Source of the DNA: a bacterium
GTDB lineage: Bacteria; NPL-UPA2; JAUVJM01
Reading direction: 5' to 3'
Length of the DNA stretch: 64,000 nucleotides
Assembly (NCBI GenBank): GCA_030606215.1
Contig: JAUWGW010000001.1
Span: 62,001 to 126,000 of the forward strand
Part shown: positions 1-64,000 of the stretch, one piece after another
Numbering within the stretch: position 1 is the first letter of the stretch
Layout: each line of letters starts with the position of its first letter
Notes under the pieces: model-generated
Databases searched by the model: none
What the model saw: only the letters and a program-made list of their open reading frames with translations
What the model was told of the DNA's origin: nothing
Made by a program: the position numbers and the translations under genes

Positions 1-333
1 ATCGTTATCAACTTCGTTGTTGGTTGGGGTATCCTTATCTCTAAAACTTGTGGACCACGAGTCATCGTAGCAGTCATAAGCATTACCGCTATCTCTATCA
101 TTCCTCAGCAGAGCAATTGCATATTCAACACCGGCTCTTGCTATGCAATCAGTTGTTATTGCATCAAGATAATTTCTTGCGGCTTTCTGCTCAAGGCGCA
201 TGTTAAAGGCAAAGGTCGTTGCGAGCACTACAAGGACTGCAAGAATACCAAGGACAAGAATAAGAGCTATTCCATTCTTATTATTACGGGTTTGATGAAT
301 CAAACCCCTACTTTCATACATTTTCTGTTTCAT
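1..333 (-). CDS. GspK-like minor pseudopilin, 3' part outside window
   Basis: This reading frame is absent from the ORF track because it runs off the window; 111 codons are open. It begins at an ATG that overlaps the stop of the gspJ-like gene (TAATG). The leader is followed by G/IALILVLGILAVLVVL, a prepilin-type cleavage site and hydrophobic helix. The Glu usually found at +5 of the mature protein is absent, which is typical of GspK tip pseudopilins. The EQKAARNYLDAI stretch after the helix and the position as last gene after G, H, I and J also fit GspK. The 21-residue leader contains RGLIHQT, encoded by a dispersed palindrome. The GspK call is from helix plus gene order; the diagnostic domain lies outside. 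Confidence 0.7.
   Translation of the reverse strand, partial: MKQKMYESRGLIHQTRNNKNGIALILVLGILAVLVVLATTFAFNMRLEQKAARNYLDAITTDCIARAGVEYAIALLRNDRDSGNAYDCYDDSWSTSFRDKDTPTNNEVDND
288..311 (-). repeat. GTAG-flanked palindromic repeat inside gspK leader
   Basis: A perfect 9-2-9 palindrome (gggtttgat-ga-atcaaaccc) is followed by CTAC (GTAG on the coding strand). It lies in frame in the pseudopilin leader and encodes GLIHQT. The same architecture with other stem sequences occurs near 2641, 20650, 23676, 23707, 27468 and 56260. Confidence 0.8.
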
Positions 334-1037
334 TAGTGCGTCTCCGGAATGTAAACAACAGTCTTAAATTCCCTTTCCTCTGCAATCTGTTTGTCATCCT
401 GAACTCTAATTGTAATCTCAACAGCTTTTGGCAATTCCCAATACTCTTTTGTTGGATCTGTTGAATCCCATTCATCGTGCTCGTTATTATTTTCATCCCA
501 GCATTTGAACTCGAGAGAGTTTATATTTGAAACCAGTGGTTGCCAATTGCTACTGCTTATAACAATATCATCGCTTAAATCAGGATCGGGATCAAATCCC
601 CTTTGAATTCTTTTTTCACTAATTTCAATCTGCCCATCTCCATCATCATCATTCTCATAATATTGGTATCCTACCTTACACAGGTCCCAACTGCCACTAT
701 GACTATCGCTATCAATAGAAGCGACAAACCTAAATTCACCACTCTCGTAGATTAACCCTGTCTTATAAATGTTTTGTGTAACCAGATACATTGCTGAAAT
801 TTCCCTTGACATCATATCAAGTGCGCCTCTTGCATTCTGATATTTCTGAACAATAGTTTCACCAACCTGCCAGGATTGTTTGCCGGAGTTGAAGGCAACA
901 TAAACAGAAGCAACTATGATAGCCAGGATTACCATAGCAACTAATAGCTCCATGAGAGTTACACCATGAGAATATTTAGCTTTAGCGGTTAGCAATGTAG
1001 GTGATAAATTCTGCATCTCTTTCCACTCCCCTATCAT
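333..1037 (-). CDS. GspJ-like pseudopilin
   Basis: This is a 234-residue prepilin-like protein. After a leader it shows G/VTLMELLVAMVILAIIV, the class III signal peptide with Glu at +5 and a hydrophobic assembly helix. The body of about 170 residues is acidic, with a DDDGDGQIE stretch that resembles a calcium-binding loop. A size of 200-240 residues and a place between the I-like and K-like genes suggest GspJ, a minor pseudopilin that helps prime the pseudopilus. The first ATG overlaps the gspI-like gene by 56 bases; an internal Met eight codons in (MQNLSP) would give a shorter leader. Assignment among minor pseudopilins rests mainly on order and size. Confidence 0.72.
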   Translation of the reverse strand: MIGEWKEMQNLSPTLLTAKAKYSHGVTLMELLVAMVILAIIVASVYVAFNSGKQSWQVGETIVQKYQNARGALDMMSREISAMYLVTQNIYKTGLIYESGEFRFVASIDSDSHSGSWDLCKVGYQYYENDDDGDGQIEISEKRIQRGFDPDPDLSDDIVISSSNWQPLVSNINSLEFKCWDENNNEHDEWDSTDPTKEYWELPKAVEITIRVQDDKQIAEEREFKTVVYIPETH

Positions 1038-1479
1038 TCCAGTAAATCCATAGTGTTACTTTAGCCAAATTCGCTGTACTATAGTCATCACCTGCAACAT
1101 CTATGAACCATTTATATCTATCATCTGGAGCAGGGAAAGAATTTTTCCCATCATCACTGGGAGGATCAGCTGTGTCAGACGGTATTCCAGTAAGATCATC
1201 ATCAACAGAGCTCCAATTATTGTATCCCAAGTACATAAGTTCTGCCATTTTCTCCTGGGCGAGAATTGCGGCTGAGCTGAAATCTGCGGCTCTTTTGCTT
1301 GCATGTAAGCCTACCGGAAACATGTTGACAACCGATGCCACTCCAATGATGAGGATGGCAAGAGCAATAAGTATTTCAAGTAAGGTAAAACCGGCACTAC
1401 TATATTTGTTATTGCGTGGGATAAAACTCTGAGGCAATCCTGAGATTGCTTCGCTTACGCTCACAATGACGTACTTCAT
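982..1479 (-). CDS. GspI-like pseudopilin with repeat-derived leader
   Basis: The 165-residue protein carries G/FTLLEILIALAILIIGVASVV, a prepilin cleavage site with Glu at +5 and an assembly helix. The short body is typical of GspI/PulI minor pseudopilins. The start ATG overlaps the previous stop (ATGA), implying translational coupling. The leader is about 30 residues, unusually long for this class. Its first third, VIVSVSEAIS, is encoded by a copy of the dispersed GAGATTGCTTCG/CAATGAC repeat at 1441-1470. So the repeat appears to have extended the leader, or moved the start codon, without disrupting the gene. Whether the prepilin peptidase still accepts this leader is not visible from sequence. 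Confidence 0.74.
   Translation of the reverse strand: MKYVIVSVSEAISGLPQSFIPRNNKYSSAGFTLLEILIALAILIIGVASVVNMFPVGLHASKRAADFSSAAILAQEKMAELMYLGYNNWSSVDDDLTGIPSDTADPPSDDGKNSFPAPDDRYKWFIDVAGDDYSTANLAKVTLWIYWNDRGVERDAEFITYIANR
1441..1470 (-). repeat. GAGATTGCTTCG-type dispersed repeat in gspI leader
   Basis: The sequence tgagattgcttcgcttacgctcacaatgac matches copies at 2746-2779 and 2883-2911 almost base for base, and partly 2784-2811. Here it encodes codons of the pseudopilin leader. Confidence 0.82.
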
Positions 1480-1955
1480 TGGATTTCTCCAATTTTTACC
1501 CGACCTGTGGTCCCCTGAACTGTAATGTCAATACATCTATTGTTTGGGTCAACAACTCTAATTGTATCAGTGTCTGTTGTCCCTCGTGGGGAAAAGCTGA
1601 AGGTGAGATATGTAGCAGTTGTATCATCTGTGAAGTAAATATTTGCAGCAGCTCGTTGTGTCTTTATACTATCCGCTGTTTCATAGAAACTCACAGCATT
1701 TTGTAATGTATCATCGGTGTAATCATATAAGTAAACCTTGACGGCACGCGCTACTCTGGTTGTAATGGCATATCGGCGGGCGGAGCGGAGAGCAGTAGTT
1801 ATATCACGGGCGGCGGCGCGCAAGCGGGCAGTGCTTGTGAATTTCATAAAAGAGGGAACGCTTGCGGCTGTGATAATTATGATTATTGATATGACAATAA
1901 TCATTTCAAGTAGTGTTACGCCCTTCTTTTTCACCTTAACCGCTCCTTGCTCCAT
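1476..1955 (-). CDS. GspH/FimT-like pseudopilin
   Basis: This is a 159-residue prepilin-like protein with a short basic leader (KVKKKG) and the cleaved motif G/VTLLEMIIVISIIIIITAASV. The Arg-rich segment after the helix (RLRAAARDITTALRSARRYAITTR) is typical of the GspH/FimT family, which has a small beta-rich C-terminal domain. In type II secretion GspH is a minor pseudopilin; in type IV pili FimT plays a related role. The start overlaps the end of gspG by 20 bases, and the stop overlaps the gspI start. Confidence 0.76.
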   Translation of the reverse strand: MEQGAVKVKKKGVTLLEMIIVISIIIIITAASVPSFMKFTSTARLRAAARDITTALRSARRYAITTRVARAVKVYLYDYTDDTLQNAVSFYETADSIKTQRAAANIYFTDDTTATYLTFSFSPRGTTDTDTIRVVDPNNRCIDITVQGTTGRVKIGEIQ

Positions 1956-2616
1956 CCCAGCTATTTATGTCATCATAGCGTGGGTCACTACTATCCACAT
2001 CGCTATCATTCCAATGACCATCTTCATCATCATCGTAAAGCTCATCATCATCCCAGTTGCTATTATCGTGACTTTCCCCTTGATATGTCTTTTTATCCGG
2101 ACCAAGCGAGCAGATGTTGTAGGTATTGCTATCTTTATCAGGAGGTGATAAATTGGGATGAAATGGTCCTTCATTATCAACATCGTCTCCGTCAATATCT
2201 TTCTGGCATACATAAATGTATGCTTGTCCCCATGGGTCAAGGAGAACTGGGCGGTTTGAATCTGTCTCATCCAAGTCTTTTCCCTTGAATTCCATGTAAG
2301 GGCCACCCATAGTAGATGTAGTCAGAGCATTTACAAGATTATTGGGTCTATTTGCTCCAGGGACAAAAACAGAATCATTGGCTGAGTTACCATTATGTTG
2401 ATCGTTTTCATTACTGGTTGACGGTGGATATACACCATAATCCACCGAATACATTGAAAGGGCGGTTTGGAGGGAGGCAATGGTAGTGACACATTTGGCA
2501 ATTTTTGCCCTTTCTCTGGCTTTGCCAAGTGCAGGTAGCAGTAAACCAGCCAGAACTCCGATTATAGCTATGACTGTGAGTAACTCAAACAGGGTAAATC
2601 CATTTTTTCTATTCAT
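1936..2616 (-). CDS. gspG: GspG-like major pseudopilin with Asp-rich tail
   Basis: The 226-residue protein starts MNRKNG/FTLFELLTVIAIIGVLAGLLLPAL, a classic short prepilin leader with Glu at +5. The body has the GspG hallmarks YGVYPP, DPWGQAYIY and SLGPD. GspG is the main subunit of the type II pseudopilus, assembled at the inner membrane by PilB/GspE and PilC/GspF homologues, which are encoded upstream. An AAGGAGACC ribosome site lies before the ATG. The C-terminal 45 residues are strikingly acidic (DDDELYDDDEDG and related stretches), longer than in textbook GspG, which binds one calcium ion. This suggests several metal sites or a dockerin-like extension. First gene of the pseudopilin operon. 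Confidence 0.85.
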   Translation of the reverse strand: MNRKNGFTLFELLTVIAIIGVLAGLLLPALGKARERAKIAKCVTTIASLQTALSMYSVDYGVYPPSTSNENDQHNGNSANDSVFVPGANRPNNLVNALTTSTMGGPYMEFKGKDLDETDSNRPVLLDPWGQAYIYVCQKDIDGDDVDNEGPFHPNLSPPDKDSNTYNICSLGPDKKTYQGESHDNSNWDDDELYDDDEDGHWNDSDVDSSDPRYDDINSWDGARSG

Positions 2617-2640
2617 TGTTCTGGTCTCCTTTTCAAAGAA

Positions 2641-2662
2641 GCCTCATAAATGAGGCAACTAC
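2641..2662 (-). repeat. GTAG-flanked palindrome in gspG 5' untranslated region
   Basis: A 7-2-7 palindrome (gcctcat-aa-atgaggc) is followed by aactac. It lies between the proposed promoters and the gspG ribosome site, so it would form a hairpin in the leader mRNA. Its arms are identical to the copy at 27476-27491. Confidence 0.72.
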
Positions 2663-2667
2663 TCTAA

Positions 2668-2696
2668 AGTATACAATGTTCATCTATTATTGTCCA
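2668..2696 (-). promoter_or_regulatory. Candidate sigma-70 promoter for gspG operon
   Basis: On the minus strand TGGACA (-35, 2691-2696) and TATACT (-10, 2668-2673) are separated by 17 bases. Each box has one mismatch to consensus. The site lies about 50 bases upstream of the gspG start codon and just downstream of the stronger sigma-54 site. Confidence 0.5.
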
Positions 2697-2707
2697 CTGC
2701 TATAAAC

Positions 2708-2723
2708 AGCAAGTTCTGTGCCA
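2708..2723 (-). promoter_or_regulatory. Sigma-54 promoter of the pseudopilin operon
   Basis: The minus strand reads TGGCACAGAACTTGCT, which matches the RpoN consensus TGGCAC-N5-TTGCW at every defined position. The transcription start would fall about 12 bases further, leaving a leader of about 80 bases before gspG. The gene directly upstream in the same direction encodes an NtrC-type activator with a GAFTGA motif, the kind of protein that this promoter class requires. Confidence 0.82.
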
Positions 2724-2745
2724 GCGGGTGAAGGGACTGCTATAT

Positions 2746-2811
2746 GAGATTGCTTCGTCGCTGTGCTTCTCACAATGACAGGCGAGAAATCTTATCGCTT
2801 CTCGCAATGAC
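2746..2811 (-). repeat. Two tandem GAGATTGCTTCG-type repeats
   Basis: One full copy (2746-2779, gagattgcttcgtc...cacaatgac) is followed by a diverged copy (2784-2811, gagaaatcttatcg...cgcaatgac). They occupy the intergenic space between the kinase gene and the sigma-54 promoter, where an upstream activator site would be expected. I could not pick out a separate NtrC-type enhancer. Confidence 0.75.
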
Positions 2812-2882
2812 ATCATAAAGAGTGAATAATAGTGCGCAGGTGCGTTAAATAGTGCTCACTTCCCTCTTGTATCCTAACAACT

Positions 2883-2911
2883 GAGATTGCTTCGCTGACG
2901 CTCACAATGAC
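2883..2911 (-). repeat. GAGATTGCTTCG-type repeat supplying kinase stop codon
   Basis: The sequence gagattgcttcgctgacgctcacaatgac is nearly identical to the copy at 1441-1470. On the coding strand it begins GTCATTGTGAGCG, which provides the last residues (S-L) and the TGA stop of the sensor kinase gene. Confidence 0.8.
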
Positions 2912-4611
2912 AATGGAATGATGATGGTGAAGGTTGTTTCCTGCCCTACTTTTGAGCTGACTTTGATTTCCCCGTTATGCTCATCAATGATTTTCTTTGT
3001 TACAGCAAGACCGAGTCCCGTTCCCCTTGCACCTTTTGTGCTGTGGAAGAGGTCAAAGATGTGTGGGATATCTTCTTCGGGGATTCCGGGGCCGTTGTCG
3101 GAGATGGAGATTTGAACCCGTCTTTCCCCCTCACCCTTCCCTCTCCCACCAGGGGAGAGGGATTGGAGCATTTCCCCCTCACCTTTTCCTTTCCCACCGG
3201 AAGGCAGAGGAACAATTGAGGTGGTGAGGGTGATTTCAGATGAGGGAGCCTGCCTCTCGCAATGATGCATGACGACAGCATCAATTGCATTGGTTGTGAG
3301 ATTCAGGATTGCGCGGTGAATTCCCGTTGGGTCAATATTAATCTCGGGGATATTTTCATCGCAGATGGTTTTCATCTTTATGGATTTTCCCTTGCATCTC
3401 TGCTCCAGGAGGGAGGAAATGTCCTTCACTATATCATTGACATCACTCTTTTCTCTCACAGGTTTCCTCTCTTTTGAGAAGTCAAGCATATTGAGGACAA
3501 GTTGTGATATTCTTTCATCGCTGCTTCGGACAACTTTCCACCCTTTTTTAACTAATTCTTCGTCACTTTGATTTAGACCCATTTCGACAAGAGTTGCTCC
3601 GCCTTCAACTCCGGTCAGTATATTTTTTATGTAATGGGAAAGTCCTGCAATCGTCTGCCCGATTGCGGCAAGCCGCTCTGCTTTTAGATTTGCGGCGTAA
3701 AGCCTGGCATTTTCAACCACAACCCCCGCTTCTGCACCAATTGTGGAAAGCAGTTCAAGGTCTTCCTCGGTAAAAGAGCGGGTGGATACTTTATTATCAA
3801 TATGGATGATGCCGAGAATTTTGTCCTTGCTCTTCAGAGGAACACAGAGACACGAGCGTATGTGGTAATCAACGATACTTTTGCCGCTTGCGAATCTTTC
3901 ATCTGACATTGCATCCTGCGTAAGGATTGACTCACCTGTCTCAAATATTTTATTGACAATTGTTCTGCTTATTGTTATCTCTTTAACATCCCTGTTTCTG
4001 ACTGCCTTGGGAATGAGCTCTCCTGTTGCCTCATCCTTCAGCAATATAAATCCTCGTTCTGCTTTAATGACTTTAAGGACAACATCAAGTATTTTTTTGA
4101 GGAGTTCATCCATGTCAAAGACTGAACGAATTATGCGATTGACTTCATATAGTGTTTTCAGGTTTTGATGGGCACGCAGGAGTGCCTTGATTTTGTCGGG
4201 GTCAGGGGAGAGGGATTTAGAGGAAGGGGGAACAACTGGGGAGATTCCATTGGCTTCCTTTGTGGTGAAAAGTATGGTTGTATTCCCGAGGGAGATTTCA
4301 TCTCCGTCTTTTAATTCCAGTCTTCTGCTTATAAATATCCTGTTGATAAATGTCCCATTGGCACTGCCAAGGTCTTCAATCCAGAACTTATCCTCAACTT
4401 CACCCCCACCTAAATCCTCCCCCCTCAAGGGGGAGGAATGAGGAAAGGGAGGATTAAAGAGGGGGGACATCTTACATATCCTGCAGTGTTTTTTGGATAC
4501 TTTGTCATCATCAAGCTGGAGTGCGTTAGACGGGTCACGGCCAATGGTAACTGTACCAAACCCCAATGGGAAAAATCTTTCTTGAGAACCTTTAATGATT
4601 AACGCAGCCAT
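2902..4611 (-). CDS. Cytoplasmic FHA-GAF sensor histidine kinase with repeat-encoded insertions
   Basis: The 569-residue protein has an N-terminal FHA domain (IGRDPSNALQL, then SKKHCRI, then GSANGTFIN), a GAF domain around residues 150-300, a dimerization helix with the phospho-acceptor in GLSHYIKN near residue 325, and an HATPase with NLTTNAIDAV, DNGPGIP, FHSTK and GTGLGLAV. There is no membrane segment, so it senses a cytosolic signal or a phosphothreonine partner. It starts 3 bases after the NtrC-type regulator gene and is presumably its kinase. About 24 residues (SPLRGEDLGGGEV and flanks) split the FHA domain, and about 50 residues rich in GKGKGEG split the ATPase domain; both are encoded by dispersed repeats. 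Core motifs remain intact, so function is likely retained. Confidence 0.9.
   Translation of the reverse strand: MAALIIKGSQERFFPLGFGTVTIGRDPSNALQLDDDKVSKKHCRICKMSPLFNPPFPHSSPLRGEDLGGGEVEDKFWIEDLGSANGTFINRIFISRRLELKDGDEISLGNTTILFTTKEANGISPVVPPSSKSLSPDPDKIKALLRAHQNLKTLYEVNRIIRSVFDMDELLKKILDVVLKVIKAERGFILLKDEATGELIPKAVRNRDVKEITISRTIVNKIFETGESILTQDAMSDERFASGKSIVDYHIRSCLCVPLKSKDKILGIIHIDNKVSTRSFTEEDLELLSTIGAEAGVVVENARLYAANLKAERLAAIGQTIAGLSHYIKNILTGVEGGATLVEMGLNQSDEELVKKGWKVVRSSDERISQLVLNMLDFSKERKPVREKSDVNDIVKDISSLLEQRCKGKSIKMKTICDENIPEINIDPTGIHRAILNLTTNAIDAVVMHHCERQAPSSEITLTTSIVPLPSGGKGKGEGEMLQSLSPGGRGKGEGERRVQISISDNGPGIPEEDIPHIFDLFHSTKGARGTGLGLAVTKKIIDEHNGEIKVSSKVGQETTFTIIIPLSL
3123..3215 (-). repeat. 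CCCTCTCCC/GGGAGAGGG repeat pair inside kinase ATPase domain
   Basis: Two related units (ttccccctcacccttccctc and ttccccctcaccttttcctt) lie in tandem, one with a ccctctccc-accagg-ggagaggg stem. They encode the low-complexity GGKGKGEGE and GGRGKGEGE segments between ITLTTS and VQISISDNG. A related stem lies at 45045-45066. Confidence 0.72.
4402..4472 (-). repeat. CCTCCCCC/GGGGGAGG repeat inside FHA domain
   Basis: The core cccacctaaatcctcccccc-tcaa-gggggagga encodes SPLRGEDLGGGE. A shortened copy lies at 31087-31125, at the end of the aldolase gene. Without the insert the FHA core would read continuously from SKKHCRI to FWIEDLGSANGTFIN. Confidence 0.75.
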
Positions 4612-4614
4612 AAT

Positions 4615-6018
4615 TTAATAGATTTTATATTTTTTTATTTTCTGATGAAAATATCTTCTGCTGATACCGGATTTACGGGCGGCTTCTGATATGTTTCCGC
4701 CGCATATGTCGAGGATTTTTCTCAGGAACTGTTCTTCAAATTCATCCCTTGCTTTTTTGAAGTTGAGGGGCTCAACAATAGATTGATTCGTCCGAGCAAG
4801 CTCGTCTACTACAAGTCCTTCCGGCAGATCCTCCGGTGTGATAGTATCTCCTGTTCCAAGCACCATAGCCCTTTCAAGGACATTCTCAAGTTCGCGGACA
4901 TTTCCGGGCCAGGAATAATTTGTAAGCAGAGCCATTGCAGGTTTTGATACTGTCTTAGATGAAGCGAAGGACCCCGTGCTTCCGCGCGGGAGATTCTGGC
5001 TGCTTTTACTAAATTGTTTCAGGAAATGTTGGACAAGAAGAGGAATGTCATCTTTTCTCTCACGCAGTGGTGGAAGTTCAATTGTAACAACATTCAGTCT
5101 GTAATAGAGGTCTTCCCTGAATTTCCCATCCTTTGCAGCCTTCTCAAGGTCCTTATTAGTCGCGCTGATAAGGCGAATATCAACTTTTATCTGTTTCACT
5201 CCTCCAACAGGTTGAAATTCCCTCTCCTGAAGAACACGCAGAACTTTAATCTGTGTTGAAGGACTCAAATCTCCAATTTCATCAAGGAAAAGTGTCCCAC
5301 CGTCAGCCATTTCAAAAAGTCCCGGTTTTCTTGAGACAGCTCCTGTGAATGCCCCTTTTTCATATCCAAAGAGTTCACTTTCAAGAAGCGTCTCGGGAAG
5401 TGCTCCACAGGAAAGCGGAACAAATTTCCCGTTTCCCCTCTGACTCATATGGTGGATGGCTCTCGCAGCAAGTTCTTTCCCGGTGCCGCTTTCTCCCCGA
5501 ATGAGAACAGTTACATTGGTGCCTGCCACTTTTCTTATAAGGTCAAAAGTGCGAAGCATTCCGGGTGTGGTGCCTACAATATTATCGGGATGATATTTAT
5601 CCTTTAGTTCCCGCTTCAGATAAACATTCTGTCTCAGTAATTCTGCATGCTGCAGAGCTCTTTTAACTGTGAGCAGGATTTCTTCCATCTTAAAGGGCTT
5701 TTGAATGTAATCATAGGCACCGAGCCTGATTGCCCTTATAGCTGATTCAAGCCCCGCGTGAGCTGTGATGATGATTGCAAGAGTTTCCGGATTGGTCTTC
5801 CTGACGGCGCTGATAAGCTGAACACCATCTATATCAGGAAGTTTGAGGTCGGTAATCAGGAGGGTAAACTGACTCTTTTTATTCTCTTCAATTGCCTCTT
5901 TACTGCTGGATACTACTACAACATCATATCCTTCTTTCCGTAAAACTAATCCAAGGGTCTCACGGATATTCTTATCATCATCAACAAGGAGTATTCGTGG
6001 TGTGTTAGCCACCGCCAA
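4615..6018 (-). CDS. NtrC-family sigma-54-dependent response regulator
   Basis: The 467-residue protein has a receiver domain (VDDDKN; phospho-acceptor Asp in [13 protein letters not shown]), an AAA+ domain with Walker A GESGTGKE, the sigma-54 contact loop GAFTGA, Walker B LFLDEIGD and the WPGNVREL sensor region, and a Fis-type helix-turn-helix ([20 protein letters not shown]) at the end. It should remodel RNA polymerase-RpoN at -24/-12 promoters; the best candidate target is the site at 2708-2723. A 14-residue insert ([14 protein letters not shown], about 341-354) in the AAA+ lid is encoded by a repeat-like sequence. The start overlaps pilC by 14 bases. It resembles PilR controlling pilin transcription, but paired with a soluble FHA-GAF kinase. 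Confidence 0.93.
4958..4996 (-). repeat. GC-rich repeat-like insertion in NtrC-family gene
   Basis: The sequence gatgaagcgaaggaccccgtgcttccgcgcgggag encodes the extra loop [13 protein letters not shown] in the AAA+ lid. It is richer in G+C than its surroundings and partly self-complementary (ccgcgcgg). No second copy was found in this window, so its repeat status is inferred. Confidence 0.45.
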
Positions 6019-7276
6019 TCAGCATCCCCAACTGGATAAGAGGCAGGAATAAAGCTATAACAATAACTCCAACTGCTCCTCCCATGAAGATAATAAGAAT
6101 GGGTTCCATGACTGACATCATTCCGGCTACTGCCACATCAACCTCTTCATCGTAAGAATCTGCAACCTTGTTCAGCATCGTATCCAGCGAACCTGTCTCT
6201 TCCCCCACATCAATCATACTTGTAACCATAGCCGGAAACACATGGCTCATCTCAAGAGCAGGAGCGATATTTTCCCCCTCACGGATGTTGTCATGAGCTC
6301 TTCCGACAGCCGCTGCTACAACATCGTTACCAACAGTGTCTCTGGTAATATTCAATGCTTGAAGAATCGGAACACCACTTGTTATTAATGTTCCAAGTGT
6401 CCTGCTGAACCGCGCTGTAATTATCTTTAAGATTAATGAACCAAATATTGGTATGCGCAGCTTTATTTTATCTACTATAAATTTTGTTTTAGGGTATTTA
6501 TTTAGCAATTTTAAAATTATTATAAGAAAAATTATTCCCCCTATTACGACATAGTACCTATGTTTCAAAAGGTCGCTTATCGCTATAAGCATAAGTGTGA
6601 GTTTTGGCAGATTTGCACCTAAATCAGCGAACATTTCTGCAAAAGTTGGTATGATAAATGTAACAAGGAATGTAATAATTGTAGTGGCGGCAACGACCAC
6701 AAATATTGGGTAAATCATTGCTGACTTTATCTTTCTTTGAAGCGTCTGCTGCTTCTCAGCAAATTCTGCAAGCCTTGTAAGAACTGTTTCCAGCACACCA
6801 CCTGCTTCACCTGCCTTCACCATGCTTACATATAATTTACTGAATGCCCGCGTGTGTTTTGCAAGAGCCTCGGAAAAACTGCTTCCACTTTCCACATCCT
6901 CACACAGAGTTGCTATTATATCCTTTAAAGTCCCGGGTTTTTGCTGGTTTCCGAGTACAGTAAGACTTCTGACAAGAGGTAAACCGGCATCAATCAAAGT
7001 AGCGAGTTGTCTGGTGAAAATTGTAAGTTGTTTCGAACCTACGCGGCCTGCAAGAAATGGGATTCGGATCTGCATCTGGAGACCGCCCGACGCCCGCTGT
7101 CTTGAAATAGGAGCGGCAGGAGCAGCTTTCAGCGCACCCTTTTTCTCCACGATGCGTGTTGGGAAATAACCAAGCTCACGCACTTGAGAGACAGCCAGAG
7201 CTACTGTCTCGGCTTCCAGAGTGCCTGCTACTTCCTTCCCTACCCTATCCATCGCCTTGTATGTATACACTGCCAT
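6005..7276 (-). CDS. pilC: PilC/GspF inner-membrane platform protein
   Basis: This is a 423-residue protein, a usual length for PilC. It opens with the conserved AVYTYKAMDRVGKEVAGTLEAE, followed by a linker and two T2SSF repeats. The first carries FTRQLATLIDAGLPLV and the second FSRTLGTLITSGVPILQAL. Hydrophobic segments lie near residues 195-220, 245-262 and 390-412. PilC/GspF anchors pilin assembly in the inner membrane and couples to the PilB ATPase, encoded just upstream. The last residues are typical ([12 protein letters not shown]). It sits 4 bases from the upstream PilB-like gene, so it is almost certainly co-transcribed. Confidence 0.93.
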   Translation of the reverse strand: MAVYTYKAMDRVGKEVAGTLEAETVALAVSQVRELGYFPTRIVEKKGALKAAPAAPISRQRASGGLQMQIRIPFLAGRVGSKQLTIFTRQLATLIDAGLPLVRSLTVLGNQQKPGTLKDIIATLCEDVESGSSFSEALAKHTRAFSKLYVSMVKAGEAGGVLETVLTRLAEFAEKQQTLQRKIKSAMIYPIFVVVAATTIITFLVTFIIPTFAEMFADLGANLPKLTLMLIAISDLLKHRYYVVIGGIIFLIIILKLLNKYPKTKFIVDKIKLRIPIFGSLILKIITARFSRTLGTLITSGVPILQALNITRDTVGNDVVAAAVGRAHDNIREGENIAPALEMSHVFPAMVTSMIDVGEETGSLDTMLNKVADSYDEEVDVAVAGMMSVMEPILIIFMGGAVGVIVIALFLPLIQLGMLIGGG

Positions 7277-7280
7277 TATG

Positions 7281-9008
7281 TTACTCCTGTGCCATGGTTT
7301 CTCTCGCTACTTCTTCTATGGTTGTAATCCCTGCAAATATTTTTTCAAGTCCATCTTCCCTCAGAGTTTTCATTCCTGCTTTCCTTGCCACATTTCTCAG
7401 GTCTTTTGTCGCTGCCTTTTCGAGAACCAGACTGCGCAATTCTTCTCCTACAACGAGCAGTTCAAATATTCCTGTCCTGCCGAGATAGCCGATATTCTTG
7501 CACACATCACATCCTTTGCCGCGGGAAAATATCTTCCCCTTAGCATCTCCACGCGTCAGCCCGATGGAAGAAAGTTCCTCCTCCGTCGGCTCATATTGCT
7601 CTTTACAATTATTGCATATTGTTCTAATAAGTCTCTGTGCAATGACTGCCTCCATGGTTGAGGTTATGAGGAATGGTTCAACCTCCATATCAATAAGCCT
7701 TGTTATTGTTCCAGCAGCATCATTGGTGTGAAGAGTGCTCAGCACAAGATGCCCGGTGAGGGATGCTTGAATTGCCATATCAGCTGTTTCTTTATCGCGT
7801 ATTTCTCCGACAAGTATTATATCGGGGTCCTGACGGAGAATGTGACGCAGACAAATTGCGAATGTTAGTCCAATTGGCTCATTAATGTGAATCTGGATAA
7901 TTCCGGGGATGTCATACTCCACCGGGTCCTCAGTAGTAATAATCTTAACATCTATCTCATTAAGAGCCTTAAGACATGAATAGAGGGTGGTAGTCTTACC
8001 GCACCCGGTAGGTCCGGTAGCGAGAATAATTCCATTTGGTTTTTTGATAATTTCGTGGACCGTTTTTCTATCCTGTTCTGAAAGCCCCACCTGTCCAAGG
8101 TCAAGCATTACAATGCTTTTGTCAAGAACCCTCATCACAACACTTTCACCAAAAATGGTCGGAAGAGTTGAGACACGAAGGTCAACACCTTTTCCCTTCA
8201 TGCTGAGTTGAATCCTTCCATCCTGAGGGAGCCGGCGTTCAGCAATATCCATATTTGCCATTACCTTAATTCTGGAGGTTATGGCAAGACTTAGATGTTT
8301 TGGCGGAGGGACCATTTCATAAAGCACACCATCCACGCGGTATCGTATTTTGAACTGGTCTTCAAAAGGCTCAAAATGGATATCGCTTCCCCTGTCTCTT
8401 ATTGCCTGAATGAGAACAAGGTTGAGCAATTTGACCACAGGTGCCTGCCCAGCCAGTTCTTTTAAACTTACAATATCAACGTTTTCGCTTTCTTCTTTAC
8501 CTCCTCCGAAAGTGACTGGTCCTCCCATTTCAGTTTCAATCTGTTTGAGCAAATCCCCTACTGTCTCCATTTCTGTCCCATAGTATTTGTCAATTGTGCG
8601 GATAATATCGTCCTCACTTGCAATGGTTCCCTTCACATCGCAGTTCAGCATGAACCTCAGGTCATCAAGAGTTTGAATATCGAGAGGATCTGCCATTGCA
8701 ATTAGTAAAGTATTATCGTTAAATTCTAACGGCAGGATTTTATAAATCCTTGCAACTGCGCCTGATACACGGTTGAGAAGTTCCGTATCAGGCTCATAAC
8801 TGGCAAGATTTATCACACGCATACCGCTCTGTGCCTGCAATGCCGAAAGGATGTCTTTTTCACTTGCCAGTCCCATATTAACAAGTGCCTGACCGAGCAA
8901 TTCCCCGGTCGAATGCTGCCTTTCAAGAGCGGTTTCAAGATCCTTTTCAGTTATAAGACCGCGCTCAACTAAAAGAGTTCCAAGTGGTTTATGAACTTTC
9001 TCAACCAT
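7281..9008 (-). CDS. PilB/GspE-type assembly ATPase (second copy)
   Basis: The 575-residue protein has an N-terminal MshEN-type domain with two repeat-like segments (LGTLLVERGLITEKDLETAL, then LGQALVNMGLASEKDILSAL), a family that can bind cyclic di-GMP. The ATPase core follows with Walker A GPTGCGKTTTLYS, Asp box TEDPVEY, Walker B DPDIILVGEIRD and His box TLHTNDA. A tetracysteine zinc site (CNNC, then CDVC) marks it as an extension-type ATPase. It is similar but not identical to the PilB gene at 10087-11790, so the locus has two extension ATPases around one PilT. One may power pilus growth and the other the pseudopilus; the sequence does not say which. Confidence 0.92.
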   Translation of the reverse strand: MVEKVHKPLGTLLVERGLITEKDLETALERQHSTGELLGQALVNMGLASEKDILSALQAQSGMRVINLASYEPDTELLNRVSGAVARIYKILPLEFNDNTLLIAMADPLDIQTLDDLRFMLNCDVKGTIASEDDIIRTIDKYYGTEMETVGDLLKQIETEMGGPVTFGGGKEESENVDIVSLKELAGQAPVVKLLNLVLIQAIRDRGSDIHFEPFEDQFKIRYRVDGVLYEMVPPPKHLSLAITSRIKVMANMDIAERRLPQDGRIQLSMKGKGVDLRVSTLPTIFGESVVMRVLDKSIVMLDLGQVGLSEQDRKTVHEIIKKPNGIILATGPTGCGKTTTLYSCLKALNEIDVKIITTEDPVEYDIPGIIQIHINEPIGLTFAICLRHILRQDPDIILVGEIRDKETADMAIQASLTGHLVLSTLHTNDAAGTITRLIDMEVEPFLITSTMEAVIAQRLIRTICNNCKEQYEPTEEELSSIGLTRGDAKGKIFSRGKGCDVCKNIGYLGRTGIFELLVVGEELRSLVLEKAATKDLRNVARKAGMKTLREDGLEKIFAGITTIEEVARETMAQE

Positions 9009-9009
9009 T

Positions 9010-10074
9010 TTATTTCACACCTGAAAGTTTTTCCTCCATCCCTTCCGGCTCAAACGACATTGCTACCATATCATCGTATGCAATAAGGTTTTTCTCATAA
9101 AGTTCAAAGAGTGACTGGTCCATTGTTTTCATCCCGAACTTTGCCCCTGTCTGGATAGAAGAAGTAATTCTGTATGTTTTCTTTTCTCTTATCAGATTTG
9201 CAATCGCAGGAGTGGACACCATTATTTCAAAAGCCGCTATCCTGCCTTTTCCGCTCGCCCTTGGCAAAAGCACCTGCGAGATTACTGCGACAATTGAAAC
9301 AGACAACTGGGTTCTTATCTGCTCCTGTTGAGCAATCGGGAAAGCGTCTATGATTCTGTCAACTGTCCTTGCGGCTCCTGTTGTATGAAGTGTCGCAAAA
9401 ACAAGGTGTCCCGTTTCAGCAGCAGCAATAGCCGCCTCCATTGTGGCAAGGTCTCTCATCTCACCAATAAGAATGACATCAGGGTCCTGACGTAAGCCCC
9501 TCATAACAGCTTCACTGAAGGATTGAACATCCACTCCCACTTCCCTCTGAGTTACCAGACTTTTCTTATGTGAATGGTAATATTCTATCGGGTCTTCAAT
9601 TGTGACAATGTGGCAATTGCGCTCTTCATTAATTAGATTAATCATTGCCGCAAGCGTAGTGGTTTTGCCGCATCCTGTAGGTCCTGTCACAAGGATGAGA
9701 CCGCGAGGGCGATAAAGCAACTCCTTTATAGTCGGAGGAAGCCCTATTTCTTCAAGGCTCATCAGCCTGACCGGAATAAGCCGCAGCGCCAGGCCATAAT
9801 GCCCTCTTTCCCTGAATACACTGATACGGAAGCGCGCAATATTTCCAAATGAGAAACCAAAATCTGTCCCGCCCATTTCCTCAATTTTCTGCTGATGTCT
9901 CTCCGAAGTTACGGCTTTCATAAACCTCTCAGTATTCTCAGAAGTCAGTGAGTCCACATCAAGATATTTCAGAACTCCATCAATACGAAGCACAGGGGGT
10001 TTTCCAATTGCAAGATGCAAATCTGACGCATTTCTCTCAACTACAATGCTCAGAAGCTCTTTCATCTCTACCAT
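9010..10074 (-). CDS. pilT: PilT retraction ATPase
   Basis: The 354-residue protein lacks the MshEN domain and zinc tetracysteine of PilB. It shows Walker A GPTGCGKTTTLAAM, Asp box TIEDPIEYYH, Walker B DPDVILIGEMRD and the His box ATLHTTGAA. The C-terminal section has the PilT landmark ASGKGRIAAFEIM. PilT depolymerises type IV pili and drives twitching. It lies between the two PilB-type genes with gaps of 12 and 1 bases. Its presence argues that the machine is a retractable pilus and not only a secretion pseudopilus. Confidence 0.93.
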   Translation of the reverse strand: MVEMKELLSIVVERNASDLHLAIGKPPVLRIDGVLKYLDVDSLTSENTERFMKAVTSERHQQKIEEMGGTDFGFSFGNIARFRISVFRERGHYGLALRLIPVRLMSLEEIGLPPTIKELLYRPRGLILVTGPTGCGKTTTLAAMINLINEERNCHIVTIEDPIEYYHSHKKSLVTQREVGVDVQSFSEAVMRGLRQDPDVILIGEMRDLATMEAAIAAAETGHLVFATLHTTGAARTVDRIIDAFPIAQQEQIRTQLSVSIVAVISQVLLPRASGKGRIAAFEIMVSTPAIANLIREKKTYRITSSIQTGAKFGMKTMDQSLFELYEKNLIAYDDMVAMSFEPEGMEEKLSGVK

Positions 10075-10086
10075 TTTTGCTCTCTC

Positions 10087-11790
10087 CTATGATATATCTT
10101 GCTGTGTTATTCTCAACACTTCTGAGATTGTTGTGCGACCCAGCAGGACTTTTCGCATACCATCATCTCTGAGAGTAGCCATTCCTTCTTTGCGGGCCTG
10201 TTCCCTTATCTCAACTGCAGAAATCTTGTGCATTACCATCTCCCGAATTGTAGGGCTCATTTCCATCAATTCAAATATTCCTTTCCTACCTTTGTACCCG
10301 GTGAAATGACATTCCCCGCAGCCTTTGCCGCGATAGAGTTTTACCTTCCCTTTCTCGGAAGGGTCAAGACCAAGCTGGATTAATTCATCTGCTCTCGGCT
10401 CATATGGCTCCTTGCAGCTGTCGCATATTAGACGGACCAATCTCTGTGCAAGAATCGCCTGAACGGAAGAAGCAACAAGGAATGGTTTAATTCCCATATC
10501 AATAAGGCGCGTTATAGCGCTTGGAGCATCATTCGTATGCAGAGTACTAAACACAAGGTGCCCTGTAAGAGCTGCCCTTACGGCTATTTCCGCTGTCTCC
10601 ATATCACGAATCTCTCCAACCATAATAATATCTGGAGCCTGCCTGAGCATGGAACGCAGAACTGCCGCAAATGTGAGACCTATCTCGGGTCTGACCTGGC
10701 TCTGGTTAATTCCCGAAATCATATACTCTACGGGCTCCTCCACTGTAATTATCTTTTTATCAGTTTTATTGAGCTTGCTGAGTGAAGCATACAGTGTTGT
10801 TGTTTTTCCCGAGCCCGTAGGTCCTGTAACAAGAACTATACCATTAGCTACATCCAGTATAGAATCAAAACGTTTTTCTTCCTCTTTTAGGAAACCGAGC
10901 TCGTCAAGCCCTAACAGCAGACTGCCTTTATCCAGAATTCTCAATACGATGCTTTCGCCGTAGAGCCCCGGAATTGCCGAAACCCTTAAGTCCACTTCCC
11001 TGCCAAGTAGATCTAATTTTATCCTTCCATCCTGTGGAAGACGTTTCTCAGCAATGTCCATACCTGCCATAATCTTAATACGAGATGTAACAGACCCGCG
11101 CAATTTTCTTGGAGGGCCGGGAACTTCATGAAGCACGCCATCAACTCTATACCTTATACGGAATTTGTCCTCAAGCGGTTCAATGTGGATATCGCTTGCC
11201 CGCGAACGGAAAGCTTCAAGTATCACGAGACTCACAAGTTTTACAACAACTGCATCTTCCTCCTTTTCTTCCTCCTCTAATTTAACCTCACCCGTTTCCC
11301 CAAGAGTAATATCGCTCTCAGTCAATTCCTCAATCATTGTGTCCACAGTCTTCTCTTCAGTTCCATAGTAATCTGTAAGCGCTTTTTCAATATCATGCTG
11401 GGTGCTGAGAACCCCTATGACATCACACCCCAACATTGCACGTAAATTGTCAAGAGCAAGAAAATCAAGAGGATTCGCCATTGCTATAGTAAGAGTGTTG
11501 TTCTCCATCCTTATCGGAATAATCTTCTGCCGTTTTGCTAACGCGGCTGGCACTTTCTTCAACACTTCAGACTCTATCTCCTCTTTGGAAATGTCAATGA
11601 CATCCATACCAAACTGTGTCGCAAGAGCATTACAGAGAGCTTCATTGCTGATAATACCCATCCTGACGAGAATGGTACCCAGGCTTTCCCTGGTTGCTTT
11701 CTGCTCCTCAAGAGCAGCTTGCAGGTGCTCCTCGGTGATAAGTCCAATGTCCTGAAGTATCTCGCCCAGCTTTTTTCTCTTCATAACCAT
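10087..11790 (-). CDS. pilB: PilB/GspE-type pilus extension ATPase
   Basis: I set the start at the ATG at 11790 (MVMKRKKLGEILQ), because GAGGACGAAGGA lies directly before it; the track start at 11838 would overlap the AsmA-like gene. The protein has about 567 residues, with an MshEN-type N-terminal domain (LGEILQDIGLITEEHLQAALEEQ), Walker A GPTGSGKTTTLYAS, Asp box VEEPVEY, Walker B APDIIMVGEIRD and zinc cysteines (CDSC, CGEC). It powers pilin polymerisation with PilC. First of the pilus ATPase genes in transcription order. Confidence 0.93.
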   Translation of the reverse strand: MVMKRKKLGEILQDIGLITEEHLQAALEEQKATRESLGTILVRMGIISNEALCNALATQFGMDVIDISKEEIESEVLKKVPAALAKRQKIIPIRMENNTLTIAMANPLDFLALDNLRAMLGCDVIGVLSTQHDIEKALTDYYGTEEKTVDTMIEELTESDITLGETGEVKLEEEEKEEDAVVVKLVSLVILEAFRSRASDIHIEPLEDKFRIRYRVDGVLHEVPGPPRKLRGSVTSRIKIMAGMDIAEKRLPQDGRIKLDLLGREVDLRVSAIPGLYGESIVLRILDKGSLLLGLDELGFLKEEEKRFDSILDVANGIVLVTGPTGSGKTTTLYASLSKLNKTDKKIITVEEPVEYMISGINQSQVRPEIGLTFAAVLRSMLRQAPDIIMVGEIRDMETAEIAVRAALTGHLVFSTLHTNDAPSAITRLIDMGIKPFLVASSVQAILAQRLVRLICDSCKEPYEPRADELIQLGLDPSEKGKVKLYRGKGCGECHFTGYKGRKGIFELMEMSPTIREMVMHKISAVEIREQARKEGMATLRDDGMRKVLLGRTTISEVLRITQQDIS

Positions 11791-11818
11791 TCCTTCGTCC
11801 TCTGAATATTTTATACTA

Positions 11819-13189
11819 CTATTGACACTTATTGTCAAGATTCTCTTTATTCAAATATGAGGCTTCCTTGTGCTCCGGGAAGAGCATTCTAAGAACTCTC
11901 TTAATTTGCAGAGGAATAGCTGTAATTACCGGTAGAGGGAGCAATTCATAGGAAGGTTTACTCAATGTGCCTCCTATACGGTATTGAACAATAAAAAAGT
12001 CAAGAAGTTTTGAAAGAAGGGACGTAACATTAATTACTCCAGGAGTCTTAGCCATAAACTCTTCGGTAAAGACAGTCGTAACCATGAAATCAAGTTTTCC
12101 ATCAAAACCGAGTTTGCCCTCTGCCGCCAGACCTACGTCCTCGCTCATTAACCGCAGGTTCTCTGTGTGAAGCGTCCCTTCGGCAATTTTGAAATCACAC
12201 CCTCCTTCCCTGAAGGCAGCTCCTTTAAAAGCTGACTTTAATAGAAGAGTCTGTAGACCATGGAGGACAGGCACTTCCCAAAGCTGCCCATCTCTTATCT
12301 TAATCCAGCCATTTCCGCGGAGAGAGCGCCAATCCTCTGCATTTGCGGATAATTTCAGCTGCATATCCAGTTTGCCGCTAATGTTTTTCTCCTTAGGATT
12401 CAAATCTCTGACCAAGTTCTCAATGTTGAGCCCAAAAAGTTCACATCCAAGCAGGTATTCCTTTCTGTCAAGTTCTACTTGAACCCAGCCGCTTAGTAGA
12501 CCATCAAAGAGCGTGCTGCAGATTTCTGTTACACTCAATTTGTTCCCGTTAAGCTTCAGACAAGCTGTAAAATCTTTGCTCTTGAAGTCTCCAAGTTGAA
12601 GGTTGGGAAAATAAACCCGGGCGTGCATTTTTGAACCAGAGATATGTCCAATAATGTACACTTTGCCTTTGAATTTCGCCGGAATTTTTCCTGAACATAA
12701 TTCAAGGTCGGGGAAAATCTCTATATTAAAACCAACAGGAGATGTGAATCCATTAAACTTCAGATAATTAACATTGACTATTTCGCTTTTACTGAATATG
12801 CGGGAAAACCCGTCCTTCAGCATCAACCTTCCATTATTAACAATTACTGTGGGAGGTGTTGTTAAGAAGGGAGGCAACTTATCGAAACCCAAATATTCTA
12901 AAATATTCCGCCTGCCTGCACTGGAGAGGAAAAGAAGAGGTTTATTCAAAATAACTTTTTCTATACCCACTTTGCCCGGAGGGTGAAACTTCATATCCAG
13001 CAGAAGTTCTTCCACATTTAGAAATATCCCTCCATTTTCAATGCTAACATTCTGAAGTCTTAATCCATTGGAGAAAATGACCGCTTTACCAATTCTAACT
13101 TCTTGCTGGAGCAAAGCTGACAGAACAATGCCCATAAATTGGCTCAGGAACAGATAGGAAACTGTCAGGAGAATTCCGGGAATAAGCAA
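11819..13189 (-). CDS. AsmA/DUF748-like envelope protein
   Basis: This protein of about 457 residues has an N-terminal signal-anchor helix and a long beta-rich periplasmic body. Segments such as LRGNGWIKIRDGQLWEVPVLHG and VGLAAEGKLGFDGKLDFMV resemble the C-terminal region of the AsmA family, implicated in lipid handling between membranes. The track start at 13189 is a TTG. In frame upstream is CTG at 13216, immediately after the rpsU stop and 5 bases after GAGGGG; starting there adds KRRIVVVC and gives a normal positively charged signal anchor. The true start is therefore probably the rarer CTG. The stop lies 28 bases before pilB, so it may be co-transcribed with the pilus genes. Confidence 0.68.
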   Translation of the reverse strand: MLIPGILLTVSYLFLSQFMGIVLSALLQQEVRIGKAVIFSNGLRLQNVSIENGGIFLNVEELLLDMKFHPPGKVGIEKVILNKPLLFLSSAGRRNILEYLGFDKLPPFLTTPPTVIVNNGRLMLKDGFSRIFSKSEIVNVNYLKFNGFTSPVGFNIEIFPDLELCSGKIPAKFKGKVYIIGHISGSKMHARVYFPNLQLGDFKSKDFTACLKLNGNKLSVTEICSTLFDGLLSGWVQVELDRKEYLLGCELFGLNIENLVRDLNPKEKNISGKLDMQLKLSANAEDWRSLRGNGWIKIRDGQLWEVPVLHGLQTLLLKSAFKGAAFREGGCDFKIAEGTLHTENLRLMSEDVGLAAEGKLGFDGKLDFMVTTVFTEEFMAKTPGVINVTSLLSKLLDFFIVQYRIGGTLSKPSYELLPLPVITAIPLQIKRVLRMLFPEHKEASYLNKENLDNKCQ

Positions 13190-13216
13190 ACAGACTACTA
13201 CTATTCTTCTTTTCAG

Positions 13217-13399
13217 CTATTCCCCTCGTTTTTTTGATTTGAGTAGTTTTCTGCGCTTGCGCTGGCTGGGCTTTTCATAATGTTCATGTCTCTTCATCTG
13301 TTTCAGTGTCCCCTCTTTATCAAGTTTTTTCTTGAACCTGCGCAAAGCTCTCTCTAAAGATTCATCCTCGCGTATCTTCACTATAGGCACAAATTTCAA
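13217..13399 (-). CDS. rpsU: Ribosomal protein bS21
   Basis: The 60-residue, strongly basic protein begins MKFVPIVKIREDESLERALRRFKK and has YEKPSQRKRRK near the end, which is diagnostic for bS21. It binds the small ribosomal subunit near the anti-Shine-Dalgarno end of 16S rRNA. AAGAAGGGAG forms its ribosome site. The stop TAG is in the same frame as the downstream AsmA-like gene, so readthrough would create a fusion. A promoter candidate lies within the end of the upstream manC-like gene. Confidence 0.95.
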   Translation of the reverse strand: MKFVPIVKIREDESLERALRRFKKKLDKEGTLKQMKRHEHYEKPSQRKRRKLLKSKKRGE

Positions 13400-13428
13400 C
13401 TCCCTTCTTCTTAAGAATTAAGGCAAAT

Positions 13429-13457
13429 ATTTTAACAAATTCCCCCTAACTATTCAA
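13429..13457 (-). promoter_or_regulatory. Candidate promoter of rpsU
   Basis: The minus strand reads TTGAAT (13452-13457), 17 bases, then TAAAAT (13429-13434). Both boxes are close to the sigma-70 consensus. The -35 box overlaps the last codons of the guanylyltransferase gene. The predicted leader is about 25 bases. Confidence 0.5.
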
Positions 13458-14502
13458 CATATTCCTTTTGCCCCGACTCCATCAATTTCTTTACCATCTT
13501 CTTCACTTCCTGGGCTTTTTCTTTGGGGCAGATGAGTATAGCATCGTCTGTGGCAACCACTATCATATCCGAGATACCAATTGTAGCTATAAGTGCACTA
13601 TCCCCGATAATTGTTGAATTATGAGTATCAATCCCGATGAACTTACCCGCGGAAACATTCCCTTCTCCATCTTTTTTCCATATCCTTTCCATTGCAAGCC
13701 ACGAGCCAACATCATCCCACCTGAAATCACCCATCACCATAGCCCTGTTCTCTGCCTTTTCCATTACTCCGTAATCAATAGAGACATCCTCAAGTTCATT
13801 ATAGACTTCCGCGATAACTTCTTTTTCCGGTGCAGCTTTTATCCTCTGCAAACCACTGAACAGATGCGGCATATAATTCTCTATCGCCGTCATTATAGTC
13901 TGGTATGTCCATACAAACATTCCGCTGTTCCAGTAATATCTGCCATCGGCAAGAAACTTCTTTGCCATTTCCTCATCCGGCTTTTCCATAAATGTTTCTA
14001 CTTTACAAGCTTTTTCACTAATTTCTTCACCTGCTTTTATGTATCCATAACCGGTTTCCGGACGGTTCGGTTTTATACCGAACACAACGAGACTCTTTCT
14101 GGATTCAGCTACTTTTACTGCTGTTGAGACGCATGCAAGAAATTCCTCTTCATCAAATATAAGATGGTCAGCAGGTAGAACAACCATTGTGGCATCCTCA
14201 TTGCCTTTACCGAGCCACACAGCAGATAATCCAACAGCGGCGGCTGTATTTTTGCCAATCGGTTCAACAACAACATTCTGTTCTGGCAGAAAAGGCAGTT
14301 GTCTCTTCACTTCCTGCTCAAGTTTTTGACCTGTAATAATATAAATTTGCTCAAGAGGAATGAGAGGCTTCATCCTCCTTACAGTCATCTGCAGCATTGT
14401 TTCTGACCCTGTAAATGCCTGTAGTTGTTTTGGTTTATGAAATCTGCTTCTTGGCCAAAATCTTTCACCATGCCCGCCCGCTATAATTACTGCACTAAGC
14501 AT
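13450..14502 (-). CDS. manC: Mannose-1-phosphate guanylyltransferase
   Basis: The 350-residue enzyme makes GDP-mannose from mannose 1-phosphate and GTP. It shows the nucleotidyltransferase motif AVIIAGGHGERFWPRSR.HKPKQ, then FMEKPDEEMA, YYWNSGMFVW and FRWDDVGSW. It is the short form without the phosphomannose isomerase cupin domain. GDP-mannose is the precursor of GDP-fucose, and a GDP-fucose synthase is encoded at 27483-28430. It is transcribed from its own strong promoter, divergent from the mla operon, and has a GGAGGTGAAGGGGAGAG ribosome site. Confidence 0.93.
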   Translation of the reverse strand: MLSAVIIAGGHGERFWPRSRFHKPKQLQAFTGSETMLQMTVRRMKPLIPLEQIYIITGQKLEQEVKRQLPFLPEQNVVVEPIGKNTAAAVGLSAVWLGKGNEDATMVVLPADHLIFDEEEFLACVSTAVKVAESRKSLVVFGIKPNRPETGYGYIKAGEEISEKACKVETFMEKPDEEMAKKFLADGRYYWNSGMFVWTYQTIMTAIENYMPHLFSGLQRIKAAPEKEVIAEVYNELEDVSIDYGVMEKAENRAMVMGDFRWDDVGSWLAMERIWKKDGEGNVSAGKFIGIDTHNSTIIGDSALIATIGISDMIVVATDDAILICPKEKAQEVKKMVKKLMESGQKEYVE

Positions 14503-14574
14503 TCTCTCCCCTTCACCTCCGCCTTCATTCGTAAACGGTGCTTTGACTTGACCGAATATTTACCATTTTTTATT

Positions 14575-14603
14575 ATATTAGCATAAACTGACAGTCCGGT
14601 CAA
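14575..14603 (-). promoter_or_regulatory. Sigma-70 promoter of manC-like gene
   Basis: On the minus strand TTGACC (14598-14603) and TAATAT (14575-14580) are separated by exactly 17 bases. The leader mRNA would be about 65 bases. It is back to back with the mlaE promoter. Confidence 0.75.
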
Positions 14604-14615
14604 TCCAATTTGGGT

Positions 14616-14644
14616 TTGACTTTCTCCCAATTATTCCGTAGTAT
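14616..14644 (+). promoter_or_regulatory. Sigma-70 promoter of the mla operon, near-leaderless
   Basis: TTGACT (14616-14621), 17 bases, TAGTAT (14639-14644). The start codon of mlaE follows only 9 bases after the -10 box, so transcription would begin within a few bases of the ATG. No ribosome site is visible, which points to a leaderless mRNA. Confidence 0.7.
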
Positions 14645-14653
14645 AGTAAGTAG

Positions 14654-15436
14654 ATGAATAGCAGAGCGACAAGTTTTCTTGGCAGGACCGGAACCGGAAT
14701 TCTGAATGGTTTTGCCGGAGCGGGCGGTACCATATGTCTTCTTGGAAAAGGTATTTACTGGTGCAAAGCATCTATCCCAAACCGCTCAAAAATTGTTCAT
14801 CAGATGGATGTGGCAGGAGTAGGAAGTCTTCCCGTAGTCAGTTTAGTTGCCATTTTCTCCGGTATGGTTCTTTCACTACAGACAGGCATTGAACTATCCC
14901 ATTTTCATATTGAGGAGATGGTCGGCAGTATTGTTTCAGTTTCAATGTTTCGTGAGATGGGGCCTGTTATAAGCGCTATAATTGTTGCAGGAAGAGTTGG
15001 TGCGGCAATGGCGGCTGAACTCGGAACAATGAGAGTTTCCGAAGAAATTGACGCTCTTGAAACAATGTCTATAAATCCAGTGCGTTTCCTAATTATGCCT
15101 CGTCTTGCCGCTCTGGTTCTGATGCTGCCGGTGCTCACAGTTTTCGGGATTCTGATTGGAATTTTTGGAGGTGCAGTTATAGCAAAAAATATAATGAATG
15201 TTGATTACCAGGTTTTCTTGCAAAATGGCATTGATTTTCTGCATTACAAAGATATTTTCTCAGGTATGACTAAATCCGTTGTTTTCGCTTTCCTTATTGC
15301 AGGCATTTCATGCTACCAGGGTATGAATGCAGCAGGCGGGGCGGAAGGTGTTGGAAAAGCAACTATAAGGGCAGTGGTCCTCTCCTTTCTGTTTGTTCTC
15401 ATATTTGATTACTTTCTAACGAGGTTCTTTTATTGA
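14654..15436 (+). CDS. mlaE: MlaE-type ABC lipid transporter permease
   Basis: The 260-residue membrane protein is in the MlaE/YrbE permease family. Landmarks are VHQMDVAGVGSLPVVSLVAIFSGMVLSLQTG, SVSMFREMGPVISAIIVAGRVGAAMAAELGTM and the MSINPVRFLIMPR segment. It forms the inner-membrane channel of the complex that moves phospholipids between the membranes, with MlaF and MlaD encoded next. An in-frame TAG directly precedes the ATG, and no other Met occurs before residue 51, so the start is fixed despite the absence of a ribosome site. It overlaps mlaF by 4 bases. Confidence 0.95.
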   Translation: MNSRATSFLGRTGTGILNGFAGAGGTICLLGKGIYWCKASIPNRSKIVHQMDVAGVGSLPVVSLVAIFSGMVLSLQTGIELSHFHIEEMVGSIVSVSMFREMGPVISAIIVAGRVGAAMAAELGTMRVSEEIDALETMSINPVRFLIMPRLAALVLMLPVLTVFGILIGIFGGAVIAKNIMNVDYQVFLQNGIDFLHYKDIFSGMTKSVVFAFLIAGISCYQGMNAAGGAEGVGKATIRAVVLSFLFVLIFDYFLTRFFY

Positions 15437-16158
15437 TCGAGATTGTGGATATCTGGAAAAGTTTTAGCAGGAAGAAAATTCTCTGCGGCGTGAATCTCAG
15501 CATAAGCGACGGAGAAATAATGGTTATTATTGGTGGAAGTGGTGCGGGAAAAACTGTGCTTCTGAAACATATAATTGGTCTTCTCAAACCTGACAGGGGG
15601 CAAATATTTATTAACAGTATTTCACTTTCAACTGCGGCAACCTCTCACCTTGAAAAAATCCGCAAACAGTTTGGTATGGTTTTCCAATCCTCAGCGCTTC
15701 TCAATTCTCTTACCGTATGGGAAAATGTTGCACTTCCTCTTATTGAGCACACCAATATGTCAACGGAGGAAATAGGAAAGCTGGTTTCTGAAAAATTAAA
15801 CCTCGTTCAATTACATGGGATTGAAAGAGAAATGCCCGCAAATCTGAGTGGAGGAATGAAGAAGAGAATTGCAGTTGCGCGCGCAATTATAAGAAATCCA
15901 GCAATAATTCTCTACGATGAGCCAACGTCCGGACTTGACCCCGTTACTGGACACAGTATTGAGAACCTTATCGTTGACTTGAAAAGGAATCTTAATGTAA
16001 CATCTGTTATTGTCACTCACGATATTGAGGGGGCTTGCAGAATGGCTGATAGAATAGCGATGCTTCTTCATGGAGAGATTGTTGAAGTTGGCACACCTTC
16101 TGAAACAAGAAAAAGCAGCAACCCTGCAATAAGGCAATTTCTACAATATGAAAAATAG
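15433..16158 (+). CDS. mlaF: MlaF-type ABC ATPase
   Basis: The 241-residue ATPase has Walker A GGSGAGKTVLLKH, Q-loop VFQSSALLNSLTVWENV, signature LSGGMKKR, Walker B ILYDEPTSGLDP and an H-loop THD. The KKR following the signature is typical of MlaF. It starts with TTG overlapping the mlaE stop (TTGA), which implies translational coupling. It energises lipid transport by MlaE and MlaD. Confidence 0.95.
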   Translation: MIEIVDIWKSFSRKKILCGVNLSISDGEIMVIIGGSGAGKTVLLKHIIGLLKPDRGQIFINSISLSTAATSHLEKIRKQFGMVFQSSALLNSLTVWENVALPLIEHTNMSTEEIGKLVSEKLNLVQLHGIEREMPANLSGGMKKRIAVARAIIRNPAIILYDEPTSGLDPVTGHSIENLIVDLKRNLNVTSVIVTHDIEGACRMADRIAMLLHGEIVEVGTPSETRKSSNPAIRQFLQYEK

Positions 16159-16172
16159 GAGGATGTGACTAA

Positions 16173-17333
16173 ATGGCGGTTTCTACTGAGGTAAAAGTGG
16201 GTTTTGTTTTCTTTCTTGGATTGGGGCTCCTCATAATTCTTACGATAATGGTCGGGCAAGGAGAACTCAGCCTTAGCAAGAAAGGTTACTGCATTGATGT
16301 TCTCTTCGATTCTGTAGGTGGTCTTAGGAAGAACGATACTGTTGAACTGGCTGGCATGGAAGTAGGAAAAGTGGAATCACTTCAGATTGAGGAAAACAGG
16401 ATAAGGGTGCGTCTTAGAGTAGATAATGGTGTGGAAATAAGGACGGACTCCAAGATTATCATTATTGAGAAAAGTCTTCTTGGGGGCAGGGTTGTCTCAA
16501 TCAGTATGGGTAAAGACGGCAAGGTAGTTTCTCCAGGCGCTGCTCTGACAGGCGAGAAAGTCCCAAGCGCAACCGAACTTATTGCAAAAGCAGGCGATAT
16601 AGGAGAGGAATTGGAGGCAACATTGGCTGAGATGGAAACTGCAATGCCAAAACTGACTTCCACGCTTGAGACAGTGGATAGAATTGCAAAAAAAATTGAA
16701 AAGGGTGAGGGGACACTGGGAAAACTTGTAGCTGAGGAAGAACTGTACGAAGATGTGTCAGAAACCCTTAAATCAGCCCGTGTTGCGGCGGATGAAGTTA
16801 CAAAGTTCACAGAGCGCGTGGAGCAAGTTACAACCTATATTGGGGTAGATTCTACTTACAATGAGAATACAAGTCAGACACTGACAAAGGTGTATCTTAG
16901 AATTCAGCCAAGACCGCACAAACTTTATCTTGTTGGGGCAACTGCCCTTGCAGGACCGGGGACTGAGTGGGATGAAAAAGATGAGGCTGACCTTGAACTG
17001 GACTTGCAGCTTGGAAGAAGGTTTTTTGAAAACAAGCTTACCGGGAGAATAGGACTTTTTGAGACAAGAGTTGGAGCCGCTGTTGACTATGCATTCAATG
17101 ATAGGTTATTGCTATCCGTTGAGGGGCGGGATACATGGACAAAGGAAAAAGATGAAAATATAGAGCCTTTCCTTCTGAGAAGTAGACTTCAGTGCAGAAT
17201 CTGGAGGGGGTTTTACCTCCATGCGGGCGCGGATAACATTCTTGATGAGGTTGGCGTTAATTTCGGATTAAGGCTGGAATATAGCGATGAGGACATAAAG
17301 TATATGTTGAGCACTCTCAGTCTTGGGAGATAA
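16173..17333 (+). CDS. mlaD: MlaD-type MCE protein fused to a beta-rich, barrel-like C-terminal domain
   Basis: The 386-residue protein begins with one membrane helix (VGFVFFLGLGLLIILTIMV), then a single MCE domain at about residues 37-130 (VLFDSVGGLRKNDTVELAGMEVGKV, SLLGGRVVSI). A helical stretch of about 80 residues follows, and then about 145 residues with alternating hydrophobic strands (PHKLYLVGATALAG, RIGLFETRVGAAVDYAF, LLLSVEGRDTW, FYLHAGADNI, VNFGLRLEYS). The C-terminal part looks like an outer-membrane beta barrel; the protein would then bridge both membranes. Classical MlaD of about 180 residues lacks this. A comparable MCE-barrel fusion has been described in diderm Firmicutes (Veillonella). 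No mlaA, mlaB or mlaC lies nearby. Confidence 0.88.
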   Translation: MAVSTEVKVGFVFFLGLGLLIILTIMVGQGELSLSKKGYCIDVLFDSVGGLRKNDTVELAGMEVGKVESLQIEENRIRVRLRVDNGVEIRTDSKIIIIEKSLLGGRVVSISMGKDGKVVSPGAALTGEKVPSATELIAKAGDIGEELEATLAEMETAMPKLTSTLETVDRIAKKIEKGEGTLGKLVAEEELYEDVSETLKSARVAADEVTKFTERVEQVTTYIGVDSTYNENTSQTLTKVYLRIQPRPHKLYLVGATALAGPGTEWDEKDEADLELDLQLGRRFFENKLTGRIGLFETRVGAAVDYAFNDRLLLSVEGRDTWTKEKDENIEPFLLRSRLQCRIWRGFYLHAGADNILDEVGVNFGLRLEYSDEDIKYMLSTLSLGR

Positions 17334-17378
17334 ACCACAGTATGTACTGTTCTGATTCAGATAGTGAGTGATCTAGGT

Positions 17379-17547
17379 GATAAGATATGGAAGCTATTCC
17401 TCGTCGGGACGTTCAGCTAAGTTTCTAAATGCATCTGGTGGCCTCACTCCACGGAAAATTACCCCAACTGTTTTTTTGAATAAGTCAGCAGTTTCTGCAC
17501 GAGATAATTTTCCAAGGCCCTACTCGGAACAGCTTCCATATCTTATC
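17379..17547. mobile_element. MITE-like element with 17-bp perfect terminal inverted repeats
   Basis: The left end gataagatatggaagct (17379-17395) is the exact reverse complement of the right end agcttccatatcttatc (17531-17547). Weaker pairing extends inward (ttcctcgtcggga against the inner side of the right end). The 169-base unit carries no credible gene; the 61-residue ORF over it is not recognisable. It fills the gap between the converging mlaD and DUF1015 genes. No clear target duplication is visible, so it could also be an old insertion or a long bidirectional hairpin. Confidence 0.55.
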
Positions 17548-17556
17548 AAGGAGCAT

Positions 17557-18903
17557 CTATGAGAGAACTGGGTTAGAAGAGAGTTTGTTTATGACGAGCC
17601 CGCTCAGAGGTTTTGGATAGAAATAGGTAGCTTTTCCCGGCATTTTGCCTCCAATAGATGCAATCGCTTTGACCTGTTCCACCTTAGTCGGGTTCAGCAG
17701 AACTGCAAGCTCAAACTTGCCTTCATCAACCAATTTCATAGCCTGCTTTTCATCTTTCACATAAGTAATATTATCTTCTAACATCTTCCTGCCATTATTA
17801 AGGATATGATCCAATAGAAGGTTATGTGCAACTACCACATCAAGAGACTTATAAATATCGGGGATTCCGCTACCCATAACTTCATCACGCTTTTTACTAT
17901 CTCTTAGAACAAGGAATTCCAGTCTTTTGCCATTATACATGCCGAATGCATTCTCCCTACCAATGGAATCCTTCATCAATTTTGACATTTCTTCATATGA
18001 GGAACAACTCCTTCTTATAAAAAATTCATTTAACTTCCCTTCCCGCACAGTGGAGCATTCCCCACCTGTCGTCTGGCGGGCAGGTTTGCTGCTCGGAAGA
18101 CTTCTAACAAGACGGTGCGCAGGCAGAATGGTCAACCCATCATCATCCATATTAGTCAGATAAATCATTATGTGGTTATACAGCTCCTCTCCGGTAAAAC
18201 CACCTTCAATCTTTCGCCTGTTTTCTCTATAGGAAATAGCCGTTTCATATCTGTGATGTCCGTCAGCTATATAGATTTTCTTAGGGTGAAGCAGCGTTTG
18301 TATTATCCGTATTGTGTCAGAATTGTGCACCCTCCACAGTCTATGTAATATACCATCTGCATCTTTGACATTAATAGAGGGAGGTTTATCCATGTTTTCC
18401 TTAAAAAGCGTTTCAAGATGGAAATTCGGGTCAGAATATAATCCAAAAATAGGGGAAAGATTTGCATGACACGCAGACATAAGTCTCAGCCTGTCTTCTT
18501 TCGGTTTGCGCAGTGTCTCTTCATGCGGGAGAACTCCTCCATTTTCGGAGAATTCTTCAAGGCGGAGAATACAGATAAAACCTTTTTGGATTTTTCTAAC
18601 TTCTCCAAGTTCATATTCCTGACTGTAGAAATAAATGCAATTGTTTTTTCCCTCAACGAGAACCTTTTCATTTAGCCACTTTTTGAGAAAAGACGCCGCG
18701 CGGGTATATCTGTTATCCTCCGGCCCATCTTCTGGGTTTTCTTTACCAAGTATAAGACGTATTATGTTGTGTTCATCAATTTTATAATACTGGTCCTGCT
18801 CCTTTTCTGAAATTACATCATATGGCGGGGCTGTTACAAGTGCAAAATCCCATACCCTCTCTTTATTATACAAAATCCCCTTAAATGGAAAAATGTTCGC
18901 CAT
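17557..18903 (-). CDS. DUF1015 family protein
   Basis: The 448-residue protein has the DUF1015 landmarks PPYDVISEKEQ, NIIRLILGKE, LPHEETLRKPKEDRLRLM, YIADGHHRYETA and, near the end, VEQVKAIASIGGKMPGKATYFYPKP. The family is cytoplasmic, of uncertain function, and may bind nucleotides or phosphorylated substrates. The start overlaps trxB by 23 bases, so both share the trxB promoter. Residues about 271-281 (SSKPARQTTGGE) are encoded by a repeat-like palindrome that interrupts an otherwise conserved region; a related sequence occurs in dprA. Confidence 0.9.
   Translation of the reverse strand: MANIFPFKGILYNKERVWDFALVTAPPYDVISEKEQDQYYKIDEHNIIRLILGKENPEDGPEDNRYTRAASFLKKWLNEKVLVEGKNNCIYFYSQEYELGEVRKIQKGFICILRLEEFSENGGVLPHEETLRKPKEDRLRLMSACHANLSPIFGLYSDPNFHLETLFKENMDKPPSINVKDADGILHRLWRVHNSDTIRIIQTLLHPKKIYIADGHHRYETAISYRENRRKIEGGFTGEELYNHIMIYLTNMDDDGLTILPAHRLVRSLPSSKPARQTTGGECSTVREGKLNEFFIRRSCSSYEEMSKLMKDSIGRENAFGMYNGKRLEFLVLRDSKKRDEVMGSGIPDIYKSLDVVVAHNLLLDHILNNGRKMLEDNITYVKDEKQAMKLVDEGKFELAVLLNPTKVEQVKAIASIGGKMPGKATYFYPKPLSGLVINKLSSNPVLS
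18065..18084 (-). repeat. CCTGCCCGCCAG-type palindrome in DUF1015 gene
   Basis: On the coding strand CCTGCCCGCCAGACGACAGG is an imperfect palindrome encoding PARQTTG. A relative, TCTGCCCGTCAGCAAACAG, lies in the dprA gene near 62915-62935. Confidence 0.6.
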
Positions 18904-19843
18904 AGGATTCTCCCTTCAACTCCTCAACATAACTCCCTGCGCTGAACGATGCCGCTGCTCCCTCACCACAGGCAGTTACAACCTGCCTCAGTGTTTTCTT
19001 CCTTGCATCTCCACAGGCATAGATACTGTCTACAGAAGTTTTCATGTTTTCATCGGTTATGATATATCCATTTTCATCCAGTCTAATTGTATCTTTCAAG
19101 AATTCCGTGTTTGGTTTAACTCCAACAGCTATGAATATTCCATCAAGATGCAGTTCAGATTCAACTCCTGTTTTTAAATTCTTAACAGAGACAGCTTCTA
19201 CTCTATCCTCCCCATATATTTTAGTAACTATTGAATCTTTGATAAACTTAACTCTTTCATTCTTAGAAAACCTCTCCTGAAGTATCTTCGTGGCACGCAG
19301 TCTTGACCGCCTGTGGATGAGATGAATACGAGTTGCAAACTTCGAAAGAAGAAGGGTTTCCTCAAGGGCAGTATTGCCTCCTCCAACCACTGCAATTTCC
19401 TTATCTTTAAAAAATGGGCCGTCACACGTTGCGCAGTAAGAAACTCCTTTACCACGCAGCTCATCTTCTCCCGGAATGCCAAGTTTCATTGGATTACATC
19501 CCACCGCCGTTATTATGGCAAGAGTCCTATACTTTTGGTCTTCTGTTTCAACAACCTTCTCCCCTCCCTTTTCTATAATCCTCTTTACTCCTGCCGCTTG
19601 TATATTCAATCCGAACTTTTCTGCCTGCAGTTTGAACTTCTCCGCCAGTTCATACCCATTTATCCCTTCAGGGAAGCCAGGATAGTTTTCAACCAGTCCT
19701 GCTGTAGCTATCTCCCCGCCTGCTCCTATTTTCTCAAGCAGAACAGTATCCATCCCCGCGCGGCACGCATAGAGCCCCGCTGTCAGCCCTGCAGGCCCTC
19801 CCCCAATAATTATAATGTCATATAGAGTTTTATCACCTGTCAT
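18881..19843 (-). CDS. trxB: Thioredoxin reductase
   Basis: The 320-residue flavoenzyme shows the FAD motif IIIGGGPAGLTAGLYACRAG, the redox-active CATC (in SYCATCDGPFF), the NADPH motif VVGGGNTALEE with HRRSRLRA, and a C-terminal FAD segment YACGDA. It transfers electrons from NADPH to thioredoxin. It is transcribed from a consensus promoter with a leader of only about 5 bases and no ribosome site, so the mRNA is probably leaderless. Confidence 0.96.
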   Translation of the reverse strand: MTGDKTLYDIIIIGGGPAGLTAGLYACRAGMDTVLLEKIGAGGEIATAGLVENYPGFPEGINGYELAEKFKLQAEKFGLNIQAAGVKRIIEKGGEKVVETEDQKYRTLAIITAVGCNPMKLGIPGEDELRGKGVSYCATCDGPFFKDKEIAVVGGGNTALEETLLLSKFATRIHLIHRRSRLRATKILQERFSKNERVKFIKDSIVTKIYGEDRVEAVSVKNLKTGVESELHLDGIFIAVGVKPNTEFLKDTIRLDENGYIITDENMKTSVDSIYACGDARKKTLRQVVTACGEGAAASFSAGSYVEELKGESYGEHFSI

Positions 19844-19854
19844 TATTTTCAGAT

Positions 19855-19884
19855 ATTATAATCTCCAAACCTTATTTATGTCAA
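19855..19884 (-). promoter_or_regulatory. Consensus sigma-70 promoter of trxB
   Basis: The minus strand reads TTGACA (19879-19884), 18 bases, TATAAT (19855-19860), a perfect match in both boxes. The trxB ATG lies 11 bases beyond the -10 box, leaving almost no leader. Confidence 0.75.
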
Positions 19885-19898
19885 AGATTTTCAATTTC

Positions 19899-21128
19899 TC
19901 AATCAGCCTTTCTTGGTGAGAGGAGTCTTGGAACACCACTTGCGGCGAATATTATTACGTACGGCATTATCGGGATGCGATATCTTATGGAACCAAGTAT
20001 TACTGTATGGAGCAAAGTAAAGAAAATAACCGGCAAATAAAGAAATACCAGTTTCCTCCATCGCTTGCGTGTAGCAACTATCTGCCAGATTGCCAGCAAT
20101 ACTACTGGACCGTACGACATAATGCTGGCCAGTTTATACTTCCAGCTCTGATAGCCGCCCGCATTTGGAGTAAATGACCAGAAACGCCTAAATTTTATCA
20201 CAGCCAGCTCAAGAAATCTGCGCGGATTATTTTTGATAAAGTGAATGGTTTCCCGTTTGAAATATCTATCAAGTTCTATTTCATTCATGCTTTTCATCTC
20301 TTCTGTCCAGACAATCTTTTCTACTCCTGGACCTCCATCTGCCCGCGGATTGTTTGATTCGTACAAAGTTAATCCGCCACCAGTCGTAAGGAAAATAAAT
20401 TTCCCAGACCTTTTGTAATTATCCCATGCCCAGGGAGCCATAACAAATCCAGCTATTAGAAAAATTAACAAGCCATCTGCTAAGAGCAATTTTCTCCTGT
20501 CATTATATATAGTCAACATAATGATGAAAGCAAATGGGAGAAAATACACCATTACCGGTTTAATGAGAATTGATAGTCCTGCTAATATGCCAGTGCAGAC
20601 CGCGTAACCCCACTTCATGTGGAAAACTGCGTGATTCCACCTCGAGTGGGTAGTCGGGCTTGTCCCTGAGCCCGACAAAATTTGGACAGTCGTCTTTCTC
20701 AGGAAGAAAATCAAGCACAAGAACAAAAAAACGAAAAGGGTTTCTGTAAGTATGAGTCCTGTGAAGAAAACAAAAAATGGGTAGACTGCACCCAAAAAAC
20801 CTGCTATCAATCCCACTTTTTCAGAGAATATTTCTCTTGCAATAAGATATATAATAAAAATTGAAGCAGTCCCTATGACAGAATGCATTATCCTGACTGC
20901 AAGAAAGGAGTGTCCAAAAAGGGCATACACCCAGCTCAAGAAAACAGGATAGAGTGGAGCAGTTGAGGCAGAACTGAATTCTTTACCGAGAATTAGCTCT
21001 GAGGCAATCCCGTCATACCTGACGGAGTCCGGGAAGAAAAACTTATCTTGCAGGGTCAGAACATAACCTATCCTGATACCCAAACAAATGACTAAAATGA
21101 ATAATAAACTTTTGAGGTCAGATTTCAT
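19899..21128 (-). CDS. GT39/ArnT-like membrane glycosyltransferase
   Basis: The 409-residue multi-pass protein resembles the dolichyl-phosphate-mannose/ArnT superfamily. It has an early acidic loop (PDSVRYDGIASELILG), about nine hydrophobic helices and the HSFLAVRIMHSVIGTASIFIIYLIAREIF segment typical of the family. Such enzymes use polyprenyl-phosphate sugars at the periplasmic side of the inner membrane. About 15 residues near 150-165 (LSGSGTSPTTHSRW) are encoded by a GTAG-type palindrome and fall in a loop between two helices. It is the last gene of the large glycan block. Substrate unknown. Confidence 0.78.
   Translation of the reverse strand: MKSDLKSLLFILVICLGIRIGYVLTLQDKFFFPDSVRYDGIASELILGKEFSSASTAPLYPVFLSWVYALFGHSFLAVRIMHSVIGTASIFIIYLIAREIFSEKVGLIAGFLGAVYPFFVFFTGLILTETLFVFLFLCLIFFLRKTTVQILSGSGTSPTTHSRWNHAVFHMKWGYAVCTGILAGLSILIKPVMVYFLPFAFIIMLTIYNDRRKLLLADGLLIFLIAGFVMAPWAWDNYKRSGKFIFLTTGGGLTLYESNNPRADGGPGVEKIVWTEEMKSMNEIELDRYFKRETIHFIKNNPRRFLELAVIKFRRFWSFTPNAGGYQSWKYKLASIMSYGPVVLLAIWQIVATRKRWRKLVFLYLPVIFFTLLHTVILGSIRYRIPIMPYVIIFAASGVPRLLSPRKAD
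20650..20676 (-). repeat. GTAG-flanked palindrome inside GT39-like gene
   Basis: GTAG followed by tcgggct-tgtccctg-agcccga (7-8-7). On the coding strand it reads in frame as GSGTSPTT, the same frame relative to the element as the copy in asparagine synthetase (GLINQTTT). Confidence 0.75.
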
Positions 21129-21212
21129 TCACAACCTATAAAAAGATACTGTATATATCTGTTTTAACTGTTTCTGACCAACTCAAATCCTAACATGGGT
21201 TCTTTTTGATTT

Positions 21213-21230
21213 GGTTGCACATGTCCAACC
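21213..21230 (-). other. Imperfect dyad between two GT39-like genes
   Basis: The sequence ggttgcacatgtccaacc is an 18-base palindrome with one mismatched pair. It follows the stop of the 632-residue gene by a few bases. There is no clear run of T after it, so it is a poor rho-independent terminator; it could be an mRNA hairpin or an operator. Confidence 0.3.
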
Positions 21231-21234
21231 TTTA

Positions 21235-23133
21235 CTATTTGACATTAAATAATCCTACTCTTCCACCAGGACCAGAAAATATCTTCATCCGGGAAAAATA
21301 AACTGTATCTCCTTCAAAAATTGCCTCCACTGCGGATCTATCTATGTGAAGTGAATAAACTGATTCGGGTAAGAACAGATAGGAAACTCCTTTCAATTTC
21401 GCTTTTTCATATAAACCTTCTATTCCAGGTAAGAGTTCATCCTGAGATTTCACAAGCTTCCATTCTACGTTGAGGTGATGTTTGAAAGAATAAAACTCCC
21501 TAGGGTCAGGGAAGTCATCGGCCATAACCTTACTCGCGGGAGGCAAATGTCTTTTCATATACAAAATCATGTTCTCATAGGGCAGGAAGATACCCAGATG
21601 AGCAGGATTCTCGGAATCAGTCCTATACAGGGCGTACTCTGCGTGCAATGGAGAAAAATGTAAAAATGTAGAGCATAAAATCATGAAGAATAAATATCCA
21701 CTGAAAACAATCATTCCTATATTCCTCCATTTGCTCATAAGAAATCTAAAACAGAATGCCAGACATATTGCTATAAAAGGATAAAGAGGTAACTGCCAGC
21801 GAGGGTAAGTGGAAGGCAATACCTTAAGAGACATAGTCAATATTATATACCAGCACAAAAAACTAATTGCTAAAGGCCAGAATTTTCTAAGATATGCCCT
21901 TTGGACCAAAAAGAGGACTAAACCGGCACAAAAGAGAACCAATCCTACAAAACTAATCTGCTTAGGTATCATACTAAAATATAAGGATATTTGTCCAACA
22001 CGAAATAGAGGAGAAAAGCTTAGAACCCTTTCCAGCTTTGCTGCATTAAAACTTAGCTCTACAAAAAATTGCCCTATAAGGATAAACGGCAAAATCACCC
22101 CCAGCGAAAAAAGCCAATATACAAACCCCTTTCTTAAAGAGACACGTTCAATAAATATATGATGTATAATCAGGATAAGGATAAGGCAAATTTCCCCGGT
22201 TATCAGGAATCGCTTCCACAAAAATCCTACGGCTGCCCAGAAGAAACACCAGTAAAGAGCTGGATAATGCCTTGACTTTAAGAAATGGATCAAAAAATAT
22301 AGGGGAAGTAAACTGAAGAAAACCGTTCCGCATCCGAGAGCAGCACTAGAAGAATAATAGGAAATGTTAGGGAAGAAGAGAAAGAGCACTGCCGCCATCC
22401 TGGCTAAGTCTCTATATCCAAAACGAGCTACTATCTCATAAATTAGTGCAGAACTAAGAATACAAAATAGTAAAGAAGGCAACCTTACCCAGAACACATT
22501 CGGCTCCGTTAATGTAGTCATCCCTAAAGAAACCCACCGACTTAAAGGTGGAGGCTTGTAAAGAAAAACATAGGAAGGTACACTTTTTAATAGGAAAAAC
22601 AGCAAATGTGAAAGCGAAAAAACAGTGATTACCAACAAGATAATCTTCTGCCTAGCAGAGAGTTTCGCAAAACATTGCCACGGTTTATATTTAACTATTA
22701 TAACTATCCCTATTAATACTGTTAGGCGTAAGAACCATTGGAGCATTTCAAATTTAGCTCTGGGGCAAACCGGTCCAAAGCTTACTGCTTGCAAAATCTG
22801 TATTCCGGAGCATGCATGAGAAGGCTCATCGCTCCATGTTCTCAAAGGTAAAAAACTAATGGGATAAACATGAAGTAAGACAAAGACAATGACTGCTCCT
22901 ATAAAACTCCAATCCCTCTCTTTCAAAAGCGTAATGGGGGAACGCCTACCTTTATCAGGTATCTCTACTCCTTTAAAATATAGAATGCTAAGTACTCCAA
23001 AATAGAAAAGGAAGGACAAAAGCCATATGTATCTTCTAAATGGGGAACCAGGGACAAGCCAGCAGGGATATAAAAGATAACAAAAAGTCCATAGAAAGAA
23101 ATACGGTAACCAATACTTTAATCTCTTATCCAT
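21235..23133 (-). CDS. GT39-family-like membrane protein
   Basis: The 632-residue protein has a dozen or so hydrophobic helices, the loop SFLPLRTWSDEPSHACSGIQI after an early helix and VFWVRLPSLLFCILSSALIYEIVARFGYRDLARMAA, which match the pattern of GT39/ArnT-like integral membrane glycosyltransferases. The C-terminal 130 residues form a soluble domain (DDFPDPREFYSFKHH and onward). It probably adds a sugar to a lipid-linked or surface glycan. It is followed at about 100 bases by a shorter GT39-like gene. Acceptor and donor cannot be told from sequence. Confidence 0.72.
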   Translation of the reverse strand: MDKRLKYWLPYFFLWTFCYLLYPCWLVPGSPFRRYIWLLSFLFYFGVLSILYFKGVEIPDKGRRSPITLLKERDWSFIGAVIVFVLLHVYPISFLPLRTWSDEPSHACSGIQILQAVSFGPVCPRAKFEMLQWFLRLTVLIGIVIIVKYKPWQCFAKLSARQKIILLVITVFSLSHLLFFLLKSVPSYVFLYKPPPLSRWVSLGMTTLTEPNVFWVRLPSLLFCILSSALIYEIVARFGYRDLARMAAVLFLFFPNISYYSSSAALGCGTVFFSLLPLYFLIHFLKSRHYPALYWCFFWAAVGFLWKRFLITGEICLILILIIHHIFIERVSLRKGFVYWLFSLGVILPFILIGQFFVELSFNAAKLERVLSFSPLFRVGQISLYFSMIPKQISFVGLVLFCAGLVLFLVQRAYLRKFWPLAISFLCWYIILTMSLKVLPSTYPRWQLPLYPFIAICLAFCFRFLMSKWRNIGMIVFSGYLFFMILCSTFLHFSPLHAEYALYRTDSENPAHLGIFLPYENMILYMKRHLPPASKVMADDFPDPREFYSFKHHLNVEWKLVKSQDELLPGIEGLYEKAKLKGVSYLFLPESVYSLHIDRSAVEAIFEGDTVYFSRMKIFSGPGGRVGLFNVK

Positions 23134-23163
23134 AAGTCCTTTTCCATTTCTCTCTAAAAAATG

Positions 23164-25149
23164 TCAAAAATTCGCATCCGGGATTCTGTCAATGAACATC
23201 CGATGCCATAATTCAAAATTAAGAAGTGCCCAGAGTCTGGAGCCATGGTCATACCGCTTGTTGCAATGCTCATCTACAATTAATTTCAAATAATCCTCTC
23301 TGAAATATCCCCGCTGAAGACTTTCCCTGGATAAGAGGATTTCATAGATGTATTTTTTAAGTTCATTCCTCAGCCAGCGGCTGACGGGCACACCAAATCC
23401 CATCTTCCCCCGATGGAGTATTTGATATGGAAGAAGATTTGAGAATGCCTTCTTTAGAATATATTTGCTGTTGAATCCTTTAAGCTTGAGATTGGAGGGA
23501 ATGGATGCAGTAAACTCCATAAGTTTATGGTCAAGGAAAGGGGAACGCGCTTCAAGTGAATTTGCCATCGTAGCTATATCCATCTTGACAAACAAATCAT
23601 TTGGGAGATATGTCATAATGTCTACGAAAAGAGTAGTATCCAGAAAATCCTGCCCCATTCCTTTTTTATCTGCAGGGGTTTGGTCCATCAAACCCTTATC
23701 TGTAGTGGTCTGATTTATCAGACCTGTCTTAAAGTGATTTAGCAGATAATCAAATGAATCTATTCCCTCAACAGCTTCTTTAAAAAAAGGAGTGTAAAGT
23801 TCATTTTTTCTTTCATTGTCAAAGATGCATGTCCAGCGGATGTATCTTTGCTCCCTTGAATAATTCACGGATTTCATAAATCTTCTGACACGTCTACCAT
23901 AAGCTTTCTGCTCTGGAGAATATGGAATTAACTTAACTATACCGTCGATTATATCCTTACGAATCCACAGGGGTAGTTTCTCAAAATATTCGGCTAACTT
24001 AACTGCCCTATAGCGGGGATACCCTGCAAAATTCTCATCTCCACCATCTCCATTCAGTGCAACTGTTACTTCCTGAGAGGTCTTTTCTGCAACATAATAA
24101 GTAGGAATTGCAGATGAATCAGCAAATGGTTCATTGTAATGCCAGATAAGCTTTGGAAGGAGCTTAATCGCATCCGGCTTTACAACATATTCATGATGGT
24201 CAGTCTTGAAATGTTTTGCCACAATTCGGGCATATTTAAGTTCATCATATGCTCTATCTTCAAACCCTACTGAAAAAGTTTTAACCCTCCTCCCCATTAA
24301 TTTACTCATTATTCCAACAATAATGCTTGAATCAATCCCGCCACTCAAGAAAGCCCCCAGAGGAACGTCACTGACAAGTCTCAATTTAACTGCTTCCTCA
24401 AGCACCTCCCGAATACGCTTGCAGTATTCATCTTCCGTCATTTTAATCTTATTATTCATGTTAAGATTCCAGTATCGTTCAATTGAAATCTTGCCCATCT
24501 CACACACTAAATAATGGGCGGGAGGCAACTTCCGGATATTTTTAAAGGCAGTTAATGGGGATGGAACATATTGATAAGTAAGATAGTTGTGTATAGCAGG
24601 CAAGTTAACCTCTCTTGGAATTCTGGGTACTTGAAGGATTGACTTAATTTCAGATGCAAAGATTAGTTGGTTCCTGCAGTTGGTGTAACACAGTGGTTTC
24701 TGCCCGAGCCTATCTCTTGCCAGAAACAACCTATTTTTCTTTTCATCCCATATTGCAAAAGCAAACATCCCGCGGAGGAATTCCAGACAATCAATGCCAT
24801 AAGTTTCGTAAAGATGGATTATTACCTCAACATCACTATTGGTATAGAAATGATGCCCCTCATTTTCCAGTTTTTTTCTTAACTCCTTGAAATTATATAC
24901 TTCCCCGTTACATACAATCCAGATTGTCCCATCCTCATTATGAATCGGTTGATGCCCCGTCTTTAAATCTATAATAGCAAGCCGCCTTATTCCCAACCCT
25001 ACATTATTTTGCTCATTTCTTTTCCACCCCAAATATATCCCTTCATCGTCAGGACCTCTGTACTCCATCACCTTGCACATCTTTCTGATGGTTTCTTCCT
25101 GAATGCCACTTTCAGAATCTATATTCAGGATACCGCATATCCCGCACAT
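23164..25149 (-). CDS. asnB: Glutamine-hydrolysing asparagine synthetase
   Basis: The 661-residue enzyme starts MCGICGILN, giving the N-terminal nucleophile Cys of the class II glutaminase domain. The synthetase domain has the pyrophosphatase loop LSGGIDSS, then FADSSAIPTYYVAEK and NGDGGDENFAGYPRY. Such proteins inside glycan loci often serve amidation or aminosugar steps, so the role may not be asparagine supply. Residues about 472-495 carry a tandem 10-residue unit, GLINQTTTDK then GLMDQTPADK, encoded by two palindromic repeats; this explains the greater than usual length (most are 610-640). Confidence 0.93.
   Translation of the reverse strand: MCGICGILNIDSESGIQEETIRKMCKVMEYRGPDDEGIYLGWKRNEQNNVGLGIRRLAIIDLKTGHQPIHNEDGTIWIVCNGEVYNFKELRKKLENEGHHFYTNSDVEVIIHLYETYGIDCLEFLRGMFAFAIWDEKKNRLFLARDRLGQKPLCYTNCRNQLIFASEIKSILQVPRIPREVNLPAIHNYLTYQYVPSPLTAFKNIRKLPPAHYLVCEMGKISIERYWNLNMNNKIKMTEDEYCKRIREVLEEAVKLRLVSDVPLGAFLSGGIDSSIIVGIMSKLMGRRVKTFSVGFEDRAYDELKYARIVAKHFKTDHHEYVVKPDAIKLLPKLIWHYNEPFADSSAIPTYYVAEKTSQEVTVALNGDGGDENFAGYPRYRAVKLAEYFEKLPLWIRKDIIDGIVKLIPYSPEQKAYGRRVRRFMKSVNYSREQRYIRWTCIFDNERKNELYTPFFKEAVEGIDSFDYLLNHFKTGLINQTTTDKGLMDQTPADKKGMGQDFLDTTLFVDIMTYLPNDLFVKMDIATMANSLEARSPFLDHKLMEFTASIPSNLKLKGFNSKYILKKAFSNLLPYQILHRGKMGFGVPVSRWLRNELKKYIYEILLSRESLQRGYFREDYLKLIVDEHCNKRYDHGSRLWALLNFELWHRMFIDRIPDANF
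23672..23727 (-). repeat. Two tandem GTAG-type palindromes inside asnB
   Basis: Copy one is gggtttggtccatcaaaccc (23676-23695) after ctgcag; copy two is ggtctgat-tt-atcagacc (23707-23724) after ctgtag. The spacing is about 31 bases and the stems differ while keeping base pairing. They encode GLMDQTPADK and GLINQTTTDK. Confidence 0.85.
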
Positions 25150-25198
25150 ATCTCTCTACTCCAAATCTATAATCACACAGCGGCTTTTGTTATTCCTG

Positions 25199-25217
25199 CC
25201 CCTGATTTAATCAGGGG
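25199..25217 (-). repeat. Palindrome between asnB and GT4 gene
   Basis: The sequence cccctgat-tta-atcagggg is a perfect 8-3-8 palindrome just downstream of the GT4 stop. On the minus strand it is not followed by a T run, so a repeat or processing hairpin fits better than a terminator. The flanks lack GTAG. Confidence 0.6.
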
Positions 25218-25220
25218 TTG

Positions 25221-26348
25221 TCAGTAACAGGTTTTAGACAAAATCTCATCATATACGTTTTCTATTTTTCTTGCCATTGCACCTGCTGTGAATCTTTTCT
25301 CTACTTCTCTTCTACCTGCATCCCCTATTCGTTTTGCTTCCATAGGATTTTTCAATAGCTTCACCACGGAACTTGTAATCCCTGATGGATTAGCTGGCTC
25401 TACTATCACACCCGTCAGCCCGTGGGCTACTATTTCAGGAATTCCTCCCACCCTACTTGCAATAACAGGTCTCCCCATCGCCATAGCTTCAAGAAGAACA
25501 ATCCCAAACCCCTCAAATATAGACGGCAGGACAAAAATATCCATCACCGAAAGAATCTCCGGTATATCACGCCTGATTCCTGTGAAGATAACATTCCGGT
25601 TTACTTTCAACTTTCTACTCAATTTTTCTAATTTACTTTGTAGAGGTCCATCACCTACAAATATGAATTTTACATCCGGAACACTTTCTAAAATTTTTGG
25701 TATTGCTTCTAAAAAAAACATATATCCTTTCTGCTCATCAAATCGTCCGACACTTCCAACAACTTGCGATGATAAATTTATGCCTAATTCCTTCTTTTTC
25801 TCCGGAATATCAGCATCAATATTAAATTCTTCCAGATCAATCCCATTATGAATAACTGTAAATTTATGCTTGTGGATTTTCTCCCACCTGATAAGAAAAT
25901 CCTTTACTGCATAAGATACAGCAATGACTCTGTCTGAATGATTACTGAATATTCCATCCAGCCACACGCAAATACTAAACCTCTTCCTGAATTTATCAGG
26001 GTTATGTTTGGTGGAAATAATGACTGGCACGCCTGCCATCTTCCCTGCCAGAAATCCACATACATCCGCTTGAATTAAATGGGTGTGAAGAATCGTAATC
26101 TCCTCTCTTTTCAATAAACGATATAACCTTGCAATTGCACGAATATTCATCCTATTTTTCATCTTTAAATCAAAAACCCTGATACCTGCATTTCTGAAAT
26201 CCTCAGTAAGTTTCCCTTCTCCCTTCATATAAGCAACTATTACATTGTATTTATCCCTGTTCAGCTTCCTGATAAATGAAAGCAATACCTTCTCAGCCCC
26301 CCCTATATCAAGCTCGGTTATAAGTTGTAAAACTTTAATCTTTCCCAT
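25221..26348 (-). CDS. GT4-family glycosyltransferase
   Basis: The 375-residue GT-B enzyme has the N-terminal LITELDIGGAEKVLLSFIRKL segment, VIHNGIDLEEF, GSVGRFDEQKGYMFFLEA, FVGDGPLQSKL and the donor-binding FVLPSIFEGFGIVLLEAMAMGRPVIAS with the EGFG-E motif. These are retaining transferases that use nucleotide sugars on the cytoplasmic side, commonly in capsule or O-antigen assembly. The start ATG overlaps the stop of the small upstream ORF (TAATG). Acceptor unknown. Confidence 0.92.
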   Translation of the reverse strand: MGKIKVLQLITELDIGGAEKVLLSFIRKLNRDKYNVIVAYMKGEGKLTEDFRNAGIRVFDLKMKNRMNIRAIARLYRLLKREEITILHTHLIQADVCGFLAGKMAGVPVIISTKHNPDKFRKRFSICVWLDGIFSNHSDRVIAVSYAVKDFLIRWEKIHKHKFTVIHNGIDLEEFNIDADIPEKKKELGINLSSQVVGSVGRFDEQKGYMFFLEAIPKILESVPDVKFIFVGDGPLQSKLEKLSRKLKVNRNVIFTGIRRDIPEILSVMDIFVLPSIFEGFGIVLLEAMAMGRPVIASRVGGIPEIVAHGLTGVIVEPANPSGITSSVVKLLKNPMEAKRIGDAGRREVEKRFTAGAMARKIENVYDEILSKTCY

Positions 26349-26617
26349 TACACACTTAAAAATTTTTCTGCATAAAGAGGAGCGTTCAAAACTAATTCAA
26401 CATCATCCTCTTTAAACAAGAACGGCTTAACCTGCTCTGCTAAAAACTTCAATTCTTTTTCTGACAACCCCTTCAAGTGCTTTAATATAACTTCCTTGGG
26501 AGGCCCTTTTATTTTATTAGCCACAAGCACATCCTTATTAAGCGGGAACTTTTTCTTTAACATAAATAATGTATCATAGATATCTCTCCCTCTTTTCTTA
26601 AGAATAGGTAATCCATT
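26348..26617 (-). pseudogene. C-terminal remnant of an AbiEii-like nucleotidyltransferase
   Basis: The track shows only a 71-residue ORF (26348-26563), but the same frame is open upstream to a TGA at 26618-26620. Read through, it gives LPILKKRGRDIYDTLFMLKKKFPLN, and RDIYDTLFML-KK matches the late RD.YD..FL motif of AbiEii-type nucleotidyltransferases. The remaining residues (KELKFLAEQVKPFLFKEDDVELVL) fit the C-terminal helical tail. The catalytic N-terminal half, with its GGT and DxD motifs, is missing; a GT2 gene ends 42 bases further upstream. This is probably a truncated toxin-like gene left by a rearrangement. The small ORF could still be translated. Confidence 0.58.
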
Positions 26618-26659
26618 TCACTTAATCCTTGTATTTAGGGACTATATAACCACCCAAAG

Positions 26660-27460
26660 TCATCTGTGGAATATTTTTCGATAAAACCGTAAAAACCTGC
26701 TATTGTAGTTGCTCCTCAGAATCACTATTATAACAAACCTCTTCAGCATAGAAGTCAACAGGACAACTACATTTAGAAGAAAATATTTTCTTCCGAAATA
26801 TTTCTTTCTGATAGCATGTTCTTCCCTGGAAGCTTGATACATAGCACTTTTACCACCTGTCCGTGCATAAGCTATTACCTCATTGCAGTAGTGAAATTTA
26901 ACCCCAGAGAAATAAAGGTTTAAAAAAAAGTCATAGTCGGCTAAGAGGCTGAAATTCAAATTATAGCGCTGCTTTGCATAAACATTTCTTGCTACGAAAG
27001 ATGAAGGGTGAATAACCCGCCAGCGGTAAGTTCCAATAAGTTCCGGCTTACCGCGGACTCTTTCTATGTACTCAAGATTCTTAGAAACCACTTGAATATC
27101 ACCAAAGAAAACTCCTGCTTCCCTATCTTTCAGATACCCGGAGACAATAAGCTTCACTGCATCCGGTTGATACCAATCATCACTATTAATAATTCCGACA
27201 AGTTCACCATGGGCTATATCAATTCCCTTATTCATTGCATCATAAAGCCCTTTGTCCGGTTCACTGACGAAGTGGGCAATTCTGCTTCTGTAATTCTTGA
27301 TTATCTCAAATGTTTTATCTTTAGAACCACCGTCAATAATAATGTATTCTATATTCGGATGACTCTGGCTGAGGACACTCTTAATTGTTTCTTCTAAATG
27401 CTTCTCACTATTAAGAGTGGGGGTGATAATACTCACCAGGGGAAGATTATCATTCATCAA
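26660..27460 (-). CDS. GT2-family glycosyltransferase
   Basis: The 266-residue GT-A enzyme shows PLVSIITPTLNSEKHLEETIKSVLSQSH, IIIDGGSKDKTFEII and the metal-binding acidic motif in GIINSDDWY, followed by the VIHPSSFVARNVY segment common in WcaA-like transferases. It has a short hydrophobic stretch near the C-terminus (LLNVVVLLTSML). It should add a hexose or aminosugar to a growing glycan. The start lies 7 bases from a GTAG-type palindrome that ends the upstream gene. Confidence 0.9.
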   Translation of the reverse strand: MMNDNLPLVSIITPTLNSEKHLEETIKSVLSQSHPNIEYIIIDGGSKDKTFEIIKNYRSRIAHFVSEPDKGLYDAMNKGIDIAHGELVGIINSDDWYQPDAVKLIVSGYLKDREAGVFFGDIQVVSKNLEYIERVRGKPELIGTYRWRVIHPSSFVARNVYAKQRYNLNFSLLADYDFFLNLYFSGVKFHYCNEVIAYARTGGKSAMYQASREEHAIRKKYFGRKYFLLNVVVLLTSMLKRFVIIVILRSNYNSRFLRFYRKIFHR

Positions 27461-27467
27461 ATCATCA

Positions 27468-28439
<972 letters not shown>

Positions 28440-28453
28440 TTATAGTAAGGTTG

Positions 28454-29338
28454 TTAAAACAGACTACTGAATTCTACTCTCGGAAAAACTTCAAGTTTCC
28501 CACCTACAGTGGCATTAAGAACCTTTACTCCCGACCGGTCACAAACCTGCTTTGCTTGCTCATAACCGAAGATCATCTGCTCTGGATGGGGTTGGTGATA
28601 TTTCTTCCCAGCTCCAAAATAATTAGGGGCAAAGTGATTAACGTCATCATCACGTGTTGCGACAATTAGATAGCGCTCATGATCTTCATAAAGGGCTGAG
28701 TCTGGTACCTGGTAATCAGTATCACATCCGATCAAGTAAATCGGGTTGAATCCAAGAAAGACAGCAATCTGCATAGCGGCCAGCGTAACTGTCGTTACAA
28801 ATCGCACATAATCTGCAACTGAGACAGAAAAATGCCCATAAGGAAGGTCATTGTCGTCAAATAGAATTTCTTTGTACCAATATGTATTGGCTGATGACAG
28901 CAGTGTCCTCTGCAAACGAAAATCCATGGGGAAGAAAAACAAAGTCTCAGGAAGTTCCCCGATCAATCGGTTGATTTCCATGCTGTTGTCCGGGACGACA
29001 CGTGTATCAATGGCAGTATAGAACGCTGGACGCCACGAAATACGGTCGAAAAGCAGGTAACATCTATTAGAGCCCCACACAAAATCACCTTTGAGTTTAT
29101 CCAGATTCATCTGGTTGAGACTCGGCCCATTTCCCATGATGAAACAACGACGTCCACGATACAAATCCTTAAGAGAAAGAAGTCGTTGGCGATAATCTCG
29201 TACAATTGGGTCTGTGCACATAGCAATGCCCATAGCAACCAGCCTCCCCGGCCCCATCAACTTCCTTGCTCGGTAAATATACCTGCGCATAGATAATGGC
29301 ATGACCTGCCGATATATTGTTTTAATAAGTGATCTCAC
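28454..29338 (-). CDS. GT42/DUF115-like protein, candidate sialyltransferase
   Basis: The 294-residue protein opens with a basic region, then CFIMGNGPSLNQMNLDKLKGDFVWGSNRCYLL, the GNGPSL signature shared by CST-type alpha-2,3-sialyltransferases (GT42) and DUF115 proteins. Later segments TLAAMQIAVFLGFNPIYLIGCDTDY and NHFAPNYFGAGKKYHQPHPEQMIFGYEQAK match the same fold, with the position of the catalytic His in CST enzymes. CMP-sugar synthetases are encoded nearby (30381 and 38660), so transfer of a CMP-nonulosonate is the favoured role. The GTG start has only a weak ribosome site. DUF115 members with other roles are the alternative. Confidence 0.62.
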   Translation of the reverse strand: MRSLIKTIYRQVMPLSMRRYIYRARKLMGPGRLVAMGIAMCTDPIVRDYRQRLLSLKDLYRGRRCFIMGNGPSLNQMNLDKLKGDFVWGSNRCYLLFDRISWRPAFYTAIDTRVVPDNSMEINRLIGELPETLFFFPMDFRLQRTLLSSANTYWYKEILFDDNDLPYGHFSVSVADYVRFVTTVTLAAMQIAVFLGFNPIYLIGCDTDYQVPDSALYEDHERYLIVATRDDDVNHFAPNYFGAGKKYHQPHPEQMIFGYEQAKQVCDRSGVKVLNATVGGKLEVFPRVEFSSLF

Positions 29339-29398
29339 TCTATACTTAACCTCGCAATCACTACACTATCTACAACAATCTCGAACTACTCATAAATG

Positions 29399-30364
29399 CT
29401 AACTGTTCTCTAAAGTCTCCAGTATTGCATCATGTTCTGGCTTCTCGCCTTTCAGTACTCTTATACAATTCTCTGCAGCACCCAATTCCATCAAAAATCT
29501 GGATTCACGAGCTGATGCTCCCATATGGGCTGTAAGAATCACATTATCAAGCTGTGTTAGCATTCCTTCATATGGCTCCTTCTCGAATACATCTAATGCC
29601 GCTCCGCCTAAATGCTTCTGGAGAAGTGCATCAGTCAGAGATTCTTCATCTACCACCGGACCGCGGGAGGTGTTAATCAGACAACTACCTGTTTTCATCC
29701 TGGATATGATTTTACGGTCAACATAATGATGATTTCGCTTATTGTATGGGATGTGCAGAGTTACCAGGTCTGCACATGAAAATAATTCCTCTTTAGATAC
29801 CCATCTCAACCCAAATTTTTTGCCAAATTCAAAATCGGGTTCCAGTTCACAAGCTAATATTTTCGCATTAGATGGCTGAAGTAATTGGCAGACTCTCTTG
29901 CCAATTCGTCCCACTCCAACAATTCCAATGGTTATTTCTTTCAAAAGCACTCCCATATAACGATTCCACGTTCCTTCTCGCACAGAACGGTCAGATGATA
30001 AAATATGCCTGCTCAGATTGATGATATTGCCAACAGTAAGTTCCGCCACAGCTTGCGATGGAGCATCCGGCGTGTAGGTAACAGCAATACCAAGTTTTTT
30101 GCAGGCTTCTAAATCCACACTGTCAAGCCCGATACCAACCCTACTAATGACTTTCAATTGCCTGGCATCCTGTAGTAAATCAGATGTGTAGGGTTCAGTT
30201 CCAGCAATCACTGCATCAATATCCTCAACAAGTTCACCTACCTCTCCAGCCTTCAACCTACGACCGTATGGGTTTTTTATTATTTCCCAGCCTGTTGCTT
30301 CCAACAATTCCAGCGGCTCTCTACCAGCTTTTCCAAAAGGGTAAGTAGCAATAAATATTTTCAT
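29399..30364 (-). CDS. D-isomer-specific 2-hydroxyacid dehydrogenase
   Basis: I place the start at 30364 (MKIFIATYPFG); the track start overlaps the upstream gene by 59 bases. The enzyme of about 321 residues has a Rossmann domain with GIVGVGRIGKRV, the catalytic Arg in INTSRGPVVDEESL, Glu in DVFEKEP and His in ILTAHMGA, as in phosphoglycerate dehydrogenase-like proteins. It oxidises or reduces 2-hydroxy/2-oxo acids with NAD. Its place behind a cytidylyltransferase and a pyruvate-type aldolase suggests action on an ulosonate or its precursor instead of serine synthesis. It lacks the C-terminal ACT domain of SerA. Confidence 0.88.
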   Translation of the reverse strand: MKIFIATYPFGKAGREPLELLEATGWEIIKNPYGRRLKAGEVGELVEDIDAVIAGTEPYTSDLLQDARQLKVISRVGIGLDSVDLEACKKLGIAVTYTPDAPSQAVAELTVGNIINLSRHILSSDRSVREGTWNRYMGVLLKEITIGIVGVGRIGKRVCQLLQPSNAKILACELEPDFEFGKKFGLRWVSKEELFSCADLVTLHIPYNKRNHHYVDRKIISRMKTGSCLINTSRGPVVDEESLTDALLQKHLGGAALDVFEKEPYEGMLTQLDNVILTAHMGASARESRFLMELGAAENCIRVLKGEKPEHDAILETLENS

Positions 30365-30380
30365 TCCACTGATGCTCTGT

Positions 30381-31061
30381 TTAGTGTGAACTGGCATATA
30401 AAGCGAGTAATTCGGCAAGACGGAAAGAAAACTCATCATCTATATCAATGGATTCCACTCTTGGTGTTTCAAACATCATTGGCTTATCTCCTATGCGGTG
30501 CTCATGCAAAGCGAATGATTGTTTCGTGAATATATAAAGAACGGAATTTTCCTCATATACCGGTTGTAAATCCTGGGTAGGGATTAAATTCTCAGGGTCG
30601 TGGTTAATTGGTTTAACATCAGAAAGATAAAATCGGCTTTGGTGCCGGTTAACAGAGAAGAGAGAATCATATCCGGTTTCATCTTCCACAAATACCTTTA
30701 ATGCTCTTGCAATGGTTTCAGCCTTTAAAAGCGGATTTGTAGCATGGGTTTGTAGGTAGATGTCACCATCTGAGATTGACAAATCATACCCAAAAATCTT
30801 GTTTACATTGACATAATCACCTCTTAATTCTTTCGGTCTCTCCACAACTTTCACCTTAGAAAATAATTTTGGGGCCTCATTGATAACCAGAGGGCTATCT
30901 GTGTTAATAATGACCTCATCAACTGCATAGGTGTGTTCAAGCGTTCCCAAAATGTGATGATAAAGAGGCTTCCCGCAAAAATTGCGAAAATTCTTATCTT
31001 TTACTCGTTCACTATGCTCCTTGATTGGGACCAGCGCCACAACCTTCTGACTATGCATCAT
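30381..31061 (-). CDS. CMP-ulosonate synthetase-like cytidylyltransferase (second NeuA-like)
   Basis: The 226-residue protein has the family motif ALVPIKEHSERVKDKNFRNFCGKPLYHHIL and ends ESIDIDDEFSFRLAELL, both typical of acylneuraminate cytidylyltransferases. It differs clearly from the NeuA at 38660-39394, so the locus activates two acids or one enzyme serves another substrate. Such enzymes join CTP with a 2-keto-3-deoxy acid to form the CMP-sugar. It lies between an HpcH/HpaI aldolase and a hydroxyacid dehydrogenase. Substrate not determinable by eye. Confidence 0.84.
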   Translation of the reverse strand: MMHSQKVVALVPIKEHSERVKDKNFRNFCGKPLYHHILGTLEHTYAVDEVIINTDSPLVINEAPKLFSKVKVVERPKELRGDYVNVNKIFGYDLSISDGDIYLQTHATNPLLKAETIARALKVFVEDETGYDSLFSVNRHQSRFYLSDVKPINHDPENLIPTQDLQPVYEENSVLYIFTKQSFALHEHRIGDKPMMFETPRVESIDIDDEFSFRLAELLALYASSH

Positions 31062-31086
31062 TTGCTATCCCTCCTGTAATATATCT

Positions 31087-31125
31087 CTACTTCCTCCTCC
31101 TTGACGGGGGAGGATTAAGGTGGAG
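31087..31125 (-). repeat. CCTCCCCC-type repeat forming the aldolase C-terminus
   Basis: The sequence ctacttcctcctccttgacgggggaggattaaggtggagg resembles the copy at 4402-4440. It encodes the final HLNPPPSRRRK and the TAG stop of the aldolase gene. Confidence 0.7.
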
Positions 31126-31887
31126 GTGTAGGTTGTTCAACTTTTGCCGAATTTCTTCCAACCCCTGACGGCAAGCATTACCTACCATAGTAATATCTAA
31201 ACTGTAAGCCATTATAGAAAACCCTTCCTCAATTCTTTTCATTGCCTCTTGTGGGTCGGGCTCAATGACATGAATGCCTGCTCTGGCATTATTCCGTAAA
31301 CACTCATCAAGAATGTTTCTTCTTACCTTCAAGTAATCAGGATGTTCAAATTGACCTGTGATGCCCATTGACGCAGTCAGATCATATGGTCCAATAAACA
31401 CGGCATCAACTCCCTCAACTGAAAGGATTTCGCCAAGATTCTTAACCGCCTTTATATGCTCAATTTGGACACAGACGAAGGTTTCCTTGTTTGCTTTAGC
31501 CATATATTCATTAAAGGAGAATCCATAGCCATGGCTGCGACCGTAGCCTACCCCTCGTTCGCCCATTGGAGGATACTTCACAGAACGTACAAGCTCTTTT
31601 GCATCATGCGCACAATTAATGAGTGGTGCGATTACCCCCATCGCTCCTGCATCCAGATATCGTTTTGTTTCAGCATATGAATTTTCAGGCAAGCGTACCA
31701 TCGGTACACAATTTGGATTACCTGCTTTAATCGCTTGAAATATAACCTGTGCTTGTGGAACATCTACTGCTGAATGCTCCGCGTCAACAACAAGAAAGTC
31801 AAAACCACATGCCGCCATTATCTCTGCAACAACAGCACTTCCTGTATTGATCCAACTGCCCAAAAGACAACTCCTCTCATTTAACAT
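31087..31887 (-). CDS. HpcH/HpaI-family aldolase
   Basis: The start is set at 31887, an ATG preceded by AAGGAGGGTACGGAG; the track start at 31926 is a TTG. The protein of about 266 residues has the class II pyruvate aldolase landmarks GFDFLVVDAEHSAVD, MVRLPENSYAETKRYLDAGAMGVIAPLI, metal-binding Glu in CVQIEHIKAVKNL and DAVFIGPYDLTASMG. Members split or form 2-keto-3-deoxy acids from pyruvate and an aldehyde. Together with the following cytidylyltransferase it could make and activate a short ulosonic acid. The last 14 residues are encoded by a dispersed repeat and are Pro/Arg rich, unlike the family. Confidence 0.88.
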   Translation of the reverse strand: MLNERSCLLGSWINTGSAVVAEIMAACGFDFLVVDAEHSAVDVPQAQVIFQAIKAGNPNCVPMVRLPENSYAETKRYLDAGAMGVIAPLINCAHDAKELVRSVKYPPMGERGVGYGRSHGYGFSFNEYMAKANKETFVCVQIEHIKAVKNLGEILSVEGVDAVFIGPYDLTASMGITGQFEHPDYLKVRRNILDECLRNNARAGIHVIEPDPQEAMKRIEEGFSIMAYSLDITMVGNACRQGLEEIRQKLNNLHLHLNPPPSRRRK

Positions 31888-31922
31888 AATCTCCGTACCC
31901 TCCTTTGAGTTTCCCTGCCTCA

Positions 31923-33581
31923 TCAACGGTATCTAAACGGCTCCCCATGCAAAATAGCACGCAGGATGACATCTATTTCCTGTGAGTTTTCTGGCATTAG
32001 GTCCTGGACACTATTGATGGTTATTTTTGGAACTTGACTACCAGTGCCCAGGAAAGCTGAGAGGTCAAGGCAAGTTTTAAAAAGTATATAATAGTAATAG
32101 CGGCGTGCCAGACTTCGTCGTTCTTCATTACCTGGCATTTCCTCCGCAGTCAGGAAATCCATCACCTGCCGATGATATGCTTCTGGTGTGGGGGGGAAGA
32201 GCACTGCTCTACAATCCTGGTAGGGCACTGCCCCTCCAGCAATCATCGGCTTGCCCAGTACCAACGACTCCAAACCAATGGTGGAACTATAAACCAACAC
32301 AAATTTAGAACGGTGAATCAGTTCATACGAACTCAAGTGTTCATTTGGTCCAATAAACTCCACATTTTTTAGTGTTAGCCATCCCTGCTCTTTCAACCAA
32401 TCTCCTACTGGCTCACGGCTCGGTTTGCCAGGACGCGCCTCGTCAGGATGCGCACGCACAACGAACAGGGTATCCGGGCTTTCCCGCACAATGCTCATCG
32501 TCATATTTAACCAATCAAACATATTATCAAAGCTGACATTCGCATACTTCTGAATAGCGTCGTAGCTAACGTTGGTAAAGATGGGCACCAACTGGCGATA
32601 ACAGCTAATCTTCTTCAACAAATTCTCATCCAGTTCCTTCATTTTTGGCCAGAAACGAAGACCTCCAACTGTGAAGTTGCCTTTAAACCTTCTGGTTAGA
32701 TAGTCATCAAGTTCTTTGTTCATGGGCTCGCTCAGTTCAAAATCTTTTGGCACTTCTACCTCAAATCTTACTGCCCGATTATGTGCTAAAAAAGTTGTCC
32801 CTTCGCGAAGACCTGCCTCATACGTAATGACAGGGACACCTTGCTCCCGTGCAATTGTCAAGACGACTGCCTCCGGATATGTCAAACCACTAAAAACGAC
32901 AACCGCAAGCGGGGTTTCATTAGCGACAAGTTGGCGGAAACAGCGTGCCAGGTGGGCAGCACCGACAATATATCGCGCCAGCAGCTGAGGTGCCCTCTTA
33001 TCTTTTGCCGGATCTCCTGAGTTTAAAGCCCACATCAAAGATGGATAGCCTAACCTACCCAGGGGCAAACCCTCAAATATAACATCTCTTAACTTCATTA
33101 GTGATTGGTCTTGCAAAGTATCCAGCCACGCAGTCAAATCGGAGTCGTAGCTATCGGGCCACCTGCCCCAATCGTGGCGCAGTTGGGCAGGAAATGTGAA
33201 CTGACTCAACTTGACACAATTGCGGCAAGGCTCCGGTGTGCATGGCTCGTCCCGCCAATCGGCGCCTCTCTGACACTGTAACAAACTCCGCTGACAGGAA
33301 TAATATATTACCCGATGACCTTTCAATCGCAAAGCCCAGCCTATCAGCAAATCAGTCGCCGAGTTAAAACTAACACTTCCCCAAAATGACCGGGACGAAA
33401 TATTCATCAGGACGATAGGTGGCCCTGCCAGCGGGTGTTTACGCTCCCAGGCCTGGACAGCATGTTCGACATCACGGAAGGAGCGCATCCTCTGTCTCTG
33501 CCGGAACAAGAGACCGGCGCCGCCATATATCAGAGAAATCACTGATTTTCCAAGAGAATTGTCCTCTTTTCTATTCATCAT
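31923..33581 (-). CDS. Capsular polysaccharide synthesis-type GT-B protein (KpsS-like)
   Basis: The 552-residue protein has an N-terminal half with MNISSRSFWGSVSFN and two Cys-rich turns (CQRGADWRDEPCTPEPCRNC). The C-terminal half is GT-B-like: VPIFTNVSYDAI, FVVRAHPDEARPGK, VEFIGPNEHLSSYELIHRSKFVLVYSSTIGLESLVLGKPMIAGG. The latter pattern occurs in capsule synthesis proteins that transfer Kdo or related sugars, which suits a locus with CMP-sugar synthetases. No membrane helix is evident. G+C looks higher than in neighbouring genes, so it may have arrived separately. Donor is inferred, not shown. Confidence 0.68.
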   Translation of the reverse strand: MMNRKEDNSLGKSVISLIYGGAGLLFRQRQRMRSFRDVEHAVQAWERKHPLAGPPIVLMNISSRSFWGSVSFNSATDLLIGWALRLKGHRVIYYSCQRSLLQCQRGADWRDEPCTPEPCRNCVKLSQFTFPAQLRHDWGRWPDSYDSDLTAWLDTLQDQSLMKLRDVIFEGLPLGRLGYPSLMWALNSGDPAKDKRAPQLLARYIVGAAHLARCFRQLVANETPLAVVVFSGLTYPEAVVLTIAREQGVPVITYEAGLREGTTFLAHNRAVRFEVEVPKDFELSEPMNKELDDYLTRRFKGNFTVGGLRFWPKMKELDENLLKKISCYRQLVPIFTNVSYDAIQKYANVSFDNMFDWLNMTMSIVRESPDTLFVVRAHPDEARPGKPSREPVGDWLKEQGWLTLKNVEFIGPNEHLSSYELIHRSKFVLVYSSTIGLESLVLGKPMIAGGAVPYQDCRAVLFPPTPEAYHRQVMDFLTAEEMPGNEERRSLARRYYYYILFKTCLDLSAFLGTGSQVPKITINSVQDLMPENSQEIDVILRAILHGEPFRYR

Positions 33582-33591
33582 TAACCCTTCA

Positions 33592-34542
33592 TCACAAGGG
33601 AGTCTGCGTAAAAGGATTAAACCAAGCCTCTTTAATCTTGCTCTTAAGTACTTTTTCTATTCCGTCTTTTAGGCTGACCGTACACTTGTACCCTAAAAAT
33701 CTCTTCGCTTTGGAAATATCCGGAGTCCTTGTTACTATCTCTCGACATGCCTCCCTATCAGCATTTTGTAGGGGGACAAACTCGGGCTTAATTCTCTTGC
33801 CGCCAATTCCAATAACAGTCGTAGCTAAATCTTTCATAGTGATAGGCTTTTTGTCATCACCTATGTTGAATACTTCACCGTCAGCTTTCGTCGCAAACAA
33901 AGCTAAAGCTATCCCTTCTACCGCATCATCAACATAACAGAACGCTCTCACTTGCTCTCCAGTCCCATAAATACATGGTGATAACCCTTGCTGTATAGCT
34001 TTTACAAATCTGGGAATCACAAACTCAGCAATTTGTCCAGTACCGTAAATATTGAATAGTCTTACAATAGTATGATCCAGAGCATAGGCTTGACGATATG
34101 CCCGAACATACTCTTCACCGGCCAACTTTGTTACCCCATATACTGATTTGGGATTGACAGGATTTGTCTCAGAAATTGGTTGCTTGGCTTGGTCGCCATA
34201 AACCTCTGAAGATGATATAAACAGAATTTTCTTTACTCTCTCCTTTACACAATTCTCAAGCACATTGACCGTCCCCAATATATTAATATTCAAGCAGTCC
34301 AGTCTTCTAATTTCTGTTCTCCTGACACCCACCATAGCAGCCAAATGCACAACATACTCACACCCCCGGATAGCTAATCGCAGTGCATCCGTATCCAGTA
34401 TGCTACCCATGTAGTTTTCTGCACCTTTAGCTCTTGATTCCACTATATCAAAAGCTCTTACATCATACCCTAATTTGACCAAATGTCTCACCAATGCTGA
34501 ACCAATAAACCCAGAGCCTCCAGTAACCAAAACCTTAGACAT
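33592..34542 (-). CDS. NAD-dependent sugar epimerase/dehydratase
   Basis: The 316-residue SDR protein shows VLVTGGSGFIGSALVRHLV, HLAAMVGV, the active-site SSSEVYGD and YGVTK. The Ser-Ser-Ser-Glu sequence in place of TDE favours an epimerase over a 4,6-dehydratase. It probably acts on a UDP- or dTDP-sugar in the nonulosonate or capsule pathway. The start overlaps the stop of the DegT gene by one base. The aminotransferase upstream suggests the two act on linked steps. Confidence 0.86.
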   Translation of the reverse strand: MSKVLVTGGSGFIGSALVRHLVKLGYDVRAFDIVESRAKGAENYMGSILDTDALRLAIRGCEYVVHLAAMVGVRRTEIRRLDCLNINILGTVNVLENCVKERVKKILFISSSEVYGDQAKQPISETNPVNPKSVYGVTKLAGEEYVRAYRQAYALDHTIVRLFNIYGTGQIAEFVIPRFVKAIQQGLSPCIYGTGEQVRAFCYVDDAVEGIALALFATKADGEVFNIGDDKKPITMKDLATTVIGIGGKRIKPEFVPLQNADREACREIVTRTPDISKAKRFLGYKCTVSLKDGIEKVLKSKIKEAWFNPFTQTPL

Positions 34543-35690
34543 TATAGACTTCTCCTATATTGAGAACATAGAGTTTCCACTACTTCCACAACAATAGATA
34601 CTTCTTCCTCACTCATTGCGGGATAAATTGGCAGGGATAATGCAGTCCTGGCGAACTCAAGAGTATTTGGATAGTCATCGGAGATAGCCAAATCCGTGAA
34701 CACTTTTTGTGTGTGTAGAGCCGGATAGTATAGTCTTGAACTTACCCCTTTTTCAGACAGGGCTTCAATGAACTGATTTCTGGTTATAGTCACCTCATCA
34801 AGATTTAACCTGATTGTATAAAGCTGATAATTGATGTCATTCTCAGTTCTTTGAAATGGAGTGATGATGGCCTCTAAATCTTCAAACGCCATGGTATATC
34901 TATGAGCAATACTTCTTCTCCGACGAACTGCTTCTTCCAATTTTCTTAGCTGGACCAAACCTACGCCACCCATTACCTCAGGCATTCTAAAATTAAAACC
35001 TAAATTCTCATACTCGAATTTACCTATGTCACTGAAATCCCTTATTAATCTACATTTTTTTGCTAAATCAGACTTATTTGTGGTAATCATGCCACCTTCC
35101 CCGGTAGTTATAGGTTTTGAAGGAGTGAAACTAAAAATAGCAATGTCTCCTATCCCCCCCGCCTTTTTGCCTTTGTACTCAGACAAATGTGCTTCTGCCG
35201 CATCCTCTAAGACGAACAGGCCGTATCTTTTTGCTATTTCTAATATATATTCCATATCAGCACTTTGCCCGGCATAATGCACAGGAATAATACCTTTGGT
35301 TCCCTTAGTAATTCTTCGCTTTATATCACCTGGATTTATACAATAGGTTTTCATCTCAATGTCTGCAAAGACTGGCTTAGCTCCCAGATACATGCAGGAT
35401 GAGGCAGTGGAGATAAACGTCATATCTGGCACAATAACCTCATCGCCAGCCTGGACTCCCAGAGCTTGCTGTGCAATTAGCAAAGCACTGCTTCCACTGT
35501 TAACAGCAACTGCGTGCCTAACAGCAATTTTTTCTGCAAATCTTTTTTCAAATTCAGCAACTTTAGGGCCGGATATGAGCCACCCAGACTTTACAATACT
35601 CTGGGCAATCTGTGCCTCTTCTGCACCGATCCATGGTTTTGACAAAGGGATCTTTACATTTCCCCTAATACTGCTTCCTGCAATACTCAC
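34542..35690 (-). CDS. DegT/DnrJ/EryC1-family sugar aminotransferase
   Basis: I set a GTG start at 35690 (VSIAGSSIRGN) because AAGGAGGATATCTAAG precedes it; the track start overlaps the upstream acetyltransferase gene. The protein of about 382 residues has IPLSKPWIGAEEA, VNSGSSALLIA, VLEDAAEAHLSEYKGKKAG and the PLP-binding Lys in FSFTPSKPITTGEGGM. These enzymes aminate keto-sugar nucleotides. Next to NeuB/C/D and an amidotransferase it may serve a legionaminate-like or other diaminosugar route. Confidence 0.9.
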   Translation of the reverse strand: MSIAGSSIRGNVKIPLSKPWIGAEEAQIAQSIVKSGWLISGPKVAEFEKRFAEKIAVRHAVAVNSGSSALLIAQQALGVQAGDEVIVPDMTFISTASSCMYLGAKPVFADIEMKTYCINPGDIKRRITKGTKGIIPVHYAGQSADMEYILEIAKRYGLFVLEDAAEAHLSEYKGKKAGGIGDIAIFSFTPSKPITTGEGGMITTNKSDLAKKCRLIRDFSDIGKFEYENLGFNFRMPEVMGGVGLVQLRKLEEAVRRRRSIAHRYTMAFEDLEAIITPFQRTENDINYQLYTIRLNLDEVTITRNQFIEALSEKGVSSRLYYPALHTQKVFTDLAISDDYPNTLEFARTALSLPIYPAMSEEEVSIVVEVVETLCSQYRRSL

Positions 35691-35706
35691 CTTAGATATC
35701 CTCCTT

Positions 35707-36333
35707 CTATTTTTCTGCAGGTTTAGCTGGTATTCCCACATATACTTTGTTATTCTCAGTATCTTTGGTGATGACAGCTCCTGCACCTACAAAGACGTTT
35801 TCACCGACTATTCTATTTTCTAATACAGTAGCACCTGCTCCTACTTGACTGAAATCACCTACTGTCGCAAATCCTAACACTGTCGCGCTGGGACTAATAT
35901 GACAATACTTGCCTATATTGGAGTTATGTTCAACAACCGCATTGCTGTTAATGATTGTATAGTCACCAATCACAGCATGAGGGTTGACCACACAGTTTAC
36001 ACACAATTGTGCTGTTTCGCTTATCCTGGCGTTGTCAGAGACATAACATTGTGGGTGCTTTGCTCCAATTAGGGTTAGGCCTTTTTCCGCACTCCTTTCT
36101 ACCAACATCCTTCTCACTCTCCCATCAGCGACAGCAACAATCCCTTTCTCAACACCCTTTTTGATTAAACCATCTACTTTCTCAAAATTGCCCAAAACTT
36201 TTACTCCATCTATCGCGGTGTCATACAATTCTTTACTGTCATCTATAAATCCTGCTACTTCAATATCGTTAAGTCTTAGTATCTCTAAAATTATTCTTCC
36301 GTGTCCTCCTGCACCAATAATTATGCACTTCAT
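35707..36333 (-). CDS. neuD: NeuD-like sugar O/N-acyltransferase
   Basis: The start is placed at 36333 (MKCIIIGAGGHGRIILEIL) behind AGGGGATATATA. The protein of about 208 residues has the N-terminal Rossmann-like GAGGHG domain and a left-handed beta-helix of hexapeptide repeats (NARISETAQLCVNCVVNPHAVIGDYTIINSNAVVEHN), ending in the standard GIPAKP. NeuD/PglD proteins acetylate sialic acid or UDP-aminosugars. It sits between neuC and the aminotransferase; N-acetylation of an amino-sugar made by the latter is equally likely. Confidence 0.9.
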   Translation of the reverse strand: MKCIIIGAGGHGRIILEILRLNDIEVAGFIDDSKELYDTAIDGVKVLGNFEKVDGLIKKGVEKGIVAVADGRVRRMLVERSAEKGLTLIGAKHPQCYVSDNARISETAQLCVNCVVNPHAVIGDYTIINSNAVVEHNSNIGKYCHISPSATVLGFATVGDFSQVGAGATVLENRIVGENVFVGAGAVITKDTENNKVYVGIPAKPAEK

Positions 36334-36366
36334 TATATATCCCCTATGCTCATTCATCATACTCTG

Positions 36367-37521
36367 TCAATAAGTTATTTGTTTCTGCAGTAACTTTCTA
36401 TCTATCCTTACCCCAGCCAAAATATCGGCAATTCTATGACCTGTCTTGCCATCACCATAAGGATTCTTGCAATGCTGAACTCTCTCACGAAATTTCTTAT
36501 CATATAAAGCTTCTTCTATTGCACGCACTATTTCGTGCTTATCATATCCAACATCAATAATATTTTCTCCTCTCTCTCTATTTTTCTGCCTTGTGCCAAC
36601 ATTTACTACAGGTAATCTGAAGGATGCCGACTCTATGATACCGCTACTGGAATTGCCAATCATGACACTTGCAATGCCCATTAGGCTTAGGTAATCTTCA
36701 TAAGGCAAACTCTTATATGTCTGCAGAAATGGCAAGTTTTCATATTTTCTAATTCTTTGAACCATTACTCTTCCACCAGCATCAGCGTTCGGATATATCC
36801 ATACACATTGCAGTTGCAATTTCTTGATTGCCTCAAGAGTTTGCTCAATCTGAAATTCGCAGTCAGATATTTCCATAGAGACAGGATGCTGAACTGCCAA
36901 CAATATGGGCTCTTTAAAATCCAAATGATATTTTTTTCCCAATTCGTCTTTTTTGATTAGCGGTGCATTTAAGATTGTGTCCAAAGATGGCGCACCAACA
37001 ACATGTACTCTCCAAGCCTCTTCGCCCATCTTCAGGATTCTCTTTGCACTATTTTGAGTCGCTGGAAAGTGTATATGCGCTAATTTGGTAATCGCATGCC
37101 TGGCAATTTCATCCACTGTGCTGGATACCTCGCCTCCATGGATATGGGCGACTGGAATGCCACAGTAGACACCAGTAACAGCACCAGACAACATCTCTCC
37201 TCTATCACCAAGAACTATAATTATATCCGGCTGTATCTTTTTAACAATCTGGAGAATACCCACTATGCAGTTCCCTACAAATTCCGCCATAGCAGGTTTA
37301 TTATCTTCCTGATAAACAAAATTAGCAATTTCGTATTCAAAACCATCCTTTTTAATCTCTTTAATGGTTTCTCCAAATTCAGACATCAAATGCATTCCTG
37401 TAACTATCAGAGTCAATTCAAGTTTTGGATGGTTTCTTACAGCATTTAGTACCGATTTCATCAGGCCGTAATCTGCCCTGGTTCCTGTAACATAAACAAT
37501 TTTCCTCGCAGTAGGTCTCAT
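36367..37521 (-). CDS. neuC: UDP-N-acetylglucosamine 2-epimerase, hydrolysing (NeuC/LegG-like)
   Basis: The 384-residue enzyme starts RKIVYVTGTRADYGLMKSVLNAV, the standard NeuC N-terminus, and has VLGDRGEMLSGAVTGVYCGIPVAHIHGGEVSSTVDE and IGNSSSGIIESASFRLPVVNVGTRQKNRERG. It releases UDP while inverting C2, giving ManNAc (or the 2,4-diacetamido version in legionaminate synthesis). The next gene in transcription order encodes an acyltransferase; the preceding gene is neuB. Which sugar is used cannot be decided from motifs alone. Confidence 0.93.
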   Translation of the reverse strand: MRPTARKIVYVTGTRADYGLMKSVLNAVRNHPKLELTLIVTGMHLMSEFGETIKEIKKDGFEYEIANFVYQEDNKPAMAEFVGNCIVGILQIVKKIQPDIIIVLGDRGEMLSGAVTGVYCGIPVAHIHGGEVSSTVDEIARHAITKLAHIHFPATQNSAKRILKMGEEAWRVHVVGAPSLDTILNAPLIKKDELGKKYHLDFKEPILLAVQHPVSMEISDCEFQIEQTLEAIKKLQLQCVWIYPNADAGGRVMVQRIRKYENLPFLQTYKSLPYEDYLSLMGIASVMIGNSSSGIIESASFRLPVVNVGTRQKNRERGENIIDVGYDKHEIVRAIEEALYDKKFRERVQHCKNPYGDGKTGHRIADILAGVRIDRKLLQKQITY

Positions 37522-37535
37522 CTTACGAACATATT

Positions 37536-38663
37536 TTAAGAGAAAGATTCTTCAGTTAACAACTCATCAGCTCTTATATTTCTTGCAGCCTTTTTACCAA
37601 TGATGTTTTTGAACTGTTTTGGAGGTAGACCAGTCCCTGGCCTTTTGATAGTTATCATATCCTCCTGGATTACTACTCCTTTCTTAATATCCTTTGCCGC
37701 CACCACGCTTTTCCTTACAGCCTCTGCAATCCTTAATTCACTTTCCGTGGGCTTGACATTTCTTGAGCCTAAAATTAACTCAACACTATCCAGCGGAAAA
37801 GCGGTTTTGAGCTTCCTGTTAATCTCTCTTAGAACCTCAAAAGGATCCCTTATTTGAGCTTGTTCAACAAACCTTGCCATCTCGATCATTTGCTTGAGTT
37901 CATTTGGTTCCAGAGAAGCTTTATGGTCTAACCCATCCATATTCTTATCTAAGGTGAAGTGTTTTTCAATAATCGCAGCCCCTAAGGAAACGGCGACAGC
38001 CGCAGGCTCTATCCAAGAGGTATGGTCAGAAAATCCTACAGGCAGACCAAATTCATTCTCCAGAGTTTCCATCACTCGCAGATTCACATCCCCCAGTCTA
38101 CACGGGTAGTCTGTCGTGCAATGTAAAATGATAATCTTGTTGGTGTTTTCCCTCACTGTATCAATTGCTTCTTTCACCTCTTCAAAGGTTGCCATTCCTG
38201 TACTTATTATCAAGGGCTTGCCTTTCTCGGAAACATACTCCAGTAACGGAACATTGGTCACATCGGGACTGGGAATCTTGAAAGCTACTACCCCTAAACT
38301 ATCCAGAACATCAACACTCCATTTATTTGAATGGGATGAAGATAAGAAAATGATATTTTTCTGGTCACAGTACTCCTTTAAAACCTTATGTTCTTTTTCC
38401 GTAAGCTCAACCTTTTTGAGAACATTGAATTGTGAATCGCACTTCCCGATATTTTGGCGTTGATACTCAACGATGGGTAAGTCTTTCGTTACTATGTCTT
38501 CTGTTCTAAATGTTTGAAACTTAACCGCATCTGCACAAGCAGATACAGCTGCATCTATCATCCTCTTTGCTATTTCCATATTCCCGTTGTGGTTGACACC
38601 AGCCTCAGCAATTATGAATACTGGATATCCCTTCCCAATTTTCTTGTCAGCTATCTTAATCAT
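37536..38663 (-). CDS. neuB: N-acetylneuraminate/legionaminate synthase
   Basis: The 375-residue enzyme has the NeuB barrel (VFIIAEAGVNHNGNMEIAKRMIDAA, AVKFQTFRTEDIV, PLIISTGMAT, LHCTTDYPC, GFSDHT, EKHFTLDKNMDGLDH) and a C-terminal SAF/antifreeze-like domain (SVVAAKDIKKGVVI through RPGTGLPP). It condenses phosphoenolpyruvate with an N-acylated mannosamine-type sugar to a nine-carbon acid. It overlaps neuA by 4 bases. Confidence 0.95.
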   Translation of the reverse strand: MIKIADKKIGKGYPVFIIAEAGVNHNGNMEIAKRMIDAAVSACADAVKFQTFRTEDIVTKDLPIVEYQRQNIGKCDSQFNVLKKVELTEKEHKVLKEYCDQKNIIFLSSSHSNKWSVDVLDSLGVVAFKIPSPDVTNVPLLEYVSEKGKPLIISTGMATFEEVKEAIDTVRENTNKIIILHCTTDYPCRLGDVNLRVMETLENEFGLPVGFSDHTSWIEPAAVAVSLGAAIIEKHFTLDKNMDGLDHKASLEPNELKQMIEMARFVEQAQIRDPFEVLREINRKLKTAFPLDSVELILGSRNVKPTESELRIAEAVRKSVVAAKDIKKGVVIQEDMITIKRPGTGLPPKQFKNIIGKKAARNIRADELLTEESFS

Positions 38664-39394
38664 GACCTATTGCGCGAGTGCTTCCTTTCTTTCATGATTG
38701 CCTCCGCAATCTTAAAGTCAAATTCATCATCTATATCTAATGATCTTTCTTTGGACATGGTATATGCCCTGGTGTCCTTGCCGATAACAAAGTCTTTCAA
38801 TTGCATGAGTACGCTAACTTTTGTAGCATAAATTGCTGCGTTTACTCTATACAGTTTCGGGGATTCTAAGTAACTACATGGTTTCCTGCTTGCCACTCTG
38901 GATATGAATTCCTCCTCAATGCAGAACTTGATTCTCTTCTCATTATCTATCTTTAACATCCACAAGGATAAATAGTCCAATTCACATACACTGGCAACAG
39001 AATCTGCTCCTGTGTCTCTTAAGATTTTTAGAGCCTTATCAATATCTTCGACTGTTCGGAACGGGGAGGTTGGTTGTAAGAGAATAGCATAGTCAAATCC
39101 TTCTATATTTCTCAATACATGTTGCATAACTGGCAAAGTAGGAGTTATGTCTTGCACTAATTCTACCGGCCTTATCACGACTTCAGCCCCATATTGTCGA
39201 GAGACTTCGGCAATTTCGTCATCTTCAGTAGAAACCACCGTCTTTGTTATACGGTTTGATAGCAATGCCTGTTGAATGGTATAGGCAATCAGTGGTTTAC
39301 CAGCCAATATTCTTAGGTTCTTCCTCTTAACCCGTTTAGAGTTTCCCCTTGCCGGAATTATGGCTATTATTTGAGCAGCGTTTTCAGTTTCCAT
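38660..39394 (-). CDS. neuA: CMP-nonulosonate synthetase (NeuA-like)
   Basis: Start moved to 39394 (METENAAQIIAIIPARGNSKRV) since AAGG precedes it; the track start lies inside the upstream gene. The protein of about 244 residues has IIPARGNSKRVKRKNLRILAGKPLIAYTI, the LLQPTSPFRTVEDID segment and ERSLDIDDEFDFKIAEAIM. It activates the NeuB product with CTP for transfer to glycans. It is the better NeuA/LegF candidate of the two cytidylyltransferases, being next to neuB. Confidence 0.93.
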   Translation of the reverse strand: METENAAQIIAIIPARGNSKRVKRKNLRILAGKPLIAYTIQQALLSNRITKTVVSTEDDEIAEVSRQYGAEVVIRPVELVQDITPTLPVMQHVLRNIEGFDYAILLQPTSPFRTVEDIDKALKILRDTGADSVASVCELDYLSLWMLKIDNEKRIKFCIEEEFISRVASRKPCSYLESPKLYRVNAAIYATKVSVLMQLKDFVIGKDTRAYTMSKERSLDIDDEFDFKIAEAIMKERKHSRNRS

Positions 39395-40473
39395 TTGCCT
39401 TCCACTTTCTCCCAAATTTCCTTGTTGCGAAATCTTTCAGCAATGTCCCAGAATTCTTCTTCAGTATAGCCAGTGAATTCCAGAAAGTCTTTTAAGGCTT
39501 TTGGGTCTAATTTATGGTCATGTTCCTTGACCAGCTTGATTGCTTCATCCCTGCTAATCCTACCTGTGCGTATCCAGTAACAACATACGTCCGTAACTCT
39601 AGCATGACCATACTTGTAATATTTCAACCAGGGGTGTACCAGGTAACCAATAGCATCTATCTGGTCATAATCTTCTACGTATCCTTCCCTTTTCCATTCA
39701 TCTCCTAAAGATTTAAACCCATACTTTCTGGCAACTTCATAATTACGATAACCATCCCAAGGGAAAAAATAGCTCAAATAGATGGGTTCTATACCAGCTT
39801 TTTCTATCTCTTCCTTCCCAGGATAAATAAAAGTGTTAAGGTCCTTCATTGTTATTTCCTCATCCAACCAAAAGTCCCAATCTATAGGCTTTACCACATC
39901 ATTATCAATTTGGTCTTTAGCGCTATAGGTCTCTTCTTTCTGAAAACCACCATATTCATAACTCACATTTTCACCATATACTACCAAGGGAATCTTCATA
40001 TTTATGGCCATTCTAATGGGGAAAACATATACTGCTCTATCCCAGCACCACATAGGACTTCCGAGCTTTTCAAAAGCCTTTCGCATCATCTTTCTGGCTA
40101 ATTTCCTATTTAGGTGAAGAGAGATAGTATCGCAACCAAATGCATCACTAAGATTATTAAAATTGTGAAGCCCGGCCTTAGTCCAGCTGAAATTCGATAC
40201 ATTGACCAGAAGAGGATTCATCTCCATCCGCTCTTTTATTACATACGCCTGGAAATGGCTATCCTTCCCTCCACTCACAGTAACAATACAATCATAATAG
40301 TTACCATTTTTACCTCTAAACTTATCGCAGAGATTCTGAAGTTCGCTGTATCGCGAATCCCAGTCAATCCCCTTCTTCTTCTCAGCTACTTTACAAGCCT
40401 GGCAGATACCTTCGCTATCCAGGACCAGACCCGGCCTGGTATCTGGCATCACACATTTTTTACAATATCTCAT
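39367..40473 (-). CDS. N-acetyl sugar amidotransferase (PseA/WbpG-like)
   Basis: The 368-residue protein begins MRYCKKCVMPDTRPGLVLDSEGICQAC, with paired cysteines for zinc, followed by the PP-loop ATP site TVSGGKDSHFQAYVI and the VYGENVSYEYGG segment. The family installs acetamidino groups on pseudaminic or legionaminic acid, or amino groups on LPS sugars, using ammonia from a partner HisH/HisF-type glutaminase. No such partner is visible next to it; the AsnB-like protein of the same block has a glutaminase domain. It is the first gene of the neu set in transcription order. Confidence 0.9.
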   Translation of the reverse strand: MRYCKKCVMPDTRPGLVLDSEGICQACKVAEKKKGIDWDSRYSELQNLCDKFRGKNGNYYDCIVTVSGGKDSHFQAYVIKERMEMNPLLVNVSNFSWTKAGLHNFNNLSDAFGCDTISLHLNRKLARKMMRKAFEKLGSPMWCWDRAVYVFPIRMAINMKIPLVVYGENVSYEYGGFQKEETYSAKDQIDNDVVKPIDWDFWLDEEITMKDLNTFIYPGKEEIEKAGIEPIYLSYFFPWDGYRNYEVARKYGFKSLGDEWKREGYVEDYDQIDAIGYLVHPWLKYYKYGHARVTDVCCYWIRTGRISRDEAIKLVKEHDHKLDPKALKDFLEFTGYTEEEFWDIAERFRNKEIWEKVEGKWKLKTLLK

Positions 40474-40482
40474 TGTTTGCGA

Positions 40483-42123
40483 CTACTCACATTCCGCTCT
40501 GTCCAACCAACCATCGGGGCTGCTTATCGTTCCCATATCGGGTGACTCTCCAGCCTTTAGAAAAACAGATTTTAACAGCACCCAGTAAGACATACGGTCA
40601 ACCGATGAGTTGTCTGCATTAAGCCGGTACTCCAATCGCACTAATGACTCCGGACACGGATATCGGTCATTGGTAGTAACTGTGCATATCCATCCCTCTG
40701 GACGCAGCCAAAGATCTACTGACTCCTCATCATAAATGAACACTGGCGATACAATTGTATTGCGAGCAAAATTTACCGGGACGTTCAAATCCTCCGGCGA
40801 CATTCTTCTATTCATCACCAGAACTTCTCTTGTGCTCGGGACCATCTTCAGGATGAACAGCGGTGGATCCACTAAGCCAGCAGGTATTATGCGAGCCAGT
40901 TTCGTGGCCAATTCACGCTGCACCAGCGAATCATAAATGTACCATTTGGTAACTCGTAAAGAGGAGAGAGCAAGAATCATCAGCACTACAAAAAATACGC
41001 TGATTCTGATTCGATGATGCCGGATAGCCATAATAAACGTCGCGCCGATTATTGAAATACCAGGAATCGAAGCATACGCAAAGCGACTGAAAAAGTGGCA
41101 AGCCGAGGGCACTCTGCCAATTAGTGCGTAGGGTAATGCGCCCAGTATCGCAAGTAGTACTCCGAATGCAAGCTGCCAAGTAATCAGACTCCTCTGCTTC
41201 AAGTGCGACGTCTTTCTTCGCCTACCCGCTGGCTCCCAAAACCACACAATTAAAAGTCCCAAAACTCCCAAAATAATGATTCCATGCCAGGAAGCCAATT
41301 TAAGCGCGGAACTCAGTGTGTAGCTGACACCATGCAGGTAGTAGCGACCATGCCTGGCCAAATCCTTTAGTAACGGCAACATCGAGAATCTTAGCTGATT
41401 GTAACTTGCATAGTACCCGTAGGGTTTTAACCAGGTAAACTTGGCAATGATAAAAGCAACAGCTATAATCCAAAATGGCATGCAACGCCGGGTCACCTTG
41501 CGAATCCCCTTGCCACTCTGATGCACAAATAGAACTCGTAACGGTTCCAGGAACATAAGGGTTTCAAACGATAAAGAAGTAATAAAAGCTCCCACTGCCA
41601 GGATACTTCCTCTCTTTCGGCCAGAAGACATGACCCAGATGGACAACAAATAACAAAACATGAAAATGTCATAACTGGTATGTACTAAACACCCACGCGC
41701 ATAGTAGAACGGAGAAAGCAAATATATTGCCGCGGCCCAGACAGAAATATCCTGTGTCAAGCGCGGCCGCCGCAAGATCCGGTAGAGAAGAACACCATTG
41801 GCAAGATGACAGACCACGGCAAAGACCCTTGCCAGTATCCCAGCGTGTTGGCCTCCCACTCCATAGAACAGGGCAAGAGGCAGCCAGTAGCCCGGATGCC
41901 GCATCTGCAATGTGTACTCAAATAGTTTATTTAAACCCTCAACCCTTGATACCCAAAACCAGGCCCAATCATCCCAATACATGCCCGAAATAAGGAGAAA
42001 TGGAACATAGATTAGACCACAGGTGATAAATAGCACAGAAACAGCCCGCGGTGTCAGAATGTTTAAACCTCGGTTATGTGTTGATAAAAGGTGTAATCTC
42101 TGTCTGTTAATTTTACCGGTCAT
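40483..42123 (-). CDS. Multi-pass membrane protein, copy B of a tandem duplication
   Basis: I choose the start at 42123 (MTGKINRQRLH), overlapping the upstream gene by 11 bases. The protein of about 546 residues has ten or so hydrophobic helices, with WDDWAWFWVSRVEGL as first loop and HPGYWLPLALFYGVGGQHAGILARVFAVVCHLANG, resembling GT39-type enzymes in layout (acidic first loop, R.H.P pattern). A soluble C-terminal domain follows. It closely matches the upstream gene at 42113-43756 along its whole length. Likely a polyprenyl-linked sugar transferase or glycan modifier. No function is certain. Confidence 0.62.
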   Translation of the reverse strand: MTGKINRQRLHLLSTHNRGLNILTPRAVSVLFITCGLIYVPFLLISGMYWDDWAWFWVSRVEGLNKLFEYTLQMRHPGYWLPLALFYGVGGQHAGILARVFAVVCHLANGVLLYRILRRPRLTQDISVWAAAIYLLSPFYYARGCLVHTSYDIFMFCYLLSIWVMSSGRKRGSILAVGAFITSLSFETLMFLEPLRVLFVHQSGKGIRKVTRRCMPFWIIAVAFIIAKFTWLKPYGYYASYNQLRFSMLPLLKDLARHGRYYLHGVSYTLSSALKLASWHGIIILGVLGLLIVWFWEPAGRRRKTSHLKQRSLITWQLAFGVLLAILGALPYALIGRVPSACHFFSRFAYASIPGISIIGATFIMAIRHHRIRISVFFVVLMILALSSLRVTKWYIYDSLVQRELATKLARIIPAGLVDPPLFILKMVPSTREVLVMNRRMSPEDLNVPVNFARNTIVSPVFIYDEESVDLWLRPEGWICTVTTNDRYPCPESLVRLEYRLNADNSSVDRMSYWVLLKSVFLKAGESPDMGTISSPDGWLDRAECE

Positions 42124-43756
42124 TTTTGTCCAACCAGCCATCGGGGCTGCTTATCATTCCCATATCGGGTGACTCTCCAGCCTTTAGAAAAACAGATTTT
42201 AACAGCACCCAGTAAGACATACGGTCAACCGATGAGTTGTCTGCATTAAGCCGGTACTCCAATCGCACCAATGACTCCGGACACGGATATCGGTCGTGCC
42301 ATGTAACTGTGCATAAGTAGCCTTCTGGACGTCGCAAACCGTCAACGGACTCTTCGTCATAAATGAACACTGGCGATGCAGTTGTATTGCGAGCCAGATT
42401 TACCGGGGCGTTCAGATCCTCCGGGTCCATTCTTCTGTTTAACACCAAAACTTCTCTTGTGCTTGGAACCATCTTCAAGATGAACAGCGGCGGATGCACA
42501 AGATTAGCAGGTATTATGCGAACCAGCTTCATGACCAATTCACGCTGTACCAGCGAGTCATAAATATACCATTTTGTAATTCGTAAGGAGGAAAGAGCAA
42601 GAATCATCATTACTATGAAAAATACACTGATTCTAATTCGATAATGCCGAATGGCCATAATAAGTGCCGCGCCAATTATCGAAATACCCGGGATCGAAAT
42701 ATATGCAAAACGACTATAAAAAGCATAAGACGATGGAACTCTACCAATTAGCGCGTAGGGTAACGCACCCAGTATCGCGAGCAGTGTTCCGAATAGAAGC
42801 TGCCAACCGACCAAGTTGTGCCCTTCCCGGCATTGTGCTTCTTTTCGCCTGCTCCTTCGACTGAAAAGCCACGCGATTAAAAGTCCCAAAACTCCCAAAG
42901 TAATAATTCCAGGCCACGAAGCCAATTTAAGTGCGGAACTCAATGTGTAGCCGACACCACGCAGGTAATAGCGACCATGCCTCGCCAGATTCTGTAACAA
43001 CGGTAGCATCGAAAATCTCAACTGATTATAACTTGCGAAGTCACCATAGGGTTTTAACCAGACAACCCTAGCGACAGTGAACGCAGCAAACATAATCCAA
43101 AACGGCACGCAACGTCGGATAGTGTTGCGGACCCCTTTCCAACCCCGATGCACAAATAGGACTCGTAATGGTTCTAAGAACATAAGGGTCTCAAAGAATA
43201 ATGAAATAATAAAAGCTCCCACTGCAAGCAGATTCCCTCTCCTTCGACCAGAACGCAGGAGCCAGATCGAGAATAGATAAAAGAACATGAAGATGTCATA
43301 AATGGCATGGCTTATAGTTCCACGCGCATAGTAAAATGGAGAAAGCAAATATATTGCCGCAGCCCAGACAGAAATATCACGTGTCAAGAGCGGCCGCCGC
43401 AAGATCCGGTAGAGAAGAATACCATTGACGAGATGACAGACTACGGCAAAGACTCTCGCCAGTATCCCAGCGTGCTCACCCCCAACCCCGTAGAACAGCG
43501 CAAGAGGGAACCAGTAGCCCGGATGCCGCATCTGCAACGTGTAATCAAATAGTCTATCCAGACCCTCGACCCTTGACACCCAGAACCAGGCCCAATCGTC
43601 CCAATAGATGCCCGGAATCAACAGAAACGGGATATAGACTAAACCGCAGGCGATAAATAGTAGAAAGATAGCCCGCGGTGTCATAATAGCTGAATGTCGA
43701 TTATCCAATGCCAGAAATCGTTCGTGTCGAAATAATATCAGATGTGAGAATTTCAT
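42113..43756 (-). CDS. Multi-pass membrane protein, copy A of a tandem duplication
   Basis: The ATG at 43756 overlaps the stop of the Wzt-like gene (ATGA), so I prefer it over the track start at 43819. The protein of about 547 residues shares with copy B the loop WDDWAWFWVSRVEGL, the HPGYW..PLALFYGVGG segment, and almost identical last 60 residues (LVRLEYRLNADNSSVDRMSYWVLLK and onward). Helix count and acidic first loop suggest a GT39-like transferase. It follows the exporter genes, so it may modify the exported glycan. G+C appears higher than in the neighbouring neu genes. Confidence 0.64.
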   Translation of the reverse strand: MKFSHLILFRHERFLALDNRHSAIMTPRAIFLLFIACGLVYIPFLLIPGIYWDDWAWFWVSRVEGLDRLFDYTLQMRHPGYWFPLALFYGVGGEHAGILARVFAVVCHLVNGILLYRILRRPLLTRDISVWAAAIYLLSPFYYARGTISHAIYDIFMFFYLFSIWLLRSGRRRGNLLAVGAFIISLFFETLMFLEPLRVLFVHRGWKGVRNTIRRCVPFWIMFAAFTVARVVWLKPYGDFASYNQLRFSMLPLLQNLARHGRYYLRGVGYTLSSALKLASWPGIITLGVLGLLIAWLFSRRSRRKEAQCREGHNLVGWQLLFGTLLAILGALPYALIGRVPSSYAFYSRFAYISIPGISIIGAALIMAIRHYRIRISVFFIVMMILALSSLRITKWYIYDSLVQRELVMKLVRIIPANLVHPPLFILKMVPSTREVLVLNRRMDPEDLNAPVNLARNTTASPVFIYDEESVDGLRRPEGYLCTVTWHDRYPCPESLVRLEYRLNADNSSVDRMSYWVLLKSVFLKAGESPDMGMISSPDGWLDKNDR

Positions 43757-45027
43757 CCGGCGAACTCCGTTTCCCATTTGAAGTCCGGTCTGATCACACC
43801 ACTTCTTCCATCTGCCCAATGGGATCCTACACCCGCTGTCATATCCACGGAAAACCGAATCAGTTCAAAATCTCGGTAAAGTCGCTGTGCCCCCTTAATT
43901 CCTGTAATTACTCCCAGAACGAATGTTCCATCATTCAGTAAATTCTCAGGGATCGTGCACATAGCAACATAAATCCCCTGTTTCCGATTGTACCAGCCAT
44001 GTTCTTCAGTTCTATCGCGATCAAAGGATGTACAGACCCATTGTCCCTCAGTTGTCTTCAAAGTCAGACCAACGCGTAGATTGGACACACTCTCGGTGAG
44101 CTGATATCGAAACTCAATCTGAAACGGATATCTTGCTAGTACCCGTTCCGAAACCTTGCCTTTATGGTCTAAGATCCGTAGTGACAGCGGCACAAGTAAG
44201 CCCAGGTCGTTAAGGCGTTCCTCTTCCCATTGCCAGATGTACTCACCACTTTCCACTGAGTTACCTTTCAAATACGTTTTCACTACCTCTGCACTGGAGC
44301 CGCGCATCTGAAGACATCCCTGCTCCAGCAAAAGCGTCTGTGGACAGAGGGCCTGAATCACAGCCATATTGTGACTCACAAACAACACAGTTCGCCCCTC
44401 GCCCGTTACATCTTTCATTTTCCCCAGGCACTTCTTCTGAAACTCCACATCCCCCACTGCCAGTACCTCATCTACTAACAGTATTTCCGGTTCAAGGTGG
44501 GCGGCAACGGCAAAGGCAAGACGAACATGCATCCCTGCGCTATAGTGTTTCACAGGAGTATCAATAAACTTTTCTATTTCTGCAAATGATACTATCTCAT
44601 TAAACTTTTTATCTATCTCTCTTTTCTTCATTCCAAGAATAGCTCCATTAAGGTAAATATTCTCTCTTCCCGTAAGCTCGGGATGGAAACCGGTGCCTAC
44701 TTCAAGGAGACTCCCTACTCTTCCACGAATTTCTGCATGTCCTTTCGTTGGCTCAGTTACTCTTGATAAAATCTTGAGTAGTGTTGTCTTCCCCGCTCCA
44801 TTTCTTCCGATAATTCCAACTACCTCTCCTCTTTTGACTTCAAGGGAAACATCCTTCAATGCCCAGATGTATCCTTTTTCTCTTTTTGGAGCTGACTGGT
44901 TCTTGAGCTTCCCAAAGGGCGTGGTGAAAAGTTTAGTTATTTCATCCCTCAATGCTTTGTAAGGAACTTTCTCTCCTATCCTGTATCTTTTGCTTAAATT
45001 TTCTGCGCTGACGGCTACATCATTCAT
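43753..45027 (-). CDS. wzt: Polysaccharide ABC exporter ATPase (Wzt-like)
   Basis: Start placed at 45027 (MNDVAVSAENLSKRYRIG); the track start runs into the upstream repeat. The N-terminal ATPase has Walker A GRNGAGKTTLLKILS, signature YSAGMHVRLAFAVAAH and Walker B ILLVDEVLAVGD, as in Wzt/TagH/RfbE. Residues from about 255 form a beta-sandwich-like C-terminal domain (LNDLGLLVPLSLRILDHKGKV and onward), which in Wzt proteins recognises the glycan end cap. It powers export of the finished glycan with the permease encoded just upstream. Confidence 0.93.
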   Translation of the reverse strand: MNDVAVSAENLSKRYRIGEKVPYKALRDEITKLFTTPFGKLKNQSAPKREKGYIWALKDVSLEVKRGEVVGIIGRNGAGKTTLLKILSRVTEPTKGHAEIRGRVGSLLEVGTGFHPELTGRENIYLNGAILGMKKREIDKKFNEIVSFAEIEKFIDTPVKHYSAGMHVRLAFAVAAHLEPEILLVDEVLAVGDVEFQKKCLGKMKDVTGEGRTVLFVSHNMAVIQALCPQTLLLEQGCLQMRGSSAEVVKTYLKGNSVESGEYIWQWEEERLNDLGLLVPLSLRILDHKGKVSERVLARYPFQIEFRYQLTESVSNLRVGLTLKTTEGQWVCTSFDRDRTEEHGWYNRKQGIYVAMCTIPENLLNDGTFVLGVITGIKGAQRLYRDFELIRFSVDMTAGVGSHWADGRSGVIRPDFKWETEFAG

Positions 45028-45044
45028 TTTCGCCCTCATTCTAA

Positions 45045-45066
45045 CTCCCTCCCACAAAGGGAGAGG
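45045..45066. repeat. CTCCC/GGGAG palindrome between permease and ATPase genes
   Basis: The sequence ctccctcccacaaagggagagg is similar to the stem at 3123-3160 (ccctctcccaccaggggagaggg). It occupies the short space between the two exporter genes. Confidence 0.55.
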
Positions 45067-45075
45067 AAAATTTTT

Positions 45076-45981
45076 TCACACCACATCTGCAAAAGTTTGT
45101 TCCATCTTTCGGAAATAGAGAATTCCACCGATAAGAATCAGAACTATTATCGAAATTGAAACAGCAAGAGATGGTCCCCAGATTGCTCCCTTGCCGAGCA
45201 ATGCTTTCCTAAATCCTTCTATTACTCCTACCATTGGATTAAGCCCGTAAAGAGCTCTCCATCGCTCTGGAACTATAGTGATTGGGTACGCAATTGGAGT
45301 TGCGAAAAGCCAGAGCTGTATTAGAAATCCCACGGCATAACGGACATCCCTGTACTGAACATTCAATGCTGAGAGCCATAACCCTACCCCAAATGCAGTT
45401 ATGATTGACAGAAGCACAAACAGAGGTATTGTCCATATCGCCCCTGTGGGGTAAATATTATAGAAAAACATCATCCCGATAAGGACAGTAAAAGCAATGA
45501 CAAAATCTACCAATCCTCCAAGAACTGAGGATAAAGGTAAGATCAGGCGAGGAAAATATACTTTGGTAATTGTCTGTTGATGTTCCACAAGACTGTTTGT
45601 CGCATGGGTGAGGCTATTTGCAAAATATGTCCAGGGAACAAGTGCACTATAGGCGAAAATCGGATAGGGCAACCCCTCCGAGGGAATTCTCGCAAATTTA
45701 CCAAAGAATAGACTGAAGATCATCATCGTAAAAAAAGGTTGGATAATTGCCCATGCACCACCAATTGCAGTTTGCTTATACCGCACCTTTATGTCACGCC
45801 ATGTGAGGAAGTAGACAAGTTCTCGGTATTCCCACAGTTCTTTGAAATTGAGAAATCGCCAACCATGAGTAGCCCGTATGCAGATTGTTGGAATTCCTCT
45901 CATGGATTCTGTAGGCAAGCTACAATTCCCTCCACGAACTCGCTTTTTTTTAGAATCAAGTAAACTCACTTTTCTTTCCAA
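45076..45981 (-). CDS. wzm: Polysaccharide ABC exporter permease (Wzm-like)
   Basis: The 301-residue protein has a cytoplasmic N-terminal stretch and the ABC-2 membrane domain: YFLTWRDIKVRYKQTAIGGAWAIIQPFFTMMIF, LVPWTYFANSLTHATNSLVEHQQTITKVYFPRLILPLSSVLGGLVDF and RYAVGFLIQLWLFATPIAYPI. These are signature segments of O-antigen and capsule exporters. It exports lipid-linked glycan across the inner membrane with the Wzt-like ATPase. It overlaps the upstream small membrane gene by 26 bases. Confidence 0.93.
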   Translation of the reverse strand: MERKVSLLDSKKKRVRGGNCSLPTESMRGIPTICIRATHGWRFLNFKELWEYRELVYFLTWRDIKVRYKQTAIGGAWAIIQPFFTMMIFSLFFGKFARIPSEGLPYPIFAYSALVPWTYFANSLTHATNSLVEHQQTITKVYFPRLILPLSSVLGGLVDFVIAFTVLIGMMFFYNIYPTGAIWTIPLFVLLSIITAFGVGLWLSALNVQYRDVRYAVGFLIQLWLFATPIAYPITIVPERWRALYGLNPMVGVIEGFRKALLGKGAIWGPSLAVSISIIVLILIGGILYFRKMEQTFADVV

Positions 45982-46480
45982 AAACTATCAGCTTCATTGT
46001 TACTATAATTTTTGCTATCAACAACATCATGGGATTGCCAACATAATATCTGTCATTTTTGCATATTATCTGACCGTTATTAATTAACCTATTCATTCTT
46101 TTCTCAATAATCTCTTTAGCACTGTACCGTTCCAGAATTTCTGACATAGCGAGCCCTTCCTTAGAATCATATAATTCTCTTAATATTCTAATCCTCCGCG
46201 CTGTTTCCCCAAGATTTATAAAATGAAAATATCCGTATCCTAAAGCTGAATATGTAACAATATTAACAAAAGTAGAAGGCGCATTTCCTGGCAAAGATAA
46301 AGAAAGTTGCTTAAAACAATACAATTCAACAATTAACAAACTGAACATTCCAGCCGTGAAACCAACAAAAATAGACTTTAATACACTAAATCCAGTAATA
46401 TAGCGACAACAGCAAACCTGACATACTACATTTACTCCAAAGCCGATGATAGGCGAAAATGCATGTAGACAATTCATCAT
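45956..46480 (-). CDS. Small membrane protein with cytosolic helical tail, unknown
   Basis: The 174-residue protein has hydrophobic segments in its first half (VLKSIFVGFTAGMFSLLIVE and TFVNIVTYSALGYGYFHFI) and a soluble C-terminal half (ARRIRILRELYDSKEGLAMSEILERYSAKEIIEKRMNRLINNGQIICKNDRYYV) that looks like a winged helix ending with a short hydrophobic tail (LLIAKIIVTMKLIVFG). It matches the next gene upstream in size and layout, and so appears to be a diverged paralogue. Both precede wzm/wzt. I do not recognise a named family; a membrane-bound regulator or an export accessory are guesses. Confidence 0.6.
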   Translation of the reverse strand: MMNCLHAFSPIIGFGVNVVCQVCCCRYITGFSVLKSIFVGFTAGMFSLLIVELYCFKQLSLSLPGNAPSTFVNIVTYSALGYGYFHFINLGETARRIRILRELYDSKEGLAMSEILERYSAKEIIEKRMNRLINNGQIICKNDRYYVGNPMMLLIAKIIVTMKLIVFGKKSEFT

Positions 46481-46493
46481 ATCAACAATTTTG

Positions 46494-47018
46494 TCAACCG
46501 CCCCTCTGAACTTTTCCTATAAGTCTCCGATATGCCACAAATATACGTGCTATAAAAATACCTTTTGGCTTAAGCTTGTATGTTTCTCTATCCAAGCAAA
46601 TCATTCCTCCGGCAACGAGATCTCTTAGTCTCGGCAGTATCAGAACATCATTGCTCATTTCTTGCTCAAGCGTATTTTTGTCTAATCCATTAGAACCCGC
46701 TTTAGCAATATTCATCACCATTACAAGCGAAGGGCTATCTACCTCTAACGCAGAATAAGTAGCTATATAAGCCGTGGTTAAAGAGACAAAGAAAAAAGAA
46801 AGTTGGAAATATTCATAGGTGGTCGTGGGAGCAGGCAAGCCCAAAATTGTAATATAAGCTGAAGATTTCCACAAGATTAAAAAACCGATTATCATAGTGC
46901 CAAAGAATATCTGTACCAATGCTTTTGTTTGATTTTGAGGTAAACGGATTTTCCAAATAGTAAGATGGATAAAAAATGCAATAAAAATTAAGCCTGTGCC
47001 GTAGAATAATACGTTCAT
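46494..47018 (-). CDS. Small membrane protein, paralogue of the neighbouring gene, unknown
   Basis: Also 174 residues, with four hydrophobic segments (LFYGTGLIFIAFFIHLTIW, ALVQIFFGTMIIGFLILW, YFQLSFFFVSLTTAYIATYSALE) and a C-terminal section LVMVMNIAKAGSNGLDKNTLEQEMSNDVLILPRLRDLVAGGMICLDRETYKLKPKGIFIARIF. The last part reads like a winged helix (two helices, then a beta hairpin ending in LKPKG). Same length and same order of parts as the gene at 45956-46480, 13 bases away. Possibly they form a heteromeric membrane complex. Function unknown. Confidence 0.6.
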   Translation of the reverse strand: MNVLFYGTGLIFIAFFIHLTIWKIRLPQNQTKALVQIFFGTMIIGFLILWKSSAYITILGLPAPTTTYEYFQLSFFFVSLTTAYIATYSALEVDSPSLVMVMNIAKAGSNGLDKNTLEQEMSNDVLILPRLRDLVAGGMICLDRETYKLKPKGIFIARIFVAYRRLIGKVQRGG

Positions 47019-47040
47019 AAAAGACTCAATGTTAAATTCT

Positions 47041-48537
47041 TTATCTCTTAAGAGGTCTCATTGCCTCATACAGAAATAGTTTAGTAAAAGAGCATAATAT
47101 TCTAAATCCAAATTTTATCAAGTAAGACCACTCTTCTGGATTGAGATACCATCTTTCCGGCAGAGTTAGCCAACCGGCAGGGCCAATCCTCTCTTTCAAA
47201 ATCTTAAATATACTCTGCGGGCGAAATGAATAAAGAAGATTATACTTCAATATATCGTGGCTAAGTTCTTTCTGGGAAGCTGTAAGAGGGACGTAAGCCA
47301 GGGGAGTTTCCTTAAAGGGTGATTCTACAAGCGTTCCGCACGCGTTGAGGTTCTCCCAATTATTGCCAGGATTTAACCTATTTTCTTCTTTTGCTATCTC
47401 GTACAATTTTGTTCCGGGATAAGGCGTGGCGTTATTGAATCTCACGTAATCTAAAGCTAATTCCTTGGCAAGTCTATATGCCGCTTTTCTCTCTTCCTTG
47501 GTCTCTGTTGGAAGCCCCAATATAAATGTACCTGAGACCTGGAACCCAAATCTTTTTGCTAATTTGACTCCTTCTATTACTTGTTGTACAGTTTCTCTCT
47601 TATCAATTAGTTTCATTAATCTTTCCGATGCTGTCTCTATTCCAAAATGAATAGTTCTAAAGCCAGCCTCTCTAAGGGACTGTAAAACTTGTTCACTAAC
47701 TGTGTCCCCCCTTGCCTGACAGTCAAAAATTGCCTTTTTGTGAAAATCTTTTTGTACCATCATCTCACAAAGATGCATAATTCTTTTCTTATTCATGAGA
47801 AAAGAATCATCTACAAATGTAATATAAGGACGGTTGTATTTATATATAAGCTCTTCTATATACTGAATAACAAGTTCAGAGGGGAAAAATCTGTATTTTC
47901 TTCCTGATATACTGCGCTGACTGCAGAACATGCAATTATAGGGACACCCTCGAGAACTAGCAATAAAACCTAATTCGTACCTATCTGAATACTGCTCAAA
48001 TAAATAGTAGGGAAACTTAGGCATCTTTTCTAAATCTGGCAATTGCGCTCGCTCATTATTAACAATAAACCCATCTTTGCGAAAAGAAATGCCTTTTATA
48101 CTGCTATAATCTTCATTATTCTTTATCCTTTCATATAATAAATTTAGAATTTCCTCACCTTCACCGCAAACCACTATATCTATGTTTCTATCTCTTAGAA
48201 CCTCCTCTGGCAAAACAGTTGGATGCATACCGCCCAATATAACTTTACCATCAGGATATTTTGTCTTTATAATGTGTGCTAACTCGTGAGCTCTGCCGAT
48301 ACCCGCTGTCAAACATGATAAGCCAAAAATGTAAGGTTGCTCGAGCCCTTTGACGTATTTGCCAAGCATCTCATCAGACACACACACCATTTCCTCATCC
48401 AATATTCTGACTGTCTTACCATGCTCAATAAGATAACCTGCAAGATAACCTATGCCAATAGGAACGCTCACAGGAACATACCTTGAAAATCCACCTAATT
48501 TTTGCTTACGATTATAATCGGGATTAATCAATATCAT
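47041..48537 (-). CDS. B12-binding-domain radical SAM protein
   Basis: The 498-residue protein has an N-terminal cobalamin-binding-type domain (YVPVSVPIGIGYLAGYLIEHG, VILGGMHPTVLPEEVLRD) and a radical SAM core with the cluster motif in SRGCPYNCMFCSQ (CxxxCxxC), followed by FHFGIE-like and GTFILGLPTETKEE segments. Members do methylations, ring closures or rearrangements. In glycan clusters they may add a C-methyl group to a sugar or modify a lipid carrier. It is one of four radical SAM genes within 8 kb. Confidence 0.92.
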   Translation of the reverse strand: MILINPDYNRKQKLGGFSRYVPVSVPIGIGYLAGYLIEHGKTVRILDEEMVCVSDEMLGKYVKGLEQPYIFGLSCLTAGIGRAHELAHIIKTKYPDGKVILGGMHPTVLPEEVLRDRNIDIVVCGEGEEILNLLYERIKNNEDYSSIKGISFRKDGFIVNNERAQLPDLEKMPKFPYYLFEQYSDRYELGFIASSRGCPYNCMFCSQRSISGRKYRFFPSELVIQYIEELIYKYNRPYITFVDDSFLMNKKRIMHLCEMMVQKDFHKKAIFDCQARGDTVSEQVLQSLREAGFRTIHFGIETASERLMKLIDKRETVQQVIEGVKLAKRFGFQVSGTFILGLPTETKEERKAAYRLAKELALDYVRFNNATPYPGTKLYEIAKEENRLNPGNNWENLNACGTLVESPFKETPLAYVPLTASQKELSHDILKYNLLYSFRPQSIFKILKERIGPAGWLTLPERWYLNPEEWSYLIKFGFRILCSFTKLFLYEAMRPLKR

Positions 48538-48560
48538 TTATCTGTGATGTTGGCACAAAA

Positions 48561-49667
48561 TCATATAAAATTTATATGCAGTGGGGGGGCACCTTTCGGT
48601 TCTTCAAGAATGGCATTTCCGTGTTTCAAATCCCAGAGGAACTCATTTACCTTATGTTGAAGACACAGGGTGCCACACATCGTTTTGGCATCAAACTTAT
48701 TCGAAGCGATAAAATTCATAACCTCCCAATAACGCTCACTCTGCCAGACCTCCTTGAAAGATGTATCCACTATATTGCCAATATGAAATCTTTTATACTT
48801 TTTATTGAACAGCATACCGCAAGGGGCAACAAGTCCTGAGCCAGAAAATTGCGTAATAAAAGGTGGGCCGAAACACCGGGAATACTTACGCTTCCCACTA
48901 CTTAAAATCTTAGACCATTTCACCTTCATTAAATATCCGTTCTCAGCGTAAGTCTCTGCTCTTTTTAAAACATCAACTAACTTGAAGTACTCAGAGTAAT
49001 CTATTCCTAAACTTCCCTCCTCATCATCACTGCAATGTTTAATAATCGCATAGTCAACTCCCAATTCCTTGCCAAGTTTAGCAAAAGGAATAATCTGATC
49101 AGAAAATTCAGGCATTAAAACCATCTGTATACCTATGGTGACAGAAAGCTCTTTCTCTTCCTTTATTTTTACACATGTCTTTATTGTATTATATACTTTA
49201 TAAAAATATTCTTTTTTACAACCCATTATTTGACTATAGCGAGAAGGTTCTGCGGCGGAGATATTGAACCTGAGATAAGTTAAACAAGGCAAGAGTTCTT
49301 CCAACTTTTCATCTTTCACTAAATAACCGTTCGTTCCTAATGCCATATCTAAACCATTTGCCCTGCCTCTTAAAACAGCATCATATAGATGGGGAGAACA
49401 GGTGCTTTCTCCGTCACTTACAAAACTTATAGCTTTTACCCCAATCTCGGTGGCATCGTCGAGAAACCTGAAAATCACATCTTTTGTCATCCTCTTCTCA
49501 TCGTTAGCCTGCAGTTGACCATAACAATAAATACATCTATAAGTGCAGCGTCTGGTCAAAGCACAATCAATAGTGACGGGAGCTATTCTTTCTCCCCTTA
49601 ACCAAGCTTCCACCCTTTCCTTATGCCATGCCAGTTTGTGCCCATCAAGAATCAATTCAGCAGCCAA
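48561..49667 (-). CDS. Radical SAM protein with C-terminal cysteine region, PLHxNFI-tail type
   Basis: The 368-residue protein has an N-terminal segment LDGHKLAWHKERVEAWLRGERIAP, the radical SAM motif in CALTRRCTYRCIYCYG and a SPASM-like C-terminal region (CFGPPFITQFSGSGLVAPCGMLF, MCGTLCLQHKVNEFLWDLK). It ends PPLHINFI. The gene at 52497-53564 has the same beginning (IDSHKLIYHPRRVADWLDGK) and the same end (PPLHVNFI), so the two are paralogues placed around the E1 genes. Substrate unknown; no short peptide gene is seen nearby, so I do not assume peptide maturation. Confidence 0.86.
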   Translation of the reverse strand: MAAELILDGHKLAWHKERVEAWLRGERIAPVTIDCALTRRCTYRCIYCYGQLQANDEKRMTKDVIFRFLDDATEIGVKAISFVSDGESTCSPHLYDAVLRGRANGLDMALGTNGYLVKDEKLEELLPCLTYLRFNISAAEPSRYSQIMGCKKEYFYKVYNTIKTCVKIKEEKELSVTIGIQMVLMPEFSDQIIPFAKLGKELGVDYAIIKHCSDDEEGSLGIDYSEYFKLVDVLKRAETYAENGYLMKVKWSKILSSGKRKYSRCFGPPFITQFSGSGLVAPCGMLFNKKYKRFHIGNIVDTSFKEVWQSERYWEVMNFIASNKFDAKTMCGTLCLQHKVNEFLWDLKHGNAILEEPKGAPPLHINFI

Positions 49668-49690
49668 AGTAATTTCCCTCTCTCAGGCAT

Positions 49691-50473
49691 TTAATCATCC
49701 CTATTCCGTCTGATTGCTGTCAAGGAATCTTCTGTGAATCGCACCCTAATTTTTGTATCTTTCTCAATATGAATGTTGTTTACTAACCGAAAATAGCCCT
49801 TTGTGACCTGTAGCAAAGAAGGAAATGAAACCGCTTTGGAAATCCCCTCTTTTCTTAAACCAATCCTGTAAGGAACCTCAGCGAAAAGATAGCCTTCTTT
49901 TATTGTTCTTATTAGAATATCAGTTTGAAAAAAGAAACCGTTACTTCTATAGTTCAGCTCTTTCAAAATGGATTTTCGGTAGAGGACCGTACCGTTGGTG
50001 TAGTTAAGGTTAACGAAAAACGTGCTATTAATAATGAAACGATAAAAAAATGAGAGAGCATTCCTGAAGAGAGACCTCGCTCCTTTGTTAAAGATAAAAG
50101 GGATAACAATATCCACGTGATCGAGCAACCTGTAATACCGGAGAATTTCCCGTGGATTATTCTCATTATCTCCAGGGATCATAACAATTATGTTCCCGTT
50201 AGCATTATCAACCCCGTCCCAAAATGACGCACCCACACCTTGAGGAACTTGATGAGATATCATTCTAACACGATTATCTTTTTTTATTAGAGTATCCACC
50301 ACACCTTTTGTATTATCTGCACTTCCATCGTCAACAACGATTATTTCACCCTTGATGTTGAAATCCTCAAGAGCTTTTAATGTGTTATCAATAACAACCG
50401 GAATATTTTTCCCCTCGTTAAGAGCTGGCATGATAACAGTGATATTGAGTCTGTCTTTATTCTCAAGGTTCAT
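49691..50473 (-). CDS. GT2-family glycosyltransferase (DPM1-like)
   Basis: The 260-residue enzyme has ITVIMPALNEGKNIPVVIDNTLKAL, EIIVVDDGSADNTKGVV, GVGASFWDGVDNANGNIIVMIPGDNENNPRE, typical of dolichol-phosphate mannosyltransferase-like GT-A proteins that load sugars onto polyprenyl phosphate. It lacks a C-terminal membrane pair. Product could feed the GT39-like proteins encoded at 19899 and 21235. It overlaps the E1 beta gene by 4 bases. Confidence 0.9.
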   Translation of the reverse strand: MNLENKDRLNITVIMPALNEGKNIPVVIDNTLKALEDFNIKGEIIVVDDGSADNTKGVVDTLIKKDNRVRMISHQVPQGVGASFWDGVDNANGNIIVMIPGDNENNPREILRYYRLLDHVDIVIPFIFNKGARSLFRNALSFFYRFIINSTFFVNLNYTNGTVLYRKSILKELNYRSNGFFFQTDILIRTIKEGYLFAEVPYRIGLRKEGISKAVSFPSLLQVTKGYFRLVNNIHIEKDTKIRVRFTEDSLTAIRRNRDD

Positions 50474-51522
50474 TTTAGCACTCTCTTCACTTCCGTAATG
50501 ATTTGCTCCTCCCCAGAGTAATACGCCTTCTCAAGGATTGGACTCGCCGGCGTGGGGACATCAGGCAGTGCTACTCTTAAAACAGAGGTCTCCAAATGCT
50601 CAAAAGCATTTTCCATCAGAAAGGAAGAGACCTCAGAACTTATACCGCAAAACTTATACCCAAAATCTAAAATCACAGCTCTTCCTGTTTTTTTAACAGA
50701 ATTCAAAATCAAATCATAGTCTAAGGGTTTTATTGTACGCAAATCTATTAATTCTATATCAATCCCTTCTTTTTCCAACACTCTCGCGGCCGCCATCGCC
50801 AAGATCACCATAAAAGAATCAGCAATCAATGTTAAATCTTTTCCCTCCCTTCTTAAGCTCCCCTTTCCTAAGGGTATAAAATAGGGCTCAGGAGGTACTA
50901 TATCTTTATGGTCATAGAGCCAGCGGTGCTCAACAAAGACTACAGGAGACTCATTATGAATACTTGACAGAAGAAGACCTTTCGCATCATATGCAGTAGA
51001 AGGCATGACAACTTTTAATCCCGGGATATGGGTAAATAAACCTTGAAGAGGTTGAGAATGTTGAGCAGCTGAACCCCACCCACCTCCTATTATTGTCCTG
51101 ACTACCATGGGAACAGACACTTTTCCTCCAAACATGTATTTCCACTTAGCCGCATGATTCATTAGCTGATCCATTGAAAGAAGCATAAAGTCCGTTCTCA
51201 TCTGGACCAAAATTGGCCTTAGCCCTGCCAAGGAAGCTCCAATAGCAATTCCCGTTAAGGCGTTTTCACATATAGGTGTATCAAAAACTCTCTCCTGACC
51301 AAATTCTTTATGAAGGTTGAGCGTTGTTCCAAAAACTCCTCCGGGGTCATCCACCCCTTCACCGAATATGAAAACCCTTGTGTCTCTTCCCAAAGCTGAA
51401 GATAGAGCTTCTCTGATAGCTTCTCTGTAACTGATTACCCGCTCTCCCTTAAATTCATCCTTTTGAGTAAGAACTCTTATCCCGGATAAATCTACAGGCA
51501 CTCTATCCCACGACATAGTCAA
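50470..51522 (-). CDS. Thiamine-diphosphate E1 beta subunit-like protein
   Basis: The 350-residue protein belongs to the pyruvate dehydrogenase/transketolase beta family: ISYREAIREALSSALGRDTRVFIFGEGVDDPGGVFGTTLNLHKEFG, DTPICENALTGIAIGASLAGLRPI, GGGWGSAAQHSQPLQGLF and a C-terminal transketolase domain (IDIELIDLRTIKPLDYDLI). It should pair with the alpha subunit encoded next to it. No E2 or E3 gene is nearby. Within a glycan locus the pair may transfer a two-carbon unit to a sugar or make an acyl donor; this is inference. Confidence 0.9.
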   Translation of the reverse strand: MTMSWDRVPVDLSGIRVLTQKDEFKGERVISYREAIREALSSALGRDTRVFIFGEGVDDPGGVFGTTLNLHKEFGQERVFDTPICENALTGIAIGASLAGLRPILVQMRTDFMLLSMDQLMNHAAKWKYMFGGKVSVPMVVRTIIGGGWGSAAQHSQPLQGLFTHIPGLKVVMPSTAYDAKGLLLSSIHNESPVVFVEHRWLYDHKDIVPPEPYFIPLGKGSLRREGKDLTLIADSFMVILAMAAARVLEKEGIDIELIDLRTIKPLDYDLILNSVKKTGRAVILDFGYKFCGISSEVSSFLMENAFEHLETSVLRVALPDVPTPASPILEKAYYSGEEQIITEVKRVLK

Positions 51523-52493
51523 TAGACATCCTTATATAGGTCTTCTTCTTCAGGGTAACGACTGGTTAGGGCAAAATCTAACGCTTCTTGAACCTCTTTC
51601 TCTATCTTTTTTCCCACTTCCTGAAGGTCTTTCTTCTCCAGCAGGTTGTTTCTTAGTACATGCTCTTCAAACTTTTTCAAAGGGCATTTATTAACCCACT
51701 CCGCAACCTCTTTCTCATCCCTGAACCCTTTTTCAATATCTGTTTCAGGACCAACATGTGTCTTCCACCTATATGTTCTCGCCTCAATTAATGAGGGACC
51801 TGAACCATGCTTTGCTCTATCTATGAATTCTTTAGCTATTTTATAGATTTCCAACACATCATTCCCATCAACACAAACCCCTGGCATGAGGAAGAAATCT
51901 GCTATTTTGTAAATATCAGGGTTCACCTGGCGGTTTTCTTGAGGAGAATTTGTGGCATAGAAATTATTCTCACACACAAATACTATAGGCAATTTCTTTA
52001 AAGAGGCGAAATTAAGACTTTCATAGAATACACCTTCATCCACAGCTCCATCTCCGAAAAATACAACGACCACTCTCTCATCCCTATTCATTTTAGAGGC
52101 TAATGCTGTTCCCACGGCTATAGGTATTCCCCCACCTACAATCGATGATGTTCCCATTATAGAACGTTCCGGGAAAACCATGTGCATTGATCCACCTTTA
52201 CCTTTGGAACATCCAGTTATTTTTCCATAGAGTTCTGCAAACATAGGCTTCAGATCCACACCCTTAGCAATTAAATGCCCGTGGTTTCTATGATTGCTAA
52301 AAACATAGTCTTCCTTCTTTAAATTAGCACAGAACCCAACGGCAATTGCTTCCTGGCCAATGTAGAGGTGAACAGGACAACGCATTTCCTGCTGAGGATA
52401 AAGTTCTATTATTTTTTCTTCAAATCTCCTTATTTTCACTAAATAATAATACATCTTCTTAAGAATTCCAGTATCAATTACGAGATTTTTCAT
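51519..52493 (-). CDS. Thiamine-diphosphate E1 alpha subunit-like protein
   Basis: The 324-residue protein has RRFEEKIIELYPQQEMRCPVHLYIGQEAIAVGFCANL, FSNHRNHGHLIAKG, GKGGSMHMV and the thiamine diphosphate motif GDGAVDEGVFYESLNFASLKKLPIVFVCENN. It overlaps the beta subunit gene by 4 bases, indicating coupled synthesis of a heterotetramer. It lies 3 bases after a radical SAM gene. Reaction partner unknown. Confidence 0.9.
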   Translation of the reverse strand: MKNLVIDTGILKKMYYYLVKIRRFEEKIIELYPQQEMRCPVHLYIGQEAIAVGFCANLKKEDYVFSNHRNHGHLIAKGVDLKPMFAELYGKITGCSKGKGGSMHMVFPERSIMGTSSIVGGGIPIAVGTALASKMNRDERVVVVFFGDGAVDEGVFYESLNFASLKKLPIVFVCENNFYATNSPQENRQVNPDIYKIADFFLMPGVCVDGNDVLEIYKIAKEFIDRAKHGSGPSLIEARTYRWKTHVGPETDIEKGFRDEKEVAEWVNKCPLKKFEEHVLRNNLLEKKDLQEVGKKIEKEVQEALDFALTSRYPEEEDLYKDVY

Positions 52494-52496
52494 AAT

Positions 52497-53564
52497 TTAG
52501 ATAAAATTTACGTGAAGTGGAGGATTTTTAAGATTCCAGAGATATCTATTTATCTCATCAAGACGACACATTTCTCGACAATTCTCTATGTTCCACTCGC
52601 TTTCCATCATCTTCATAATTTCCCTTCTTTTCTCCCCTTCCCATATTTTAGGAAAAGAATTTTGATATATGTTCCCGTAGCAGAAACGCTCATCACCGAG
52701 AAAAGCACTACAGGCAAAAAGGTCACCCTTAGATGTAAGATAAGCCCAAAAGGAAAGACCGAAGCACTTCTTATAAGGTCTCCGCTCTCCAATTTTTAGC
52801 ATAGTGTTCTTCCGAAATATTATCTTAAAATTTTCTCTTTCGCGATTTCTGAGTTCTTCTTTAAGGAATAAAAGTCTTTCATAATCGAGCTGAGGTTTCA
52901 AACGATTTATACTTGAAGGATGCTGAGAATAGGGTTTTACAATTAAATAATCAGTTCCTATACTACTTAAGATTTCTGCCAGCATGGGAACTTCCTTATA
53001 ATTCTCATTCAAAAGAAGCAGTTGAACACCAACCGTGCAGAGATAACCCTTTTCCTTCTTTAGCTGTATTGCTTCTTTGATATTTCCAATGACCTTATCA
53101 AAATCTTTAGGATTCGTCCTGTGAATAAAAGAGTAAGTTTTGCGTGTACCTGCATCAAGGCTTATTCTCAACCAGCTAAGGTGGGGAAGTATCTCATTTA
53201 AAAGTCTTTTGGATAATAATACACCGTTAGTAGTAATCGCTACATCCAGATTGCAACTTTTCGCATATATTACTAATTCTGAAGTATCTTTATGAAGCAA
53301 AGGTTCTCCTTCTCCAGCGAACATTACACTTTTTACTCCTCTCACCGAAATTTCTTCCAAAAAACTCTTAAGCACTTCTGTGTCTAAGTGGGTAGGATTA
53401 TATTTCAAATAGTCTAAGGCGCAGAATATGCAACGGTGATTACAACCACCATATGGAGAAATTTCCATATAAAGCGGGAAAATATCCTTTCCATCAAGCC
53501 AATCTGCAACTCTCCTGGGATGGTAGATTAGCTTATGACTATCTATACGATATGTGTCCATCAA
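52497..53564 (-). CDS. Radical SAM protein, paralogue with PLHxNFI tail
   Basis: The 355-residue protein has DSHKLIYHPRRVADWLDGKDIFPLYMEIS, the radical SAM cluster motif GGCNHRCIFCALDY, VMFAGEGEPLLHKDTSELV and a late cysteine region (KKCFGLSFWAYLTSKGDLFACSAFLGDERFCYGNI). It ends RYLWNLKNPPLHVNFI, as does the protein from 48561-49667. The two bracket GT2 and E1 genes, suggesting successive or alternative steps on one substrate. Confidence 0.87.
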   Translation of the reverse strand: MMDTYRIDSHKLIYHPRRVADWLDGKDIFPLYMEISPYGGCNHRCIFCALDYLKYNPTHLDTEVLKSFLEEISVRGVKSVMFAGEGEPLLHKDTSELVIYAKSCNLDVAITTNGVLLSKRLLNEILPHLSWLRISLDAGTRKTYSFIHRTNPKDFDKVIGNIKEAIQLKKEKGYLCTVGVQLLLLNENYKEVPMLAEILSSIGTDYLIVKPYSQHPSSINRLKPQLDYERLLFLKEELRNRERENFKIIFRKNTMLKIGERRPYKKCFGLSFWAYLTSKGDLFACSAFLGDERFCYGNIYQNSFPKIWEGEKRREIMKMMESEWNIENCREMCRLDEINRYLWNLKNPPLHVNFI

Positions 53565-53603
53565 TTTTACTGCTGTGTAAGAGCTCCCCTTGGCCTGTTA
53601 TTA

Positions 53604-54554
53604 TCACTTAAGCAGCCCTTCATGGAATGCCCGGTTAATTTCGCTAAAAACATCTTTGGGATAAATATGTCTCATACACGGGTTGTTTATTTTACACTCG
53701 GGCAAACAGCATGGAAAATCACTGCACTCCACTTTTCCCGGAGTAATGATTTTTCCCCGGTCATAAAGACATACCTCTCTAAAGTTCATGGGGCCGAACA
53801 ACGCTACAACATACTTTTTCATCGCTATTGCGAGATGCAGGCCAAACGAATCATTTGTGACGATAAGACGACATGAATGAATCCAATCAAAATATTCTTC
53901 CATATTGTCGAGTCCCTGCTGCCATGAAATGCAATATTTGTTTCCGATGATTTTTTCGAGCTTTTTCCAGTAATCCATCGGCCAGGCTTTTGAAGACCAC
54001 TTATTGCCCACTTGGTAGTTGAATCCGATATCATGTGTTACAGCTGATTTCGGTTCGTGACCGAGGATGTACTCTTCATCCCTCCACTGCGCATTTACTA
54101 TTTTGTAAAGTCCTTCCTGCCAAAACGAAGCGTATTTTTTCTTCTTCTCTATGTCCAGACATACAGCTAATGCTTCCTGAGTTCCATCATAAGCCTCTGC
54201 ACATCCAGTTCTTTCATCAAACCTGAAACCATAACGTCGCCAGGCATTGATTGAATCAGTCAGGGCACATAATCCGGGAACCTTCTCTAGATTAATAACA
54301 GTGTCGAAATATTCTGCCTGCAGTTGTAATACAGAAGAAAGGTTGTAAATCATAACTCTGTCAATATATTCGTTACCTTTTAGAATGGGATAAGCTCTCT
54401 CATCTACAAGCCACGTAACATGGTCATTTTTATAAAGATGTAACAAAACTGTTGTGCGGAGCACATCTCCGTAACTTGTCGTGTTACTTATTTCTGGATC
54501 CAGGGTTTCCGAGTAGCCTACTTTAATTATCAATACTTTTGATTTCTTGCTCAT
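53604..54554 (-). CDS. GT9-family heptosyltransferase-like protein
   Basis: The 316-residue protein has VLIIKVGYSETLDPEISNTTSYGDVLRTTVLLHLYKNDHVTWLVDERAYPIL, NLEKVPGLCALTDSI, RLIVTNDSFGLHLAIAMKKYVVALFGPMN and late cysteines (CSDFPCCLPECKINNPCMRHI) resembling the GT9/ADP-heptose transferase family. It should transfer a nucleotide-activated sugar to an acceptor at the cytoplasmic membrane face. The start lies 32 bases inside the end of the radical SAM gene upstream. Confidence 0.85.
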   Translation of the reverse strand: MSKKSKVLIIKVGYSETLDPEISNTTSYGDVLRTTVLLHLYKNDHVTWLVDERAYPILKGNEYIDRVMIYNLSSVLQLQAEYFDTVINLEKVPGLCALTDSINAWRRYGFRFDERTGCAEAYDGTQEALAVCLDIEKKKKYASFWQEGLYKIVNAQWRDEEYILGHEPKSAVTHDIGFNYQVGNKWSSKAWPMDYWKKLEKIIGNKYCISWQQGLDNMEEYFDWIHSCRLIVTNDSFGLHLAIAMKKYVVALFGPMNFREVCLYDRGKIITPGKVECSDFPCCLPECKINNPCMRHIYPKDVFSEINRAFHEGLLK

Positions 54555-55431
54555 CGTGTCCGCCTCCTGGAAATTTTATGTCTACTGATGTATATCCATA
54601 AATTTGATACCTGTTTGTTTTAATCTTTACATCACATTCACTGCAAGTGCCGTAATTATCACAACTATAATATTTATCCTTAATGACCAAACCCTCATCC
54701 AAAACATTCCCTAATTTGAGAGATTTTCTTCTAAAATATAAATCGGAATGACACCGGTATATGTCACCATCCGGTGCAATAGGAACCACTGTGTCCTTGC
54801 ACATTACGCTTATCCCTTTCTTTTTACCAATACAGGCGTCCTTATACCGAAAAGTACCATATAATTTACCGTTCCAGCAACCTAAAAATTCTTTCTGCCT
54901 CACTTCAACACCAAATCTTCTGGCAAATTGTTTAACTTCAATAAACTCTTCCTTATAAGAAGGATGCTCTAAGCAGTACAAACCTATGCTTAGTACAGTT
55001 TGTAACTCGGCAATTCTTCTTATTAGTTCTTTGTAATCATGTTGCCCTTTATGATAAGAAACCCTTATGGTAGGGTAAGGAGCTTTTCTTTTGTTCCATT
55101 CTAATGTTCTCAATTTAACAAAGTGCTCTCTCGTCAGGAAAGATGGCAGTGCTGTTAGTATATCTATCTTGTGCCTGATTCCTTCTAATACCTCCCAAAT
55201 CCCGGCATAAAGAAACGGTTCTCCCCCCTGCAAGGTGATAGGAACATCCTCTGGAAGCACAAACCTGTTCAATGATTCAATCCACTGCCCTGGAGACAAG
55301 TATTTTATCTGTTCATACTGAAAGTTAGAATTGTGGTGAGCAGTTATACAGTAATCACATTTCAAATGACACTTGTTGGTGAGATAGACACCTATATAAT
55401 CGTAATGATCAGGGATAATTACCTTCTTCAT
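54523..55431 (-). CDS. Radical SAM protein with SPASM-like C-terminus
   Basis: The 302-residue protein has IGVYLTNKCHLKCDYCITAHH (CxxxCxxC), PITLQGGEPFLYAGIWEVL and C-terminal cysteines (VMCKDTVVPIAPDGDIYRCHSDLYF, CDNYGTCSECDV) that could bind an auxiliary iron-sulfur cluster. It differs from the other radical SAM genes of the block. It is the first structural gene downstream of the GbsR-like regulator, with a 76-base gap. Substrate unknown. Confidence 0.88.
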   Translation of the reverse strand: MKKVIIPDHYDYIGVYLTNKCHLKCDYCITAHHNSNFQYEQIKYLSPGQWIESLNRFVLPEDVPITLQGGEPFLYAGIWEVLEGIRHKIDILTALPSFLTREHFVKLRTLEWNKRKAPYPTIRVSYHKGQHDYKELIRRIAELQTVLSIGLYCLEHPSYKEEFIEVKQFARRFGVEVRQKEFLGCWNGKLYGTFRYKDACIGKKKGISVMCKDTVVPIAPDGDIYRCHSDLYFRRKSLKLGNVLDEGLVIKDKYYSCDNYGTCSECDVKIKTNRYQIYGYTSVDIKFPGGGHDEQEIKSIDN

Positions 55432-55444
55432 TTCAGATAATTGC

Positions 55445-55457
55445 AGGGCTTCGCCCT
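55445..55457 (-). other. Small hairpins between regulator and radical SAM gene
   Basis: The sequence agggc-ttc-gccct is a 5-base stem with a three-base loop; the preceding cagtc-ccaat-gactg (55461-55475) forms another stem. No T run follows, so termination is unlikely. The pair may shape the leader of the glycan operon mRNA. Confidence 0.35.
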
Positions 55458-55507
55458 CTCAGTCCCAATGACTGTTTCCTTGAACCATATTTTCGATTCA
55501 TCCCGGT

Positions 55508-56008
55508 TCACTCCAACAAATCTGTTGGTAGAAGTTTGAGTAATTTTTCCAGTCTTTCTGACATTTTTCTTACGGTTTTTATTCTCTCCATATAGGTTCT
55601 GGCAAGTTTTTTGTTTTCATCATTAAATTTCTTCTCGGAATCCTTCAACATCTTTTCAACCTGCCCAACTGCTCCATTTGCTTCGGAAATCCTTCTCTCA
55701 AGCCCCACTTTCAAGCGGTTAGAGGCAATTTTCCACACATCTCTATCAGCAATATAGTGGTCGCGCCTGTTTCCTTTCACCCAGATTTTTTTTGCAGCTC
55801 CCCACCCCTCCAGCGCGCGGATATTCACACTTGCACTTGCCTTACTTATTTTGAGTTTTCCAACCATCTCGTTAAGGGAAATTGGTTCGGGACTCAGGTA
55901 AAGGAGGGCATAGAGCTGACCTGCTATTTCGTTCAGGCCCATGCTCTTGGAAAGCCGCCCTGCTGTTTCTATAAAATAATCATGTGCCTTTTCAAGTTCA
56001 GAGTTCAT
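55508..56008 (-). CDS. GbsR/MarR-type transcriptional regulator
   Basis: The 166-residue protein matches the GbsR group: MNSELEKAHDYFIETAGRLSKSMGLNEIAGQLYALLYLSPEPISLNEMVGKLKISKASASVNIRALEGWGAAKKIWVKGNRRDHYIA, a winged helix with recognition helix SKASASVNIRALE. A C-terminal coiled coil (residues about 110-160) would form the dimer. It has a perfect sigma-70 promoter and a GTTCA/TGAAC inverted repeat over the start site, suggesting autorepression. All genes from here down to about 19.9 kb lie on the same strand with small gaps, so it may control the glycan block. Confidence 0.87.
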   Translation of the reverse strand: MNSELEKAHDYFIETAGRLSKSMGLNEIAGQLYALLYLSPEPISLNEMVGKLKISKASASVNIRALEGWGAAKKIWVKGNRRDHYIADRDVWKIASNRLKVGLERRISEANGAVGQVEKMLKDSEKKFNDENKKLARTYMERIKTVRKMSERLEKLLKLLPTDLLE

Positions 56009-56012
56009 ATTT

Positions 56013-56030
56013 GTTCACTTTGTTCTGAAC
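56013..56030 (-). promoter_or_regulatory. Candidate operator GTTCA-N8-TGAAC
   Basis: The inverted repeat gttca-ctttgttc-tgaac lies between the -10 box and the regulator start codon, over the likely transcription start. Its location suits autorepression by the encoded GbsR-type protein. The right half (gttctgaacgaa) also matches the repeat at 56145-56160, so part of the signal may be repeat-derived. Confidence 0.5.
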
Positions 56031-56032
56031 GA

Positions 56033-56061
56033 ATTATACATATTAGATTAAAGCCTGTCAA
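56033..56061 (-). promoter_or_regulatory. Perfect sigma-70 promoter of GbsR-type gene
   Basis: Minus strand TTGACA (56056-56061), 17 bases, TATAAT (56033-56038). Both boxes and the spacing match consensus exactly, which is unusual for an unregulated gene and fits a repressed promoter. Confidence 0.8.
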
Positions 56062-56144
56062 GCGAATTCTGTTTGACAATCATAATATGCCTGTGCTAAA
56101 CTTCGCCAGTTGCGATTGGGGGTAAATGCTCAGTAAACTCTTGT

Positions 56145-56206
56145 GTCGTTCTGAACGAAGTGAAGAATCTATATAGATTCTTCGTTCCTTTGCTCCTCAG
56201 AATGAC
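56145..56206. repeat. GTCGTTCTGAACGAAG palindromic dispersed repeat
   Basis: The core gaagaatctatatagattcttc (56162-56183) is a perfect 22-base palindrome. The flanks gtcgttctgaacgaagt and tcctttgctcctcagaatgac extend the pairing imperfectly. This type of intergenic repeat is common in many environmental bacterial genomes. Confidence 0.75.
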
Positions 56207-56259
56207 AGATTAGGGAAAATCTGGTTAAAAAAGAGTGGGCGGAAGGAGAAAAGGTTGGC

Positions 56260-56283
56260 GGGTTCAATAAATTGAACCCCTAC
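56260..56283 (-). repeat. GTAG-flanked palindrome after fhs stop
   Basis: gggttcaat-aa-attgaaccc followed by cctac (GTAGG on the minus strand), a perfect 9-2-9 stem, begins 2 bases after the fhs stop codon. It may act as a 3'-end stabiliser. No strong T run follows. Confidence 0.75.
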
Positions 56284-56285
56284 GA

Positions 56286-57983
56286 TTAGAATAACCCAAC
56301 TGTCTTACCATTTTCATCAATGTCAACCGCAACAAAGGCTGGAACTGATGGAAGCCCCGGCATTGTCCTCATTTCTCCAAGAAGAGGATAGAGAAAACCT
56401 GCGCCAACTGAAGCTCTTATATCACGCACCGGGACACGGTAATTTTTGGGGACTCCTTTAAGGTTGGGGTCGTGTGAAAGCGAAAGGTGCGTCTTTGCCA
56501 TATTTATGCATAATTTGTCATAACCAAGTTCTGTATACAGTTTAATCCTCTTCTCTGCAATCGGAGTATAATCAACACCATCAGCGCGATAAACTTTAGT
56601 TGCAATTGTCTCAATCTTTTCCTTGATTGAAAGTTCATCAGGATAGAGGAGATGAAAATTGTTTGGCTCATCACAGGCTTTCACAATTTTTTCTGCCGCT
56701 TCAATACAACCTTCCCCGCCTTTTGCCCACGGGTCTATGGCGCATGCGGCATATGCTCCGTTTTCAAGAGCATATTTTACGACAGAATCTATTTCCTTAT
56801 CCCTGTCAGCAGTGAAACGGTTGACTGTGACCACAACAGGAATTCCAAAAGAAAGCATATTTTCAAGGTGAACTTTGAGATTCTCACATCCTCTCTCAAG
56901 CGCTGGCATATTCTCTTTCTCGGCAATCTTCCTGTCATATTTCTGTCCGGGTTTTAAAGTAAATGCTCCTCCATGCATTTTCAGAGCGCGAATACTACAG
57001 GTTATGACTACAGCATCCAGTTTAATACCGCTCTGGCGGCAGACAACATCTATCAGTTTTTCAGCTCCACAATCAGCCCCGAACCCGCTTTCAGTAACTA
57101 CATAATCGGCGACTTTTAAAGCGACAAGGTTAGCGAGAACTGAGTTATTTCCATGAGCAACATTCGCAAACGGAAAACCATGGTCAATCACAGGAGTGTT
57201 TTCAAGACTCTGAACAAGATTCGGTTTTATGGAATCCTTCATAAGGACAGTCATTGTCCCCGCAACTTTAAGGTCTTCGGCAGTTACTGGTTTCCCCTCA
57301 TATGTGAAACCGCATACCATTCTTCCAAGTCTTTTCCTCAAATCAAAAAGTCCTGTTGTAAGGGCATGGACGGCGGCTGTTTCTGTTGCTACAGTTATAT
57401 CGTATCCAGTCTCTCTCGGATAACCGTTTGCCTTACCTCCAAGCCCGACAACTATATGTCTCAGTGCCCTGTCACTGACATCAACACATCTCCTAAGTGT
57501 TATGTTTAGCAAGTCTATATTTAATTTGTTTCCATGAAGGATAGAAGCATCCAGCGCGGCATTCAGCAGATTATGGGCAGTCTCAACCGCATGAATATCC
57601 CCTGTGAAGTGGAGGTTGATATTCTCCATTGGAACCACCTGCGAATAACCTCCACCACACGCCCCTCCTTTTATTCCGAAGGTAGGACCTTTTGAAGGTT
57701 CCCTTATTGTATTACAAACATTCTTCCCAATTTTTGCTAAAGCTTGACCAATCCCAAGATTTGTAACAGTCTTCCCTTCCCCCAATGGAGTTGGAGTAAT
57801 TGCGGTTACAGTGATAAATTTTCCATTGGGCTTGTCTTTAAATCTTTCAAGAATCTTGAGGTCAATTTTAGCCATATATTTCCCGTATGGCTCAAGCTCA
57901 TCTTCCTGCACTCCGAGTTTGTCTGCAATCTGAGTGATTGGTTTTAATTTAGCCGCCTGAGCAATTTCCAAGTCACTAAGCAT
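56286..57983 (-). CDS. fhs: Formate-tetrahydrofolate ligase
   Basis: The 565-residue enzyme has the ATP-binding motif TPTPLGEGKTVTNLGIGQAL, FGIKGGACGGGYSQVVPM, the long ITLRRCVDVSDRALRHIVVGLGG segment and FTADRDKEI, all typical. It makes 10-formyl-tetrahydrofolate from formate and ATP; in acetogens it is the second step of the methyl branch of the Wood-Ljungdahl pathway. The other pathway enzymes are not in this window, so acetogenesis is only suggested. GAAGGAGGATGGATAA precedes the ATG. Confidence 0.97.
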   Translation of the reverse strand: MLSDLEIAQAAKLKPITQIADKLGVQEDELEPYGKYMAKIDLKILERFKDKPNGKFITVTAITPTPLGEGKTVTNLGIGQALAKIGKNVCNTIREPSKGPTFGIKGGACGGGYSQVVPMENINLHFTGDIHAVETAHNLLNAALDASILHGNKLNIDLLNITLRRCVDVSDRALRHIVVGLGGKANGYPRETGYDITVATETAAVHALTTGLFDLRKRLGRMVCGFTYEGKPVTAEDLKVAGTMTVLMKDSIKPNLVQSLENTPVIDHGFPFANVAHGNNSVLANLVALKVADYVVTESGFGADCGAEKLIDVVCRQSGIKLDAVVITCSIRALKMHGGAFTLKPGQKYDRKIAEKENMPALERGCENLKVHLENMLSFGIPVVVTVNRFTADRDKEIDSVVKYALENGAYAACAIDPWAKGGEGCIEAAEKIVKACDEPNNFHLLYPDELSIKEKIETIATKVYRADGVDYTPIAEKRIKLYTELGYDKLCINMAKTHLSLSHDPNLKGVPKNYRVPVRDIRASVGAGFLYPLLGEMRTMPGLPSVPAFVAVDIDENGKTVGLF

Positions 57984-58001
57984 TTATCCATCCTCCTTCT
58001 T

Positions 58002-59105
58002 TCAAGAGATCTTATCCCACATTCTGTCCACATCTACGTGTTTATCTATCAACTCCATTGCAATATTAATTTTTTCCGTGTCAGTGTCTCTGATTTTGAC
58101 AACAAAGTCGTGAAGTTTTGAGGCAACAGTGTATGTGTCTTGCTCCGCGCTCAAGACCGGGATATCCGTTTTCTTTATCAGGTCAACTATAGTTGTGTGT
58201 GTGGGTATCCCGCCTGTAAGTATAAGCCCTGAAATTCTCAGCTGTTTTTTATCTTTCGTGATTGTTGGTCCCATCGCAGCGAGAATCAAATCCTCTCTAT
58301 CTCCCGGAGTTACAAGGAGAGAACTATGATGAATGTATTTAAGAGCGTGATGCGGGAACATAGCTCCAACCACGATATTGTCGACTCTCTTGTAGAGAAA
58401 TTTCTCTCCGCTGATTAATTTTAGAGATAGCCCAGTTTTAATTTGAGACATTGTTGAAGTTGTAAGCGCCTTAGTATACGGTATCACACCGAGCAGGTCA
58501 ATTCCCTTCTTCTTCAATCCCTTCTCAAGATACACCTTTAACTTATCTATCTTCTCAGGTAAGACTTTATTCACAATTACACCAACAACCTCAACTCCTT
58601 CTTTTTCAAACAGCGCCTGGTTTAATACAATCTCATCAATAGGTCTGCCAATCCCGCCTATTGCTACCAGGACAACTTTTGAATTTAATATCCTTGCAAC
58701 TGTCGCATTATTCAAATCAAATGTAGAACCAACCCCGGCATGCCCCGTTCCCTCAATTACCACAAGGTCATTACCCTCACAACATTTCTCATACGAATTT
58801 TTAATGTTAGATATCAATGTATCCAGCCCGCCTTTATCCAGATATTTTTCTGTAAAACCCCTCTCAATAGCGACAGGACTCATTTCCTTCAACCTTCTAA
58901 AATCCGACTTAAAAATTTTGCTTACGAGAACAGCATCTTCATCAACCTTAACTCCATCAAATTCAACGTATCTCTGACCAACTGGTTTAATAAAACCGAT
59001 GTTTGATGTAATTTGCCTGAGCTTCATTAACAGACCGATACATACGACAGTTTTACCATCATTCTGTCTTGTAGCCGCTAAGAATATTCTTTTTTCTCTG
59101 CTCAT
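58002..59105 (-). CDS. BioD-like ATPase plus DRTGG domain (Pta N-terminal-type) protein
   Basis: The 367-residue protein starts with a P-loop-like segment KRIFLAATRQNDGKTVVCIGLL of the dethiobiotin synthetase type, continuing GFIKPVGQRYVEFDGVKVDEDA, and ends with a DRTGG domain (VGAMFPHHALKYI, TPGDREDLILAAM, LILTGGIP). This is the layout of the regulatory N-terminal half of long phosphotransacetylases, without the catalytic domain. It overlaps the acetyl-CoA synthetase gene by 4 bases (ATGA), pointing to a role in sensing or controlling acetate/acetyl-CoA flux. Confidence 0.86.
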   Translation of the reverse strand: MSREKRIFLAATRQNDGKTVVCIGLLMKLRQITSNIGFIKPVGQRYVEFDGVKVDEDAVLVSKIFKSDFRRLKEMSPVAIERGFTEKYLDKGGLDTLISNIKNSYEKCCEGNDLVVIEGTGHAGVGSTFDLNNATVARILNSKVVLVAIGGIGRPIDEIVLNQALFEKEGVEVVGVIVNKVLPEKIDKLKVYLEKGLKKKGIDLLGVIPYTKALTTSTMSQIKTGLSLKLISGEKFLYKRVDNIVVGAMFPHHALKYIHHSSLLVTPGDREDLILAAMGPTITKDKKQLRISGLILTGGIPTHTTIVDLIKKTDIPVLSAEQDTYTVASKLHDFVVKIRDTDTEKINIAMELIDKHVDVDRMWDKIS

Positions 59106-61201
59106 TTTGTAATTATTCTTGCATCAACTACTTTACACCCTTCTGGATACACTATTAATGGATTTATATCAAGTTCAGATACCTCATCAAAATCCATAAT
59201 CAACTGAGACAACCTCATTAAATTCTCCCCTATTGCAGATATGTCAGCAGGCAATTGTCCTCTGGCCCCAGCCAGTATTTTGTACATCTTCACAGATTTT
59301 ATCATCTTAATTGCACCCGAACTCCCCAAAGGCGCAAACCCAAAAGCAACATCTTTTATAACTTCTGTATATATACCACCGACTCCAAACATAACCACGG
59401 GACCAAAAAGCTCATCTCTTCTGGCACCCAAAATAACCTCCTGTCCCTTTTCAGCCATCTGCTGAATATTCACTCCCCATATCTTAGCCCGCGGCATATT
59501 TTTTCTGATATTTCCCATCATCTCTTCATAGGCTTTCTTAACCTCCAAATCCTCCGCCAATCCTAAGATTACCCCTCCCGTTTCGAATTTATGGATAATA
59601 TCCGGAGAGACTATCTTCATAGCAACTGGATAGCCAACATCACAAGCTGCTTTTAAACATTCATCAGAACCTGTACACAACCTTGACTTTAATACGGGAA
59701 ACCCGTAGGCATTTAGAACTTTTAGGACTTCTATTTCCGGCAAAAAAATCCTTCCTTCCTGCTTCGCTCTGCTCAACACCTGACTTGCTTTCTCCCTATC
59801 GACGGAAAAACTTTTAACCTCAGTTCGTGGTCTGGCGCCCCACTCTCTGTAACTATTCATATCACCCAGAGCTTTTGCCGCTTTCTCAGGGAATTTATAA
59901 TGCGGGATATTTCCGCTCTCAAGTATCTCCACACCGCCGGAAACATCAGATGCACCCATAAAAGAACATAAGACCGGTTTCAGGCCTCCCTTAGCTGCCT
60001 TCACCAAAACCCGGGCTATTTCTTCTACATCAGTCATTGCCTGTGGTGTTAGCAAAACTATAACCCCATCAACATTTTTATCCTTCAGAACATTATTTAC
60101 TGCATGCTCATACTTATCGTGCCGCGCATCCCCGATCAAATCAACTGGATTGTTAAGACTTGCTGTTTTCGGAAGATGTTTCTTCAATTCCTCAACCGTG
60201 CTGTCCTCAAACTTGGCTAATTCGAGACCGCACTTTATGCTTGCATCTGTAGCCATAACCCCGGGACCACCAGCATTAGTGATAATAGCAATCCTTCTCC
60301 CCCCCGGGACAGGTGAATTAGCAAAAGCTGAAGCAGTAGCAAAAAGTTCCTCCAGCGAATCAACTCTTATAACGCCGCTCTGCTGAAACAACGCATCGTA
60401 GATTTCATCTGCCCCGGCCAATGCGCCTGTGTGAGAAAGCGCCGCTTTAGCTCCCTGTGAGGTCCTCCCCGACTTTATAGCAATTATCGGTTTTCCTCCA
60501 GCCGTAATACTTCTTGCGACTTTCATAAATTCTCTCGTATCAGTCAAATCTTCAACATATATCAAAATAACTTTTGTTTGAGGGTCCTCATTCAGATACG
60601 ATACAAAATCAATTTCGTTTAGGTGCGCCTTGTTACCGAAACTTATAAATTTGGAAAAACCTACCCCCTCACTCCTCGCATAGTCCAGAATAGCCGTGCA
60701 CAGAGCACCGCTCTGCGAAATGAAACTGATATTCCCTGCCGAAGGCATATGTTTCCCAAAAGAAGCATTCAGAGATACCGAAGGGTCAGTATTGATAATC
60801 CCAAGACAATTTGGACCAACCATCACCATTCCATATTTATCTACAATGTTAATAACCTCTTTTTCCAGCTCAACTCCCTTACTGCCAACCTCTTTGAACC
60901 CAGCAGAAATTATTATTACACCTTTCACTCCTTTTTGCCCGCAGTCATTTAGGATTTTCGGAATGATCGGACTTGGAACCACTATAACCACTAAATCCAC
61001 AGTCTCCGGAACAGACTTAATATCAGGGTAACATTTTACTCCAAGAACATCCTCAGTCTTGGGGTTGACAGGGAACAGTTTTCCTGTATACCCTCCCTTA
61101 AGTATATTGGAAAATACTTCTCTCCCTACAGCGCCTTCTTTTCTGGAAGCGCCTATTACCGCAATTGATTCAGGTGAAAATATACTCTGTAAATTTTCCA
61201 T
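59102..61201 (-). CDS. acdA: ADP-forming acetate-CoA ligase, fused alpha-beta
   Basis: The 699-residue protein has a CoA-binding domain (IFSPESIAVIGASRKEGAVGREV), succinyl-CoA-ligase-like domains with the phosphorylated His in AALSHTGALAGADE, ITNAGGPGVMATDA, and a C-terminal ATP-grasp domain from about residue 475 (GYPVAMKIVSPDIIHKFETGGVILG, PLGSSGAIKMI). It converts acetyl-CoA, ADP and phosphate to acetate, CoA and ATP in one enzyme, the route of many archaea and some anaerobic bacteria. Together with fhs it points to a fermentative or acetogenic metabolism. Confidence 0.95.
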   Translation of the reverse strand: MENLQSIFSPESIAVIGASRKEGAVGREVFSNILKGGYTGKLFPVNPKTEDVLGVKCYPDIKSVPETVDLVVIVVPSPIIPKILNDCGQKGVKGVIIISAGFKEVGSKGVELEKEVINIVDKYGMVMVGPNCLGIINTDPSVSLNASFGKHMPSAGNISFISQSGALCTAILDYARSEGVGFSKFISFGNKAHLNEIDFVSYLNEDPQTKVILIYVEDLTDTREFMKVARSITAGGKPIIAIKSGRTSQGAKAALSHTGALAGADEIYDALFQQSGVIRVDSLEELFATASAFANSPVPGGRRIAIITNAGGPGVMATDASIKCGLELAKFEDSTVEELKKHLPKTASLNNPVDLIGDARHDKYEHAVNNVLKDKNVDGVIVLLTPQAMTDVEEIARVLVKAAKGGLKPVLCSFMGASDVSGGVEILESGNIPHYKFPEKAAKALGDMNSYREWGARPRTEVKSFSVDREKASQVLSRAKQEGRIFLPEIEVLKVLNAYGFPVLKSRLCTGSDECLKAACDVGYPVAMKIVSPDIIHKFETGGVILGLAEDLEVKKAYEEMMGNIRKNMPRAKIWGVNIQQMAEKGQEVILGARRDELFGPVVMFGVGGIYTEVIKDVAFGFAPLGSSGAIKMIKSVKMYKILAGARGQLPADISAIGENLMRLSQLIMDFDEVSELDINPLIVYPEGCKVVDARIITK

Positions 61202-61252
61202 TTACAATTTCCTCCAGGAATCCATCCCCGCCTTTACCGGTAACTGCTGTTT

Positions 61253-62713
61253 TCATCTACGAAGCATCTCCAGCGCTTTATTGATGCGGCGCAGCACTTT
61301 TTCCTTCCCGAGAAGCACCATAACTTCAAAAAGTCCCGGAGTTGCCTTCTTTCCCGTTATTGCAACCCGAACAGGCTGCATTAAATCTTTCCCCTTAAGA
61401 TTCTTCTCATTAATGAACTCTTTTGCAGCCTTCTCAACAGTTGGGATATCAAATGGCTCAACTTTCGTAAGCTTCCCACTGAAAGATTCAAGAAGTTCCG
61501 GAACGCTTCCCTTCCTCAAAATCTCATCAACTGCCTTAGAGTCGTATTTGACGTCTTCAGTGAAGAAAAAGTCTGTAAACTCAGTTATCTCGCTGAGTTT
61601 CTTAAGCCGCTCCTGTTCAAGTGAAATAACCTTCTTTGCAAATTCTCTCTCCCTGCTGTTCCGCCCTTCTATCAAGTTACTCTCTCTCAAATAAGGGATT
61701 ACCAGTTCAAAAAGCTCATCTATACTGAGTTTTCTGATGTAATATCCATCCATCCACTCAAGCTTTTTCATATCAAATACAGCGGGGTTTTTACCCACCC
61801 GGTCAAGAGAAAATTTCTCAATCATTTCTTCTTTTGAATTGAATATCTGCTGGCTATCGGTAGTGCCCCATCCAAGTAAAGCAAGATAGTTTAAAAGAGC
61901 ACCCGGCAGAAAACCTTCCTTTTTGAACCACTGAACTGAAATTGCACCATGGCGTTTACTCAACTTTGCCCCATCAGAGCCAAGAATCATCGGCAGATGT
62001 GCAAATTCTGGCATCTCAAAACCTAACGTCTGATAAAGTAAAATCTGTCTCGGTGTATTTGAAAGGTGTTCATCACCTCTTATCACGTGAGTAATCTCCA
62101 TAAGATGGTCATCAATGACATTCGCAAAATTAAAAGTGGGCACATAACTTGATTTAAGAATTACAAAATCATGAAGAGAAGAATTTTTGAATTCTACATC
62201 ACCTCTGACTATATCAGAAAATCTTGTTACTCCATCCTGTGGAACTCTAAATCTTAGAACACTTTTTCGCCCCTCATTCTCAAACTTCCTCTTCTCACTC
62301 TCAGAAAGATGGGAGCAACGCCCATCATAACCAGGGGGAATCCTTTCTTTAAGCGCCTTTTCCCTTCTCTCAGTTAGCTCTTCCTCTGTGCAGTAGCATG
62401 GGTAAACTACTTTCTTTCTTAGAAGCTTCTCAGCATACTCCCTGTATATATGGAGTCTTTCCATCTGCGTATATGGACCAAACCCTCCACCAATCCCGGG
62501 TCCCTCGTCCCAGTCAATCCCCAGCCACTTAAGACCTTCAAAAATACTCCCTGTGGACTCCTCCGTCGAACGTAACTCATCAGTATCTTCTATACGAAGG
62601 ATAAACTCCCCATTATAGTGTTTTGCCAAAAGCCAGTTGAATAAAGCTGTCCTTACTCCTCCAATATGCAGGGAACCTGTTGGAGAGGGCGCAAACCTCA
62701 CTCGCACATTCAT
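61253..62713 (-). CDS. gltX: Glutamyl-tRNA synthetase
   Basis: The 486-residue class I synthetase has the HIGH motif in RFAPSPTGSLHIGGVRTALFNWLLAK, the RIEDTD segment, VIRGDEHLSNTPRQILLY and the KMSKS equivalent KLSKRHG. The length is normal for bacterial GluRS. It has no C-terminal extension. Start at ATG 62713, 10 bases from dprA, so both are probably co-transcribed. Confidence 0.97.
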   Translation of the reverse strand: MNVRVRFAPSPTGSLHIGGVRTALFNWLLAKHYNGEFILRIEDTDELRSTEESTGSIFEGLKWLGIDWDEGPGIGGGFGPYTQMERLHIYREYAEKLLRKKVVYPCYCTEEELTERREKALKERIPPGYDGRCSHLSESEKRKFENEGRKSVLRFRVPQDGVTRFSDIVRGDVEFKNSSLHDFVILKSSYVPTFNFANVIDDHLMEITHVIRGDEHLSNTPRQILLYQTLGFEMPEFAHLPMILGSDGAKLSKRHGAISVQWFKKEGFLPGALLNYLALLGWGTTDSQQIFNSKEEMIEKFSLDRVGKNPAVFDMKKLEWMDGYYIRKLSIDELFELVIPYLRESNLIEGRNSREREFAKKVISLEQERLKKLSEITEFTDFFFTEDVKYDSKAVDEILRKGSVPELLESFSGKLTKVEPFDIPTVEKAAKEFINEKNLKGKDLMQPVRVAITGKKATPGLFEVMVLLGKEKVLRRINKALEMLRR

Positions 62714-62722
62714 ATTAAAATC

Positions 62723-63853
62723 CTATTTTTTTGCAAACTGTTTACCTGGCAGCTGTCTAATGAGTCCTTTGACTTCAAGCATTACCAGTGTTGAAGAAAC
62801 TTTACTTACCGGCAGGTTTGCTTCACTGCAGATAACATCTATGTGGCGCGGGTCCGATGAAAGAAGCTCGTAAACCTTTTCCTCTTCCCCTTTTAAATGA
62901 GGGACATCTGTTTGCTGACGGGCAGACATTCCATTTTTTGGATCCTGGCTCTTCCCCCCACCCAAACCTCGCACCTGCATACTCAGTTCTTCAAGAATGT
63001 CATCAACATCCTGCACAAGTTTTGCACCTTCCTTGATGAGCCGATGCGTGCCATAACTTTTAGGCGAATCAACTTTCCCCGGTACCGCAAAAACTTCCCT
63101 GCCCTGTTCAAGAGCAAATCCTGCAGTAATCAACGAACCGCTATTTTTTGCCGCTTCAACAACAATAACCCCGAGAGAAAGTCCGCTTATAATACGATTT
63201 CGCCTGGGGAAATTTTCTCTATCAGGCTTGGCACCAATTGGAAACTCACTTAGAACTGCTCCTGAACTTATTATCTCCTTCATCAATCTTGCATTCTCAG
63301 GAGGATATACAGTATCTATCCCACAACCGAGAACTGCTATTGTCCGCCCTTTAACTGCAAGTGCTCCTCTATGTGCGGCTGAATCAATACCTCGCGCCAT
63401 CCCGCTTACTATCGTAAACCCTCTCATAGCAAGCTTCTTACCCAAATCTTCAGTAATCATCCTTCCATAAAAAGAAGGATACCTCGTCCCGACAATAGCT
63501 ATTGCTTTCTCATCATTAGCAGAAACCTCACCTTTCACATACAGCACAGCAGGCGGGTCATATATTTCTCTAAGCCGACATGGATACTCCTCATCATCCA
63601 GATTCAGAACATATGCCCCGTATTTTTCAACAAGCTCAAGCTCTCTTTTAACATCTACAGTCTCTCGCCACCTTGTTATCCTGCCGGCGAATTCTCTCCC
63701 AATACCTTCAACCTTCTGGAGCTCTTTCACGGATGCATTCAGAATTCTCTCAGGACTCTTGAAATATTCCAGAAGTTTTTTTATCCTGAGAGCCCCTATC
63801 CCGGGAATCAAATTCAAAACTACCCAGCAGTCTTTACTCTTATCCTTCTTCAC
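62723..63853 (-). CDS. dprA: DNA processing protein DprA/Smf
   Basis: The 376-residue protein has an N-terminal helix-hairpin-helix-like region (LNLIPGIGALRIKKLLEYFKSPERIL), the Rossmann-like core AIVGTRYPSFYGRM, GMARGIDSAAHRGAL, FPIGAKPDRENFPRRNRIISGLS, ALEQGREVFAVPG and a C-terminal winged helix (VYELLSSDPRHIDVICSEANL). It loads RecA onto incoming single strands in transformation, which fits the pilus genes at the other end of the window. The start is GTG. Between core and winged helix lies a linker (NGMSARQQTDVPHLKGE) partly encoded by a repeat-like sequence. Confidence 0.95.
   Translation of the reverse strand: MKKDKSKDCWVVLNLIPGIGALRIKKLLEYFKSPERILNASVKELQKVEGIGREFAGRITRWRETVDVKRELELVEKYGAYVLNLDDEEYPCRLREIYDPPAVLYVKGEVSANDEKAIAIVGTRYPSFYGRMITEDLGKKLAMRGFTIVSGMARGIDSAAHRGALAVKGRTIAVLGCGIDTVYPPENARLMKEIISSGAVLSEFPIGAKPDRENFPRRNRIISGLSLGVIVVEAAKNSGSLITAGFALEQGREVFAVPGKVDSPKSYGTHRLIKEGAKLVQDVDDILEELSMQVRGLGGGKSQDPKNGMSARQQTDVPHLKGEEEKVYELLSSDPRHIDVICSEANLPVSKVSSTLVMLEVKGLIRQLPGKQFAKK
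62905..62940 (-). repeat. CTGCCCGTCAG-type repeat-like segment in dprA linker
   Basis: On the coding strand TCTGCCCGTCAGCAAACAG resembles CCTGCCCGCCAGACGACAG in the DUF1015 gene. It encodes SARQQTD in an unstructured linker. The match is short and could be chance. Confidence 0.4.
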
Positions 63854-63905
63854 GCTCTTTTCCCTATACCAAGAAAAAAATTAATTGAACCTATTCTGAG
63901 CCTCT

Positions 63906-64000
63906 TTAAATAAATGCCGTTAAAAATTTGCTGGCACTAATAACCCTGATATTATCTTTCAGGAAATCAGCATTATCTTCTTTTATAACCTCATAAGTAA
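63906..64000 (-). CDS. 3' end of an unknown gene, possibly PIN-domain
   Basis: Thirty codons and a TAA stop are open in this frame from the window edge: TYEVIKEDNADFLKDNIRVISASKFLTAF. The pattern D-FL-(x)n-IRVIS...FL is like the last strand and helix of PIN-domain nucleases. The gene continues beyond the window. The fragment is too short for certainty, and no antitoxin gene can be seen. Confidence 0.35.
   Translation of the reverse strand, partial: TYEVIKEDNADFLKDNIRVISASKFLTAFI

Follow-up and report, generated by a model that had tools for sequence, protein, structure and literature searches.

A conserved aldolase, cytidylyltransferase and dehydrogenase cassette in diverse bacteria and its possible role in making a CMP-activated ulosonic acid

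Introduction

The well-known CMP-activated sugar acids (Kdo, Neu, Pse, Leg, and Kdn) start from PEP-dependent synthases. The Kdo pathway runs through KdsD, KdsA, KdsC, and KdsB and is followed by Kdo transferases, and the Neu, Pse, and Leg pathways use NeuB, PseI, or LegI together with NeuA, PseF, or LegF and a transferase of the GT42 or Maf type. D-2-hydroxyacid dehydrogenases interconvert 2-hydroxy and 2-keto acids; in vitamin B6 synthesis, one of them (PdxB) forms a 2-keto aldonate after oxidation of an aldose by Epd. To our knowledge, no Kdo, Neu, Pse, or Leg pathway contains an HpcH aldolase together with a D-2-hydroxyacid dehydrogenase. The chemistry available to such aldolases is broad: members of PF03328 accept hydroxypyruvate with glyceraldehyde or erythrose (PMC7610986), and HpaI of Acinetobacter baumannii converts pyruvate and D-glyceraldehyde into a 2-keto-3-deoxy sugar acid (PMC8560999).

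Here, we analyze a bacterial locus in which genes for these two enzyme types enclose a cytidylyltransferase gene. A preliminary description had placed this combination outside the four pathways; in agreement, no account of the trio, or of hexulosonic or heptulosaric acid linked to CMP, was found among the open-access papers searched. Overall, its interpretation is partly supported by the present analysis.

Organization of the locus

The window is the whole stretch of 64,000 nucleotides that was analyzed, from a bacterium of the NPL-UPA2 lineage (contig JAUWGW010000001.1), and all positions refer to it. Five genes follow one another on the minus strand in the order of transcription: a KpsC/KpsS-like protein (31923-33581), a metal-dependent 2-oxoacid aldolase of the HpcH/HpaI type (ALD, 31087-31887), a cytidylyltransferase (CMPT, 30381-31061), a D-2-hydroxyacid dehydrogenase (DH, 29399-30361), and an MptE-like protein (28454-29338). 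Pfam searches confirmed the identity of the three consecutive central genes as first described. The likely ALD start, ATG 31887, agrees with the coordinate given at that time and is preceded by an AGGAGGG ribosome-binding site, which is also found ahead of CMPT; the longest ALD reading frame extends to 31926 and shares 4 bp with that of the KpsC/KpsS-like protein. DH probably starts at ATG 30361 (longest reading frame to 30439). The intergenic gaps are 25 bp between ALD and CMPT and about 19 bp between CMPT and DH.

A probably separate nonulosonic-acid set adjoins these genes upstream on the same strand (33592-40473) and encodes a LegB-like epimerase, a PseC/LegC-like aminotransferase, NeuD, NeuC, NeuB, NeuA, and a WbuX amidotransferase. 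CMPT is thus the second cytidylyltransferase of the window, as had been noted, the other being the NeuA (38660-39415) beside neuB, neuC, and neuD, and the NeuB of the window is probably part of this set with its own NeuA. The epimerase at 33592 gave a score of 174 with the epimerase family of ALD-type operons described below and possibly belongs to the cassette, but was left out of it because it can also be placed in the adjacent Leg-type set. Positions 43753-45981 encode an ABC-2 exporter with a Wzt-type ATPase.

Other genes of this region were also recorded. Just upstream of the sugar genes, two tandem membrane proteins (40483-43819) with 78% identity over 533 residues represent a recent duplication; the one that was searched against Pfam gave no match. 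The polysaccharide cluster also includes a pair similar to the pyruvate dehydrogenase E1 alpha and beta subunits (50470-52493), with radical SAM genes around it (47041-49667, 52497-53564, and 54523-55431).

Features of the encoded proteins

ALD matched PF03328 with 118.4 bits (3.8e-34; cut-off 25). As in HpcH/HpaI, GarL, and RhmA (YfaU), the catalytic Asp-His pair, the Arg, and the metal-binding Glu/Asp (equivalents of DxEH, R70, E149, and D175) are kept, and this holds for every full-length operon copy in the alignment. However, the GP(A/S)DL and G(I/F)L motifs of GarL and RhmA correspond to GPYDL and GxHVI in ALD, and the gene context of ALD is biosynthetic. By our reading of the alignment, these motifs would lie near the aldehyde site; pocket residues of such aldolases have been discussed previously (PMC8560999). 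Scores fell below the NCBIfam equivalog cut-offs for HpaI (170 vs. 369 bits), GarL (161 vs. 407), and RhmA (142 vs. 441), and by these measures ALD is not an equivalog of any of the three. The operon ALDs group together in the tree with moderate support (90/77); other HpcH enzymes, even those of the same genomes, fall outside.

CMPT matched PF02348 (CTP_transf_3) with 74.4 bits (1.5e-20; cut-off 22.6) and appears to represent a separate family of enzymes of the CMP-ulosonate synthetase type, marked by the motifs THxTNP, NHxP..TQDL..EENS, RIG, and DID. Residue numbers and roles were taken from the Neisseria meningitidis enzyme (PMC2901514), in which Asp209 and Asp211 are the catalytic aspartates that bind Mg. 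Like the NeuA-type enzymes of the Neu, Pse, and Leg pathways, CMPT retains the CTP- and Mg-binding residues in the alignment (equivalents of K21, N22, R71, D209, and D211), whereas its Neu5Ac pocket is changed: Gln104 is replaced by His in every aligned member (residue 106 of the window protein), Lys142 falls in a gap, Arg165 is Thr, and Phe192/Phe193 are Arg-Ile. The NeuA of the window, in comparison, retains Gln104, Arg173, Asn175, and Tyr179. Judged by these pocket residues, CMPT is not a standard Neu5Ac or Leg synthetase, and it is unlikely to accept only Neu5Ac. CMPT resembles the Kdo enzyme KdsB in that a CTP_transf_3 enzyme would activate a 2-keto sugar acid to a CMP sugar, but lies far from KdsB in the tree. 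NCBIfam cut-offs ruled out assignment of CMPT as an equivalog of PseF (71.8 vs. 205.7 bits) or KdsB (21 vs. 155.2).

A sister CMPT family, also with His at position 104, occurs in an Enterobacteriaceae plasmid system together with NeuB and an inositol-monophosphatase-like protein; unlike the cassette, this system has a NeuB-family synthase, and no ALD or DH is annotated nearby. Its carriers include capsule-type clusters on Enterobacter and Escherichia coli plasmids (L014 and L095), in which Asp-Ile-Asn replaces Asp-Ile-Asp at the metal site.

DH matched PF02826 (1.7e-49) and PF00389 (2.7e-24), and its NAD fold and Arg-Glu-His triad are conserved. The equivalog score for SerA was low (224 vs. 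454 bits), and a loop reads A-G-T rather than the R-S-R of E. coli SerA; ordinary SerA, phosphoglycerate dehydrogenase, was excluded on these two grounds. The PdxB cut-off was not reached either (107 vs. 434 bits). The previous suggestion that the dehydrogenase could form an aldehyde is not supported, as the enzyme class acts between 2-hydroxy and 2-keto acids. The paper classifying the 2HADH family does not mention cytidylyltransferases, aldolases, or a polysaccharide context. Based on the conserved residues, ALD, DH, and CMPT all look catalytically intact.

The MptE-like protein (PF01973) had been described as a flanking GT42-like transferase, which agrees with its predicted structure (pLDDT 86; built from an alignment without the plasmid loci): the fold matched Maf (Z 15.0 over 197 residues), Cst-II (12.7), and Cst-I (12.6). 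The model thus supports a Maf/GT42 fold, as in the CMP-ulosonate transferases of the Neu, Pse, and Leg pathways, and makes this protein the probable transferase for the CMP-activated product. A Maf of Clostridium botulinum is described as accepting several ulosonic acid donors, including Kdo (PMC11339370). The other flanking gene had been assigned to a KpsS-like transferase. Its product has a GT-B-type fold and narrowly passes the PF05159 cut-off (20.6 vs. 20 bits), so that the assignment stands weakly at the family level; in structural comparison, KpsC is among the matches but not the top one, and the KpsS assignment is left weak because UDP-GlcNAc 2-epimerases rank above KpsC. This protein may serve the product of the neighbouring NeuB.

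Distribution of the cassette

A scan with the CMPT alignment found at least 585 relatives, of which the best 80 were kept as loci together with four plasmid loci, giving 82 scorable loci. Loci were selected by CMPT alone, and neighbours on the same strand within 6.5 kb were scored with family profiles derived from the loci themselves. Among the 82 loci drawn in this way from the best 80 relatives and the plasmids, counted regardless of phylogeny and with Chloroflexota making up about half, DH was found near CMPT in 69, a short-chain dehydrogenase (SDR) in 45, the MptE-like protein in 39, ALD in 19, a HAD phosphatase in 13 (a likeness to the Kdo pathway), and KpsC/KpsS-like homologues in 10. 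By chance, about 0.3 ALD neighbours should be seen, because 28 of the locus genomes, about 97 Mb, contain 30 HpcH/HpaI genes (0-4 in each genome); in several genomes of the ALD type, no copy other than that next to CMPT was found. DH is also present in 18 of the 19 ALD loci, which bears out the earlier expectation that the three families co-occur. For comparison, 26 further CTP_transf_3 loci were taken from the same genomes, with flanks of only about 1.5 kb per side compared with 6.5 kb for the CMPT loci. None of these control loci had ALD and two had DH (one a second related module, the other a partial match on the opposite strand); most DH and ALD neighbours of CMPT fall inside this 1.5 kb or near its limit. 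Several loci are on short contigs, and gene absences are therefore soft. The ALD-CMPT-DH grouping is a conserved, non-random functional unit.

ALD-type loci were detected in about ten phyla: that of the window, Sumerlaeota, Planctomycetota, Deferribacterota, Bacteroidota, Thermodesulfobacteriota, Bacillota, Ignavibacteriota, Bdellovibrionota, and Pseudomonadota. The nearest relative is a Sumerlaeota MAG contig with a compact ALD-CMPT-DH-MptE cassette in the same order as the window (identities of 70, 70, 61, and 44%, respectively), adjoined by unrelated housekeeping genes, with no nonulosonic genes around it and no NeuB match nearby. Acuticoccus has the order ALD-CMPT-DH-HAD phosphatase, and additional genes in larger operons of the ALD type encode an epimerase-like protein, a PF04199 cyclase/hydrolase, and a HAD phosphatase. 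In one locus (L018), CMPT and DH are together and the HpcH gene is on another contig. The CMPT family is widely spread but sparse in Bacteroidota, where 9 of 296 sampled genomes reached the threshold of the search, 6 of them with unequivocal members. No close relative was found in nine genomes of the same phylum as the window, and no CMPT relative in a phage collection.

ALD and SDR largely exclude each other. Within the same set (82 loci from the best 80 of at least 585 relatives plus the plasmids), 18 loci had ALD only, 44 SDR only, and one both (Fisher p = 4e-7, kinship ignored); an additional Bacteroidota locus (L159) also carries both. Most Chloroflexota have SDR in place of ALD, almost exclusively. 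Many loci carry the SDR variant without ALD, so that ALD is not a general feature of the CMPT family. In the DH tree, ALD- and SDR-associated sequences are split by a single change, with moderate support (SH-aLRT 91), whereas the CMPT tree requires three changes, at least two of them forced by well-supported branches. As the type of DH follows the swap and the CMPT family is common to both variants, these trees argue for DH acting together with ALD or SDR before the CMPT step, and for both front ends yielding substrates accepted by the CMPT family. Relatives of SDR include aldose and glucose dehydrogenases, and in the Thalassovita locus a gluconolactonase-family gene adjoins an SDR gene and a kdsA gene.

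Proposed pathway and alternatives

Taken together, the cassette probably makes and uses a CMP-ulosonate whose 2-keto acid is derived from a metal-dependent aldolase and DH instead of a PEP-dependent synthase, and it is quite likely that ALD makes this CMP-ulosonate. In both respects the cassette departs from known systems: it has an aldolase and a D-2-hydroxyacid dehydrogenase where the Kdo pathway has a KdsA-type synthase, and it lacks the NeuB-type condensation of the Neu, Pse, and Leg pathways. A search for PEP synthases that covered NeuB relatives detected none in the Sumerlaeota cassette or in most ALD-type loci.

In the proposed pathway, ALD would join a 2-oxo acid donor and a sugar-like aldehyde to give a 2-ulosonic acid, and DH would work before activation, at the 2-hydroxy/2-keto acid level. 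As its chemistry is limited to this conversion, DH should either supply the donor or make the 2-keto group. In the ALD variant, it may supply the donor, for instance by oxidizing D-glycerate to hydroxypyruvate, and the aldol product would then be a 3-hydroxylated (hex-2-ulosonic-type) 2-ulosonic acid; hydroxypyruvate is the donor we favor, tentatively. In the SDR variant, SDR followed by DH might lead from an aldose to a product of this class, a 2-keto aldonate, with DH oxidizing C2 of the aldonate. This follows the logic of Epd and PdxB, except that the product would be CMP-activated rather than transaminated and that DH is below the PdxB cut-off. CMPT would couple the ulosonic acid to CMP, and the MptE-like protein would transfer it to a glycan or another acceptor, with a polysaccharide exported by the ABC transporter of the same cluster as the probable destination. 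The directions of ALD and DH, the donor, the product, and the acceptor in this scheme are those we infer. The two variants might thus share a single product class. A point against this scheme is that the presence of DH in both variants fits one common role of DH better than the two roles proposed here.

Two further points count against this route. Aldol reactions are reversible, and the equilibrium of hydroxyacid dehydrogenases usually favors the 2-hydroxy acid; therefore, consumption of CTP would have to draw the reactions forward. In addition, ALD and DH belong to families with catabolic members.

The most probable alternative is that ALD and DH feed a 3-deoxy-ulosonate made from ordinary pyruvate, for example a 2-keto-3-deoxy acid of C6-C8 length; DH would then regenerate the 2-oxo acid or remove it, instead of supplying hydroxypyruvate. 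Pyruvate is the substrate of the characterized HpaI, GarL, and RhmA relatives, and the A. baumannii reaction cited above is of this kind (PMC8560999); yet such a route leaves no necessary role for DH, although DH is the most constant partner of CMPT and is also present in loci without ALD. We regard this Kdo-like route as possible but doubtful.

It is less probable that DH, and perhaps ALD, produces a D-2-hydroxy acid or 4-hydroxy-2-oxo acid that decorates a sugar as an N-acyl or ether substituent, and that CMPT activates a decorated nonulosonic acid from the neighbouring NeuB. There is precedent in a pseudaminic acid whose N-acyl group is (R)-lactate (PMC7281560), a full neuA/B/C/D set adjoins the cassette in the window, and NeuA-NeuB-KPSS genes lie upstream in some Anaerolineae loci. 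However, the cassette also occurs where no NeuB match is nearby, as in Sumerlaeota, the NeuB of the window already has NeuA alongside, CMPT is devoid of the Neu5Ac-pocket residues, and no acyl-activating gene was found conserved with the cassette; this makes decoration unlikely.

Finally, it is very improbable that ALD, CMPT, and DH are independent genes merely accumulating in surface-polysaccharide islands: such islands are gene-rich mosaics and some CMPT loci lack ALD or DH, but the excess of ALD neighbours over expectation, the same gene order and close spacing across phyla, and the absence of ALD beside control cytidylyltransferases all speak against it.

Implications

Returning to the CMP-ulosonate pathway proposed here, a wider and more speculative possibility, which at present appears less likely than the core proposal, is a third class of CMP-sugar acids beside Kdo and the nonulosonic acids, spread across many phyla, in which interchangeable ALD+DH or SDR+DH front ends lead to a 3-hydroxylated 2-ulosonic acid of the 2-keto-aldonate class, a dedicated CMP synthetase family activates it, and an MptE-like transferase of sialyltransferase fold uses it. 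If the cassette does replace PEP-dependent synthases as proposed, a whole class of surface sugars in bacteria would have gone unnoticed, the cassette would provide a gene signature for finding such sugars, and new enzymes for sugar-acid synthesis would become available. It would also explain part of the many "acylneuraminate cytidylyltransferase" and "MptE-like" annotations in Chloroflexota and other environmental phyla; as these would come partly from this cassette, prediction of sialic acid from such genes would be risky. No link was found between a cassette-carrying genome and a structure-solved polysaccharide. Carriers include cultured organisms (Seleniivibrio woodruffii, Acuticoccus, Pseudoalteromonas, Thermanaerothrix, and Longilinea), in which the proposal is directly testable.

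Additional observations

Two protein families without a Pfam match are conserved beside CMPT, one in 18 loci (X666, L050:8659-10659) and the other in 6 (X360, L027:8666-9748). In a Planctomycetes contig (L017:5354-6117), ALD is split into two reading frames of 139 and 116 aa, which is a frameshift or an assembly error. A second, distant module was observed in a Deltaproteobacterium (L134, G025:C8:70000-86000, positions 5106-11418), comprising ALD, SDR, a TylF-like protein, another SDR, a KdsB-like cytidylyltransferase, DH, and an HldE-like fusion of PfkB kinase and CTP_transf_like nucleotidyltransferase. Its cytidylyltransferase is from another family than CMPT, yet occurs with ALD and DH, suggesting that ALD plus DH and a CMP synthetase came together on more than one occasion.
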